From contig CM060193.1 of assembly GCA_030549335.1 (NCBI GenBank), positions 57,379,146-57,443,145 of the forward strand: a stretch of DNA of 64,000 nt, read 5' to 3'. A program made the position numbers and the translations under genes. Shown piece by piece: positions 1 through 64,000 of this stretch. Source of the stretch: Pontederia crassipes (Eukaryota > Streptophyta > Magnoliopsida > Commelinales > Pontederiaceae). Each line of letters begins with the position of its first letter. Position 1 is the first letter of the stretch. Below the pieces are notes generated by a model that had not been told where the DNA came from, searched no databases, and saw only the letters and a list, made by a program, of their open reading frames with translations.

Positions 1-590
1 TCAAATTTGAAGTATGTGCTGCTCGGCCGAATTTCCGAGGAGCACCAAAAAATTGGCGTGTGATCTGAGAAAGGGCGGTCCAAAGACCGCACAGTCAGGT
101 GAAACTTCTCCGCCATCTCAACAGAAGCAAGAAACCTGTCCAGCCGCGACAGCACCGGGAATCGGGTAGTCAGACAACCCATGCTGCCCAACAAAATTCC
201 TGAAATCCACCGAGCTAGTATCCCTGTTGGGGCCATCTCCCGATCTCTCCTCGTCACTGAGGGTGGCGTTAAAATCTCCTCCAAGAAGCCAGGCAACATT
301 CAAAAAATAATTTCTCAAATTACTCAGCTCCTCCCAAAGTAGGCGCTGACCATCCATGTTCTGTGGGCCGTATACACAAGACACCAAGAAGAGAAACCCA
401 TCGCTTCTCCTCCTCAGAAGTATAGAAAGCGAGTGAAGTCCCAACCTGGTGTCGATTGACTCCAAGGAATTCTCATGCCATCCCACCAGGCAGCCCCCAG
501 ATCTGCCAGCAGAGTTAAGAGCCGCATACTGGGGCAATCACGAGCTCCCAATCTGCTCCCATGTCTCCAAGATAAAATGTTCATTATGTT
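1..590 (-). pseudogene. LINE ORF2 endonuclease (APE-like), broken
   Basis: The start is visible as MNILSW near 572-589, the usual plant L1 ORF2 opening. A deletion then removes most of the N-terminal KPD/METK part. From about 505 to 160 the frame reads VYGPQNMDGQRLLWEEL, LLGGDFNATLSDEERSG and FVGQHGLSDYPIPG, i.e. the GDFN catalytic block. The segment that normally holds TWSN is missing, and the frame shifts by one near 155. The rest, LSRLDRFLAS and FSDHTPIFW, runs on to base 1. The SDH motif is part of the active site in this family. Reverse transcriptase would follow beyond the window. With two deletions and a frameshift this is a fossil. Confidence 0.8.
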
Positions 591-859
591 GTTGTCTTGT
601 CCCCCCCAGAACGCGACGAAGCGGCACGATCCCGTTTGCGTTTGACACCACAAGCCTGAGCAACCAAAGCCACCTCGTCAGGGTCCCACACCTCGTCACT
701 GTTATCAGCCCCTTCGGTTATGCTATTAGTCCCACTATTGATGCCTTGCACCGCCACTCTGTCCAGACGCACAGCCAGTGTGTGAGAGGCCCGGCCCATG
801 TTCAAAATGCCTGTTGGCATTCCCCACCTTTGTGTGGTTGCCAGCAAGATGCTCCAATA

Positions 860-1990
860 TTCTCTCATCTGTCTCTTGTCAATGCGCATGTATCAGGCGC
901 CAAAGTTGACCGAGTCCAGGTGGGGTTTCCTTGGGAACAGATGGGAGTCCAACTCAAGCGTGGCTTCCCGTCCCGATGATTCAATTCCCCAGGGCAGTTG
1001 GGCGGCATCCGCACCAGGAGGGGTAACAGCGGGTTGCAATTCCGAAGCGCCGCCGTCAAAGGCCTCCAGCGTGGGTGTGCCAGATTGCTCCAGCTGTGGC
1101 AGACACGTGGTTTCTGCTCTAGGGCGCCACACCTTCTGTGCCGCCAGGTGTCGCAACTGCGGCGGCCTCGGCGTCTCGCCGGAGGCGACCTCCGCCCAGG
1201 TGCACCCTGGATGGAAATAGTATAGAGCCAATCATTGGCCCTCAGTCTTACCGCACAGGGAATCCGCCCCTGCTGCAGCAGCTCAACACGTGCTTGGACC
1301 TCGGCGACGCTAGCGGAATCGACGGCCGGCACCATCACCTCACGCAGCGTCACGAAAGGGCGAACAAATTGCAGCAAGCACCTTGGCATACCGGAAATGC
1401 AGAGGGATGCCGGAAAGGATGACCGACCTTACATTTTCCGTCACAAACTTCTGCCCCCCCCCCTCCCACCCACCCACCCACCCACCACCCAAAGCGTCGG
1501 ACCATGGGGACCATCTGATTTCAACCTCATTATCCATCTTCGTCGGCTTCTCCAGTAAGCTTCTTCTCTGCTCCAGCAAGTCAATCCACACCAAGGCGTT
1601 CCGGTGAGAAAGCCACGATGGGGGGAGTCTCAAAGCGGCCTGGATGTGGCCCTCAATGGCCTGTTGGATGTTCTCGATGGGAATCCCCGGCGACGACACT
1701 GCCCCAACGAGACACTTCGACATTGATTCCCGCAGGCCGGAGGCATCTGGGCCCCAAGATGCAGCAACAGTGTAAGAAACCGGCCCGTCCCTTCCATCGC
1801 CGGCCAGAGGGGGAGCATCCAAACTCCTAGCATCTCGAGCAGCAGAAGGGCAGGTCACACGCCGATGTCCATTTCCGCCACACCTGAGGCAGCGCATAGG
1901 TTCTCTGCATTCACGCTGGAAATGGCCGCTGCCACGGCAACGATAACAAATTATTTCCTTTGGCGCGGACGGGAGAGTTGCCCGTCCCGA
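860..1990 (-). pseudogene. LINE ORF1 (zinc-knuckle RNA-binding protein), broken
   Basis: Two adjacent CX2CX4HX4C knuckles are readable in one frame at about 1846-1960: CYRCRGSGHFQREC, then CLRCGGNGHRRVTC. The frame continues to about 1340, ending near FRYAKVLAAICSPF. A second frame picks up at about 1385 with FVTLREVMVPAVDSASVAEV and runs to about 1230, so at least one frameshift lies near 1340-1390. Known of the family: plant L1 ORF1 proteins bind RNA through such knuckles and accompany the element RNA. A run of C and CCCA units at 1454-1494 interrupts the middle of the ORF and is translated as a Gly/Trp-rich stretch. Not functional. Confidence 0.75.
1454..1494. repeat. C-rich simple repeat (CCCA units)
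   Basis: A run of C followed by about seven CCCA/CCAC units inside the LINE ORF1. It is probably a slippage expansion after the element died. Confidence 0.8.
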
Positions 1991-2219
1991 CCAACCCCGA
2001 GCTCGTCAAAACCAAGCACGAGCCATGTTACAGAGCTGCCGAAGAACCGCTGAAAAACAGAGAGCGCAGGCCAGAAAGATGAAGAAATCGTCCTGGGTGG
2101 CGCCGCCAGCGGGGGCCGCCGGCAACGGGAGAAGGGGGCTCCGGCGATGGCAGTGGCACCACCGGGGTGGAGTCCCCGACGATGATTAAGAATCTTACCA
2201 ATACCAATTGTCAAAACAC

Positions 2220-2470
2220 TATTGTCATGTATCCAAATGTCAAAGATAATAAAGTCATATTTAAAGATGATGAAATTAACGAAAGATAGAGAGGTTATTC
2301 ACAAATTATATTGAGCTAGAAAGAATTCTTGCTAAAGTTGAAGCGTCAAATATAAATAGAATATTAGGACGATGGAGAATGAGAAAATCCATAAGAGGAT
2401 GATAGTAGAAAAAGTGTCATGCCCCTGTCATTCTGTTGATTATAATTTATATAAGGATTTAATGGGCGTC
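2220..2470. other. AT-rich spacer, nothing recognised
   Basis: Between the LINE and a GC-rich block. No coding signature, terminal repeats or tandem unit was recognised. Confidence 0.5.
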
Positions 2471-2479
2471 CACCCCATT

Positions 2480-3130
2480 GGACTAGGGTAGACGCTCCTA
2501 CCAACGTGCGTGCACGTATGATGTGTGATCGATAGTAGGATGCGCAAGCGTCAGTTCAGTGATGGTGAGGCGCGGTTCAGAGATATCCGGTAGCAAACAT
2601 TGGCGGTGCGTACAGAGCGAGCGCAAGTGCAAAATGACCAGGGCGATGGGGGTGAGGTCATGCGAGACTGTTGTTGGTGAGAATGCATGGCAGTGATGGT
2701 GGTGGGGATCGAGGGTGGCGAGGTTGTTTTTGTGCCCTAGGTTTCAGCAGCGACAACGGCAAGGGTGACGACGACGGAGGCAAGTGAGGTCGAGGGTGGT
2801 GAGCGAGGTCGAAGGCGGCTTGTGAGGGAGACAAGGACGGCAGCAAGTGAGGTCCACAGCCCAGGGCGGTGATGGCAGGCGAGGTCGAGAGTCAAAGGTG
2901 GCGACGACGGGCATTTTTGTGCCCTAGGATGCGACGACGATGGATGCAAGCGAGGTCGTCGCTGGTGGTGAGCGAGGTCGAGGGCGGTTTGCGAAGGCAC
3001 AATGGCGGCGAGCGAGGTCCACTGTCGAGGGCAGCGATCACGGGCGAGGTCGAGGGCAGGCAGCTATCATCCCTCCAAAACACAGAGGTGGGGCAGGGGT
3101 AAACCCTTGGGGCTGCAAGTCTGCAACAAG
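2480..3130. repeat. GC-rich block with two-copy tandem repeat (~187 bp)
   Basis: The phrase TTTTTGTGCCCTAGG occurs at 2727 and 2914. Each copy is followed by the same series of GCGAGGTCGAGGG-type words, with GCAAGTGAGGTCCAC or GCGAGCGAGGTCCAC in the middle, so the block is an imperfect dimer of about 187 bp. Six-frame translations are low-complexity Arg/Gly/Val or Pro/Ser strings with no domain, so a gene is not supported. It could be cargo of a transposon whose ends are not visible. Confidence 0.6.
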
Positions 3131-3495
3131 ACCCCAGCTCTTGGTGCCTTTTTCTTAATAGTGATGTTTTGGCGTCCTTGTCCAAATGGGGAAACTGCTA
3201 GACCAAGCTTGTCAGGATGAACTGTGGCGCACTTCTTTTGTCTTGACTAGTTTGCTAGGTCATTCTAGATCAACTCTTGTCTGTATTGTGAAATTTTGAT
3301 GGGACCTTCGAGGAAAATACCAGATCCTCCCAAGCGAAATATATAACTTAAATATAGTTTTAGTTTAAAGAAATCTTATAATAGAATGTATTTTTAGAGG
3401 AAAAAAAACATGAGATCTGTATGCTAGAAGACTAGTTATTTCCACTTCTTTTTAAGAGGAAAGAGGATGACCTTCACTTTATACAAACATCCTTA
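3131..3495. other. Spacer, nothing recognised
   Basis: Mixed-composition sequence leading up to the small LINE tail insertion. No domain, TIR or tandem structure was found. Confidence 0.4.
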
Positions 3496-3512
3496 TTAAT
3501 GAACAAATTGTT

Positions 3513-3559
3513 TTTTTGAAATGGGAAAGGACAACCAGCCAGGTGGTGGTCGTCCAAAG
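3513..3559 (-). mobile_element. Extremely 5'-truncated LINE tail with 17-bp target duplication
   Basis: A 47-bp insert lies between perfect 17-bp direct repeats TTAATGAACAAATTGTT at 3496-3512 and 3560-3576. Read on the minus strand it ends GGTTGTCCTTTCCCATTTC followed by an A run, resembling a plant L1 3' end with poly-A. The repeats plus the A tail are the signature of target-primed reverse transcription that stopped almost at once. Direct: repeats and A tail. Inference: LINE origin. Confidence 0.75.
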
Positions 3560-3661
3560 TTAATGAACAAATTGTTAGTTAAGACAGATGAATAAATACA
3601 ATCAGATTAGGATGATCTTGACAAGAAAAAAAATAAGGAAAAGCAATTAAGATAATCTTGA

Positions 3662-5963
3662 TATGATTTTAACTGGCCTCCACCTTTGCTTACACCTTGG
3701 CAAAAAAGGAAACCTCCAAAATCTTGGCCCCAGAAAGGTAAAAGTTGACCAAAACGAACTTCAACAGAAACTTCAAGGAATCATTTTTATGGTTTTTGGA
3801 AGGCTAAAATTCATTTAGCCATTCTTACGTAGTGGAGATTTATGGTTTCTGTTTGTTGTTGTAGTGAATTATGAAGCTAAAATAAGTCATGCCATATTTG
3901 TTCTAGCATTCAGTTAGAGTTATGCTACTGAGCTAGGTCTCTCAGCTGATTCACGTAGTCATTTTTTGCTGGTGAAAAAAATAACCCAGAACATATTTTC
4001 TCTGAAAAAAGATCTCCATATGATTAAGTGTATTCACATCTCCTTTTCCTGGTTCAATTCTTGTGAAATCTCATCTGAAGCAGTTGAATTAGTTTGGTAT
4101 TCTTATTATGTTATCCTGGTAAATGATTGACAGATGTGTTTAAGGGTCTCATTGGAAGGAAATTTTGGCGAGGACCTCTGCCCTGGATCCACTGCTACTG
4201 CTTCATACGATCAATAGAAACCAAAGAATCAATACTAGCAGTGAGTTTACTTTTCTTATAATCTTTGATCTTTCTTGTTATTGTGTTGTATTTAATGTTG
4301 TCCCTGAGTTACTATGATTTGTTGCACATCATAAACATCCAAAATAAAATTCACAAGATTTATTGCTGACATCTGTTTTCGTAAAATACAAAAGTAAACA
4401 AATTGACTGAACTCATGAAATGGTTGATTGAGAATCAAGTGAATCAACCTTATGTCATGGCTGTGGAAAAAAATCGAGTTAGCTGGGATGAGCTGTCAAG
4501 CAATCATTTTCATTTTGCTTGGAGGAGCCGTCTTTGTTTTGAAGGAAAATTCTTTTGAGTTTAATACAGGACAATAATGCTGTGTTGATCAAGAGGGAGT
4601 GATTTAATTTTGTCAATGGATTAATGATTCTATAAAAAATGGAGATTGCTAATGCTACTTGTTTGCAATGCCTGATTTACTAATATTTAAGAGGTAAAAT
4701 TTCCACATGATCTTTGTAAGTCAAATGACTGTATTTCATTATTTTCTCTATGAATCCTTTCACAAAATTTGTAATATGGTGAATGTAGTCAATTTCAAAC
4801 TGTTAATATTTTTCCTTGTGATTATAAGTTTCCTCAAGAGAATTTTAAAGAACTTCTTTGGTAACCATTTTCATGGATTATCCTTTTCCTTAGGAAGCAG
4901 AGCAATTTTTGGGTGCTAAAATAGCAGATCCAGTTTTTCACCGGGTTCGAGATGTTGCTCCTAACAAGGTATGGAAGTAATAAGAATGTAACCATGAATT
5001 GTTTTCCTACGATAATTTTGAATTATAGAATTTTGCTTTGAAGTACATGTGTACAACTTAGATTACATGAGATCAATGACTCCAACTGAATTTCATGGCA
5101 TTTTCCTCAATTTTTCAATATGTCCGTCTCATAAAATTCACAATCTAGTCTTCTCATTGGAGTTCAAAGATTGCTTCAATATGATGTGCTGTGACACTTG
5201 TTTAAATCATATCACTGCATTCCTAATGTTGTGGGAAACATTGCACCATTTGAGTTTTATGATACGTTTTGACTGATGTAGCTTGAGAAACATTGTTAGA
5301 TTTTCTAAAGTTTCACATGTCGATAATTCCAGCCATTCTTCTCAAAAAAAAAAAAAATCCAGCCATAAAATGTCTGAACGTGGCCTGAATTCTAAGGTTC
5401 ACAGATATGTTTCCCATAGTTCTACATGGATATAGGTTTGTGTTTTTCTTATATTCGGGTACCTCTCAAAAAATAAATATTCGGGTTCACCTCCCCCAGC
5501 CCAAAATTTGTTGCACGTTCATATTGTAAACCTGTACGTTTATTGCTTCAATTATGCTTGCATCTTTATTACTAAATATTTTCATCATTTACTAGTGTAT
5601 GTCTGATAAAGGAGGAGGGTTGTGTTAGGCCCCGACAGCCAACATAAAATCATGTCGAATCTTATGAACATGGATCAACGAATAGAGCGGAATGACGTCG
5701 TATGATCCATGTAGCCGACCCCACCTAGTGGGATAAGGCTTTGTTGTTGTTGTTGTACTAGTGTATGTCTGAATTTCACCATATCAATTTTTTTCTAGTC
5801 TACAGTTCTTTATGACAACGTTTTGTTTGAGCTTTAGGCTACTGTTTTCGGAAGATCAGTGTTTTATAAGTTATATAACCTCATATATTATTTTCAGGCA
5901 ATGTTTTGTTTGAGCTTTAGGCTACCTGAAATATGTTTTGGAGATGTTGAAGATGCTTCCTGA
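3662..5963 (+). CDS. Unidentified gene: three to four phase-compatible exons
   Basis: The family is not recognised. Three coding-like segments join in frame across good splice sites. Exon A, about 3662-3737, includes [15 protein letters not shown] and ends AAAG|GTAAAAG. Exon B, 4134-4240, lies between CAG and GTGAGT and reads [20 protein letters not shown]. Exon C, 4894-4968, lies between TTAG and GTATGG and reads [18 protein letters not shown] to B is phase 1 and gives Asp at the join; B to C is phase 0. A possible last exon, 5898-5963 after TTTTCAG, continues in phase 0 and stops at TGA. No 5' start is visible: exon A is preceded in frame by a stop at 3659 without a clear acceptor. It may therefore be a gene fragment, a decayed gene, or part of a longer gene. 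An Au-like SINE sits in the intron after exon C. The product is unknown. Confidence 0.45.
5607..5755 (+). mobile_element. Au-type SINE, with 17-bp target duplication
   Basis: About 149 bp ending in GATAAGGCTTTGTTG plus further TTG repeats, preceded by GTAGCCGACCCCACCTAGTG. This is the hallmark 3' end of the plant Au SINE family. Perfect 17-bp direct repeats TACTAGTGTATGTCTGA flank it at 5590-5606 and 5756-5772. The 5' portion looks shorter than a full-length tRNA-headed copy. SINEs are moved by LINE machinery; this copy lies in an intron of the unidentified plus-strand gene. Confidence 0.88.
5821..5925 (+). repeat. Short direct repeat, 22 bp, spaced 83 bp
   Basis: TTTTGTTTGAGCTTTAGGCT, followed by AC, is found at 5821 and again at 5904. 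The second copy lies just after a TTTTCAG acceptor-like site, in the putative last exon of the unidentified gene. A local duplication is the likely origin. Confidence 0.7.
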
Positions 5964-6584
5964 TCAATTCATTTGAATGGGATCATTATAACTTAATGAA
6001 GGAAAACACAATGGAGGCTGCAGAATGCATTACTTCCATCACCATAAACTATTTGAAGAACATGTCTGTCTGCAATTTATTGTAGTTATGATCTAGGATA
6101 AAACTCCCATGGAGGATCGGCAGTTTATTGCAAAAGAAAGAAAAGTGACTAGTTTCTGTAAGTTCGCATTGAGGATGAGCTCGATGTCAAACATTCTTGC
6201 TACAATTTCTTCATGTACTAATATTTAAGTTCAGATGTAAAATGTCTCCCCACCTCAGCATTCACTTGTAGTCTAAAGATTGCATTACGTTTCCAGCAAA
6301 GATACATTGTTTCTTCTTCCTTTTTGTTTAGGATATGCAGCAATTAGTAGAAATAGATAATTCCTTGTCCTCAAACAGCAGAGCTCAAGAGTTATAAGGT
6401 AAGTCTAATCACAAACCCATTATTACCACACAAGATAAGTTTCTCAAGTCACTTCTGCACAAACATACATTTCACACATACACACATGTAGTGGTAGATT
6501 ATTTTGTTCTCTCCCCTTTCTCAGTTATTGCTCAACAAACTGGGCTTGTGAGCTTCGCCTAGTTTATCTTTCTTTCTTCCTTTT
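5964..6584. other. Intergenic, nothing firm
   Basis: Spacer between the unidentified plus-strand exons and the stop codon of the B-box gene. It should contain the 3' untranslated region of the B-box gene, read on the minus strand, but no polyadenylation signal stands out. Confidence 0.4.
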
Positions 6585-8621
6585 TCATCCGAGATCGGGG
6601 ACAAGGAAGAAGTCATCGTCATCGTCAGGGATCATCATTCTAGCCTTCTTAGATGGCATGCTTGATTTGTTGGGTCTGTAGTAGTAGCCTGCATTGCTCG
6701 TTTGTGTGATCCGGAGCTCAGGAACCTCAGCTGCTGCTAGACTAGGGCTGCTCACTGGGTCTCCGAAAACACCGACGTCCGAGAACCAATCCAGTTCTCC
6801 GAATCCGACAGGAGATCCCTTCTGCAAGTGGATGTCATGTTTAGGTTTGGTAAGGGGAGCCTGAAATTAGCTCAAGAGTATAAATGCTTTGAGAGAGACT
6901 GACCTTGTCATTAGACTCATAGTCCGAGAGCTGGAAAAGATCATCGACAGCCCAAGCAGATTGCACCAGCGACGGAACGGTGGCCTCTTGTTGCCGGGGA
7001 GGGACTTTTGTGGCAGTTGCAGGAGGGCTCACACTTGGTGGCTCAGTGCTCTTCTTCCCTGGATCCTTGTTGCAAGTCGTGCTCAGTGCCACGCGGATTC
7101 CGGTAGCCAGATAGCGCTGGTGGTTGCCGGAGAGGGTGCCGGGGATGTGGATGGGCTCATCGCAATCCCGGCAGAACAGTGCTCTGTCCTCCACGCAGAA
7201 GATGAATGCTGCCTTCTCCTATCAAAGACACCAAAGCAACCAAAAATATATATATGTGGAAGGTGACATGACAATCATAATATCTCAAATGCCAATGAGT
7301 CTCAAATTCATGGCAAGGCAGTAGAGATCATTGCATTTAGTTTAGATAGAGGTTCAAATTAAGAGTGGCCATTGAACGTTAAACTCTGTTGTTATACATC
7401 CATAATCTCAAAACTCTCAGCATCAAAGGGTACATACCTCATTTATATTTTGAATATTATTGTCATAGGTCCTTTTAACAATCACTATATCATCAAAAAG
7501 AAAATGATTACTTTACCCAAAAAAGAGATAAAATTAGGTCCATGCTCCATAGCATGATAATGGAACGAGATTCACACGTTTCTTTTTAAAAGTGTGTTTC
7601 CTCACAAAAATGGCAAGAAACAGAAGGGCCATGGCCAAATTTCTTAATATGTCAATACTTCAAGCTGTAAAGCAGGCAGGTTCACCTAAATAGTGTCAAC
7701 TAGTACGTCCATCTCAGAGACATTCATCCATGTGGATTCATGATCAAAATTTAACTACTGATTTGATACAAAGAAAATTAATGATATCCACACCTTCTTT
7801 TCATGTGTAATAAAAACTTTAATTCTATATATTGCCACTAATTCTTTATTGAGACCACCCCTCTTAGGAGAGAGAGGTTGCTGAATATATTACAGCATTA
7901 AATACACCAAAAAATAGAAATTAGGGCTTAATAATATCCTGAAAAAATGTGGTTATTGCTTCCAAGAGTCAAAGGTCAAATTTGGAGGCTTGTGTGTAAA
8001 TGTCTGGCTGAAACTTTTTCACGCAATACGCGTTTGAGATCCCTCTCTTTCTTTTTTTTTTGTTGTAGCTTCCAGGTCTCAGTTTTCTCTAAGATCTCAT
8101 TGTTCTATCTGTTGCCAAACTTTTGAGACTAACTGGAGCCAAGTTTATTAAACTGGTAACAATACAATGTGTCCAAATCTATCTTTTTTTTTTCTTCTCT
8201 TGTAATTCACACAGAACCTAAATTAAGCTCTGACGAGACATGATTAATTATATATACTACAAGAAAATTACGATTTTCTGACGGGCAATTTTCGACGGTT
8301 ACAAAGTTCATATCATCTGGATCCTAAGAGCTAAATGTGTACAATTACGTACTGTGTCCACAGATGAGAAAACTAGAGGAGAACATAGAAGCTTAATTAA
8401 CTAATTGCCTTAAGATCCACCACATATGAAAACCTTAGCGTATAATTAATTAGTCATAGCATGAAATAGAACTAGAGAATACACCATAATAAACAAAAAA
8501 GAAGGCGTGAATCAAATTAAATCAACACCAAGAACGTGTTACAGGTTTGATCAGGTGTGCATGAACGCAGATGCATGGATATATATATAAAGAAACGGCT
8601 AGAGAATCAGCAAAAGCGAAC

Positions 8622-8672
<51 letters not shown>

Positions 8673-8873
8673 GGTGATGGGTATTACTTTGCAGATGTCG
8701 CAGCGAGGCAGCTTGTTGTCGGAGAGGCACTGGAGGAGCAGCCTCTGGTGCTTGCTCGCCAGCTTGTTGGCCGCGTGGATCTCGACGTCGCAGCGGGCGC
8801 ACAGCGCGGCCTCGTCGGCGCAGCATATCACCGTCGCCGGCTCCTTCTCGCAGACGTCACATTGGACCTTCAT
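6585..8873 (-). CDS. Double B-box zinc-finger transcription regulator, BBX24/25 (STO/STH)-like
   Basis: Three exons: 8873-8688 (62 codons), 7218-6904 (105 codons) and 6821-6585 (78 codons plus stop). All junctions are GT-AG in phase 0, giving 245 residues; Arabidopsis BBX24 is about the same size. B-box 1 has Cys5, Cys8, Cys17, Asp20, Cys25, Cys28, His33, His42. B-box 2 has Cys58, Cys61, Cys70, Asp73, Cys78, Cys81, His86, His95. Intron 1 (1469 bp) falls inside B-box 2 right after its second cysteine. After box 2 comes HQRYLATGIRVALS, typical of the BBX24/25 group. There is no CCT domain. The C-terminus DDDDDFFLVPDLG follows a KK-rich patch and matches the VP motif through which this group contacts COP1. 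Known family role: nuclear cofactors in light signalling that interact with HY5 and COP1. MKVQCDVC is the normal family start and no in-frame upstream ATG competes. The gene looks intact. Intron 1 holds a GA repeat and a CACTA end fragment. Confidence 0.95.
8255..8310 (+). mobile_element. CACTA-family terminal fragment in BBX intron 1
   Basis: TACTACAAGAAAATTACGAT followed by a TTTTCTGACGGGC-type subterminal sequence matches the left end of the CACTA element at 11502 (CACTACAAGAAAATTACCAT). No matching right end was found nearby, so this is a remnant, probably of a deleted copy. Confidence 0.7.
8621..8670 (+). repeat. (GA)25 microsatellite in BBX intron 1
   Basis: An uninterrupted GA run begins 17 bp into intron 1, downstream of the 5' splice donor at 8687. 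On the transcribed strand it is a CU tract. Its closeness to the donor could affect splicing or marker use, but no effect is shown. Confidence 0.95.
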
Positions 8874-11340
8874 GGTCTCTTCCTTTGTTCCCCTCTTTCC
8901 TTCGCCTCGATCTCCCCCTCCTTTTTCACCTCTGCCCTTCGCTGAGAGTACCGGCAAAAGTATCCTGTATTATCGATCATATACATTATTATTTATTAGC
9001 AAGCAAGCATCATCTCATACAACAAGAGAAAATGATAAATAAAAATATTTCGAGTTCAATTTTTAAATCAGTAAGTTAATTATATATATATATATAATAT
9101 TGATAAGAAACGATATGTGTCCAACTCCTAAAGTACCATTGAGCACATTAGTTATAAGATAAAAAATCGACTTATCATCGAATTCAATTAATTTCGAGTC
9201 ACATACTTAAGACTCCCAACAAAAATGTTTCAAAATTCAAGATTTGTTTAAAGGAAATTGTTTAACATTAATACAATGCATGTATGTATCTGACATTTAG
9301 TTTGGCTGGATGAATTTGATTGGTGGAGGACCAGAAGATCTTAAAAACTTTGGTTAGTGAGAGACTTTTGTGGGGTTGTGCTGCATGGAGGGGCAGGAAC
9401 TTTGTGGCTGTGGCCGGCCGTGTACAACTTGTGGCTACGATCGACCGATGCTGCTCCAAAGCCACTGAAAGCAACTCATCACAAATCCGTCCGGGAAAAA
9501 TAATTGCAAAAGCCTTGTTAAGATTTGCTATGCATCATAAAAAAAATCGAGAAATTTAAGGTGATATAAAATTTTATTAGATAAAATAAATAAAAAAGAA
9601 TTATAAGATTATATTTCTTTTCGTTTGCACTTCTAAAAAGTTTATATAGGCAATAGAAATTATAGAGACGAGGATTTTGAATTAATTCTTAAAAAATAGG
9701 ACACTTATCTCGTGATAAAAAAATAAATCAATTCTGAATCACACACAGAATACCTCATAAAATTTTCGCCCAAGAGGCTCTGCCCTCCTGCACCCCTCGC
9801 AGGGAAATCCAGGGATCCTCCTAGACCCCCACAAGCTCGCTGCCGAGCAGCGTGACCCCCGTAATGCGATGACGCCTTTTACTTCAGAGTGTATTTGGAT
9901 GAGACGAGTTTTTAATTGAAATAAGATTGCAACTAGCCTCATGCTTTGTCCCTAATAAATCGCACTTCAGAATCAGTAAAGCGGTCTATTCGAACAAGAA
10001 AATATCATTATACTCTAAATATCATTAGCAACTAGCCCCATTATTCATTTTAACTCTGAATTAATCAGTATCGGCTTTTAGATTATGATATTAAAAGCAT
10101 GCGAGTCATACATACACAAATTTGTCAAATGAAGAAAACACCGAAGTTCAATTTTGACAAAAAAAAAAAGAAGAGCACATCTCCTTTATAACCTTAACAA
10201 CACTCTTTCTTTGGATGAAAACTTTGCGGTACAACCGAACTTAGTTCTGTCAAACAGTGATCGAAGTTCTTGCGAATCTCACCGGAATTCAAGTTCCGAT
10301 CAATTCGTAAAATTCTGACAAGTTCTCGTTAAAAAAATTTCGAAATCCACATGCAAGTTCTCCTTGATTGAAATTTCCATCCAAACACCAGGATATAACT
10401 AAAATATCAAATCCACATCATCCAAACACTGCTTTAAGGTATCACACCTTCCGGAAACTTTGGATTATTTTCACTAAAATAAGCATGCACATAAGAACTT
10501 ATGATTAATACCTTTTCTTTTTTTTTTAAAAAAAAAGAACTTGATAATATCCCCTTCTTATCCAAAATTAACGAACGAAATTATATCATGTATTAGTAGA
10601 GAGCAAAAAATAAGGAATTAAGGATTCAAATATTACATCACAAAATTGGGGACAAGTCCATGAAAACATGGATACGTTACTTCATGACAATTTGGATGTG
10701 ACTGATACAATGAACTCATAGCAAGTTCTTTTCTGGTCTAGAAAACTCGGATATTTGCATATGTCCATCCATTCATGTGATTTGCATCTTCTTTTTTTTT
10801 TCTTTTTTTAACAGTATATGATATTCAGTTTATTGATCTACACAACTTTAGTAGAGTTTTCAATTTGATCAAATTCATTCATTTTGCTCTTTTTTAAAAA
10901 TCAAATTAATCATGTACTAATAATTGGCTGACCTTTATAAGGAAAATACTTTTTATTACTTATGCTACTTAGAGTTTCATTTCTATTATATTAAATTTAT
11001 ATCACAAAGTGTGAAAGAAATATTAAAGAATGGAGAGGTGGGTGAGAGTTATGACAAGCAATTAATTAGTGAACCAAGTTGGTAATTCAATCAAAGAGAG
11101 TCGTTTATGTTATTATTTTTATTGAAAAAGAGGCAAACTGTCTATTTACAATGGGGTTCACTTCAGTTAAGTGTAATTAGAAGATGGAGACTGCATGTGA
11201 ATGATCACAACTAGAAATTTCAGATATAGACCAAGAAAGGAGGTAGGCAACCATGAAAAAGAAATAAAGATAGCTTTACTAAAGACAAACTTTAGTATAA
11301 AATGATTGCCATATGCTATTTAGGTATGTTACCGCAGTAT
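8874..11340. other. Upstream region of BBX gene and AT-rich spacer
   Basis: It should include the promoter and 5' leader of the B-box gene; no convincing TATA box could be assigned. An isolated GC-rich islet at 9765-9872 stands out from AT-rich surroundings but has no recognised content. No other coding region is supported. 11341-11500 looks like worn repeat DNA. Confidence 0.4.
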
Positions 11341-11501
11341 TAACTTTTTGGATAAATTTCACTTAATACCCTCCAACTTTAATCCTTTCTCAACGTTTAT
11401 CCTTCAACTTCACTTTATAATTAGATGTCCTCTAATTATGAACCGAGACGGTGGAGAGGGAGCATTGAACTAGGGGTGGGGGGCAAAAGAGGAAGGCCGT
11501 C

Positions 11502-11857
11502 CACTACAAGAAAATTACCATTTTTTGACGAGCAATTTCCGACGGATAGAAATTCGTCGCAATTTGCGACGAATTTTGTGACGGATTTTCTGACGGAAAT
11601 GAAAATAATAAATTATATAATTTGTTATATTATCATTTTATTTTTTGACAATTAGGAATGTCGATATTTCCGACGGATATCCATCCATCGCAATTTTCGA
11701 TGGATTTTTGGATGGTTACAACCATCGGAAATTAAAATAATAAATTATGTAATTTATTATATTATTATTTTATTTTTCGACGATTAGGAACGTCAATATT
11801 TCTGACGGATATCCATCTGTCGCAAAATCCGTCGCAATTTCATTTTCCCGCTTTCCA

Positions 11858-11904
<47 letters not shown>

Positions 11905-12492
11905 TCCTCTCCTCTCCTCTCTCTCCCTCTCCCTCTCCCTCTCCCGGCTGGCGTGCCTCTGACCGGACGTCAAGCGTCGACCGTTGGCGGGCCCGGCGAC
12001 CCTCTCCCGTCGGCGTCTCTCTCTCTCCACCCGGACCACCAGGCGGCCGGATCGGTCGCCTGCCGGCCGGATCCCATCGCTGGCGGCTGGATCCGGCCCC
12101 CCAGTGGCTGGATTCGGCCGCGAACATTCGGATCTAGCCGCTGGATCTGGCTGCGGGCGGCCGACTGGCGGCCAGATCCGACCTCGGCCGGCTGGCGGTT
12201 GGATCCGGCCGCTCGACCGCTGGCCGCTGGCGTTGGCCGCCGGCTGGCTAATTTTTTTTATATTATAAAAATTTTTTGCGGCGGTTTTGACTGTCGAAAG
12301 TTTCGATTTTTCGACGATTTCGTCGACCGCCGCAAATATCGGCGGTAGTGACCGTCGAAAATTGGTTTACGACGACCATTTTTCGGACGAATCGAATTCG
12401 TCGAAAAAACCGTCGGAAATGACATTTTCGACGGTTTTCGAGAAAATTATAGACGGTCGAAACCATCTGTAATTGCCATATTTCTTGTCATG
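11502..12492. mobile_element. Non-autonomous CACTA element, 991 bp, 3-bp target duplication GTC
   Basis: The left end is CACTACAAGAAAATTACCAT. The right end, read in reverse, is CATGACAAGAAATATGGCAA, a diverged copy of the same terminal inverted repeat. Flanks are GTC at 11499-11501 and GTC at 12493-12495, the 3-bp duplication expected of CACTA elements. Both ends carry many subterminal TTTCGACGG/CCGTCG words, the binding-site-like arrays of this superfamily. The middle, 11930-12240, is a GC-rich run of GCTGGATCCGGCC-type words. No transposase is present. Confidence 0.88.
11860..11901. repeat. (TA)n microsatellite inside CACTA element
   Basis: About 20 TA units followed by a CT-rich tract within the CACTA element. 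Peptide strings of Tyr-Ile seen across it are artefacts. Confidence 0.9.
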
Positions 12493-12857
12493 GTCGAGCT
12501 TGCGCAGAAGATCGACACGAGCTCTACAAGCACCTCATCATATGAAAATATATTAAAAGTGAAGAAGATATATTTAACTTTATCTAAATTGATTCTTGTT
12601 ATCATAAATATATTTTTAATTAATATTTAAATAATATTATTAATCATATGAGATCGTATATTATCGAATAATATTATCGTATATTATTGATTGAAGCATA
12701 TATTTCTTTATGGAAATTTTGTATAAGAAGGAGTCTAACCTTTAAATTTAAATTTCCTCATTGAAAAAAAAATTGATCAAATTCAAGTGTCAGCATGATC
12801 TCAGCCCTCAGCACTTTGTTAAGATTTTCACAATTTGTCAAATAAAGTATTTTGCTC

Positions 12858-13124
<267 letters not shown>

Positions 13125-13714
13125 GATCTAATATAAAAAAAATTAGAAATAAAGTAGTGTAATCATATTTTGCTATTTCCTTTTCATCATTGAGCTGATA
13201 ATCGTATCCTCTAGTCAATGGTATTAAACGGATTGTCGACCTTTTAATTTTCAATGGATCAAATCTTTTGTTATAACGGTTTAAAATCTTTAAATGATAT
13301 TATTTTATGAATGAAATGTGTTGTCACCTTAAAAAATAAGTATATGTAAACAAAAAGAGTGTTGTCCCTTGACAAATTCGAAATTTTGAATTGTCACAGT
13401 GGAAAAACCTTTACGCTACCATATCAAATTGGATTAGCTAAGAGTTCATTTTTTTTTCTAATTTGAATTATTAATAAAAGGCCGTATTTCTTTTTCTTTA
13501 GGATATCGGGAATTTTCATCCCTCTATTTTGAGTTATATATTTTTTGTTAAAACTTTGATAAGGTATTTTATGATGCACATTTAATGTTAATAGGATTTA
13601 AGTTACTTACAAAGTACTGCTTAGTTAGGAGACTCTTTATAAAGCAAACATTAGTAGCTACAAATATGGGAGGTTCCAAGTGAGTATAAAAAAAGTGTCA
13701 TCCATTTTACAAAT

Positions 13715-14408
13715 GAATTTAATGGTCATGGTACGCCTTAGCGCCCACCATCAGATCTAATTTGATGGTGGGTGCTGCTCACTTTTTATTCATCACTTTG
13801 GAGGCAGAGCGGCGGCCGGCGTCGGCTGCGCATCGACGAAAGGGATATAAGCGGAAACTAGAAGAGTCCTCGTGGATGAGGACGCTGACCGTGAAGGAGA
13901 CAGATGACAGGGAGAAAGAGAAGGAGGAGGTTGAGGGCGGGGCCGTCGGGGGAGGACAAGAGATTCGTGTTCGCCTATCGGAGGAGGACAGACCATAATA
14001 CGCCTGAGCAGCACCCGCCATTGACGATCTTTCTCTCTCTCTTGTGCGCGATCTCTCATCGTTGTCGTTTCCCTCGCCGTCGGTTGAAGAGAAAGGGGGA
14101 GAGTAGATCGCGACCCTCGTCTCATCGGATCCCTCGTAATTGGCCGCCCTCCCCTCGTCGGAGTGGACGTCGTCATCGCCGGATCGGTGAGAAAGGGGGA
14201 GAGATTGGATTGCCTCGCAGCTGCCATCACCAAGCCGCTCACGCCTCACTGCCGTCGTTGCCTCGCCGCTCGTGCCTCGCCTCGTCCTCCCCGCTCGTGC
14301 CTCATTGTCGCCTCCCCGCTCGCGTCTCACAACCGCCATCGCCTAACATCCTATTAGATCGGATGGTGGGCGTACCAGGGTCATAAGGCGTATGACCTCG
14401 TTAAATTC
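13715..14408. mobile_element. MULE with GC-rich cargo (Pack-MULE-like), 9-bp target duplication
   Basis: Flanked by TTTACAAAT at 13706-13714 and 14409-14417. The terminal inverted repeats are about 55 bp with one offset. The left end starts GAATTTAATGGTCATGG and the right end, in reverse, GAATTTAACGAGGTCATACG. Both then share ACGCCTTA and CGCCCACCATC-GATCTAAT. A 9-bp duplication and ends starting with G are typical of Mutator-like elements. The interior, 13795-14340, is strikingly GC-rich and open in several frames, resembling captured gene or 5'-leader sequence, but no domain is recognised. It has no transposase. Confidence 0.85.
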
Positions 14409-14417
14409 TTTACAAAT

Positions 14418-15645
14418 GTAACGAGTGATTTTTTACCATTAATTCCCGTACCCGTTTAGATAAACGACACTTCAAATGTAAATTTTTAATCACTTCTTAT
14501 GTGGACCGTTGATGAGCCAAAATAGGAAATAATGCTATCAATTCAAACAGGCCATTCCTACTAACTGATCAGGCAAAGCCCATCAAGACCCAGCCCAACA
14601 TTATATTATCTATTACCAATTTACCGCTAAACTGGCTTTTAGCGGTTTTTCATATTACTTAGTACTTTACATTATTTAATATAAAGATTAGTTTTTATTA
14701 AATTATTAGTCATGTGTATTACCTTATTTACTATGTGCAAGTAATCTTTTTAAAAATTTAAATATCACTAGTTACTTATAGTAAGATATTACTAAGTAAT
14801 GCATATTTTTTCCTAAAATATTCTTTATCACTAATGTCAAGTTCAAGTTTATTTAATCCGATTATAAAAAATCATAATTATAAATTAAATAAATATATTT
14901 ATAAATATCTTATAACTTTTAAAATGAAATAATGGTAATAAATCTATGCAATATTCAAAATAATAAATAATAATATGCAATTCATGTGAATAACAATAAT
15001 AAAGCAATCATTTAAATTAGTTGATATTATTAATTATGATAATAATAAAGGCAATAATATTTTTTTATGTTATATATGTTTTTATATTATTTCATATTTT
15101 ATTTGTCTAAAATTGAAAGGACATAAATGAAAAGAAAATAAAATCTCTTGAACGTCAATTTAGATAGACATCCTCTACTATTTGGCTTTATGTGACAAAG
15201 TTAGTAGTTCGATTAGTGGATAGTGGTTCGATAAGTGGATAACGATTTAAGTAGAGAAAAGTAATTAGTTATCATCGAACAAAAATAGACATAACAACAT
15301 AATTTAGATTTATTCTTATAAGGAATAATTATTAATTAAAATTATTTTATTTTGAATATAATTTATTTAAAAAATATTATTTTAATATAAAAATTGATTA
15401 TTAAAATTAAAGATGTGATATGTAAAAATAAAAATAATATATGATGTTGAAAATTTAAATAAAAATTTATATTAAAAAATGAGGGTATAATAACAATAAA
15501 ATACAAAACCGCTTTATTATATAACCTAGTAGGAGTAGCTTATAGCGTTTTATCCTAAAATTTTTAAACGTTACTTCAAACACTTACACTAGCATTTTGA
15601 CTCAAACAAAACTCTACCCACTGCTAAATCAATTTAAAGCATAAC
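14418..15645. other. AT-rich spacer
   Basis: Very AT-rich. TTTAGCGGTTT near 14640 and AAACCGCT near 15510 could be the ends of a worn small transposon, but no target duplication was found. No gene is supported. Confidence 0.4.
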
Positions 15646-15649
15646 GAGT

Positions 15650-16283
15650 TTCATTATTTGAGCTTTTATTGACTCATATGTGAACTATAAGGAATTTTTA
15701 ATAGATATGACATACGCTCTAAAGATAGTTAAGCAATTGTGAACTCTAACAAATCTCTTTCTAGCTCTTATAAAGAAGCATGCTTATTCTCGTAGGTCGA
15801 ACGACTCATTTATCATTTTTGAATGAACGAAAGCAAATAAGTGTCCAATACGAGCAAGTGGGAGATTGAAGGGAAGTGCCCTTATTGGGCACTAGTGGGC
15901 CACACCACGCACGTGGCCCACTTGGGGTGACAGCTAGAGAGGGTTGCTGCCCCCTCGTGCAAGAAGCACACGCGTCAAGTGTGCACGCTAAAAGCGCGCC
16001 TAACACACACGTACATCGTGGGAGATACGAGTGCGATCCGCACGCTTACGTGAGTAGCGACCAAAATGGTCATTCATGGTCATTTTGGCCTTCTCTCTCC
16101 TCCACCAATCTTTTCCTATAAAAGGTGTCCAATATCGAGGTCAATGGTGTGCTTTCGTGTAGGTTCATTCAGATATATTTGTGTAGTGCGTCCATCTAGT
16201 GTTTGTATAAAAGTTTCGACGATCCGCTTCCACTTTAAGAGATATTCTACAACATTTGATTTATATATGTTATAATTCTAACA
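15650..16283 (+). repeat. Left LTR of the copia element
   Basis: Homologous to 24375-24420, 26133-26220 and 31719-32166, which together form the right copy. It contains a TATA-like CCTATAAAAGG near 16115 and ends AACA directly before the primer site. The 5' boundary is approximate, placed where similarity to the right copy begins. Confidence 0.75.
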
Positions 16284-17349
16284 TTCGTATCAAAGCATTT
16301 TTAATTTTTCTCACTTGTGATTGCGCCAAAAAAAATAATATTTGTTATTATTTTTTAAATCAATGTATCTTGATTGTATGATCACAATCGAGAGACAAAG
16401 TGGTCTTTATTATCATAAATATATTAGGAATGAACATAGACCATAATATATTTTTGTAATTTATTTTAATATTTTTGTAATTTTTTTTTTTATTTTATTT
16501 CTACATGTGTTGTAGCAAAAAAAAAAGGAAAAGAAGAAAAAGATGAAAACTATTTTTGCAAAGCACAAGGCCCGTCGGGAGGGACGCATCCATATGAACT
16601 GACTGGCCATCGGGAGTGGCCCAATACAGTTTTTTTTTCTTTTTGAGAATTTTCGATTTTTGTTAGAATGTTAAAATAATTAAAAAATTGAAAAATATCT
16701 ATGTTAAAATTTTATAAAATTAGGAAAAAGATGTATTTTTCTTAAGAATATTTTCTGTAAATTTTAAAATATCACATGCAATTTAACACTAATAAAAGAA
16801 AATCAAGTATTGATTTAATGCAATAATTAAACAATTTAGATTTGCGTGATATTGTCAAATATTTCCAATAAATGTATTCTCATACATGAAATAAATATTA
16901 TCATTTATGTATGTCATAATGATATTTATTATTGTGATTTAATATGGAATGATTTGAATAATTTGAAATTTGAATATAAATTCAAAATTGATATGTCCAA
17001 ATTTATTGCAAATAATTGTTTTCCTAAAATTTTGATTGTGTGTTAAAATTTTGAATTTTGATTAAAATTGACATATTCAAGTTTGGTAATTATGATAACT
17101 TGCCAAGAATTTTAAATTAAGTTGAAATTAAAATTTTGAATTAATTATTTTTGTAAGAATTAATTAACATATATGACAATATTATTTTTGGTTATGTGCT
17201 AAAATTCATGCAAGCCTATAACAAAGAATAATTAGTCGGTCTAATTATACAAATTATAGGTAATGAAATAACACATGAAACATTGGTAGTTCTTTTACAG
17301 GACTAAGACATCTTGAGATTCAAATATTGTCACAATAATCAATGACTCT

Positions 17350-20300
17350 CTGTTGAGTGGTGCATCTTACGAAATGCATGTACAGAAAGGTTCTGAAGAA
17401 CTGGCCTGGTGTATTGTTATTGCAATCTCCAAAAATATGGTTGACGTGTGAATGTGGTAGCATGATTTTTTCTGAACGGATGCCGAGACAAAGGATAGTG
17501 CGTGGTTATTTGATTGACGCCTTTCGGGGAAGAGCCCCGTTGCACCCGTCTTGATTGTTCTGATCATATTAGAAATAATCATGTGTCACTCAAAATGAAT
17601 TATCGTGATTTTGAATTAAAGTTTATTCAAAATTTATAGAGTAGACAATTTTGAATTATGCGTTAATTTAAAATTCAAAACTTAGATTAATTTTATTACA
17701 TTGTTAACATAATGAATGATAATATTATTAACTACGTGGTGAATGAACCTACACTGAAACAATGCCAATGCTAAAGGAATATGGAGGCATATAAGGTCTC
17801 TTCCAAAACAAATTGTATTACGCACACAATGTTGCTGAGCACGATGAACAATTCTCTCTTACGTGAATTCGAAGTTTATAAGACAATATTCGAAATGTGG
17901 ACGATGCTCCACAATAAGTATAGGTCATCACGACCACCAAGCATCTCATGCTCATGGTCAAATGTGACTCTTATCGAAAATGACTAAATCATACGATGAT
18001 GGATCATGTCTAGGAGATGTCTAACATGATTCATGAACTCAAGAATGTGGAACAAGTGCTTGATGACAAGCAACTGGTGTAGGCTCTGATCCGTTCTCTT
18101 TCTAGAAGTTGAGAACACATGTGTTATAACTTGACGCACAATAAAAATGTCAAAACTTTTGACCAAACTACTCATCATATTGAGATGGAGGGTGAGACTC
18201 TTCAAGTCATGTCAATCTTCTGAAGCATTAGTTGTTGAAAATGATGAAAAAATTTAGCTCCCAATTCAAGCGAAAGAGGTTGCATAAGTTGCAATCGAAT
18301 AAAAAGAGCGGAGATGCTGGATTGAGGAAAGTCCAAGGCCACCAACGCAAATGTGGAAAACATGACAATAAGGTACACATAAATAAAATGAAATGTAGCA
18401 AACGTGGTCACTTCGCTCGTGATTGCACTAAGCCTAAGAAGGTGTGTCTTAAACATGATTCATGCTTATGTCTCTAGTTGTGCTTTCATGGCTAAAACTC
18501 ATTCTTCATGCTTTGTAGATTCGAGAACCACATACCATGTAGCAAGAGATTACGGTGTCTTCATGAATTTTTATTGAATAAGTTCGAGGAGTAAATGAAT
18601 TTACCTTGTCAACAACAAAAATATTGAAATTAAAAGCATTGGAACGTGCAAGTTAGAACTTTATAACAACCAAATTTTTATCTTCACGACATTTTATATG
18701 CTCTAGTTTTTCGATAAAACTTACTTTTTGTGTTAGCATTATACAAAGTTGGTTATGTAATTAATTTCCAAAGGAAACAAATGGCAATATGTCTTGACAA
18801 TGTTCTTCTATGCAATGATTTTTCTTAATAATGATTTCTATATTTTAAATATAGCATTGGTTGCTAATAGTTTTTCTTTGATATCATCTGTTGACATGAA
18901 TGAAAATGTCAATATTATCTGTTGACGTGAATGAAAATGTCAATATTTGATTGAGACACATTGGCCAGAAGGCCTCTTGGAGTTTCTCACAAAAGTTGAT
19001 CTTCCAAACTGTAAGGAATTTCTCGTTGATAAAAAAAATAAGAACACCATTTGGAAAGGAAAAACACGTTGACTGCCCATTAAAATTAATTCATTTGGAT
19101 ATATGTGGTCCAATGAATGTTCACACAATACGCGATTTTTCTTACTTCCTCACATTACAATGTTGTATAATTGATTTTTATAAGTCCAAAGCTTTGGATC
19201 GTTTTGTTTGATTCATGAACATATAAAAAAATTAAGTTGATCGCAAGATTAAAGTTTTATGAATCGATCATGAACGTGAATATCTCTCTGGCTTATTAAA
19301 AAAGTTATATGATAAAAATGGTATAGTTAGGTAACTAACGGTATCAAGGACTCCGCAATGAAATGGTGTTGCAAAAAGAAGGAAACGTATCGTATTTGAT
19401 ATGGTTCGATCCCTAATGGCACAAGCTAATCTTCCAATATCTTATTGGAGAAATGAGATATTGACTATTGCTTACATCTTAAATCATGTACCTTTGAAAT
19501 CAACTGCGACCACTCCCTACGAACGTTGGACAGGTCGAAAGCCTAACCTTAGTTATTTGCGCCCTTGGAGTTACACAATCTATATTTTAAACAATTCTCA
19601 TAAGTATATCAAACATCGCAAAAATGTATCTTCATAAAATATTGTGAAACCTCTAAATGCTATGTATTCATAAGTAAAAGGTTGACTGCAAACCCATTGG
19701 CACTCATATGATGGAAGGCAGGGTTTTAAGTCTAGATATGTGCCCTAAAACTCTAGGGGGCCATTTGGTTATGGAATAAATACGAGAATACGTCGATATT
19801 CCGAGAATATAGCCAAACAACTCACAGAATAAGATTATATCGGTCAAAGTTTGAAAAACGTGAAACCACCTTGAAAAAAAGAAAACCGCCGTTTTATATC
19901 TCGTCAGAAGAATAAACTTATTCTTCTAAAATGATAGAATATGGTTATTCTCAATTTTTTTAGTTTTTTCAAACGTATATTATTTTTTAAAAATTCAATC
20001 ATATATTATTATATAAATATTATTATTATTATAATATTAAACGTAAGTTCTGTGTAATAAAATATTTTAAATATAAAATATTATATTTTTAAAATTTATT
20101 CTCTTCTAACCAAATAAGACATAGAATAAGAATATATTTACTTTTACGAGAATACGTTATTACACTACTTTATTCTCTTCAATTTTATTCTATAACCAAA
20201 CACCCCCTAGAGGAACAAAAAAAATGTCCAATATTTTCTATGCAAGTATGGTCGACAACCTGATATACAATATGATGTGTACTCGGCTAGACATATATGT

Positions 20301-20800
20301 TTTGTCGTGGGTTTAGTTAGTCAATATCAATCTAACTTAGGATGCCAACATTTGAAGATGGTGAAGAGAATCATGAGATTCTTCAACGACATTACAGATC
20401 CTGCACTATGTTATCACGAATGAAGTTTACGTCCCACTGGATTCACCAATGTCAATTGGTTTGGTGACATTGATGAACAAAAATCCACCTTCGGATACAC
20501 CTTCTTATTCCTCAATTGTGTTGTTACTTTGAGTAGCAAGAAACAAGATTGTGTGGTACTGTCAACTTAGAGACAAAATTCATAGCTTGTTCAGTACTTG
20601 TACAAAAGGCTCTATGGTTTAAACGATTTTTTCAAAACTTGAAAATTCTTAGAATGCAATGAAGAAATTATCCTCCGGTGTGATAATCAAACAACCATTA
20701 CTTATGTGAAGGATAAAAAATATCACTGCAAAGAAAAGCATATGGACACGAAGTACAAATTTGCACAAGATCAATAAGTCAAAGTGGAAATCTTGTACAT
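17350..20800 (+). pseudogene. Copia gag-pol remains (knuckle, integrase, RNase H)
   Basis: Recognisable blocks: a gag zinc knuckle CSKRGHFARDC near 18395; an integrase core with HLDICGPMNVHT near 19090; the integrase C-terminal half with YWRNEILTIAYILNHVP and TPYERWTGRKPNL at 19440-19560; and RNase H-like sequence from 20220. The element is badly degraded, with many breaks and missing segments, and a MITE lies between the integrase and RNase H parts. Confidence 0.75.
19756..20207. mobile_element. MITE (hAT/Harbinger-like) inside copia pol
   Basis: About 450 bp with terminal inverted repeats. The left reads GGGGGCCATTTGGTTATGGA and the right, in reverse, GGGGGTGTTTGGTTATAGAA, both followed by ATAAA. 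The interior is AT-rich with no ORF. CTAG borders both ends, but the site is palindromic, so the target duplication and the superfamily cannot be settled. Confidence 0.75.
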
Positions 20801-20899
20801 ATCAACACACAAAATTGTTGTTAATTCGCTCACCAAACCATTGCCTAGAGAGACATTATTGAGACATGTAAATGCTTCAGGGCTGTGTAGATTATAAAT

Positions 20900-21509
20900 A
20901 TAATAATGTACTCAAATTTTTTAGTGAATAAAAAATGATCTTTTGATAAATTTATTATTATAAAGGTTTTTTATCCATGTGAAAAATATGTCGGTCAGAC
21001 TTGAGTTTGTTCCCTCATACGAACAAACACTTTCGGCGCTTTTGAAGATAACGAGCGAGAAAAAATGTGTGAATCATAATATGATTCTAAAAAATATATT
21101 TTAGTAACTTAGTGTCGCATGATTAAGAGAGATAAACTAGATGTGAAATTCAAATTTGACGCTATATAAGAGCGAGCAATTTGAAAACTCAAGTCAGACG
21201 TTAAAAAGTAGTGACTAGACGTAAATCTACATGGTGTATAATTTTAATAGATCTAGACATACACTCATTCACTCATTTAGTGAGATTAATCATCCGAGTA
21301 CTTATGTTTAATACCAAGTATACTAAGACAACTTAAAGGCATGATAAATTGATTAGTTCAATTATCATTGAGTCTTTGACAAATTATTTATCTATACATG
21401 TCCAGAGACTTTTGACTATGTCTTAAAAAAAGGAATTAGTACTTTTTACTTTAGCGGGATACACAAAGATGAAAAATAAAGTAGCATGTCGAGCCATGTA
21501 TAGAAAAGT
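20900..21509 (+). other. Copia 3' region before the solo LTR
   Basis: Non-coding stretch between the RNase H part and the gypsy solo LTR insertion; it resumes at 24196-24370 up to the right LTR. Nothing else is recognised. Confidence 0.5.
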
Positions 21510-24195
21510 TATAACGCCCCGAGACCCACGTGACTTTCACGTGCTCAGATTCGTCCCAGAGGCGCTACTCAATCTTTTATAAAACATTTTTGCAAAATAG
21601 AAACAATAAATGCGAAAGATTTTTCCAATAATAATAGCTAATAATTCATAATATTCAAAATAATTAAAATATCAATAACTTCACAATTCTAGTAAATGCG
21701 GAAATAATAAAAATCTAGACCTACAATATGTGCAACATCTGTCTATCACTGAGCATAGCCACATGCAGCATCATCCTCTATCAAAGCACTCTCACCTGCA
21801 CGGATCTAGGTACAAAAAAATATCCATGAGTATAAAAATACTCAGTATGTAGGATTTACTAAACAATCAATATGCTCAATAAAAAATAAGATATGATTAA
21901 TGATGAGTTAATTGAGCAATCAATACAATAATCATTTAACAATATAATAATTTATCAATATGAACAATTATATCAGGCTATGGTCAAAAGATCAATCAAT
22001 AGCGATAACAAATAATAATTGTCTAATCAATTGGATCGATGATTCAATATAACAATATGACAATAAAGTCATAGATCAATAGGAAGGATCAATAAAAGGT
22101 CAGATAACCGATGAATATTGATTTAGCAATTAAATGTCTAATCACTATGGCACTATTCAATTTAACAAATTTTAATTAAATATCAATGGTCATTGGTCAA
22201 TAACAATTCCATTCGATTCAATGGGCGGATGCAATGCCAGTCAACGCTAGTATCCAAATGACCATGATCAATTCAATTCAATTCGATTTCAAAATCAACT
22301 CAATTCGATTCGATTTTAATTCAATTCAATTTAATTTATAATGTTCGGAGTTATCCAATTCAATGAGGAGCGGTCAGTCAATTAGGAAAAACTCCATGTC
22401 TCTTTCATGTAGGCCAGTGGGGGGATTAGTGCCACGGCAAGTCACCCAACAATATAGCGCTAACAATTATTCGTGAATGGTAGGGGACCATGATCAAATA
22501 CAAGACAACCATAACTTCTCTAAAGGATGATGGCGCCTCAAACCTTTAAATACACTATCTGCCCCATTCAATTCAATTCAATAATAATATGGCTCGGGAG
22601 TTTGGAGACAATCAGAGAACATGAAGATCCAGCAACTTTCAACTTTTATCTTGTTTACCTAGGATGTCTATCTTTCAGCAATTTAATTTAGGTGAAACAA
22701 GACTCTATCAGAAAGACTATTGGATCGATATCATAATCAATGATAAGATCGGATATGATAATAAAATATGATTAGATATGATTTGATAAGATAATACTAT
22801 TATCAGGTGTGATAATAATATAATCAAATATAATGATAATTTAATCAGGATCAATCAATAAGAATACAATCAATATATCCTATTTAAATAATAATAATAC
22901 ATAATCAGAATATATTAACGAAGATCGATTCAATAATATAATCAATATATCACTATATGAATAGGAAGATTAATATAAAAATCTAATAATTAAAAATTAT
23001 AAATAAATAACCCTCGGTCTTTTTTTTTCCTTCTATTCAATATCTTGTCTAGTTAAAAAAAATTCGATTAACGAATTCTTCCTTCTTGAATAAATCAAAA
23101 TCTAAAATTTCTTTCTCATATTTTTATTATATTTTTTCTTGCTACTTTGTTTCTGTGATAGCAGAGAAATCCAATTCCTCTTCCTATTGCACTTTCCTCT
23201 CTCCTATTTCCTCTCTTTCCTATTGCCCCTTTTTTTTTCTCCTTCTCCCTTGCGGCCTTACCCTCTTCCTTGCTTCTTTGATTCCTTTTTATTTTATTTT
23301 ATTTTGCTTCTCTCTCTCTCACCGTCTCTTTGGCGGTGAAACTCCTTTTTCAATTTATTTTTCTCCCTCAACTCCTCTCTGCGTCATGTTCACAGAACCT
23401 TTCTTAATTTTTTTTCTCTTTCTCTAATAGCCTACGGCTGCAATCCCTCTGCTCTCTCCAATCTTTCCCTTCCTATAACTTTTTTTCCTTTTGTTTTCTT
23501 AATTCTTTGTTTCTACAGGACGCATATTGTTCAACCCAAGTGATGCGCGACGTGATTACTCTTTTTTTTCTCAATTCTCTCTCCGGAGCACTTGCGCCAC
23601 GCCCTGAACATGTCCGAAGGTATTATTATTTATTTTCCCTCTATTGTTGAGCAAATGGAAGGTATAAACGCCCAAAATAATATGCGGCGCCGATCAAGTC
23701 CAACGCAAATCAATCTTTCACTAAAATACATAATAATTATTATGTATTACGATAAACCTACAGATTCCCCCTACGTATCCCGTTTCATATCTAGTCATTT
23801 AACGTCGAATCACGCCTTGCCGTCACCTCGACGTCATGCCACTGCCGCCGAACATCAAGAACCAAAGAGAACAAAATTCCTTTGACGGTTGACCCTCAAG
23901 ATTTATTTATAGGGCTCTTAGATCCTTATTTTTCAATCCTATTTATAACGTCCAATCCCAATTAAATTTTATCTTTTAATTAATCTCTTTTAACAATTTT
24001 AATTTATTTTAATAATTAAATAATTCCGAATTTAATTAAATAATTCCATAATATATCTTATCCATAATTAAACTCCTTTCCTATTTTCCTTTATTTTCGG
24101 AATTATTAATTATAATAATATTAATGGTCATATTTTTTTCAAAATAAAATGATAAAAAATTCATTTATTAAATCCTAAAAAATCAGGTCGCTACA
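21510..24195 (-). mobile_element. Ty3/gypsy solo LTR, 2686 bp, 5-bp target duplication AAAGT
   Basis: AAAGT at 21505-21509 and 24196-24200. On the plus strand the repeat begins TATAACGCCCCGAGACC and ends GGTCGCTACA, which is the layout of the LTR at 58015-61381. Read on the minus strand there is a TATA-like CCCTATAAATAAATC near 23910. No internal region remains, consistent with LTR-LTR recombination. The interior holds AATTCAATTCGA-type low-complexity arrays at 22200-22340 and a near-perfect palindrome around 23725-23750. Confidence 0.85.
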
Positions 24196-24420
24196 AAAGT
24201 AATTAGTTCACTACTAAAAGACATGAATTTAAGAAATAAAACTGTTATATCGCATTAAATTTTCACATATAATTAACCAATTATTTTTGTTATGTTAAAA
24301 AATATAGTGTAATTATCATGGGCAAGACATATACTGTCTTTACTATGCTATAAGACAGATATAAGGAATAAGTTACATTATTTGAGCATTTGTTGACTTA
24401 TATGTGAGATATCATGAATC

Positions 24421-26132
24421 CCAATTTGTTTAGATTGAGGAATAAGAGGAGATGGGGTGGAAAATAAGGGGGTGAACTCTCTAAAATCTTGTTTGACAAA
24501 ATTTACTTTAAAAGTTATAAGGGGTTTGGTGGCATGGGTTATACATTCACATCCTAATTTTTTCATTCCACCAAATTAGTGGAATGAGGAGGGTTAATAA
24601 TTTTTTAGATAAAATTATCCTTGATTAAGATTATTTTATTTATCCTAACTTTTTTCCCCTCATCTCTAATATATCTTTCTCTCTGCTACGTGCGAGACTC
24701 CTGTGATTTTCTATCATCTCCTGATTTCTCTCTCTCTATATATGGTCATCCTTACATGTAACAATTTGCAAACTCTCCGTGGCAAGCAATTTTTGAGGTT
24801 CTCTCTCCTTGATCTCTTAGTTTTGCAAGCAACAATTTCTCTCTCTCTACGCACTCTCTCATAGTTCTTGATTTCTTGATTTTGTAGACAATAATTTGAA
24901 ACTCTCAATGACAGACAATTTTTGAGATTTGTGCCCTCTCTCTCACCTCTCTCTGTACTTGATTTTTTGATTTTGCATGCAACAATTTAAAATTCTCGGT
25001 GGCAGATAATTTTTGAAATTTTCGCTCTCTATCTCATCTTTTTCTCCTTGATTTCTTGATTTTGCAAGCAACAATTTACAAACTTTGAGTGACAGACAAT
25101 TTTCAAAGTTTGCGTTCTCTCTCCTCTCTCTCTCCTTGATTTTTTTATTTTACAGGTAACAATTTGAAACTCTCGATGGTAGACAATTTTTGAGATTTGC
25201 TCGCGCTCTCTCTCCCCTTGATTTTTTGATTTTGTTGGTAACAATTTGCAAAATCTCAACGACAGATAATTTTCGAGGTTTACGCTCTCTCTCTCCCCTC
25301 TCTTTTTCTTCTCTCTCTTCTTGATTCTTTTATTTTTGTAGGCAATAATTTAAAATTCTCGGTTACAGACAATTTTTGAGATTTGCGCTCTCTCTCTCCT
25401 ATCTCTCTCCTTAATTTCTTAGTTTTGCAGGCAACAATTTGCAAACTCTAAGTGACAGACAATTTTTGAGGTTTGCGCTCTCTCTCTCCTCTCTCCTTGA
25501 TTTCTTGGTTTTGTAGATAATAATTTGAAATTTTCGATGGTAGATAATTTTCAAGATTTGCGCTCTCTCTCCTCTCTCTTATTAATTTCTTGGTTTTGCA
25601 AGCAACAATTTGTAAACTCTCGGTGACAAACAATTTTTGAAGTTTGCGCTCTCTCTCTCTTCTTGATTTTTTGGTTTTGCAAGCAATAATTTGAAACTCT
25701 GACAAATAATTTTTGAAGTTTGTGCTCTTTCTCTCCTCTCTCTCTTTATTATCCACATAATCTTTTTATTATCCATTTATGATGATAATATATAATAAAT
25801 CTTTTCAAGTTTATTTAACTAAAAAAATTTCAAGTTTCAACTACTCTTCTACTTTACCTTCCAATATTAACTTGTATTATAAATTAAACAATTTACTAAG
25901 TAATATAAATAAGAATAAAACATAAAGGGTAAAAAAGACTTTTATCTAAATTAACCTTTCAAACCCCATCTTTTAAGTATTGTATCCAAACAAAAAATAG
26001 TTTAGTTTATTCCATCCTTTCCCATTATTTTTTATCCAAACATGAGTATAATAAAGTCACATCACCCTTCACCACCTCCTACCACACCATCTTATCTCAC
26101 CCTTTCTTTAGTTATTTTTCAAACAAACCCTA
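24421..26132. mobile_element. DNA-transposon-like insertion in copia right LTR
   Basis: This segment interrupts sequence that is continuous in the left LTR (about 15700). Its ends are roughly inverted: the left has CCCAATTTGTTTAGATTGAG and the right, in reverse, AGGGTTTGTTTGAAAAATAA, both followed by GA-rich sequence. Such GGGTTTGTTTG ends occur in hAT- and Harbinger-type MITEs. It has no transposase; the core is a minisatellite. Exact ends and target duplication are uncertain. Confidence 0.55.
24805..25745. repeat. Minisatellite, ~11 copies, unit ~86 bp
   Basis: Each unit holds a CTCTCTC tract, CTTGATTTCTTG-TTTTGCA, then AGCAACAATTTG, ACTCTCGGTGACAGACAA and TTTTTGAGGTTTGCG. Copies start near 24811, 24869, 24957, 25048, 25135, 25217, 25319, 25409, 25495, 25580 and 25661. 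Units differ from each other by several per cent and in CT-tract length. The peptides seen in reverse frames are repeat artefacts. Confidence 0.9.
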
Positions 26133-26596
26133 AAGATAGTTGAGCAATTGTGAACTCTAACAATTTTTTTCTAGCTCCTATAAAGAAGTGTGCTTGTACT
26201 CAGTGGTTGTGAATGACTGACTTTTTCAATCCTTTCGACCTTGGTTCCGTAGGAGCAAGTCAGGCAAGCGAAATGGGCTTCTTTTGGAAATCCTAGCTAT
26301 TCTTCTGTGAAATATATACATGAATCCATTGCACATCAAACCCATGAATTTATTATCTTCATACATAAGAATAAGACGGTATTTTATAAATACGTAATTA
26401 TCTAACCCGAGTGAACATTCAATATCTCTCAACGGACATATATTTGAATGTTCACTCGAGTTAACAGTCTGGGACATTGAGGAAGATCCAAAAAGTATTT
26501 CGGGAGTATAAGGTTTTGTCACTTCTCCAACTACCTCCCCAGGCAAAGGAAAGGGTCGAGAAACTCAAGGCCACTATTCTTGACTCTTTCATGCCC

Positions 26597-26644
26597 ATGT
26601 CACGTCGAGGTACTGTAGAAGAAAAAACTGTAAAATCCGATCAG
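26597..26644 (+). pseudogene. rps7: Plastid rps7 5' end fragment (copy 1)
   Basis: Encodes MSRRGTVEEKTVKSDQ, the N-terminus of ribosomal protein S7 with two Ala-to-Val changes, then leaves the match. Confidence 0.85.
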
Positions 26645-26907
26645 TAACGGAATGCTATTGGATTTTGCAATGATGAGAATGAGCAAGAATACTTGCCAAA
26701 AGTGTATATCTCTCTCAATTCGACGATCCAGGGAAGAAAGTGAGGAAGAAAGCGACGTAGAAACAACTTCAGATATTCATGATCAAAAGGTACATTATGC
26801 TCCATAATCTTTTCGATTGCTCGTTCGAGACGACTTCGATTCTTGAATGATCCAAATCCCTTATCCGTGTATGGACATTTATCTCTCGAGCAAAAGAAAA
26901 GAATCAA
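26641..26907 (-). pseudogene. Unplaced plastid-like ORF fragment
   Basis: An 88-codon open frame with RSRLERAIEKIMEHNVPFDH and FLRRFLPHFLPWIVELREI. The style resembles plastid ycf reading frames, and the TATCCGTGTATGGACATTTA stretch at 26861-26880 resembles plastid inverted-repeat spacer, but the source gene was not identified with confidence. Confidence 0.35.
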
Positions 26908-27091
26908 TCTTTAAAAATTTCATTGTAAATGTGAAATACTCATATGTCATATAAATATAGATCTCTCTCAATATCTCTCTCAATTCGACGTTACGTATTT
27001 ACAAAATGCTGTCTCAATTCATCCTATTTCATCAACCAGAGACCTCGCCCGTGAAGTAAATCATCGCACCTACGATCCAACCAATTGGGAG

Positions 27092-27125
27092 AGTAGGATT
27101 TGAACCCGTGACATTTTGTACCCCG
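27092..27125 (-). pseudogene. trnP-UGG: trnP-UGG 3' half fragment
   Basis: The reverse strand reads GGGGTACAAAATGTCACGGG then TTCAAATCCTAC, the anticodon-loop to T-arm half of plastid tRNA-Pro. The acceptor 5' half is absent. Confidence 0.75.
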
Positions 27126-27156
27126 GCTCTTTGGTCTTAAAAATGTTGGTTTTAAG

Positions 27157-27272
27157 TCTTTCTTTGGCTGAGTAGCATGTACTTCCATGGTGCCCGTTTT
27201 TCCAATTATGAAGCATGGCTAAGCGATCCTACTCACATTGGGCCCAGTGCCCAGATAGTTTGGCCAACTATG
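27157..27272 (+). pseudogene. psaA: Plastid psaA fragment
   Basis: Reads [20 protein letters not shown] then [10 protein letters not shown], a conserved piece of the photosystem I P700 apoprotein A1. It is flanked by unrelated plastid pieces. Confidence 0.85.
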
Positions 27273-27806
27273 TCTTCAATATTGTAACCCTCCCATGGCA
27301 TATCTCGAAAAGCTGATTAGAGGTTCTTCTCTCCATCGAAATAATAGGGCCGTTATGCTTAGTGACAATGTGCGACGACATTCTGCCTATCGATTGCGTA
27401 AGGTCCGCGGTTGGTAGCAATGGAACCAACATTTTTGTGCTAGTACATCATTTTGCAAATTCTTAAGGGCTGAAGAGAGAGCTAGAATCCTCTTTTCGAC
27501 TTTGACTCTCCCACTCCAGTCGTTGCTTTTCTTTTTGTTACTTCGAAAGTAACTGCTTCAGCTTTAGCCACGCGAATTTTTGACCTTTTCTGCCTCTCTC
27601 TTCAGCCCTATGTCTCTTATCTCCCCACGATCCGAGTCCAAGCTATTGGAATTGGAATAGGTTCGGCAGGGAATTACGAAATCTTGAGCCGGCGACTCAT
27701 AGGCAGTGGCTTGGTTAAGGAAACCCACCGGAGCCGTAGAGAAATTCTTTATTTTCCGATCGCCTGGAAGGGACAAAACTTTATCTGCTGGGTTATGAGT
27801 ACTGGT

Positions 27807-28056
27807 GGGTATTTTGCTAGAGGTTTCTATCAATCTACCCTTGTGTGAATCCCCCTTTTCAAATCGGACGTGAGGGTTTCCTCTCATCCGGCTCAAGTAG
27901 TTATACCAAAAAAGGATTCGGGATCCTGATGTATATAGATACAAATGGTCCAATGGGAGCAAGAATTTCCAATCCGCCCTGCACCCACCCTCCGAGTATA
28001 TGATTCAAGAGGAATCACACAAGGGTAGATTGATAGAAACCTCTGGTAAAATACCC
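27807..28056. repeat. Inverted duplication within the NUPT
   Basis: Arms of 46 bp at 27807-27852 and 28011-28056, about 43 of 46 positions matching in reverse complement (GGGTATTTT, GAGGTTTCTATCAATCTACC and CTTGTGTGA), separated by about 158 bp. It is consistent with end-joining of plastid pieces in opposite orientation. Confidence 0.85.
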
Positions 28057-28220
28057 ATTCTATTGGATCAATTAAAAAATGTAATATTAGAATTCGAAAT
28101 AAAATAAGGTTTTGATTATTCAACTTAGGTGAAGTAAGTTTCATTCATTGATTAGCAGAATGTCGTCGCCCATTGTCACTAAGAAACTGAAAGAAACCTC
28201 ATAAATAGAAGATAGGATTT

Positions 28221-28263
28221 ATGGCTACACAAAGCGTCGAGGGTAGTTCTAGATTTGGGCCAA
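28221..28263 (+). pseudogene. psbH: Plastid psbH 5' end fragment
   Basis: Encodes MATQSVEGSSRFGP, the start of the photosystem II H phosphoprotein, then passes abruptly into unrelated sequence. Confidence 0.85.
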
Positions 28264-28634
28264 ATACATACGCGAGGAAGGTAATCAAAAAAGAGAGGAG
28301 AAACGTGTCAAGTATCCGCCTGGGATAATGTCTTCTTAGGTCTAACCGGAGTTCGCGGTGGTGGAGGAACCGGATCGAAAAAATGAGGGATTGATATGGA
28401 CACATCTGAGATCAACAAATGCTCAGATGCATCCATTTGCGTCAAGGGTCCTAGATATGTAACCGCCTAAGATATCATTACGTGATGATTTTATTGAAAA
28501 AGACGGAAGTCGAATCAAATGATCGAGTCAATTCCATGATTATAAGTTCATAACTCCAGTATATCCATAATCAAAAATGTTTTTGTGATTGTGCCATGGG
28601 TTACTTCCGCACTGTAGCGCCTTGGTACTCCCCC

Positions 28635-28665
28635 TTTTTCCGCCCGACTCTTTGGTCTTAAAAAT
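28635..28665 (-). pseudogene. trnA-UGC: trnA-UGC intron fragment
   Basis: Plus strand TTTTTCCGCCCGACTCTTTG plus GTCTTAAAAATG matches, in reverse, the end of the plastid trnA group II intron. A shorter copy lies at 27125-27146. Confidence 0.6.
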
Positions 28666-28796
28666 GGGTACATAAGAAATGTATCGAATAAATTCTTTTT
28701 ATAACCATAAAGGTGAGTAGAGACCTAAAAGATCGAACTTTGATGACTCGATCTGCCTACACGTCTTGCTTTTACTGCCAGATTTGGATGTTCAAT

Positions 28797-28824
28797 CCGC
28801 TCTACCAACTGAGCTATATCCCCC
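28797..28824 (-). pseudogene. Plastid tRNA 5' half (trnA-like)
   Basis: The reverse strand reads GGGGATATAGCTCAGTTGGT then AGAGC, a D-arm half as in trnA-UGC. The other half is missing, so it is not a tRNA gene. Confidence 0.6.
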
Positions 28825-29003
28825 CGGGCCAAGTGGAGTATGCATGAAAGAGTCAGATGCTTCTTCTATTCTTTTACCTGGCGCAATTGGGCCATCCTGG
28901 ACTTGAACCAGAGACCTCGCCCGTGAAGTAAATCATCGCACTCAGTCATTGTGGTCGGACTCTATTATGGATTTCTGACCACATTCTCCATAGGGCCCTC
29001 TTA

Positions 29004-29294
<291 letters not shown>

Positions 29295-29539
29295 TCAGGA
29301 AGGAATTGGAATGTAATAATATGGCTCGTAGTGAATTAATAAGACGAATAAGGACTCTAGAAACAAAAAATGGATCTTTTGCACTCAAAAAAAGAATCCG
29401 ATTTCTTTCTGTTACTTCGAAAGTAGTTGCTTTAGCTTCAGCCACGTGAATTTTTGATATTCCAATGGGTCTGAAAAAGCATCTAAAAGGGTGAAATTTA
29501 GATATTTGCACCCTGTCGAAGTAAGGAACCATGGGGATT

Positions 29540-29576
29540 TACCCGGTGTGAGATATCACATTGTTCGAGGAACCCT
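29540..29576 (+). pseudogene. rps12: Plastid rps12 fragment (copy 1)
   Basis: Encodes [11 protein letters not shown] of ribosomal protein S12. A longer copy lies in the opposite orientation at 30455-30600. Confidence 0.75.
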
Positions 29577-29961
29577 AGTATTGATTTGACCCCATAAGCA
29601 GAACCATCACCCAATAGCATGTTGCCATCAGAAGTAGAACCCCGTATTTCTTCTAGTTTTTCTAATTGTTCCAGAAGAAGTGAAACAAAAGATAGGGTAG
29701 AACTAGGGAATGTATATGCTGTAGAAAAATTACGGAATCTGATTCTTTTTGGGTTATAGTTGATGGTTATTTCTTATGGACAATTCCTCACTATCTTGTT
29801 CATTCGCAACAAAATCCATGAATCCGGATCTTGATGTATATAGATACAAATGGTCCAATGGGAGCAAGAATTTCCAGGAACATTTGGAACATTTTGTTTC
29901 TGAACCGGAGTTCGCGTTGGTGGAGGAACCGGATCGGAAAAATGAGGGATTCTAGTTGTGA

Positions 29962-30057
29962 GAGCCTTCGTATCTTAATGCATGTATTTAATTTATTCGG
30001 AGCTTTTGCTAATTCGAATTGAAGGGTGATATCAAATCGATCTATTTTTGGCGTCAT
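29962..30057 (-). pseudogene. ycf2: Plastid ycf2 fragment with internal deletion
   Basis: Reads IDRFDITLQFELAK fused directly to APNKLNTCIKIRRL. These are two parts of ycf2 that lie apart in the intact gene. Confidence 0.8.
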
Positions 30058-30254
30058 AGTGTTTCTCCAAAATAAATTTTTATTTCTAGTAAAAAAGATT
30101 TCTTCAAAAATTTCTGATCTCTAGTGGACCTCTCAATAAGATTCGAACCCAGATGAAGTTCTGACCACCTGTCAGAGAAAAAAGAACGAATTGATCTTGT
30201 AGGATTACCAAGAAATTCTTCGATTTCTTTTGGAAGCAGATGAATATTTTGGGT

Positions 30255-30340
30255 GTTTCAGCTTGAGCTGTACGAGATGAAATTCTCATATATGGTTCTC
30301 GGAGGGGGAGTCTCCCTATCTCAATAAAGTCTATGATTCC
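30255..30340 (+). pseudogene. petB: petB group II intron end and exon 2 start
   Basis: GAGCTGTACGAGATGAAA and ATTCTCATATATGGTTCTC form the domain V hairpin of a plastid group II intron. After CTCCCTATCTC the exon resumes with AATAAAGTCTATGATT (SKVYD of cytochrome b6, first residue altered). Confidence 0.75.
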
Positions 30341-30454
30341 AAATCCAGAAAATAGATAGGATTCTAGGATTATTCCTTGGGGCCAATTCCGTAGCTTTTT
30401 GTTCAATTTCTCGTGGAGTAAAATTCTCAGAACTCAATAGTTACACCTACTTGC

Positions 30455-30600
30455 TCAACGCCATTGTTGACAATCCTTTACTCCGATAGCATCTAGGGTT
30501 CCTTGAACAATATGATATCTCACACCGGGTATATTCTTAATCCTTCCTCCTCTTACTAATACTACAGAATGTTCTTGTAAATTATGGCCAAATAAGATAT
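30455..30600 (-). pseudogene. rps12: Plastid rps12 3' part (copy 2)
   Basis: Reads [20 protein letters not shown], then [18 protein letters not shown], the C-terminal half of ribosomal protein S12, ending before the normal C-terminus. Confidence 0.9.
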
Positions 30601-30702
30601 CTAGAGAAATCTTTGAAGATAGAACGGTGTTACTTCCCTTTTTGTCCAAGTCACTTGAAAAGTGATGATTCAACATAGATTCTTCCCTAGGACCATTATA
30701 GT

Positions 30703-30741
30703 TACGACTGCCGTTCACCGGGGCTTCGGTCGCCGGCTCCT
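30703..30741 (-). pseudogene. rrn23: Plastid rrn23 fragment
   Basis: Plus strand ACGACTGCCGTTCACCGGGG then CTTCGGTCGCCGGCTCC is the complement of a conserved 23S rRNA segment; only about 39 bp remain. Confidence 0.75.
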
Positions 30742-30754
30742 CTATCATCGCAGA

Positions 30755-30865
30755 CATTTCTGCAACACCTCTAACAGAGGAACAAATAGTAAATTTGGAA
30801 AGAACTTATTGTCAGCCTCTTTCAGATATGAATCTATCTGATTCAGAAGGGAAGAACTTCTCCTC
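30755..30865 (+). pseudogene. ycf2: Plastid ycf2 fragment
   Basis: Reads [20 protein letters not shown] then LSDSEGKN, a characteristic ycf2 stretch, then departs. Confidence 0.85.
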
Positions 30866-31072
30866 TTTTTTTATCAATACCGAGTCCGGTTCTTCTCCTA
30901 CCAGTATCGAATAGAACCTTGTTCCTACATGACCTGATCAATTCGATCAGGCACTCACCATCTATTTTCATTGTTCAACTGTTTGGTATTGGCCATAATT
31001 TCTATAGTATTAGTAAGAGTCATTTTTAGCCCTTATAAAAAGAAAACTGATTCTTGAACCTCTTTCATGCCC

Positions 31073-31126
31073 ATGTCACGACGAGGTACTGCAAAAGAAA
31101 AAACTGCAAAATCCGATCCAATTTAG
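31073..31126 (+). pseudogene. rps7: Plastid rps7 5' end fragment (copy 2)
   Basis: Encodes MSRRGTAKEKTAKSDP, closer to plastid S7 than the copy at 26597. The two copies sit near opposite ends of the collage. Confidence 0.85.
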
Positions 31127-31382
31127 TTCCGAATCGAATCTCTTTAGAAAGAAGATCTTTTTTTGTCTCATGGTAGCCTGCTCCAGTCCCCTTACGGAAC
31201 TTTCGTTATTAGGTTAGCCATACACTTTACATGTTTCTAGCAATAACTGTAAGAACCTATCTTGATTTTTCTTTTGCCAGGCCCATAACTAAAAAACCTA
31301 CTTTCTTACGATTATGAGGTTTATTCGAATATGAAATTCAATCTTAAAAGAGCGTGGAGGTTCGAGTCCTCTTCATGCCCCA

Positions 31383-31414
31383 CGCCGTGATCGAATGAGA
31401 ATGGATAAGAGGCT
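31383..31414 (+). pseudogene. Plastid rrn16 upstream/leader fragment
   Basis: CGCCGTGATCGAATGAGAAT plus GGATAAGAGGCT is the plastid trnV-rrn16 spacer that carries the 16S promoter region; 16S itself is absent. Confidence 0.75.
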
Positions 31415-31718
31415 AATTTTCTTCAATATCTTTTTGTTGATTTTGTTTTCGTATATTTGAGCCATCTTCTTCTGGAAATTCTGGCTATTCTTAGCATGAT
31501 ATTGGGGAATCTCATTGCTATTTCTTTTTTGGGAGTGATTCATCCTTCCCGAACGTAGCAATGAAACTTCCATGGAAGAGAAGCAAATGAAACACTTTCA
31601 TAAAAATTCTCGTAGAATCGAGAATGAAGTCGAAATAATGCATACATTTGTCTCATATTTCTTCTAGAACAATCAGAAAAACTTTTTTGATTATGGATCT
31701 ACTACCAGAAAAAGTCGC

Positions 31719-32166
31719 AAGACCTATTTATCATTTTTGGATGAACGAAAGAGCAAATAAGTGCCCAATGTGGTGGAAGATTGAAGGGGAATGCAATTAT
31801 TGAGAGGGTTTCTGCCCCCTCGTGCAAGAAGGGCACACATTTGAAAGAGCGCTGGCAGCGCACGTACATCGCGTAATATGTGTGTCTACGCGAGTAGCAG
31901 TCAAAATGGCCGTTCATGGTCATTTTGGCCCCCTCTCTCATTCTCCAACCTTTGCTTATAAAAGGAAACCAATGTCGAGGTCCATGTGTACTTTTATATA
32001 TGTTCATCTAGAGATGCTTGTGTTATGACCAATTGTTCTCTTTCTCGAGGTTCGATTCTTGATCCTGAGATACAAATGCATCCATCCAGTGTTTGTAGAA
32101 AAGGTTCAACGTTTCTTTCCAGAGATATTCCACAACCTTTAATTTATATATGTTATAAATTCAACA
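31719..32166 (+). repeat. Copia right LTR, distal piece
   Basis: Matches the left LTR from about 15808 to 16283: ATTTATCATTTTTG-ATGAACG, CTGCCCCCTCGTGCAAGAAG, the GTTCATGGTCATTTTGGCC block, TATAAAAGG, and the AACA end. The earlier part of this LTR is at 24375-24420 and 26133-26220. Confidence 0.8.
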
Positions 32167-33122
32167 TGTATTTATATTAGTATCTAATTAATCCAGGCGA
32201 AAGGTTATAATATCAGAAATTCTCGTGGTATTTACGAAATTTGGTGTTATGTATATTCTTCCAAAATTTGATCTTGCAACATATATTTGGTGCCCCAGGT
32301 CTCTTTCTTTGTAATAAAATAAGGTTCAAGAACAATTCTACCATGAAGAAAGAAAAGAAGAACAGATGCATTGTTTTATTGCAAATAGATGTTGTTGCAT
32401 CGTTCAGGAAGTGTTTTATTGTATCTCTAATGCTGGACTCTGTTATAACACCATCAACAATACTCCATGCACCGCAGAAGGTTTGAACGACTGAGCTCTG
32501 TCAAACAGAGGGACAATTGTCAATTAGAATTGGGGGAAATTAGAGAAATAATCGTTCTTGATTCTGCACTTTTCGATTATACAAAGTACATTATCCTCCT
32601 AACACATTAAACAAGAAGAATCTAATTTGAAGCCTCAACTGGTATAGAACTAATGTCAGTGTTGATTTTCCTGTGCTCGAAACATTCATATGTTGATGGC
32701 TGTCAAGAGAAAATTATACTCCAACAAAGTTTAGGATTCTGAAGTTCTGAGTGTTTGCAGTCACAAAACAAATAAATTTCTGTTAGCAATATTAACTATA
32801 CAATACACAAACGATAACATACGTGATGGGGGTCGTTTCCTAGAAAGAACATTCATCTTCTAAGGCTAGAAAGATTATATACTGAACTGAGTGAGTGAGT
32901 CAGTAGAATTAGTTCATTCAAGCTGTATACTTTTTAAGTTGTCCCCACTTCTGATGCAAATTCCATTAGAGGGCCTTTTGGTGGTTGCTTCTGTTGCTCC
33001 TCCATCAGCAGGTGCCAGAAGAAGGCAACAATTTCAGAATGCATCAACTGAACATGCAACAAAATTATCACATCAACCACAGGGTTGAGATCATGCTCCC
33101 CAGAAGTTGTGGACTGCAACTT
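32167..33122. other. 3' flank of the bHLH gene
   Basis: Spacer plus the presumed 3' untranslated region of the bHLH gene on the minus strand. No other gene or repeat is recognised. Confidence 0.4.
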
Positions 33123-34060
33123 CTACTGTGGAGATTTTGCAGGTGCCCACAGGTCGGCGCCATTGTTTTGTGCAATCTTGATTGTTGAATCTATTGGAGC
33201 CAGACAGAGGCCGCGCCTTCTTAGGCTGTAATGGTCATCTTCCTGCAACATTTATGTATGATCAAAATCAGGACAAAAAACAGTACTAGATTTCATCTTT
33301 AACTGGAAGATTGCTTCTTATCATGATGATCCAGAAATTAACTCATTGTTGCTCCATCGCAAAAATGTTGACTTTCAAATCATATCAGTTTCATGTTAAA
33401 AGATCTGTGCAATGCCACTCTGATTAATAGGCTCATGTCACTGGTTAAGGGAAAACTCACCTCCATCTCTGCACTTGCTGGCACCTGTAGATATGGAGCA
33501 CTTAGGACCTGCAAATTAATGGATGAAGAATGCATTGAAGATTGTGCTCCATATATCCAAAGTAATGTTATTAATAGGTGAAGAACTTGACCTCGAGCTG
33601 TTCATGAAGGAATTTGATATATTCAGCAGCTTCGTGAAGTACTGAAGATGTATCTGACTGCATCAAGAACAAGTAGCACTTGATTGCGTCTTTCAAAAAG
33701 AAAGAAGAAATGAAAATCAAGTTCCAAAAGATTCCTTGTCTCAGCTACCTTTCCAAAAGGTGAGACCAGCTGTTGCAACCTTGTGATTCTCTCTCCAATC
33801 TTGTCCTTCTTCTCCTGATCATGACAATTAATTATGATACATATTAACTCCGTCAACTAAATCTGCAAGATAGAGTTAACGAGCAATTCACAAACCTTTG
33901 CCGAGGTGGTGGCTCCCCTGGCAGTAGTTCTGAGCCTCTTGGCATGTTCGCCTTCGCCGTCGCCCCTTTCTCTGGGACTACGCCGGACGCCGGAAACATT
34001 GCTGAAAAGAAAGTCACCGTGGCTTCCTCCCTTGTGATCTGCAACTTCTGTCATCATCAT
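33123..34060 (-). CDS. Small bHLH transcription factor (QLVSPFGK group)
   Basis: Coding exons on the minus strand: 34060-33896, 33814-33749, 33657-33592, 33508-33461 and 33242-33123. All are GT-AG and phase 0, giving 154 residues. Residues 56-99 form the helix-loop-helix: EKKDKIGERITRLQQLVSPF, GK, then SDTSSVLHEAAEYIKFLHEQ and LE. VLSAPYL follows, and the C-terminus has RRRGLCLAPIDSTI and NNGADLWAP, all features of the plant bHLH group with QLVSPFGK (bHLH68/110/113/123-like). Introns fall between helix 1, helix 2 and the tail. The basic region before helix 1 (KRLRTTARGATTSAK) lacks the classic H-E-R residues, as in this group, so E-box binding is uncertain. Translation probably begins at the first of three ATGs at 34060; no ATG lies in the leader exon. 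The acceptor at 34071 gives a 10-nt leader before it. The gene looks intact. Exact orthology is not settled. Confidence 0.92.
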
Positions 34061-35139
34061 TTTCTTCTCCCTATATTTCAGAAGATAGATACAAAAAAGT
34101 TTCAATGCAACTGTAAATTGAATCAGCTACTCTTAAGAAAGATGCTACTAAGTACTAATTAAAAACCGAGAGCTATAAACAATGACACATAATGTGAACC
34201 TGTGGTTGGAAATAGATGCATGTATAGTTGTAACGGCTGCATGCAGAGTCTTATCAGATTAATATACACAAATCAGAACAAGTAGGAGCGGAGAACTTTG
34301 ACATTAAGGAACATTTTTGTTTCTGTAGGTCTCTTCTGGTCTGGTGCTGACAAAGAGATGCCTCCACTGGATAAGAAGCCACTCAACACCTTCTCTCCAA
34401 TTCTTCTCTGTAAAATATAATTAATCCCAAGGGAATCCTATATCCGTGTGTTCAGAAGAGCATGGACCAGTAGCTGAGACAAGTTATCTGTTCAAACTTC
34501 TCCTCATTTCTGATCCATTTGTCATCTGCCACAAGTTAAGCCACTAGGTTCCAAGTAGGACCTAAAATATGTACTTAAAACCATGTCTAATGGTCCAAAT
34601 GGTGCAGCTCGCCCCACCGATGCAAATAATAACCTTCTATTCAGTTCCTTTGCAGACAAGCATAACTTGTACTGCGGCCTCCTCTCTTGAACCAGTAATG
34701 GTCCCGTGCACAGCACAGGGAACTCAAAAGTGTGGCTACACGTGGTGTATGCATTGCATACATATATATGTGCACCCAACAGGGTCTCTCCAAAGTGGCA
34801 TTACATCAATCTTTATCCAAGCGATCACAAAAATACAGAAACTAAGACTACTCTCTTTGTGGGGAGGGAGGGGGAGAGAGAGAGAAGGAGAGAAAGGGAG
34901 ATCATAACATGCAAGTGTTCAGGCTCCTGAGTCCTGTGCTAGCTGAAACTGTTACATGTATGTACCGCAGAGTATACATATTATCTGACATCCTAATTTT
35001 CCTTTCAGCTAAGTTTAGTTACACCTGCTCTGTCTCAGAGGCATCTTGAGAATGTTCTGACAGAGACTAAAAACATCATTTAGGTGTTGATGTTTCCAAG
35101 GGGAGAGAGATAGAGAGAGCGAGAGAGAGGCTTAATTAC

Positions 35140-35335
35140 CAGTTTTCCTGCAACAGAAGTTCTAAGGATTTCCTGTGACCTGACGGCCAGAAGCGAATCC
35201 TTTATCAGTGCTCAACAATTAAGACAGCAGATGAGTGGAACTCCAAGTTTGGCTGCTGGAGTAGTATAAATCTTAGCTGAGGTGAAAGGAGAGAGAACTA
35301 GGAAACAGTGGAGAGAGATGGAACAAGGCTTGAAA
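35140..35335 (-). other. Untranslated first exon of the bHLH gene (predicted)
   Basis: Downstream of the TATA box, on the minus strand, an ATG-free leader ends at CTG|GTAATT (donor at 35139). The next exon begins after ATATAG at 34071, 10 nt before the start codon. This gives a 5'-UTR intron of about 1.07 kb. Predicted from splice sites only. Confidence 0.55.
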
Positions 35336-35357
35336 GATGGAAGGATTTGTGTATAGG

Positions 35358-35372
35358 CTCTATATATAAATA
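35358..35372 (-). promoter_or_regulatory. TATA box of the bHLH gene
   Basis: The minus strand reads GGCTATTTATATATAGAGCC. Transcription would start about 30 bp on, near 35335, just ahead of the pyrimidine-rich, ATG-free leader. Confidence 0.6.
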
Positions 35373-35399
35373 GCCAAAGCAAATGCATGCACAGAAAAA

Positions 35400-38300
35400 T
35401 GAGGCAAAAAAAGCAAAAAATGAAGCCACAGTCCAATATATCTGTTGCTGTCATCTCATGGTCAGAGGAGAGAAAGGGAAAAAGGAAAAGAAAAAACTGA
35501 CAGAAAAATATGTGAAAAAAACAAATTTAGGAGAGAGAAAGGGCGGAAAGAACTACATATTTGATGGGTTTTTTAGATATTGTGACAGCTAATATCCAAC
35601 CCATGTGTGGGGTCAGCATGCAAGTTCCCTACACGAGATTATGTCACTCATGTCTCTATCTCCATTTTTATCTGTTCATTCATTTAATTATTTTAAAAAT
35701 ATTAGGATATAATTCTCCATTCAATTGCTGTTTTTGTCTCTCTCTCTCTCCAAATTCAACAGAAGCTGCCAAATCACCAAAGAATTTAATAAAATATGAA
35801 ATTAAAATAAACAAATAAATTTAACAATAAAATAAGAAAATCTGATTTTTACAAATTGAATAGTTGCATGATTTTATTATCAAATGATATTGCCAAAAAA
35901 GGCAAAAAAAAAGATATCAAGCAAATAAATACATCTCATTATTATATTGCTTAAATAAATATTACACTGATGCCGGTTGTTTTATAAATTATAATTATGA
36001 ATTAAATGGTGGTATGAACTTAAGAAGAATTTATGACATTTGATCATGAATTAATATTAATACATATCTTTTCAGACTTCTTCATAATTAAGTTTAATTG
36101 TCCTTTGATTGAATCGATCAAGTAATTAATTTATCGACCGTATTTTTTTAAAAGAAATATATTGATGAAAGAAAACCTCCATTTAAAGTTGTGAGCGATT
36201 GAAAAAATCATATTTTAAAAAATATCATTATTAAAAATAAATGATTACGTAGAAATACGCGTCGTGTACGTTTACAAGTAGAAAAAAGACGCTGTATTAA
36301 TTGTTGTCTTATTGGCAGGAGAGTCCAAAGATTGGAGGGTAAATGTTGACAACAATATTTAATATTATTATTATTATTCTAAATATTATATTTATTTTTT
36401 TATATTTATTTTATTTAAAAATGGTGATATATTTTATTTGGATGCTACATGGAAGACAAGTGTCATGTAGTTTCAAAAGAACTTAAAAACCTCTATTAAA
36501 TAATATTGGAAGGCTAAGATGAGATCATGGACAAAATTCAAGGACTGTGATTAAATATTACTCTCTGCCATAATATATTATATATTATTGTTTTTTTCTT
36601 TTTTTTCTTTTTGTATTCGTAATGTGCATGTTTGCATATATTAGTGTTCTAGAAGTTCTAAGAAACTCGGCCCTCACAATTAAGATAGTAGTAATTTCGA
36701 ACTATAAATGAATAATATTAATATTAGTTATACACAAATGTGTCTCACTCGACATCAATTTCTTTTATTCTATGTAAATGGTTAATAAAAAATTATTGTA
36801 TTAATAATTATATGTGTATAATTCCTTCGGTCATGCCTAATAATATTCTAGATATAAGGATTGCCACAAGATAATTCTATAAAAAGTATAATAAAATTAG
36901 AGAAATTTGAGATTTCAATTAAGTTATTGTGTTCTTGAACGATCGTTCCATTTAATCTTAAATAAATGCCATTGTCTTTAGCTAATTTCGAATTCCCTTC
37001 GCCAAAAAAAAAACATATATGTTATATTTTATTATTATTATTTATTTCCCCATAACAATGCGAAAATGTTGAGTCTATCCTATGTTTAGTATATTGTCAC
37101 ATTTTACCATTTTTCGCGAGAGGAAAAAAAATGCAGAGAAGTTGTTTCCAAAAATGTTATTAACTGTTAGGTGAATAAAAATATGGGTGATCATGAAATT
37201 AAAATTTGATAATAAAAAAAATCAAATAAGTTAAAAAGAAAACATATTAAATTATTTCTAAAAAAGTAATTGTTTATTCAAGATGAATAATAAATTTATT
37301 AATTGAAACGTTCTTTTGGTCAATTGTTCCATCGTATATCGAACAATAAATGGTGCTACCTTTTTTTTTTTAAAAAAATCAGCACAATCATTTTGTTAAG
37401 AAAAAATACTATTTGTAATTTATTTGACCTTTTAATATATTAGGGGTGTAAGAAAAAAATCGAAAAATAAAAAATGTAAAAAATCGATTAGATCCGACAC
37501 AAAACTTTTAAGTTTTTTTCGAATAAAAAAATTTAGATGATTTTTAAAATTAAATAAATCAATCGAGGAGTCCGATGAAAATTTTTACATAATTAAAAAT
37601 TTATAATATATATTGATACTATATTCTAAATATTTATAATATATATATAATTACTCATCTTATAACATGTATAGGAAATTAATATAAGTCATAAATAACA
37701 CTATTACAATATATAACATGTGAATGTCATTGATTTATAAAATAAAATATTTCTTTATATCATTAATATTTTTATAAATATAAAATTTATAAAAGATAAG
37801 GTCCAAAAAAATTATTCCAAAAAAATTGATAAGATTTTTTAATTTTAAAAATGTAACTAAAATACAAAGTGATTTTTTTTAATGAAAAAAATCATTCGAC
37901 TCCCACTGATTTTACTCCTATTTAAGATTATGGAATTTTAATTTCACGGCCGTTTCCGAGACCCACTTGTCCCTGGATTGAAACGGCGGAGCCCACCACG
38001 TAGTACGAAGGAGGAAGAAGAAGTCTCTGGGAGTGTCGCAATTTGTGGGCTCCACGCGCTTTCCAGGCGTTCCAAATTCTCTCTCTCTCTTCCCTTTTGT
38101 CCACCTCCTCACGAAACATATTCTTGACCCAGGGGGGCTATTAAATAACTAATTATCATTATATTACTTTACAATAATAAAAAAATCTCCTTTAACAGTA
38201 ATTTATAATCCCATCAAAAGTGGATTTAAGTTTCAACTAAGTAGTTCGGGTCTAAGTCAAAATTTCGATCTAAAAAATTATTCGTTGTTTTCTAGATTAA

Positions 38301-38990
38301 TTTTTAAATTATAAAATCATCATAAAAATATTTTAAAAAAATAAAAATCATTTATTAACGAGTCGCTTTTTTCAAAGTCCTACTTTTCTATAGTTATGTT
38401 TTAAAAATATATATAATAAAATAAAATTAGCCTTAAAATATTTAGTTTTATATTAAATATAAAATCTGCTATTAAAATGTAAAGTTATCAAACTAGAGTT
38501 GGATAATATGATAGAAAATATAAAATTATATGCAAAAATTAATATATCTATAAAGAAAATTAATAAATTATGATTAATTATATAAATTAAAAAAAAAATA
38601 ATATTCTACGCCAGTTCTTACGGTTTTAAAATTACTCTAAACTATATTCGAACTCCAAATTTTGTATTTTTTGTTTTTTTGCTTTGATTTCTTTGAATTG
38701 ATTGGGTTTTTTTCTTACACCCCCTACAACACAGTATTCCAGTTTGCCTTTCACAGTAAAAGAAAGTTATTACAATCTAATGCGACATGACATTAAAGTA
38801 TTAAAAATAAATTTTATTATGCCGTGTATTTAAGTTAAGCAAGTTTTGAGCTTTGGTCATTAACACGGCAAAAAAACTATCAATCATTCCAATGAGTCTA
38901 TGGTTCTTGATTTTGTTATCTTGCAAGAATGTGATTAGTTGATCACGTCAATAATTTATAAGCAGGAAAAAAATCCCAATTCATCCTTGT
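35400..38990. other. AT-rich spacer with one GC-rich islet
   Basis: The proximal part is the upstream region of the bHLH gene. 35700-37900 is very AT-rich with no recognised gene or element. 37930-38140 is a GC-rich islet open in two minus-strand frames for about 64 codons, without any domain; it resembles promoter or leader sequence or transposon cargo but cannot be assigned. Confidence 0.4.
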
Positions 38991-38992
38991 GG

Positions 38993-38994
<2 letters not shown>

Positions 38995-39035
<41 letters not shown>
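38995..39035. repeat. (TA)n microsatellite
   Basis: About 20 TA units. Confidence 0.95.
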
Positions 39036-39038
<3 letters not shown>

Positions 39039-39252
39039 TGGAGATGGTGCAGAACACAATAAATTTAATTATCGATTTTTTCAGAACAAAATTGTATAGA
39101 TAGGTAAATAAACTCATGTCGAGTTTAATAATAGAAGGTTTGTACCGCAATCTACGCCACTTCCGCCTTCTTAATCTGCATCGTGTTCTTGCATGCATGA
39201 TATGGACACGGACATGACTTGTTAAATTCCAGCGTGATTTGTGGTGCACAAT

Positions 39253-39258
<6 letters not shown>

Positions 39259-39310
<52 letters not shown>
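39259..39310. repeat. (TA)n tract at transposon insertion site
   Basis: About 25 TA units immediately left of the TIR element at 39312; TA units continue on its right side (39962-39979). Confidence 0.95.
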
Positions 39311-39311
<1 letters not shown>

Positions 39312-39316
<5 letters not shown>

Positions 39317-39963
39317 TGTACTACCACACTTTTGTGGTAGCACTGTACGTCCACGCCTCCAAGACTATTAAATTCGGGATCGACGGACAAGATTAAGGCG
39401 TGTCGATTTGAGCATTCGATTAGGGGGTTTGTGTCTGATTCCTAGGTCATAGGCCCGTCGTGATCTCCTCCCATCTCTGCACGACTTGGGGGCCGACACC
39501 CTCCTTTTTCGAAATCATCGACACCGACGAGCTTGTAGAGAGGGAGTCGCACAAAGACAAAGATGGAATCTCACGTAGAGGGAGGAGGGGGACACACGAG
39601 AGGGGAGGCGAAGCACAGAGAGGACGACGTCTTCGATCTCCACCCTCGCAGGTCGTCGAGCATGTAGCTTCGTCATCGAGCTTTTCTTCTCTGTGCGATG
39701 AACAAGATGGTCAACGACGATGCGGGATCTCGACGGTTCTTCTGTCACATATCGACGTCGCGTCCGCCATTCTCTCACCAGTCACTACCGCCCTCTATAG
39801 TAACGTCCCCCCTTCGCAAGATCACGCAAGTCGTCAACCGAGCAAGATCACCCTCTGTGAACCGAATCTCACAAGATCCAATCTCATGTGTCGATATCAA
39901 ATTTGACCGGTCCTAAAAGCGTGAGCGCACAGTGCTATCATAAAAGTGTGGCAGCACATTAAT
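39312..39963. mobile_element. TIR element with GC-rich cargo, inserted in (TA)n
   Basis: Inverted ends of about 45 bp. The left is ATTAATGTACTACCACACTT; the right, in reverse, is ATTAATGTGCTGCCACACTT. Both go on with TTGTGGTAGCACTGT- or TTATGATAGCACTGT-like sequence and a CACGC block. The element is 652 bp, with a GC-rich centre (39440-39910) carrying a 148-codon open frame on the plus strand with no recognised domain. Insertion inside a TA run recalls Micron-type MITEs, while the GC cargo recalls Pack-MULEs. The family is unresolved because the target duplication is hidden in the TA run. Confidence 0.75.
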
Positions 39964-40116
39964 ATATATATATATATATACTCCTCATTTCTTAATTCTT
40001 ATTATGATCTCATGGTCGATTTACATGTTTCAAGATACTTCATCATTCATGCCTCCTTTGGATGAAAAAAAAAATTGCAGCCTCCAATTTGGTGATCACT
40101 TATTATAGGCAGTTTT

Positions 40117-42588
40117 TGTAACGTATGCACAATTTACATAAGGAAAGGAATTCAAAAGGGCAAGGAAAAGTCAAATTGAAATTTTATTACCATTAATGGG
40201 ATTTAAAACAAATTGAATTCGAAAAAAAAAGAAAGGAAACATTGAAGATAGAAATGGCCGACCAGGGGAGGAAATTCCTCCCCTGATCGTGCTCGAAAAA
40301 CGGCCGGCCAAAGGGCCGGCCGACCCTATAAAAAGGGGCACGAGGATGCCCTCACGCCCCTCTTGGACACCCCAGCTGGCCGACGCCCATTCCTTTTTCC
40401 CCTTCGTCTTCTACGACTTCGGCGGACTGCAGCAAAGCAAAGCAGACAGCTCGAACAGCAACCGACCCGACTCGCTTTCGACGCACGGCGACCTCCCTCG
40501 ACGTGCGCAAGAACCAGGTGCACCTCCTGCATCGGCCAAGGATGATCGGTGATCACCTGAACGACGCCAGCGGCTCGACGAACTTTCGACGTCCACATTA
40601 GAGGTACCTTAGATTTAAATCCCCCTAGACGAAGAAATTTAGATCTATTGTTTTACGTAAAGATATCATCGTGATCATGGATGACATAGAATCATTTTTC
40701 ATATTGTGAGTTACTCGATTTGACGGCCGGAAGGTCGTTCGAAATCTAGAAGATAATCGGTGCAATCCTGTGCATCAAGCACCCGGCCCGAGTCGATTAC
40801 GACCCAGCCTGGGTCTTGTTTAGTCACGGTCCGAGTTCAGACAAACCCGGACCGAGTTACCTCATCGACAGATCGACGAAGTTTTCATTTCAGAACCCGG
40901 CCCAAGTCTAAGTAGACCCGGACCGGGCAGCCTCGCCGACAATATCGCAGAAGTATGGCCGGAAATCAGACCTCGTCGGAGTCGGAGAAGGTGGTCGGTG
41001 CTTACCCGACCCGAGTCCTTGCCGACTCGGCCCGAGCCTTATTCGATCAGATCAATTCTTAATTTGACCGAATGATGATCGGTGTACTATCCACAACCCG
41101 ACCCCGGTTAACCTCAACTCGGACCGGGTCATGTATAGAAACTTCCCGACAGAGACTCGGCCCGAGTTTTCCCTAACCCGGCCCGAGTTCTATCGGCCAG
41201 AATTGCGGACTTTTTTCGTTGAGTCAAACCCTTCGAAAGTTAGGTCCCCTTTTTCATCAGAATCATGTAAAATCTTATCTAAGACTTTAAAGAACACAAT
41301 GAACCTTATTTTGTTCTAAGGAAGATCCAACTCCATAGAGAAAAGGAATCTCTTCCTCTACTGATTCTAACTTTATCAAAGATAATTAAAGCAAAGCAAA
41401 GTAAAGATAAAGATGTGGGATTGCTACGTACCGCTCCTAGTGTATAGAGCAGAGATCATAGTATTGTATAGAGAGAGACATGTAGTTAGTTGAGGAGACA
41501 ACGAAACTACTAGTCTTCAATGACCACTGTTCCTAAGATTTCAGGTCTTCTCACACTTGTATCTCGAATGAAGGGTGATGCTTTGGTCACACTTCTTCCC
41601 TCAGATATTAAAGTATTGAGCCACAGGGACATGTAGTTAATTGAGGAGACAGTGAACCTACATATTTCTTAATTGACCACTGTTCATGGGGTGTAGGTTC
41701 TCTCCCACCTACATTCCGAATTGGGTGAGGCATTAACTCTCACCCCTTTTTTTTTGGGCTTACTAACTTCAGAGATTCAGAAAGACACCTCTAGCATCCC
41801 AATTAATAAAGATGAGCTCACATAGGACAACAAACATTAAGAATATCACAGTAATGTAAAAGACGTAGTGCAACTCATAATAAAGATAATGCAAAGTAAA
41901 GTATTGTATAACATGATAGAAACATTGTAAAGTAAAGTATGGAACATGGTATTGCAAAGATAATGCAGAGTAAGATAAAGACAAAGTATAGTTATAGCAA
42001 GGAACAGAGCAAAGATATGGTTAATATTAAAGTATGATGTATGACTCTTCATAGTCAATGTATAGAAGTCAAGGCATACAATTGTTCACCACTGACATAT
42101 TGTTTCTATAATAATCATTGATTGCTATTTCATCGTCTATGTTCTATTGCTTATGGGTATTCTGCATTGGAATTTTGCAGGTGAGAATGCTAATTAATGA
42201 GATGAAGGAGGACACAGAGCTTGAAGAATGTTGCACATGACATCAACTATTGCCACAAGTTCTTGAAGCATGCATTTATGTTTAGCATGTTCTATTCTAT
42301 TCATAGACATCATATCATTCCGCTCATCGAAATTCTTCTGCCATTGAACTTCTTGAGAATTATGATCTCTTATTATCCTACTACCACTTGTATGGATGAA
42401 TTATGTATTTGATATTTCGATTATTAAATTTTCGCATTAAAGTTTTGATATTATATTTTTTATTATATTGATGTCACGTATGTCATTTTGTTGAATGATT
42501 ATGGTCAATAGTGTAGTAGACAGTGTAACACTTTCGAGATCAACCTGACTGCCTACGTGACAGGAGGGACGATTTTGGGAGCGTTACA
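40117..42588 (+). mobile_element. Ty3/gypsy solo LTR, 2472 bp, 5-bp target duplication GTTTT
   Basis: GTTTT at 40112-40116 and 42589-42593. The LTR begins TGTAACG and ends GGGAGCGTTACA, the same end style as the chromovirus-like LTR at 58015-61381. A TATA-type CCCTATAAAAAGGGG at 40324 is in plus orientation. Downstream is a cluster of ACCCGG-CCGAGT words. There is no internal region. It looks whole as a solo LTR. Confidence 0.88.
40778..41190 (+). repeat. Dispersed ACCCGGnCCGAGT motif cluster in solo LTR
   Basis: About twelve near-copies of ACCCGGCCCGAGT, ACCCGGACCGAGT or CTCGGCCCGAGT at irregular spacing of about 25-60 bp. The same motif is clustered in the LTR at 59735-60120. Confidence 0.85.
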
Positions 42589-42708
42589 GTTTTTAACAGC
42601 CTAAGGTTTTGTTTTAATGGAGAATATAATAGGGATGATATTATATTAACGGAAATTGAATGAACGTTTAAAGAGTATACGCAATATTTGAATATAATTT
42701 AACTTCAA

Positions 42709-43656
42709 GAGTGGCCTTAATGCCACTCTCACGATTCTTATTGCCACTCCAATTAGACTATTCTACCCTTAATTGCTTTTTTACTTTGGCTTGGAAACTG
42801 TAACGTCAGTCAATAGATGATAAGAAAGATGATAAGAGAGTTTAGAAGGACACCATCTGTCAAAATAAAAGAAAGAGGTAGCAAGTATAATGGAGTAGAT
42901 AAAAAGTGACTTCTCATCTTCTCATTCTGATTTTAGAAAAAAAACATAAAGAAATTTATAATCGAGTAGAAAGAAAATATTTATGAAAGGACAATAAAGT
43001 CTAATTAAATAAATATAATTTTGTTGTATAAGTGAGCATCAAATATGTATATATAATATGCATTTATTTTTATTCTCTCTTTCAACCTCGTCGATTTCCA
43101 CTCAAATATGCAAAAATCTAGGTATAATGAAAAATATATAATTGAGTATAATGAATTTTAATATTTTTAATATTAATTAATATAATTCATTTGGATAGGT
43201 TATAATTCTTTTTCTATCACTAAGAATTGTTTTTTAATAACAAAAAATCTTAAAGTACTTATTTTTTGGGTATAGTTGAGTAAGTATATTGAAATGCGAA
43301 TTATTTATGGCAAGTGAATTTATGCTTCCACTAAATTTAATCTGAAATTTTGTTATGACAAATAAAGATGACAAATTGTACAACAAGAAAGATAAATATT
43401 TATTTATCACTAATAATTTTTTTTACCACGAATTAAATAAATTGCTTGAGGAATACAAACTAAACATAAAAATAAAATATGAAGAAAAGAGTATCATATT
43501 ATTATTTTTACTTCTTTCTTTTGACATGTTGTGCCACTCTAAACTCCGCATCATCTGTTGATGTTGCAACTTTCAAAGACAAAGTAAAAAAAATAAGGAT
43601 AATATAGTCTAATTGGAGTGGCAATAAGAATCTTAGGAGTGGCACTAAGGCCATGC
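42709..43656. mobile_element. MULE-type MITE, 948 bp, 11-bp target duplication
   Basis: TTTAACTTCAA at 42698-42708 and 43657-43667. Inverted ends of about 60 bp: the left starts GAGTGGCCTTAATGCCACTC; the right, in reverse, GCATGGCCTTAGTGCCACTC. Both continue with ATTCTTATTGCCACTCCAAT and TAGACTAT. The interior is AT-rich with no transposase. Ends starting with G and a 9-11 bp duplication point to Mutator-like elements. Confidence 0.87.
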
Positions 43657-43667
43657 TTTAACTTCAA

Positions 43668-44266
43668 ATAGAACTCATCAAATGGATAACTTTTAAGGAG
43701 CTAAAAATAATTGTCCATATTCTATCTTTTATTTCTTCTCAAGAAATTTAAAAAATGCATAACATCTGCCTAAGAATGATAACAATATTTATCGATTTTA
43801 TTATTTTCTAACCTATGCGTTGTAACATATATCTAAACTAAAAAAAAATACATATAAGGACTTGAAAAAAAAATCACTGACCTCTACTCTTTAATTTTAA
43901 CTGTGGGATTGAAAAAAAAAATCAATTGTTTATCTTTTGAAAAGCTCTCTCGGAAACATGTCCAAATGCAATCTTAACTCATCCCTCCATCATTGAAAAG
44001 CCAAACAAAGTCTAAGGTTAGATTTGAATTTGGCCATGATCTCCTTATTTAATTGCATTAATATCTCCGGATCCTATGGTGTGATTTGTGAAGTGTGTAT
44101 TATTATCATATTGCTCATGAAAAGGCCAATAATATATCCCTCATAATCATATAATATATGGTTAGCTAGCCGACTTGGGACATGATTTGTATAACAATGC
44201 ATTCCGGAAATTAATTGTTGCTTCATGGGTCAATCAACAGATCGATTGAACATGCACCGTTGGTCA

Positions 44267-44312
<46 letters not shown>

Positions 44313-44650
44313 AGTAATTGATTAACTTAATTAATCCATGTATACTTGATGTGCTTTTGTTAGAGACTTCTTTTTTTTTTCTCCCCCTCAAATAAGAGCA
44401 TAAACTGCACCACTGTTTATATGTTACCTCAAATTCCTCCGTGATTGATTCTAATCAAAACAATTCATAATTTATTATTGTTTAAAGTTGTAACATCACA
44501 ACCCATGGGAAATGTGACACATGCTTTGGACTTATGTAGCGTTGCACAATTTATTTGATGATGAGACAAAATTTTGATCTTAAGTAAACGTTGCAAAAAA
44601 GGGAAATGTGACTGGCTAAAGGTTAAAAGATTCAGTAATTTAATAAAAGG
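43668..44650. other. AT-rich spacer
   Basis: No gene is recognised. It includes a (TA)n run of about 20 units at 44270-44309. Confidence 0.5.
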
Positions 44651-44654
44651 TAAC

Positions 44655-45584
44655 CACTAATTATATATTGGTAACATTTATTTACTAATTGTTTATATAA
44701 TGGTTGCGGTGTGGTGCGGAAGGATCGTCGCGAGGGAGGAGGAGGGCAGGAAAAAATAGGAAAAAATGACAAGATGGGGAAGATTGCTAGGCAGAAAAAA
44801 AAACTGTTCCGACAGAAAAAAAAAACCGATTTTTTATCTTGAATCGTCAAAAGAAAAAGCGCTCATCGGATCCTCATCCGACGGATGCTAAAAGGGGAGG
44901 CTGGTCCTCGCTCTCCCATTATATCCAATTATATATTGGTAGCATTTTTTTGTAAAAAAAATAGTTATAAAGCATCTTGTGACATATAAAACGTAATTAT
45001 ATTAGTTTGTAATAGAACAACAGTTATGCTATAAATAAATATATCACCCCTTTATTCTAAATAGTTTATGCATCTCTTCTCCTCCTCCCTCTCTCCCTCG
45101 TGTGAGCTTAACCCTATTCGTTCTGCTCCTTTCTCTCCGCACTCAAATCTCTTTCCCCTTCCCCTCTCTCTCTCCTCCTCCCCTTTTTTTAGTGTCAGAT
45201 TGTGCAGCCAAACTCATCCTCGTAACGAATCGGTACTGTAGCATTATATTTGTACATTTAAACATCACCAATTTTTTCTTATTCGTAACGTTTAAACATA
45301 ACTGAAGTTTATCAATTCGTGATGTTTAAATGTCACCAAAGTATTTTTTTCGTAATGTTTGAACATTATCGTTACCTATGGTTTGGTCGCATTTCAACGT
45401 TACATATAAATATTCTTTTGTAACATTTCGTCTAATTTTTTTAATTATAAACGTGAAAAAAAAACAATTTGTAACACACTTATGGTTAACACTAGTAATG
45501 TTTATAAAATGTTACAATAATTTTTGGTAACATTTAAATGACTTTTATTTACTTTTATTACACGTTACAATAATTGTTGTAGTG
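44655..45584. mobile_element. CACTA-like non-autonomous element
   Basis: The left is CACTAATTATATATTGGTAA; the right, in reverse, is CACTACAACAATTATTGTAA. Both are followed by CATTT/CGTGT and then TAACATTTAAA-type subterminal words, which recur across 45230-45560. Flanks AAC and AAT agree at two of three bases. About 930 bp, partly GC/CT-rich inside, without transposase. Confidence 0.6.
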
Positions 45585-46014
45585 AATTTTCATATACTCC
45601 TATTTTTTTTATTGTAACATCATATATACCACACCTTCACCCCCCTCCATATCGTAACATCATCTTTATGATATGCACATATGTTTTTATATATACTTAG
45701 CGTCTACTTGAAGCATAAAAGTAGTAATATTCTCATTGACTATGGTAGCCATGCAAGCATAGAGAAGAATCTAGCATTGAACGGCAACATCCAAATCAAT
45801 TTTAACTAGCTACTACATTTTCAAGTTGAAGACGAGCTTTAACTCCTCCACTCGTTGGATGTATCATTGATAATGCATGAGCGACTCAAATGGCACACAC
45901 TTCACTAATACGGTTATACCTAGTGCTTTGTGTATGCCTTAGCATTTGATGAGTAACTAATACTCAAGGACGGTTCAAAATATATGTCGTCAAAACTAAT
46001 TTGGTAATAACTAC

Positions 46015-46748
46015 CACTATAATATTTTATGAATTTTCGATGGTCAAATACATTGAAAATTTCATGAAATTCATCGAAAAATTAATTTTTGGAGGGGACA
46101 ACATCGTTGAAAGAATATTCGTCGGAAACAATTTTCCAATGGGCGCCTAGAAACTTTTTTAAAGAATAAAAAACTCAGCCGTCTGCAGTCAGATCTAGCT
46201 GCAAGCGGTCTGACGGTTAGCGCCCAAATCCGATCGTAGGTGGCCGATATGGCCGCTAGCAGCTGGATCGGACTGCAGGCCTGATCTAGCAGCTGGATCG
46301 GACTGCAGGTCGTTGTTGGGGATGTTGGAGCTGGAGTCGCTATGTCGTCCCCGAAGCCGCAAGTTCACCAGAGTCGGTAGTCATCGGAGTCGGTAGCTGC
46401 CAGAGTCAAGAGAGAGGGGGGGAGCGCAAGCAGCTGGATTCCATCACAAGTGTGGCCAGATCAAGCCGCAAGCGGCTTGACGACCGAATATGTGATAGAG
46501 AAGAAGAAATGGAGAGGGAAAGGGGAGTGAGAGAGAGGGGGAGAGAGAGATAATCGAAGAGGAAAAAGGAGAGAGAAGTTATTATAATATATTTTATTAT
46601 ATTTTGTTCATCGGTAATATCGAAGGTGAGGATCGTCGACAGTATTAGCTATAGACACTTTGTGAGTTAATATTTTTCTTCGTCGTAAATTTTATCGATA
46701 AACGCCATGGATTTTGACTCGTCCAAAATGTGTCATTTTGTTGTAATT
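46015..46748. mobile_element. Worn CACTA-like element related to the one at 11502
   Basis: The left is CACTATAATATTTTATGAAT; the right, in reverse, is AATTACAACAAAATGACACA. Subterminal TTTTCGATGG and CATCGAAAA words and a GC-rich centre with GCTGGATCGGACTGCAGG-type words echo the architecture of 11502-12492. A target duplication is not evident. Confidence 0.5.
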
Positions 46749-47207
46749 TTCAACTTTTCAGTTGGGTTTGAGAAATAAATAATTCGACCCAAAAATATAA
46801 TCAGATCATCTGAATTGGATATGATGGGAAAAAATCTCAATTTGACTAAATTCGGTTAAAATAAAACTAGTAATTGTCTTAGAAATTATTTATCAGTTAT
46901 ATATATATATGATAGTCATTAAATAAATAATAATAATTAACTATATTAGTTTTGCTTATCTTTATTATTATTTTCTCTTATTTAACTTCTACTAAAATTC
47001 ATAATATATATAGAGTATTCAATCAAAGTTAAATATCTACTTGCACCCAAAGTGAATTTGTGTAACCTATTTTTTTATTAATCTTCTTATCTACTTTTAT
47101 TACTAGAGTCCTAATTTCTTATATATTTATATCATAAATAATATTCTTCCAGTCAATATAATTTGTCGACATGAGGCTTCTTACTTTTGACCATTTACCT
47201 CCCCTTA

Positions 47208-47210
<3 letters not shown>
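46749..47210. other. AT-rich spacer
   Basis: Nothing recognised. Confidence 0.5.

Positions 47211-47211
<1 letters not shown>

Positions 47212-47270
<59 letters not shown>
47212..47270. repeat. (TA)n-(TG)n microsatellite
   Basis: About 23 TA units followed by a short TG run, directly bordering a GC-rich block. Confidence 0.95.
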
Positions 47271-47379
47271 AGTTTGATGGGTCTCCGTCGGATGGAGATT
47301 CAACGGGCGCTTTTTTTTTTTTGTTCAGAGGGCCGGTTTGCCTGAAAAAAGAAATGATTCGACTTGAAAAAAAAATCGA

Positions 47380-47935
47380 AAAGGGGGAGCGGCGACGGCG
47401 AGAGGTGGCGACATCGGCAGTAGCAGTGGGCAGACGGCATCGGCTAGCAGCAGTAGCAACGGGCAGACGGCGGCAACGGCGATGGTGACAGCATTGGCAT
47501 CGGCAGCGAGCAACAGCGGCGGCGGTAGCGGCATCGGTGGCAGCGGCAGCATCATCAGTGGCAGCGGCAACCTCGCGAGTGGTGGTGATCTCGCGGCGGC
47601 GTGAAGATCGTGCGGCGAGGAGACATCTTCGCCTCAGATTCGGCTTTCTTCGTCCCATCTGACGACGATGGCGAACTCACGAGCGGCGATCTCGCAGGCG
47701 GCGACCTCGCGAGCGGCGGCGATCTCGTGATGGTGACGAAGATCTTGCAGTGAGGCGACCTCTTCGCCTACGATCCGGCCTTCTTCACCCCATCCGATGG
47801 CGACGACGAACTCACAAGCGGCAATCTCGCAGCCGGCGACCTCGCGAGCGATGGCGAGGCAACCTCTTCGCCTCCGATCCTGCATTCTTCACCCCATCAG
47901 ACGGCGACGGTGACCTCACGAGAGATAGTAAGTGA
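47380..47935. repeat. GC-rich block ending in a three-copy tandem repeat
   Basis: The left part (47380-47580) is GGCAGCGGC-like trinucleotide-rich DNA that translates as Ala/Arg runs. From about 47626 a unit of about 120 bp recurs at about 47626, 47760 and 47866. It reads CTTCGCCT-CGATCCGGC, TTCTTCACCCCATC-GA, GGCGACGACGAACTCAC and GAGCGGCGATCTCGCA; the last copy is shorter. Peptides across it are repeat artefacts. Confidence 0.75.
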
Positions 47936-47939
47936 CAAG

Positions 47940-48779
47940 TTATTCTGTAGCTTACTCCGATCCAAGCTTTAATACCCAATATATCCTTAGTTATTACCGA
48001 GATAGGTTCAACCTTTTACTCTCTTTCCTTATCGTTACTTAAAATATACGATAACCAGGTTGAATACTTATTTTATGATAAAGATCTAAGGCGCCTTAGT
48101 TGAGCATCTCCAATTAGTCTTTATAACTCTTTAACTCTATTATAAAAGGTGATACCCAAGAGTTCTCAAGGATAAATTACAACCTTACAAAAAGTCTTAG
48201 AGTAAGAGTTAACTTATTACAAAGAGGTCATACATCTTGTAATGGTGATAAATCCTTAGCTCTTACTACCTTATGTGTGATAACCGTTCTATAGAGTATA
48301 TTGTACCTTCAATTATACCACGAGCTCTATGTATTGTTATAACCAAAGATATTTATCAAAGCTTAGAAAGTTATATAAGAGTACCTCATGTATAATGTTA
48401 TTGTTCTACTCTAAAACTTTGCATAATTAAAGATTAGTTATGTATAAGGGTTATTAAGAGATTAAAAAGGTTAAATACAAACGATAAAGGACTTAAGGGT
48501 ATAAGAGTATGATATATCTATGACAATAATAATTTATAATACAATAACTTAGTATGAACCGAGGGTTAACTTTAAAAGTTCATTTAAATCATATATTTGA
48601 AGGTTTAGAGTTACAATCTTAAAATGACCTCTATATTATAGTCCTTGTTAATCATTTATAAGTATAAGCTTACAAGCATTAGTATATATAACTTAGAGCT
48701 TTGAACCTTACTCTAAGCCTCTAATCCTCAAGACCTTTATCATTGATTGTAACGGTTCAACTTTAACTGTTATTAGTAA
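47940..48779. repeat. Left part of 148-bp-type satellite-like region
   Basis: AT-rich sequence rich in the words TATAACTTAGAG and CTCTAA. It ends with a recognisable unit (about 48680-48760: TTGAACCTTACTCTAAG, TTTATCATTGATTGTAACGG, TTCAAC) that is the repeat family found right of the Helitron at 52925-53400. Confidence 0.6.
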
Positions 48780-51700
48780 CTAGTGTAGATCCCGCACGAT
48801 GTGCGGGTCATATAAAAATTGTACCTCATCTTTAATTTTAAACATAGATTTTTCATTTAAAATAATAATAAATTTGAAAATAATTTAATTTTTATTAAAC
48901 TTATATATTTCTTAATTTATCTTCGATTATCTCACTCCATGATCATTTGTGATTATTTTGTTCAAAAGTTTCAATGTACAATAAATAATCAAATACAAAA
49001 TTATAAAGAAGTCATTTATATATACAAAATAACAAATACAAATTATAAAATGATAATCTTCATCTGATCATACCATTTTTTCCAATGAAACACCTTCTTA
49101 GAATATATATTTTTAAGGGTTCATTATTATTATTAAGCTAATTTTGATAGGTGATGTAAATAAAATGGGAACAATTTTAACACAGTGCATAGTCTTAATG
49201 TTCAAACTTGAAAATAAATCAAATATATGATTAATGTTTATTAACTTAATTTTAACATGCACATTTATTACTTTAATATTAAAATAATTAAAATAATGAC
49301 ATATTCAAATTTGAAACAAATCAATATGTAACATGCTTTTAGGACCTTTTAAAAAAGAACTAACTTTCAATAATATATTAATCTGCATAATTCAATAGGG
49401 AAAAACTAACTCATAATATATTAATTTGTAATAAAAGCAAGTATATATATATATATATATACATATATATATAGAGAGAGAGAGAGAGGAGAGAGAGAGA
49501 GGATTTCGAAAAATGAAAAGAGGATAAGAATGGCTATGAATTTAAGTTAGTTTGTCCAATATTTATAATGTGAGAAATGAGGACGGTTTGTAATGAGAAT
49601 TTATCTTTCCACCAAGTGGTCTATCAGTTTTTAATTTTTTTTATTAAGAATTAAATTTACATTCAAAATGATTATGAAATGAGTAATATATTTTTCATTC
49701 TCATGCTACTATAATTAGAAGAATGTTATAACAAAGGTATTTATTAATTGATAATAAAGGTATTTATTTTCTTGTATTATTTATTTGAATAGGTTTTTTT
49801 ATTTTAATATAATTATTTAGTCTTGATTATTTAGATTTAAATATTTTAATTTACTACAATTTTTAGTGTTAACTATATCTTTTATACTTTAAATATATTC
49901 ATTGGATAAATGTTCTCTATATATTCAAATATTTTTTATTTACATAAAATAACGAAAATATAAGGAAATAACTTTTTCTTTTAAAAATTTGAGTACATGC
50001 CATTTCTCGTGAGACATAATAAAAATAATAATTTAAACAGAATAAAATAAATAATTAAATATGTAAAAAATATATTGTAGTCGTTCACAAACAAAATAAC
50101 TATTGAATGTATATAAAAATTTATGACAATGTCAGATAGACAAATGAACAGGAATTTGAATTGGTCATTGCCAAATTCATGCAATCACTTGCAACATTTG
50201 AAAATTAAAAGTGATGATTAAACTCTAGATAAATATTGAACATGTAACAATTAATTTTTTAGAAACATAAATGTCTTAAGATTTGTCGTTTATAAATATC
50301 ATGATCTCAGTTTCAAACAAAAAAAATATAGACAGTCTAAATGCATTTCTACCGATACAATACATCCATTTCTGCAGACATTGTAAGTCCATATCTTTGA
50401 CATTTAACACGTGAAAGCTTGCATGCAATGTATTATTTAATACATGCATAGCTTGCATGTAGGAGTATATTTAATATTCCAAACATATTAGGGTCCCATT
50501 ATATGTATAATAGAAAGAAAATTATAAAATATGGCGCTTATGCTCAAAGAGTAAGAAAATAAATAATTAAATATACAAAAAGTTAATTGGTCTTGTATTC
50601 TAATATCATTTTCAGAATAAATAAATTTTTAATTGTTATAACTAAGAATGATAATGCCGCCAAGAGAAATTTTAGAAAATGAATTGGTATTACTGAATCG
50701 TCAAAAGCAAACATCCTATAGATTAAATTGAAAAAATTAACAATTAAATTGGTAGTAAATATTTTGTTAAAAAGAGTTCATGAATTACCTAGAGAAAAAT
50801 GAAAATTATCGCTAAAGTAATTCTATCTTAAAGAAGAAACTAAGGAATGTAGAAATGCCAAGAAAGAAAAAAAATAAGTTTATACCAAAACAAATTAAGT
50901 TTTTTTCTGGCATGAGTATTTTAGTACAGAAAAGTATCTTAAAACATAAAATAATATGAAGAGGATATAACATACCTTAGAATGGTCTTGTTTTTTTCTT
51001 TCCTTTCTTGAGTATGGAATGGTCTTGTAAAAATCATTTTTATTGGGACCATACTGGAGCTTTTCATGTCTACTACAACAAACACAAAAATGTTATTAAT
51101 ACAAAAAGTAATTATAACGTATGAAACGTACATGGTTTTGCCTTCTCACAAGTAAACTTAAATTAACGTAATTCAATTAATTCATATCACATAACCAAAC
51201 AAAAAAAAATGAACTCATCAAAACATCCACCAGGGAAAATGTTTGCTCCTTCGAAATTTTGAACCTTTTAAAGCAAACGGGTTTGGAAGACGGTGGAGCA
51301 CACAAATGAATGAGGCAGTTAATTGAGTAATTATTTACTAATTAACTGCTCACTACAACATATAATTATGATAAATAATATTTTAGTTTTAATTGATTAT
51401 TGCTTGAGGAAATGGCCGTTCAAGTACTTCTCCATGCACACGGTTATTAAATAACCATCAAATATATAGTATAACTAATCACCCACTAAATATTATGCTA
51501 GATATTTGTTTTAATAATTTAGGATTACTTTATGATATGTTTATTCAGAAATGATTAATCAAGATAATTATAATAATTTTTTTTCTTGGCCACTTGCCAA
51601 TATATTATTATTCCAAATGCCAGATTCTCATGCAAAGTATTTTCTCTGTAATATAATATACATAAAATAATAATATAATCTATATCTTCTATACTTGAGT

Positions 51701-52809
51701 AGAAGATATATGAACCAAAACAATATTATTCACATAAAAAATACTTTAGTAGATTATTATTTACATACTTGAGTAGTTATATATGAACCAAAAAAATATC
51801 GAATAGTTATTTTTGAAATCAGTTATCTAAGACCATAATTATATAAAAGTTATATAATATATTTATTTTCAAGTAGTATATATATAGTGTGATACAAGTA
51901 TAATTATTAAAATAGTTATATGTCACATGATATCCCCATAAAATTTTAGAAATTTTAGTATAATAATAATATAAAATCTATATCTAATTTTGTTTTGCAT
52001 ACGTTACTATTTTAAATAGAATATGATGTAAAAGGAGAAAATGCCATTTGACAAACAAATTACACAACTCAGGTATACCATAACTAATTAAATTATGATA
52101 TATAATTCTTAATGATAAATGAGTAATATAAAAGTTAATTGGGATTATTTCTTTATATTTAGCAACCGTACACAAACTAACTAACTTTGATCATTAATCA
52201 TTTTAGAAAGAAGTAATCACAAATTAATATGGTATGCACATGTAAATCAATATTTGAATTAATCATGATATGTTAATTGCAGGACACATGGCACTTCACA
52301 AATGTGTCAAATGTCATTCTCTCCTTAAAAGTACTCTCTCTTTAATATAATATAGATATTATCTATAGTATAGATATTATTATTTCCTTAATTCAAAAAG
52401 TAATACTATTATGAATACGCATGTTGCCAATTAAGGAAGAAAACATCATGTATAAATTAATATTATAATTAATAATAATTAATAATTTCAGAAAATAGTT
52501 GTCAATTTACTTTTTAATTTTGTTATAAATTAACTTTGTACGATATTTTTATTTATTTATTATTTTATAAATCATTTTGTCTCTGATAATATTATGTTAT
52601 TATAAATTGTAGTTACTATATATATAGTTATTTAATATATCATTTATAATAATTACTTTGTACGGTTATCACACATTCTAATTATCATATATATTATTTT
52701 ATTTAATTTTATAATACATGATATACTTGGTTAAGGACACATGGCATCATATCTTGATGTCAAATGTCATCTCCTCATGAAAAGTACTCTCTTTTTAATA
52801 TAGTATAGA
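48780..52809 (-). mobile_element. Non-autonomous Helitron, ~4.0 kb, with two candidate 5' ends
   Basis: On the minus strand the 3' end is CCCGCACATCGTGCGGG (a 7-bp stem, 3-nt loop at 48807-48791), then a 7-nt spacer, CTAG, and host T at 48779. The 5' end is TCTATACTATATTAAAAAGA at 52809, preceded by host A. This is the A|TC...CTAG|T rule with a 3' hairpin. A second 5'-like end, TCTATATTATATTAAAGAGA, lies at 52356, also after A, and both are followed by GTACTTTT-AGGAGA-TGACATTTGACA. The interior is AT-rich with no Rep/helicase reading frame. It is inserted in the 148-bp repeat region. Confidence 0.85.
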
Positions 52810-52924
52810 TACTCTGTCTTATTGATCTTGAATTTAAAGGTGATAAACTTTATTAGCTAAGTAAAATAGAATCCATAAATCTTTCACTAATTAGAGTTAA
52901 ATTATCCTAAGAGGTAATATCATT

Positions 52925-53400
52925 AATTGTAACTGTTCAACTTCGGTTGGAAAGAGAGTTAAAGTTCAAAGGATCTATCACCTCTTAGGATATCCAAAAG
53001 TTGTAATAAGTATTTATAACTTAGAACTTTGAACCTTACTCTAAGACTCTAATCCCCAAGAGCTTTATCATTGATTGTAACGGTTCAACTTCGATTTGCA
53101 ATAGAGATAAAGTTCTAAGGATCTATCACCTCTTAGGATACCCAAAGGTTGTAATAAGTATCTATAACTTAGAGCTTTAAACCTTACTCTAAAACTCTAA
53201 TCCCCAAGAGCTTTATCATTGATTGTAACGGTTCAACTTCAGTTGGAAAGAGAGTTGAAGTTCTAAGGATCTATCATCTCTTAGGATACCCAAATGTTGT
53301 AATAAGTATCTATAACTTAGAGCTTTGAACCTTACTCTAAGACTCTAATATACAAGAGCTTTATCATTGATTGTAACGGTTCAACTTCGGTTGGAAATAG
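52925..53400 (+). repeat. 148-bp tandem repeat, ~3.2 copies
   Basis: TTGTAACGGTTCAACTTCGG-type starts at 52925, 53073, 53221 and 53369 give an exact 148-bp period. Units contain AAGGATCTATCACCTCTTAG, TATCTATAACTTAGAGCTTT, CTTACTCTAAGACTCTAAT and CCCCAAGAGCTTTATCATTG. Copies differ at few positions. Confidence 0.92.
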
Positions 53401-54360
53401 ATAAATATAGGTTATAGATATTTATGGTATATTATCATAATTATTATTAAAGTTTAATACTTATGGTATCACCATTGGGTAGATACTTATATTTTAGCAT
53501 TAAAACTATGAGGTAACTATTTAATCTTAGAGTAAGGATTTGTTACAACTAGGGATGTACATACTATAAGGTTAAGAGTAATATTTCCATGTTGAGTATC
53601 TATAATTAGAGTAAGATAGATATTATTTTCCTTCACACAAACAAGAAGAGATCACAAAAGGTAATCTGACATATGGGGCGATAATGGAAAGGTGTGTTAT
53701 TATGAGTGGACGGCATATAAAAAGTGAATTTTTAGATTCATCAGTGAGGGTCATCCGCGATTATAATAGGTTTGGTGATAATCATAACATGTATAGATAA
53801 TAGAGTATTTATTCTCTATCATCGCCCATATGTCAATTATAATGTAGATACTTATAATTATCCCCAAATGTAAACTACCCAAAGGTATAACGATAGATCA
53901 ATACCTTACTCTAACTTCAACTTAATTATCTAGAGACCTTTGGGTATTATAATATTTAAATAGGATCTTAAACTGATATACTTATTAAATTCATATAATT
54001 ACCTTAGAGTAATAACATATATCCTATAACCATCCCATTTCCAACTATCAAAGTTCAAAGCTCTATAAGGTTAAATGATATTATAAGTAGTCTTATTATA
54101 AAGTTTATAATGATATTGGAGGATTACTAACTGTACTATTAATATTTTAGTATAAAGTTACTATAATATATTGTATAATAAGATTATAATGATATAGACT
54201 ATAGTATATTATAACTAAGTTAGAGCTATAGGTTTAATATCTATTACCTAAACTTTATCAAACATACGGAGTAAGGCTATTATATATGTGATACCCAATT
54301 GTCAAATATTACACCTAACCTTAATCACCAACATACTTACTAATATCCTTCACCAATGTA
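53401..54360. other. AT-rich spacer within satellite region
   Basis: No gene. It is rich in words reminiscent of the 148-bp unit (AGTATCTATAAT, CTTAGAGTAA) but not in register. Confidence 0.5.
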
Positions 54361-54537
54361 TAATAAGTATCTATAACTTAGAGCTTTGAACCTTACTCTA
54401 ATACTCTAATCCCCAAGAGCTTTATCATTGATTGTAACGGTTCAACTTCGGTATGCAATAGAGTTAAAGTTCTAAGGATCTATCACCTCTTAGGATACCC
54501 AAAGGTTGTCATAGGTATCTATAACTTAGAGCTTTGA
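54361..54537 (+). repeat. Further 148-bp unit, single copy
   Basis: TAATAAGTATCTATAACTTA through GATTGTAACGGTTCAACTTC to AACTTAGAGCTTTGAACC: one unit plus a bit, cut by the GC-rich islet at 54538. Confidence 0.85.
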
Positions 54538-54680
54538 ACCCGCCAAATGCCATCGTCCTAGAATCACCACCGCCGGTGATTCTCCAATACCGACGACGTC
54601 CGGCGACCATCTTGGACCTGAGGATCAAATGGGGCGAGCCACTTTGGCCCTAGGACGGTATCGTCCCAAAATGCGCCATG
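54538..54680. other. GC-rich islet inside satellite DNA
   Basis: About 140 bp with far higher GC than its surroundings. It is bounded by roughly inverted words (CCATCGTCCTAG and CTAGGACGGTATCG) and contains the hairpin GAATCACC-ACCGCC-GGTGATTC. It is a small insertion of unknown origin. Confidence 0.5.
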
Positions 54681-54734
54681 GCTATGATAAGGTATCATAG
54701 GATCTATAACTCTAATCATAGTTAACTAATACAT

Positions 54735-54915
54735 ATTATCTCTATTGCAAACCGAAGTTGAACTGTTACAATCAATGATAAAGCTCTTGGGGATTAGAGT
54801 CTTAGAGTAAGGTTCAAAACTCTAAGTTATAGATACTATTTACAACCTTTGGGTATCCTAAGAGGTCATAGATCCTTAGAACTTTAACTCTATTGCAAAC
54901 CGAAGTTGAACCGTT
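54735..54915 (-). repeat. 148-bp repeat in inverted orientation
   Basis: CTCTATTGCAAACCGAAGTT, GAACTGTTACAATCAATGAT and AAAGCTCTTGGGGATTAGAG: the reverse complement of the unit at 52925, slightly more than one copy, ending at GAACCGTTG. Confidence 0.88.
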
Positions 54916-54946
54916 GGTATATTAACTTTTAACTATATTATCATAT

Positions 54947-57861
54947 GAATATGTATGTGCCTTCTATATGAATATGGAAGTATTTATTATGTATACAACT
55001 AAATATTTTATACTATTAGTTGTCACTTTGAATTGATTAATTGATAATACATAAATTATGAGTTATTAGCTTACTAAGTTATTACTTACTCATGTTGTTG
55101 TTTTATATTAATTTCATATCACTAGGGCTTGGGGGATCGTCAAGTGGCTAGTTTAGTAGGGTGTGGATATCTTTTGCTATCTAGGTACTGAGGAGTGATG
55201 TATTTCGTTGTGTGTAATAGATAAAACACTTGTATCTCCCATATTCTTCAACACTATTGATATATTAAGAGTTTGATATGTATTATATACTTCAAAGTAA
55301 TTTGTATATTATAAAAGAAAGTTCAAAGCTCTATAGATCAATATTATATTACATATTTGTCATTCACTTCGGTTGAACCATTGACTTTTCAACCGGGGTC
55401 AACTCAGAGATTACCTTAGTATAGAGATAAAGCATGGCGGTTAATTTACAGGATTAGAGCTTGAATATATCAGAGTTAAAGTTATAGATATAATAACTGA
55501 TGCATAAGTAGGTGTTTAGGATCTATAACTTGGAACTTTAATTCATAGTTGAACAATGATAAATCTATTGGGGATAAGGTTAAAGTATTTTTAGTTCATA
55601 TCATTGATTGTAATAGATCTTTAGAGATTATAATTAAAGTACAATCAATGTAAGGATAATATATCTTATATCGAAATAACTGAAGTGAATATGTATGTGC
55701 CTTCTATATGAATATGGAAGTATTTATTATGTATACAACTAAATATTTTATACTATTAGTTGTCACTTTGAATTGATTAATTGATAATACATAAATTATG
55801 AGTTATTAGCTTACTAAGTTATTACTTACTCACGTTGTTGTTTTATATTTTTTTCATATCACTAGGACTTGGGGGATCGTCAAGTGGCTAGTTTAGTAGG
55901 GTGTGGATATCTTTTGCTATCTAGGTACTGAGGAGTGATGTATTTCATTGTGTGTAATAGATAAAACACTTGTATCTCTCGTATTCTTCAACACTATTGA
56001 TATATTAAGAGTTTGATATGTATTATATACTTCAAAGTAATTTGTATATTATAAAAGAAAGTTCAAAGCTCTATAGATCAATATTAGATTACATATTTGT
56101 CATTCAACTTCGGTTGAACCATTGACTTTTCAACCGGAGTCAACTCAGAGATTACCTTAGTATAGAGATAAAGCATGGCGGTTAATTTACAGGATTAGAG
56201 CTTGAATATATCAGAGTTAAAGTTATAGATATAATAACTGATGCATAAGTAGGTGTTTAGGATCTATAACTTGGAACTTTAATTCATAGTTGAACAATGA
56301 TAAATCTATTGGGGATAAGGTTAAAGTATTTTTAGTTCATATCATTGATTGTAATAGATCTTTAGAGATTATAATTAAAGTACAATCAATGTAAGGATAA
56401 TATATCTTATATCGAAATAACTGAAGTGAATATGTATGTGCCTTCTATATGAATATGGAAGTATTTATTATGTATACAACTAAATATTTTATACTATTAG
56501 TTGTCACTTTGAATTGATTAATTGATAATACATAAATTATGAGTTATTAGCTTACTAAGTTATTACTTACTCACGTTGTTGTTTTATATTTTTTTCATAT
56601 CACTAGGACTTGGGGGATCGACAAGTGGCTAGTTTAGTAGGGTGTGGATATCTTTTGCTATCTAGGTACTGAGGAGTGATGTATTTCGTTGTGTGTAATA
56701 GATAAAACACTTGTATCTCTCGTATTCTTCAACACTATTGATATATTAAGAGTTTGATATGTATTATATACTTCAAAGTAATTTGTATATTATAAAAGAA
56801 AGTTCAAAGCTCTATAGATCAATATTAGATTACATATTTGTCATTCAACTTCGGTTGAACCATTGACTTTTCAACCGGAGTCAACTCAGAGATTACCTTA
56901 GTATAGAGATAAAGCATGGCGGTTAATTTACAGGATTAGAGCTTGAATATATCAGAGTTAAAGTTATAGATATAATAACTGATGCATAAGTAGGTGTTTA
57001 GGATCTATAACTTGGAACTTTAATTCATAGTTGAACAATGATAAATCTATTGGGGATAAGGTTAAAGTATTTTTAGTTCATATCATTGATTGTAATAGAT
57101 CTTTAGAGATTATAATTAAAGTACAATCAATGTAAGGATAATATATCTTATATCGAAATAATTGAAGTGAATATGTATGTGCCTTCTATATGAATATGGA
57201 AGTATTTATTATGTATACAACTAAATATTTTATACTATTAGTTGTCACTTTGAATTGATTAATTGATAATACATAAATTATGAGTTATTAGCTTACTAAG
57301 TTATTACTTACTCATGTTGTTGTTTTATATTTTTTTCATATCACTAGGACTTGGGGGATCGACAAGTGGCTAGTTTAGTAGGGTGTGGATATCTTTTGCT
57401 ATCTAGGTACTGAGGAGTGATGTATTTCGTTGTGTGTAATAGATAAAACACTTGTATCTCTCGTATTCTTCAACACTATTGATATATTAAGAGTTTGATA
57501 TGTATTATATACTTCAAAGTAATTTGTATATTATAAAAGAAAGTTCAAAGCTCTATAGATCAATATTAGATTACATATTTGTCATTCAACTTCGGTTGAA
57601 CCATTGACTTTTCAACCGGGGTCAACTCAGAGATTACCTTAGTATAGAGATAAAGCATGGAGGTTAATTTACAGGATTAGAGCTTGAATAGATCAGAGTT
57701 AAAGTTATAGATATAATAACTAAGGCATAAGTAGGTGATTAGGATCTATAACTTGGAACTTTAATTCATAGTTGAACAATGATAAATCTATTGGGGATAA
57801 GGTTAAAGTATTTTTAGTTCATATCATTGATTGTAATAGATCCTTAGAGATTATAATTAAA
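54947..57861 (+). repeat. 741-bp tandem array, three full copies plus one partial
   Basis: Units start at GAATATGTATGTGCC: 54947-55686 (740 bp), 55687-56427 (741), 56428-57168 (741) and 57169-57861 (lacking about the last 47 bp). Copies are almost identical, with only scattered single-base differences, so the expansion is recent. Each unit holds GACTTGGGGGATCG, GTGGATATCTTTTGCTATCT, AACTTCGGTTGAACCATTGA and a TCTATAACTTGGAACTTT word related to the 148-bp family. There is no long ORF. Confidence 0.96.
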
Positions 57862-58014
57862 GAACCAAATCATTTTTATAGAACTTACAACCTCTGACAG
57901 TATATTTAGAAATAAGGTCTTGGGGTTGAACCGTTACTTAGTGTTATAAACTCATAGTGAATGTTATAAACTCTGCAAACTAATAACCTGATAAATCATT
58001 TTTAGAGGATCAGA
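57862..58014. other. Spacer between the 741-bp array and gypsy LTR
   Basis: AT-rich, with no recognised feature. Confidence 0.5.
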
Positions 58015-61000
58015 TGTAGCGCCCCGAGGGACGACATATATGTGATTCTTCACCTCTACTTTGACTCTTTGACCTCTTTACACGACTGATTCGTTGACTG
58101 GATGGTCAACACGAAAGGAATGTGAAGTGAAAGAATAAATGAATATAATATTACAGTGGAAGGCATAAAGAAAGAGAATAGCGTAGCGGAAGACTATACG
58201 ATAAGAGGAATACGACTGAAATCAAAGCAAATGCGGAAGCTGAATATATCAAAGGTTTACTAGCCTTCATAAGAGGCAACAATACATGAACCACATGTGC
58301 CCAAAATGTGTCCCAAAATACATCTAAAAATGTGCCTTAGTATGAGCAAACAACCTCATTACTAAGCACAATGCGGGAAGCAAAAATGTATACTCGTCCG
58401 CCCAAAAAGGTAGTGGCTCATGAATGCAAGGCTAGTGTAGATAAAATAACGACTCCGGTCCATAAGGACACGGTAGGACCTATCACCATACACGACCCAA
58501 CACATACAACGATAATACAAATAACTACGACTCCTCTCCATAAGGACCATATACAGTAACACGCCACCCCGTTGAGACCTCCGTACGCGCAGCACCACCT
58601 CACATCTAATCATCATGCACCTGTGGGGATCACACAGGGGAGCAAGCTCAACCGTTAGCATAAAGCTAAGTGCGGGTTCATATAAAGTATAAATCAATTC
58701 TATCCAAACATAGCATGAAATAGAAGAGATAATCAATGAAAAAGTAGAATCAAGTCATCATGGATAGAACTCATCAGTCATGGCATGGATAGAGAGCATA
58801 GTAACAATGTCATGTTTGAATATCATAATCAATAAAGAAAAGAACACATTTCCATATTCAATTACCATGCTTAACTTTCATACATTTACACTTGCTTCAT
58901 GCTTTCCTTTTAATTTCATTCATCTTTCATGCATTCATAGCTTTACATCTTTACATCTTTTCATCTTTTGAAGAGCTCTTCATCTTTAGAGGGAATATCA
59001 TTGCATGAAACTGATGATACAACTATCTAAACATCATATGCACGTGGGGGATCAGTGCCACGATGAACCCCGTCGGGTTAGGATGACCTCGCCACCGGCG
59101 AAACGAACCATCCGTGGGAGAAACTCCCACCTAGATAGAGCAAATGGTAACCCATGAGGGGGGCCTATTACGAGGCAAGAACATCATCCCTCATCGTACC
59201 TGTGCCTGTCTTTCGATTTATCGATCAAGGCAAATGCAAGTCTTCATCTTTCGATGGATCTTTGTTTGTTTAGAGAATCCCTTGGATGGAAGTCTATTGA
59301 GAAGAATCAGGTTTAAGATGTAAAGATCATGATCCATTTCACACGACGGATGCACAAAAGTCACGGATCATCTGTCGAAAATATTTCGGTCGACCGAAGG
59401 AGTGCGATCGCCGCTTTTCATCATTCTTATTCATCATGTCATAGTTCATAATCATTCATCTTCATGTTCATGAGGGTCATCATTATTTCGAAATCATGGT
59501 CATATTCATGGATCGCAAAGTGCGAGAAAAACATCGTTATCGTCCTTAGTCTAATTTGGCATAATCATACTTTGTTAAATTCCGTGAGGAGAAATCAATG
59601 GTCAAGTTCAGTGAAAGGCATGGTTTCATAAAGAATCAGAGAGAACAATATTCGTAGGATTAACATGAAATTAGATCAAGGGTGTCTTGTTAAATCAAAA
59701 GTCGGAGAAATCGTAAATATAGAAATCAGCCAGAACCCGGGCCGAGTAAAGGAAACCCGGGCCGAGTTGGCCTTAGTCAAGCTCGATTTGTCAGGATGAC
59801 GACCGAGAGGAAAACCCGGGCCGAGTCGGCTTTGATCAAGCTCGGCCTGTCGGGGTGAAGACCGAGAGGAAAACCCGGACTGGGCACAGTTTAGACTCGG
59901 GCCGAGTTGAGAAGACGATCGAGTCAGGAGAATCGATTCTCTTGATCGTCTTCTCCACGAGAAAACCCGGGCCGAGTGTGACCCGGTCCGGGCACCTGGT
60001 TCACCTCGAGCTTGAGCTCGACGTCCATGGCGGACCCGGGCCGTGCTTGGGGTAACCCGGTGCGGCCAGACCGAGCTCGGGCCGAGTTCTGAGGAACCCG
60101 GGCCAGGTCCGATCGAATCGTAAAAATAGGTTTCGCTATTCATCTTTTCCGATGATCGCCGGAAGTTTACAATAGAACTAGTTACATCATAGGCACACAT
60201 TCATGAAATAGAAAACGTCTAAGGTCTAATACACAGCAACCACAAACCTAAGCATGCATCTAACAATAAACTACAACTATGATAGTTCATACATTCATAT
60301 CATCTCGGATCAGATCGTTCATGCATATAATCGTTCTATTTTCACACATTTACGTCCTTGCATAATCAGTTCAGTCATACATATCATCATGGCAGACATA
60401 TCATCTTAACATACTAGGGAGCATGAAACATTCGCATTCGCGGATCAGTTCAAGGGGGTTTAATCAGGCATGCGTTGTTCGTTTAGAATCCGATTTATGA
60501 AAAAGATCCCGAAGTCCACACACTTTGAAGCCTAAGGAGTTGAGGTTCATCCTAAAGTCGTTCGTGTCCTACCCTGCCCTTCCCATCGTCGGAGCTGGCC
60601 GTCGACGTCCTTCCGTGCTCTCTGTTCGCGCACATCGGGAAAAGAGGGAACGGCCGAGTGAGAATGAGAAGATCAGAGTCATACGAACGACAAGAAGATA
60701 GGGGCGTTTTCTCACCGCTTAAGGCTGCTGCTGTCCGCCTGCATCGGAGCTGACCTCCGACGTTGTCCGTGCTCGCCGCTGTCTGTTCGTCGGAGAGAAA
60801 AGAGGATGAGTGAGAAATGAGGTCCGAATGGTGAGAACAGAGGGAAAACAAAGAGATGGAGTAGAGGTCAGGCCCTTATAGTGTCGATGTTCCTCTCCGA
60901 GTGTTACGTTGCTCTCGCCGGAGATGTTTGCCGACGTCGCCTACTCATCGCCCACTGTTCGTGCACCGGAGAAGAGAACGAAAAATGAGTGAGGACAGCA

Positions 61001-61381
61001 CTTCGGCTAGGAGAAAATGGAGCAGCAGAGGGGAGAAAGAAGAGCCCAGGGCGCCCCTTTTATAGAGAGATGGAAAGAGGCCGGCCGTCGTTCCTCCCAC
61101 CGAAATCCGGCGGTAGGATTGCTGCGCCATGTGTCCGTCGTGGAGCTGCGAAGTCAGCTCGGCCATTGGGGCTCGGCTGTGCGGGAGAGAGAGACACAGA
61201 GAGAGAGGCTTGGGAAGAGAATGAGTGGAGAGAGAGTGTGTGCTGCAGCAGTACACGACGAGGAAGAAGGTTAGAAGGGGAAACAGGTAAATAGAAAAGG
61301 ACAAAGCTTGGAGAAAAGGGGAAAGTTGGCTTACGTTTTCATCATTGTCTTCTTTTTTTGTACTCTTACCGTGTTGTTACA
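58015..61381 (-). repeat. 3' LTR of the gypsy element, 3367 bp
   Basis: On the minus strand it begins TGTAACAACACGG and ends GGGGCGCTACA. A TATA-like CTATAAAAGGGGCGCCC is near 61050. The motif cluster ACCCGGGCCGAGT lies at 59735-60120. The LTR is long for the group and matches the two solo LTRs in end sequence. Confidence 0.85.
59735..60120. repeat. ACCCGGGCCGAGT motif cluster in gypsy LTR
   Basis: About eleven near-copies (ACCCGGGCCGAGT, CTCGGGCCGAGT, ACCCGGTCCGGGC) at irregular spacing, as in the solo LTR at 40778-41190. Confidence 0.85.
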
Positions 61382-61399
61382 TTATAATATCCATAGAAA

Positions 61400-64000
61400 A
61401 AGGATTCGTCCCCAAATCCGGAAAGATGTGGGGCTTACCAAATAGGTGCGGAAACTCTTTGCGCATCTCAGACTCGAGTTCCCACGTCGCTTCTCTCCCG
61501 TGATGGTACTTCCATGCAACTTTAACTAGCAGTACTTCCTTGTCCTTCCGATATTAGATCTTACGCTCCAAAATCTTGGTCGGGTACTCGGCATAAGTCA
61601 GGTCTTCCTTCAGGTTGGGCTCTTCGATCCTCGCGATGTTGGCGTCGTCGTGCTTGTATTTCCGGAGCATGAATACGTGGAACACATTATGAACTCTTCC
61701 GTAAGAAGGTGGTAGAGCCAACCTGCAAGCTGCATCGCCTACTAGATCGAGTACCTCAAAAGGTCCAACGAAGCGAGGGCTGAGCTTCCCTCGTTTGCTG
61801 AATCGCATTACGCCCTTCATCGGAGACACCTTCAGTAGAACTTGGTCTCCGGCTCTGAAAATATGTTCATGGTGTTTCTTATCGATGTAGCTCTTCTATC
61901 GTGTCTGTGCCGCTTTCATCCTCCTCCGTATCACATCCACTGCATCTGCATACTCCTGAACTCGGACTGCTAGCTCCTCGCTCATGGCTATCCTCTCGCC
62001 GACTTCACCCCAGTGCTTGGGCAAACGGCAAGGTCTCTCGTACATCGCCTCAAAAGGCATCATGCCAATGCTGGAGTGAAAGCTATTATTGTACGAGAAC
62101 TCGATCAGTGGAAGATGCTCGTCCCAACTGCCGTGCCAATCCAACGCACAAGCTCGGAGCATGTCCTCTAATGTTCGGATCGTCCTCTCCGACTGCCCAT
62201 CCGTCTGAGAGTGGAAGGCTGTGCTATAACTCAACCTGGTGCCAAAAGCCTTCTGCAGACTCTTCTAGAACCTTGATGTAAACCGAGGATCACGATCGGA
62301 TACAATTGAGACTGGAATCCCATGCAGTCGAATGATTTCTCGTACATACACCTCTAGCAGACTTTGCACGGACTGCTTCCACTTGATCGGAATGAAGTGG
62401 GCTGCCTTCGTCAATCTATCGACCACGACCCAAATGGCGTCGTGACCCTTCTGTGTCCTGGGTAGTCCTGATATAAAATCCATAGTAATGTTCTCCCACT
62501 TCCATTCCGATACTCCTAGCGGCTTCATGAGTCCATATGGTCGTTGGTGCTCGGCCTTTACATGTTGGCATACTAGGCATCTGGAAACGTAGTCGGCGAT
62601 CTCTCTCTTCATGTCATTCCACCAGAAATTGCGCTTAAGGTCCTTGTACATCTTCGTACTACCTGGGTGGATGGCGAACTCAGACTTGTGTCCTTCGTCG
62701 AGCATCTCTCGTCGAACCACAACATCACTCGGAACCCAGAGGCAATTCCGATATCTGATTCCTCCGTCATTGCCGATCTTAAAGTCCTCTGGCTCATTCT
62801 GACTCCTCTGGATCATCTTCATGTATTCTTCGTCTGTCATTTGTGCCGTCACAATCCTGCTAATGAGACTCGGCTGTAACTAGTGTGTCATCAGGATTGC
62901 TCTGTGTCCTGTAGCTCGAGGGTTCCACTGGTTTAGTTCCTCGATCATCTCATATCTGCGCAACTGGAGGAATGCTAGGAAAGCCTCCCATTTCCGACTA
63001 AGAGCGTCGGCTATCGAGTTTGCTTTGCTGGGATGATAATTGATCGCAAATAGTAGTCTTTGAGGAACTCCATCCATCTTCGTTGTCGCATGTTGAGTTC
63101 CTTCTGGGTGAAGACGTATTTCAGGCTCTTATGGTCAGTGAACACTTGAAATTCTTCACCGTATAGGTAGTGCCTCCAAATATTAAGTGCGAATACAATC
63201 GCTGCCAACTCCAAATCATGTGCCGGATAATTCACCTCGTGCTTCTTCAGCTGTCTCGAGGCGTAGGTGACTACCTTCCCATGTTGCATTAAAACACATC
63301 CTAGACCAGTGCCGCAAGCATCTCTATAAACAGTGTATCCTCCGCTTCCTGATGGCAAGGTGAGAATCGGAGCGGAGGTCAATCTGTGCTTCAATTCCTG
63401 GAAGCTATTCTCACATTTTTCCGTCCATATAAATTTTTCATTCTTCTTCGTCAGATGAGTGAGAGGGGCTGCTATCTTCGAGAAGTCTCGGATAAAATGC
63501 CGGTAATAGCCCCCTAAACCGAGGAAACTATGAATCTCTATAGCATTCTTCGGCCGAACCCAGTTGGACACTGCCTCGATCTTTGCTGGATCCACTGCGA
63601 TGCCTCATCGGAATACAATATGTCTTAAGAACATCATCTGCTCCATACAAAACTCGCACTTGGAGAACTTTGCGTAAAGGTGGTGCTGTCGCAAAATTTC
63701 CAAGACAATCCATAGATGCTCTCGGTGCTGCTCCAGGCTGGAGGAGTATATCAAAATGTCATCTACAAAGACGATTACAAACTGATCTAGATGCTGCTTG
63801 AACACCCTGTTCATCAAATTCATGAACGATGATGGGGCATTCGTTAGTCCGAAAGGCATGACCATGAACTCATAGTGTCCATATTGCGATCGGAAAGCAG
63901 TCTTCGGCACATCCTCTTCGGCTATCCTCAACTGATGATAGCCGCTCCTCAAATCAATCTTTGAAAATACTGAAGCCTTAGATAGTTGGTCGAATAAGTC
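61400..64000 (-). pseudogene. Gypsy pol remains (RT end, RNase H, integrase, chromo-like tail)
   Basis: RT has [10 protein letters not shown] and [12 protein letters not shown] (about 63870-63730). RNase H has [11 protein letters not shown]. Integrase has the HPGSTKMYKDL...CLVCQHVKAEH zinc-binding part and the DFISGLPRT and VSDRDPRFTS core motifs. The tail has GPFEVLDLVGDAACRLALP and EDLTYAEYPTKILERK, typical of chromoviruses of the Tekay/Del kind. Old and broken. Confidence 0.88.

What the first reader, a model, noticed from the sequence alone, without database searches (positions are those of the whole stretch)
15650..32166. A single ancient copia element opened by four nested insertions
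Blocks of one LTR at 15650-16283 reappear in three pieces at 24375-24420, 26133-26220 and 31719-32166, in the same order. The gaps are filled by a transposon-like segment and by a plastid collage, while a MITE and a gypsy solo LTR sit in the interior. Removing all four leaves about 6.2 kb, a normal copia size. This gives a relative time order: copia first, everything else later.
Basis: partly seen in the sequence, partly recalled or inferred. Interest (0 to 1): 0.75.

Follow-up and report, generated by a model that had tools for sequence, protein, structure and literature searches.

The report
Old retrotransposon with shredded plastid insert
A very old plant copia retrotransposon, present at the same place on two duplicated chromosome segments, was later opened on one of them by four insertions, one of which is plastid DNA shredded into dozens of roughly 60-base scraps and stuck back together at random.

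Summary
In three of three genomic copies with both ends read, the LTR starts directly after the polypurine tract. The window's LTRs are therefore 15867-16283 and 31782-32166. The block 15631-15866 is the end of the internal region, stranded before the left LTR, probably a remnant of a tandem element. The four insertions lie in the internal region and break neither LTR.

The inserts are a MITE, a solo LTR with 5-bp target duplication, a repeat-family transposon, and a plastid insert at 26200-31711. A duplicated locus on contig C12 carries the same copia at the same place without them. Copia thus predates the duplication; the four inserts follow it. LTR-LTR divergence is 0.21-0.30, against 0.12-0.15 between homologous LTRs.

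The plastid insert is the most unusual part: at least 65 pieces, 56 of them under 100 bp, shuffled and inverted. Seventeen resolved joins show 0-5 bp microhomology, and some donor sites recur. About a quarter of the insert is still unassigned. Complex plastid insertions are known; this one is extreme in grain.

The parts
15631..15866 (+). End of copia internal region (ends in polypurine tract CAAGTGGGAGAT), stranded 5' of the left LTR
   Evidence: 3 of 3 genomic copies with both ends read show no such tail before their 5' LTR; shared with C12
15867..16283 (+). Left LTR (417 bp, TG...CA)
16285..16296 (+). Decayed primer-binding site (initiator-Met type by recall); C12 reads TGGTATCAAAG at this place
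   Evidence: Sequence
16297..24421 (+). Copia internal region, decayed gag-pol, interrupted by the MITE and the solo LTR; lacks about 0.24 kb at 17726 and about 1.08 kb at 19673-19680 that C12 keeps
   Evidence: only sub-threshold Pfam hits; relatives
19756..20206 (.). Insertion 1: MITE with TIRs GGGGG.../...CCCC; target duplication CTA (or TA)
   Evidence: 39 other scored loci at 86-93%, most with nearly the same ends; joined flanks 56/60 identical to C12
21510..24195 (.). Insertion 2: solo LTR, 2,686 bp, target duplication AAAGT at 21505-21509 and 24196-24200
   Evidence: relatives include 8 LTR pairs 5.76-6.0 kb apart; 54/60
24424..26130 (.). Insertion 3: about 1.7 kb transposon of a repeat family with internal ~85-bp tandem repeats; about 20-25 bp of copia lost at its left edge
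26131..26199 (+). Copia internal tail, middle piece
26200..31711 (.). Insertion 4: shredded plastid collage, at least 65 pieces, 5.5 kb, about 74% of it assigned to donors
30457..30591 (-). Example piece: plastid rps12 fragment
   Evidence: under NCBIfam cut-off; best solved match is chloroplast S12
30747..30859 (+). Example piece: ycf2 fragment
   Evidence: Ycf2, E 7.9e-18
30248..30338 (+). Example piece: group II intron end (general model above its gathering score; plastid ndhA/ndhB model below its own)
31712..31781 (+). Copia internal tail, last piece, with polypurine tract
31782..32166 (+). Right LTR (385 bp)

Best explanation
A Ty1/copia element inserted long before the segment was duplicated. 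Its left end was already unusual then: an internal 3' tail directly in front of the left LTR, most simply a remnant of a tandem LTR-internal-LTR-internal-LTR array whose upstream unit was lost (inferred). The segment was duplicated to C11 and C12 (shown as a collinear duplicate; whole-genome duplication is inferred). On C11 only, four insertions followed: a MITE, an LTR element reduced to a solo LTR, a DNA-transposon-like repeat, and one end-joining event that filled a break in the copia tail with 5.5 kb of plastid DNA. That plastid DNA had been shredded to scraps of about 60 bp and ligated at random, often with short microhomologies, before or during integration (structure shown; single event inferred).
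For: C12 keeps the element at the same site, collinear over window 10265-39488, with a further stretch at 45.9-47.2 kb. None of the four inserts is at the element there, and joined flanks match C12 for the MITE (56/60), the solo LTR (54/60) and, with a 4-base gap, the plastid insert (51/64). LTR boundary: in 3 of 3 copies with both ends read, the 3' LTR matches the 5' LTR from its first bases (91.6-93.8%) and the tail has no match upstream of the 5' LTR. The polypurine/LTR-start motif (up to 2 mismatches) was found in 14 of the 14 copies scanned, out of 20 regions fetched. Divergence K2P: LTR-LTR 0.21 (C11) and 0.30 (C12); C11-C12 LTRs 0.12 and 0.15, internal 0.09-0.11, flanks 0.044-0.087. Plastid origin: S12, ycf2, group II introns. 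Joins: 17 distinct resolved junctions have microhomology 0/1/2/3/5 bp in 4/6/3/3/1 cases, mean 1.5 against 0.74 for random joins, P about 0.005. Left plastid edge shares TC or TCA with the target as read on C12.
Against: No target duplication can be checked for the window copy itself, because its left edge is a truncated tail. Of the three full copies, only one has a 5-bp duplication. The transposon has no clean empty-site junction (48/62), and its terminal inverted repeats do not beat shuffles. About 26% of the collage has no assigned donor, and the targeted searches left gaps of their own: of three gaps searched last, one was filled, one partly, one not at all. Two of the 17 resolved joins have 1 and 3 unmatched bases between pieces. 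No plastid genome was available, so donors are nuclear plastid copies that may themselves be rearranged. The order among the four insertions is not resolved.
Confidence: 0.88

Rival explanations
1. One reading: the LTR is 15650-16283 and the right LTR was split into three pieces by the transposon and the plastid insert.
For: The whole block is repeated at both ends in order.
Against: In 3 of 3 copies with both ends read the 5' LTR starts at the TG after the polypurine tract and lacks the tail; copy L010 likewise starts at the equivalent of window 15869 at its 5' end; a polypurine tract would lie inside the LTR.
Confidence: 0.03
2. The stranded tail comes not from a tandem array but from a separate older, 5'-truncated copy whose 3' LTR recombined with the 5' LTR of a newcomer.
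For: Gives the same tail-LTR-internal order; L027 shows a locally repeated tail elsewhere in the genome.
Against: Needs two insertions in close proximity; the self-comparison of the window shows no second element upstream.
Confidence: 0.35
3. The four inserts were ancestral and C12 lost them.
For: C12 has its own private rearrangements, including a 10 kb LTR element in the same tail.
Against: It would need loss of four inserts, with the solo LTR removed exactly to one target copy; other family copies lack them too.
Confidence: 0.02
4. The plastid collage grew by repeated insertions, or a longer insert was broken up and shuffled after arrival, rather than arriving as one ligated molecule.
For: Decay of long insertions into smaller, reshuffled fragments is discussed in the literature (PMC10789010, passages); about 26% of the insert is unassigned and could hide other DNA.
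Against: 15 of 17 resolved joins abut or overlap with no base between, and the insert has one left and one right edge in copia.
Confidence: 0.12

Closest known systems
Ty1/copia LTR retrotransposons
   Same: Zinc knuckle, gag-pre-integrase, integrase and SH3 domain before reverse transcriptase, polypurine tract, LTR pair
   Different: The window copy has an internal tail in front of its left LTR
Complex nuclear plastid insertions (NUPTs, rearranged or mosaic class; PMC6215612, abstract and passages; PMC7037861, passages)
   Same: Many organelle fragments in mixed order and orientation, joined with blunt or 1-7 bp microhomology joins
   Different: Grain: at least 65 pieces in 5.5 kb, median about 57 bp; PMC6215612 cites up to 100 segments in mixed plastid-mitochondrial insertions of 3-92 kb
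Nested transposon insertions dated by a duplicated locus (general knowledge, recalled)
   Same: Shared old element, private young insertions
   Different: Nothing special

Membership tests
Ty1/copia retrotransposon | Integrase before reverse transcriptase in pol | tested here: met
   In relative L013, rve/SH3 at 1691-2404 precedes RVT_2 at 2582-3178; the window's own frames are too decayed (sub-threshold Retrotran_gag_2 and SH3 in 2 of 6 frames)
Ty1/copia retrotransposon | Paired LTRs bounded by TG...CA with PBS and polypurine tract | tested here: met
   the PBS type is recalled
Ty1/copia retrotransposon | 5-bp target site duplication | tested here: inconclusive
   1 of 3 full copies (L013, TTTAT); not testable in the window copy
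Solo LTR | Single LTR with target duplication; relatives as pairs | tested here: met
   AAAGT; 8 pairs 5.76-6.0 kb apart and one 9.4 kb apart among the scored relatives
Ty3/gypsy (for the solo LTR) | gypsy pol domains in a full relative | tested here: inconclusive
   The 3.4 kb internal part of one relative (L042) has a zinc-knuckle-like minus-strand frame; no Pfam hit in the 2 of 8 listed frames that were scanned
Tourist-like MITE | Short TIRs, 3-bp target duplication, high copy number | tested here: inconclusive
   TIR (score 17, shuffled maximum 15) and copy number met; the duplication could be CTA or TA
PIF/Harbinger-like element (24424-26130) | TIR and 3-bp target duplication | tested here: inconclusive
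   Score 17 versus shuffled maximum 21; left flank deleted
Nuclear plastid insertion (NUPT) | Plastid-specific sequence in nuclear context | tested here: met
   S12, ycf2, group II intron ends within copia flanks
Nuclear plastid insertion (NUPT) | End-joining signatures at joins | tested here: met
   17 resolved joins, 0-5 bp microhomology
Whole-genome-duplication homeologue (C12 locus) | Genome-wide collinearity | not tested

The most novel reading that the evidence does not exclude
The collage represents a distinct grain of organelle-to-nucleus transfer: plastid DNA degraded to scraps of about 60 bp, ligated as a pool drawn unevenly from a few plastid regions (the pieces identified so far are ycf2, rps12 and group II intron ends, and the same donor sites recur), or copied by repeated template switching. 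It entered one break in one event. Because 56 of 65 pieces are under 100 bp, surveys with a 100-bp cutoff would miss most of such an insertion, and the class may be common.
Probability: 0.35. Interest if true: 0.65.

Novelty: new member of a known kind. Interest (0 to 1): 0.45.

Why it matters
The locus is a well-resolved stratigraphy: an element older than the duplication, with a duplicate that shows the empty site of the later insertions, three of the four to within a few bases. It corrects an LTR boundary that would have mis-dated the element. The plastid insert has both nuclear edges and many inner joins readable against an empty site; PMC6215612 (passages) says its own study left terminal junctions out for lack of close genomes. 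Its fine grain points to a possibly under-counted class of plastid transfer.

Tried and rejected
Considered and dropped: (a) 16556-17179 as a fifth insertion. It is absent from C12 but present in copies L010 and L017, so it is element sequence deleted on C12. (b) A target duplication around the plastid insert. The apparent 15-20 bp overlap of BLAST ends (26200-26228 with 31714-31731) went away once 26200 onward proved to be plastid-type. (c) The weak match 15301-15695 ~ 23995-24419 (60%): only its right end is convincing homology; the rest is AT-rich. (d) The terminal inverted repeats of the 1.7 kb transposon do not exceed shuffles, so its class stays open. (e) Lineage of the copia family and identity of the plant: not pursued. 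(f) A donor map on a plastid genome: none could be reached. A paper on earlier mosaic insertions was not held. Four paper searches found complex plastid insertions in print but no report of this grain in the passages I read; that is not proof of absence. One paper search on tandem elements gave nothing used.

Limits of counts: genome searches score only the 40 best candidates. Of its 62 neighbouring pairs, 34 lie within 5 bases of each other and 28 are separated by unassigned stretches (1,566 bases; 1,436). The 17 joins are my reduction of 27 rows (one join each; 29654 counted as 1, though another reference gives 3). The donor-reuse simulation assumes 85 pieces and a 135 kb donor (both assumptions). 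Several unassigned stretches were never searched alone.
Full report
OBSERVATION. Self-comparison of the window and local alignments with 200 shuffles each confirm that the block at 15.65-16.28 kb returns in three pieces in the same order, well above the shuffles. The window lies in a 1.13 Gb genome (43 contigs) at C11:57379146-57443145; a search with 15650-16283 gave 60 matches from the 40 candidates scored of 889, so this is a dispersed family.

WHERE THE LTR REALLY IS. Twenty regions with copies were fetched; one, L009, is the C12 locus described below. In 17 of the 19 others, window 21.5 kb runs directly into 24.19 kb; most then go on to 26.13 and 31.7 kb without the inserts. One copy, L010, begins at its 5' end at the equivalent of window 15869, although its 3' end includes 15632 onward. 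The motif GGGAGAT|TGTTGGAA, with up to two mismatches, was found in 14 of the 14 copies scanned (six regions were not scanned). For three copies I fetched the upstream end. In all three the 3' LTR, read from two bases inside that TG, matches the 5' LTR (93.8, 91.6 and 91.6%), while the tail before it has no match upstream of the 5' LTR. One of the three has a 5-bp target duplication (TTTAT); the other two do not. The window LTRs are therefore 15867-16283 and 31782-32166. That the same tail stands in front of the left LTR on C11 and on C12 means the ancestral insertion was not a plain single element. I infer a tandem array that lost its upstream unit; recombination of two neighbours is the rival.

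THE DUPLICATED LOCUS. C12:13515001-13554900 matches window 10265-39488 in order, and another stretch at window 45.9-47.2 kb matches C12:13562005-13563930. The copia element sits at the same place on both, including its odd left junction and its right flank. K2P distances: LTR against LTR 0.212 on C11 and 0.303 on C12; C11 against C12 0.124 and 0.146 for the two LTRs, 0.091-0.107 in four internal blocks, 0.085 in the left tail; flanks 0.044, 0.056, 0.080 and 0.087. By the LTRs the element is roughly twice as old as the duplication. C12 has its own history: a 10 kb LTR element with target duplication AATTA in the same tail, loss of the equivalent of 16556-17179, and a 7.1 kb private stretch upstream.

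THE FOUR INSERTIONS. None is at the element on C12; the only C12 matches to the collage are two short ones (about 50 bases) to a separate small plastid-type insertion upstream. MITE 19756-20206: 39 other scored loci at 86-93%, most with nearly the same ends; joined flanks equal C12 at 56 of 60. Solo LTR 21510-24195: AAAGT on both sides, relatives include 8 pairs 5.76-6.0 kb apart and one 9.4 kb apart, joined flanks 54 of 60. The "gypsy" label is untested in effect: the internal part of one relative gave no Pfam hit in the two frames scanned of eight listed. Transposon 24424-26130: a repeat family with matches mostly at 70-90%; about 20-25 bp of copia are missing at its left edge, its inverted repeats do not beat shuffles, and its joined flanks fit C12 poorly (48/62). 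Plastid collage 26200-31711: see below. The window copy also lost about 0.24 and 1.08 kb of internal sequence that C12 keeps. The order among the four is open.

THE PLASTID COLLAGE. Its longest listed match elsewhere in the genome is 155 bases. Seven nuclear plastid-type loci and seven searches resolve 63 pieces (median 57, mean 64, maximum 148 bases, 3,933 of 5,512 bases assigned) plus two, about 4,063 bases or 74% in all; 56 of the 65 are shorter than 100 bases. Neighbouring pieces come from different loci and strands, for example 28799-28941 (L036, minus) against 28942-29057 (L033, plus). Piece borders are shared by independent loci: nine loci match exactly 28155-28216 and ten exactly 28341-28392, and 12 loci start exactly at 26200. 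Gaps remain: in the stretch searched last, one gap was filled exactly (29402-29463), one partly (29057-29129) and one not (29251-29327). Plastid identity: S12 (Pfam E 7.3e-9; best solved match chloroplast S12, E 1e-19), ycf2 twice (E 7.9e-18, and one just under the curated score), two group II intron ends, one above and one below the gathering score; the plastid ndhA/ndhB intron model matches both places but below its gathering score. Seven of the ten frames scanned had no plastid hit in Pfam and nine of ten none in NCBIfam, as expected for short scraps.

JOINS AND DONORS. Of the 62 neighbouring pairs in the list, 34 lie within 5 bases of each other. Seventeen distinct joins with references on both sides have 0/1/2/3/5 bases of microhomology in 4/6/3/3/1 cases, mean 1.53 against 0.74 for random joins, P 0.005 (0.011 if the 5 is counted as 3); 15 of them abut or overlap, two have 1 and 3 unmatched bases between. 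Three further joins appear to overlap by 8, 14 and 15 bases. At the left edge TC or TCA is shared by insert and target as read on C12, and a few target bases are lost. Ten pairs of places inside the collage share sequence; 20 Markov shuffles gave none, and uniform sampling of 85 pieces from 135 kb (assumed values) gives 2.2 on average, P(at least 10) 0.0002. Of six control loci, L032 (8 kb) itself shows three such pairs and five show none, so part of this may be repetition in plastid-type DNA. Best reading: degraded plastid DNA, drawn from few regions, ligated by end joining into one break. Repeated template copying is not excluded.

LITERATURE. PMC6215612 (outline, abstract and passages): complex insertions, 1-7 bp microhomology or blunt joins, earlier reports of up to 100 segments in mixed insertions of 3-92 kb, and terminal junctions not analysed for lack of close genomes. 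PMC3989485 (passages): hits of at least 100 bp and 90% identity were used, with median lengths of 175-514 bp by species. PMC10789010 and PMC7037861 (passages): shuffled clusters and mixtures of segments joined by microhomology. PMC12181080 (passages): end joining and microhomology-mediated joining both implicated. The kind is known; the grain here is finer than in those passages.

VERDICT. The LTR boundary was wrong, and the most interesting component is the shredded plastid insert.

Noticed in passing
C12:13535700-13546000 (L029, L030): On the duplicate, the same copia tail is opened by a different, about 10 kb LTR element with target duplication AATTA; stretches related to it lie in the window at about 40.1-42.6 kb and 61.4-64 kb.
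   Followed up: partly
C12:13519853-13520269 (L031): A small plastid-type insertion in the private upstream stretch of the duplicate: two pieces collinear with L032 and 48 bases apart; unlike the collage it is not visibly shuffled.
   Followed up: no
window 52918-53401 and L020 5436-9901: A 148-bp satellite unit in the window is about 86-90% identical to units of a long array on C9 that starts right at the 3' end of another copy of this copia family.
   Followed up: partly
window 54865-57872: About four head-to-tail copies of a unit of about 743 bp, 97.5% identical at one step and 93.7% at three.
   Followed up: no
L042 (C13:7099500-7102950): One full relative of the solo LTR has only about 3.4 kb between its LTRs, with a zinc-knuckle-like minus-strand frame; possibly non-autonomous.
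   Followed up: partly
L027 4282-5249: The copia internal tail is repeated 529 bp apart on C4, a possible further case of LTR-proximal rearrangement in this family.
   Followed up: no
window 12858-13124: Adjoining perfect trinucleotide runs (AAT)32 and (ATC)57.
   Followed up: no
window 28202-28216 and 31124-31137: Two collage joins appear to share 14-15 bases, longer than end joining needs; could be annealing or alignment over-extension.
   Followed up: no
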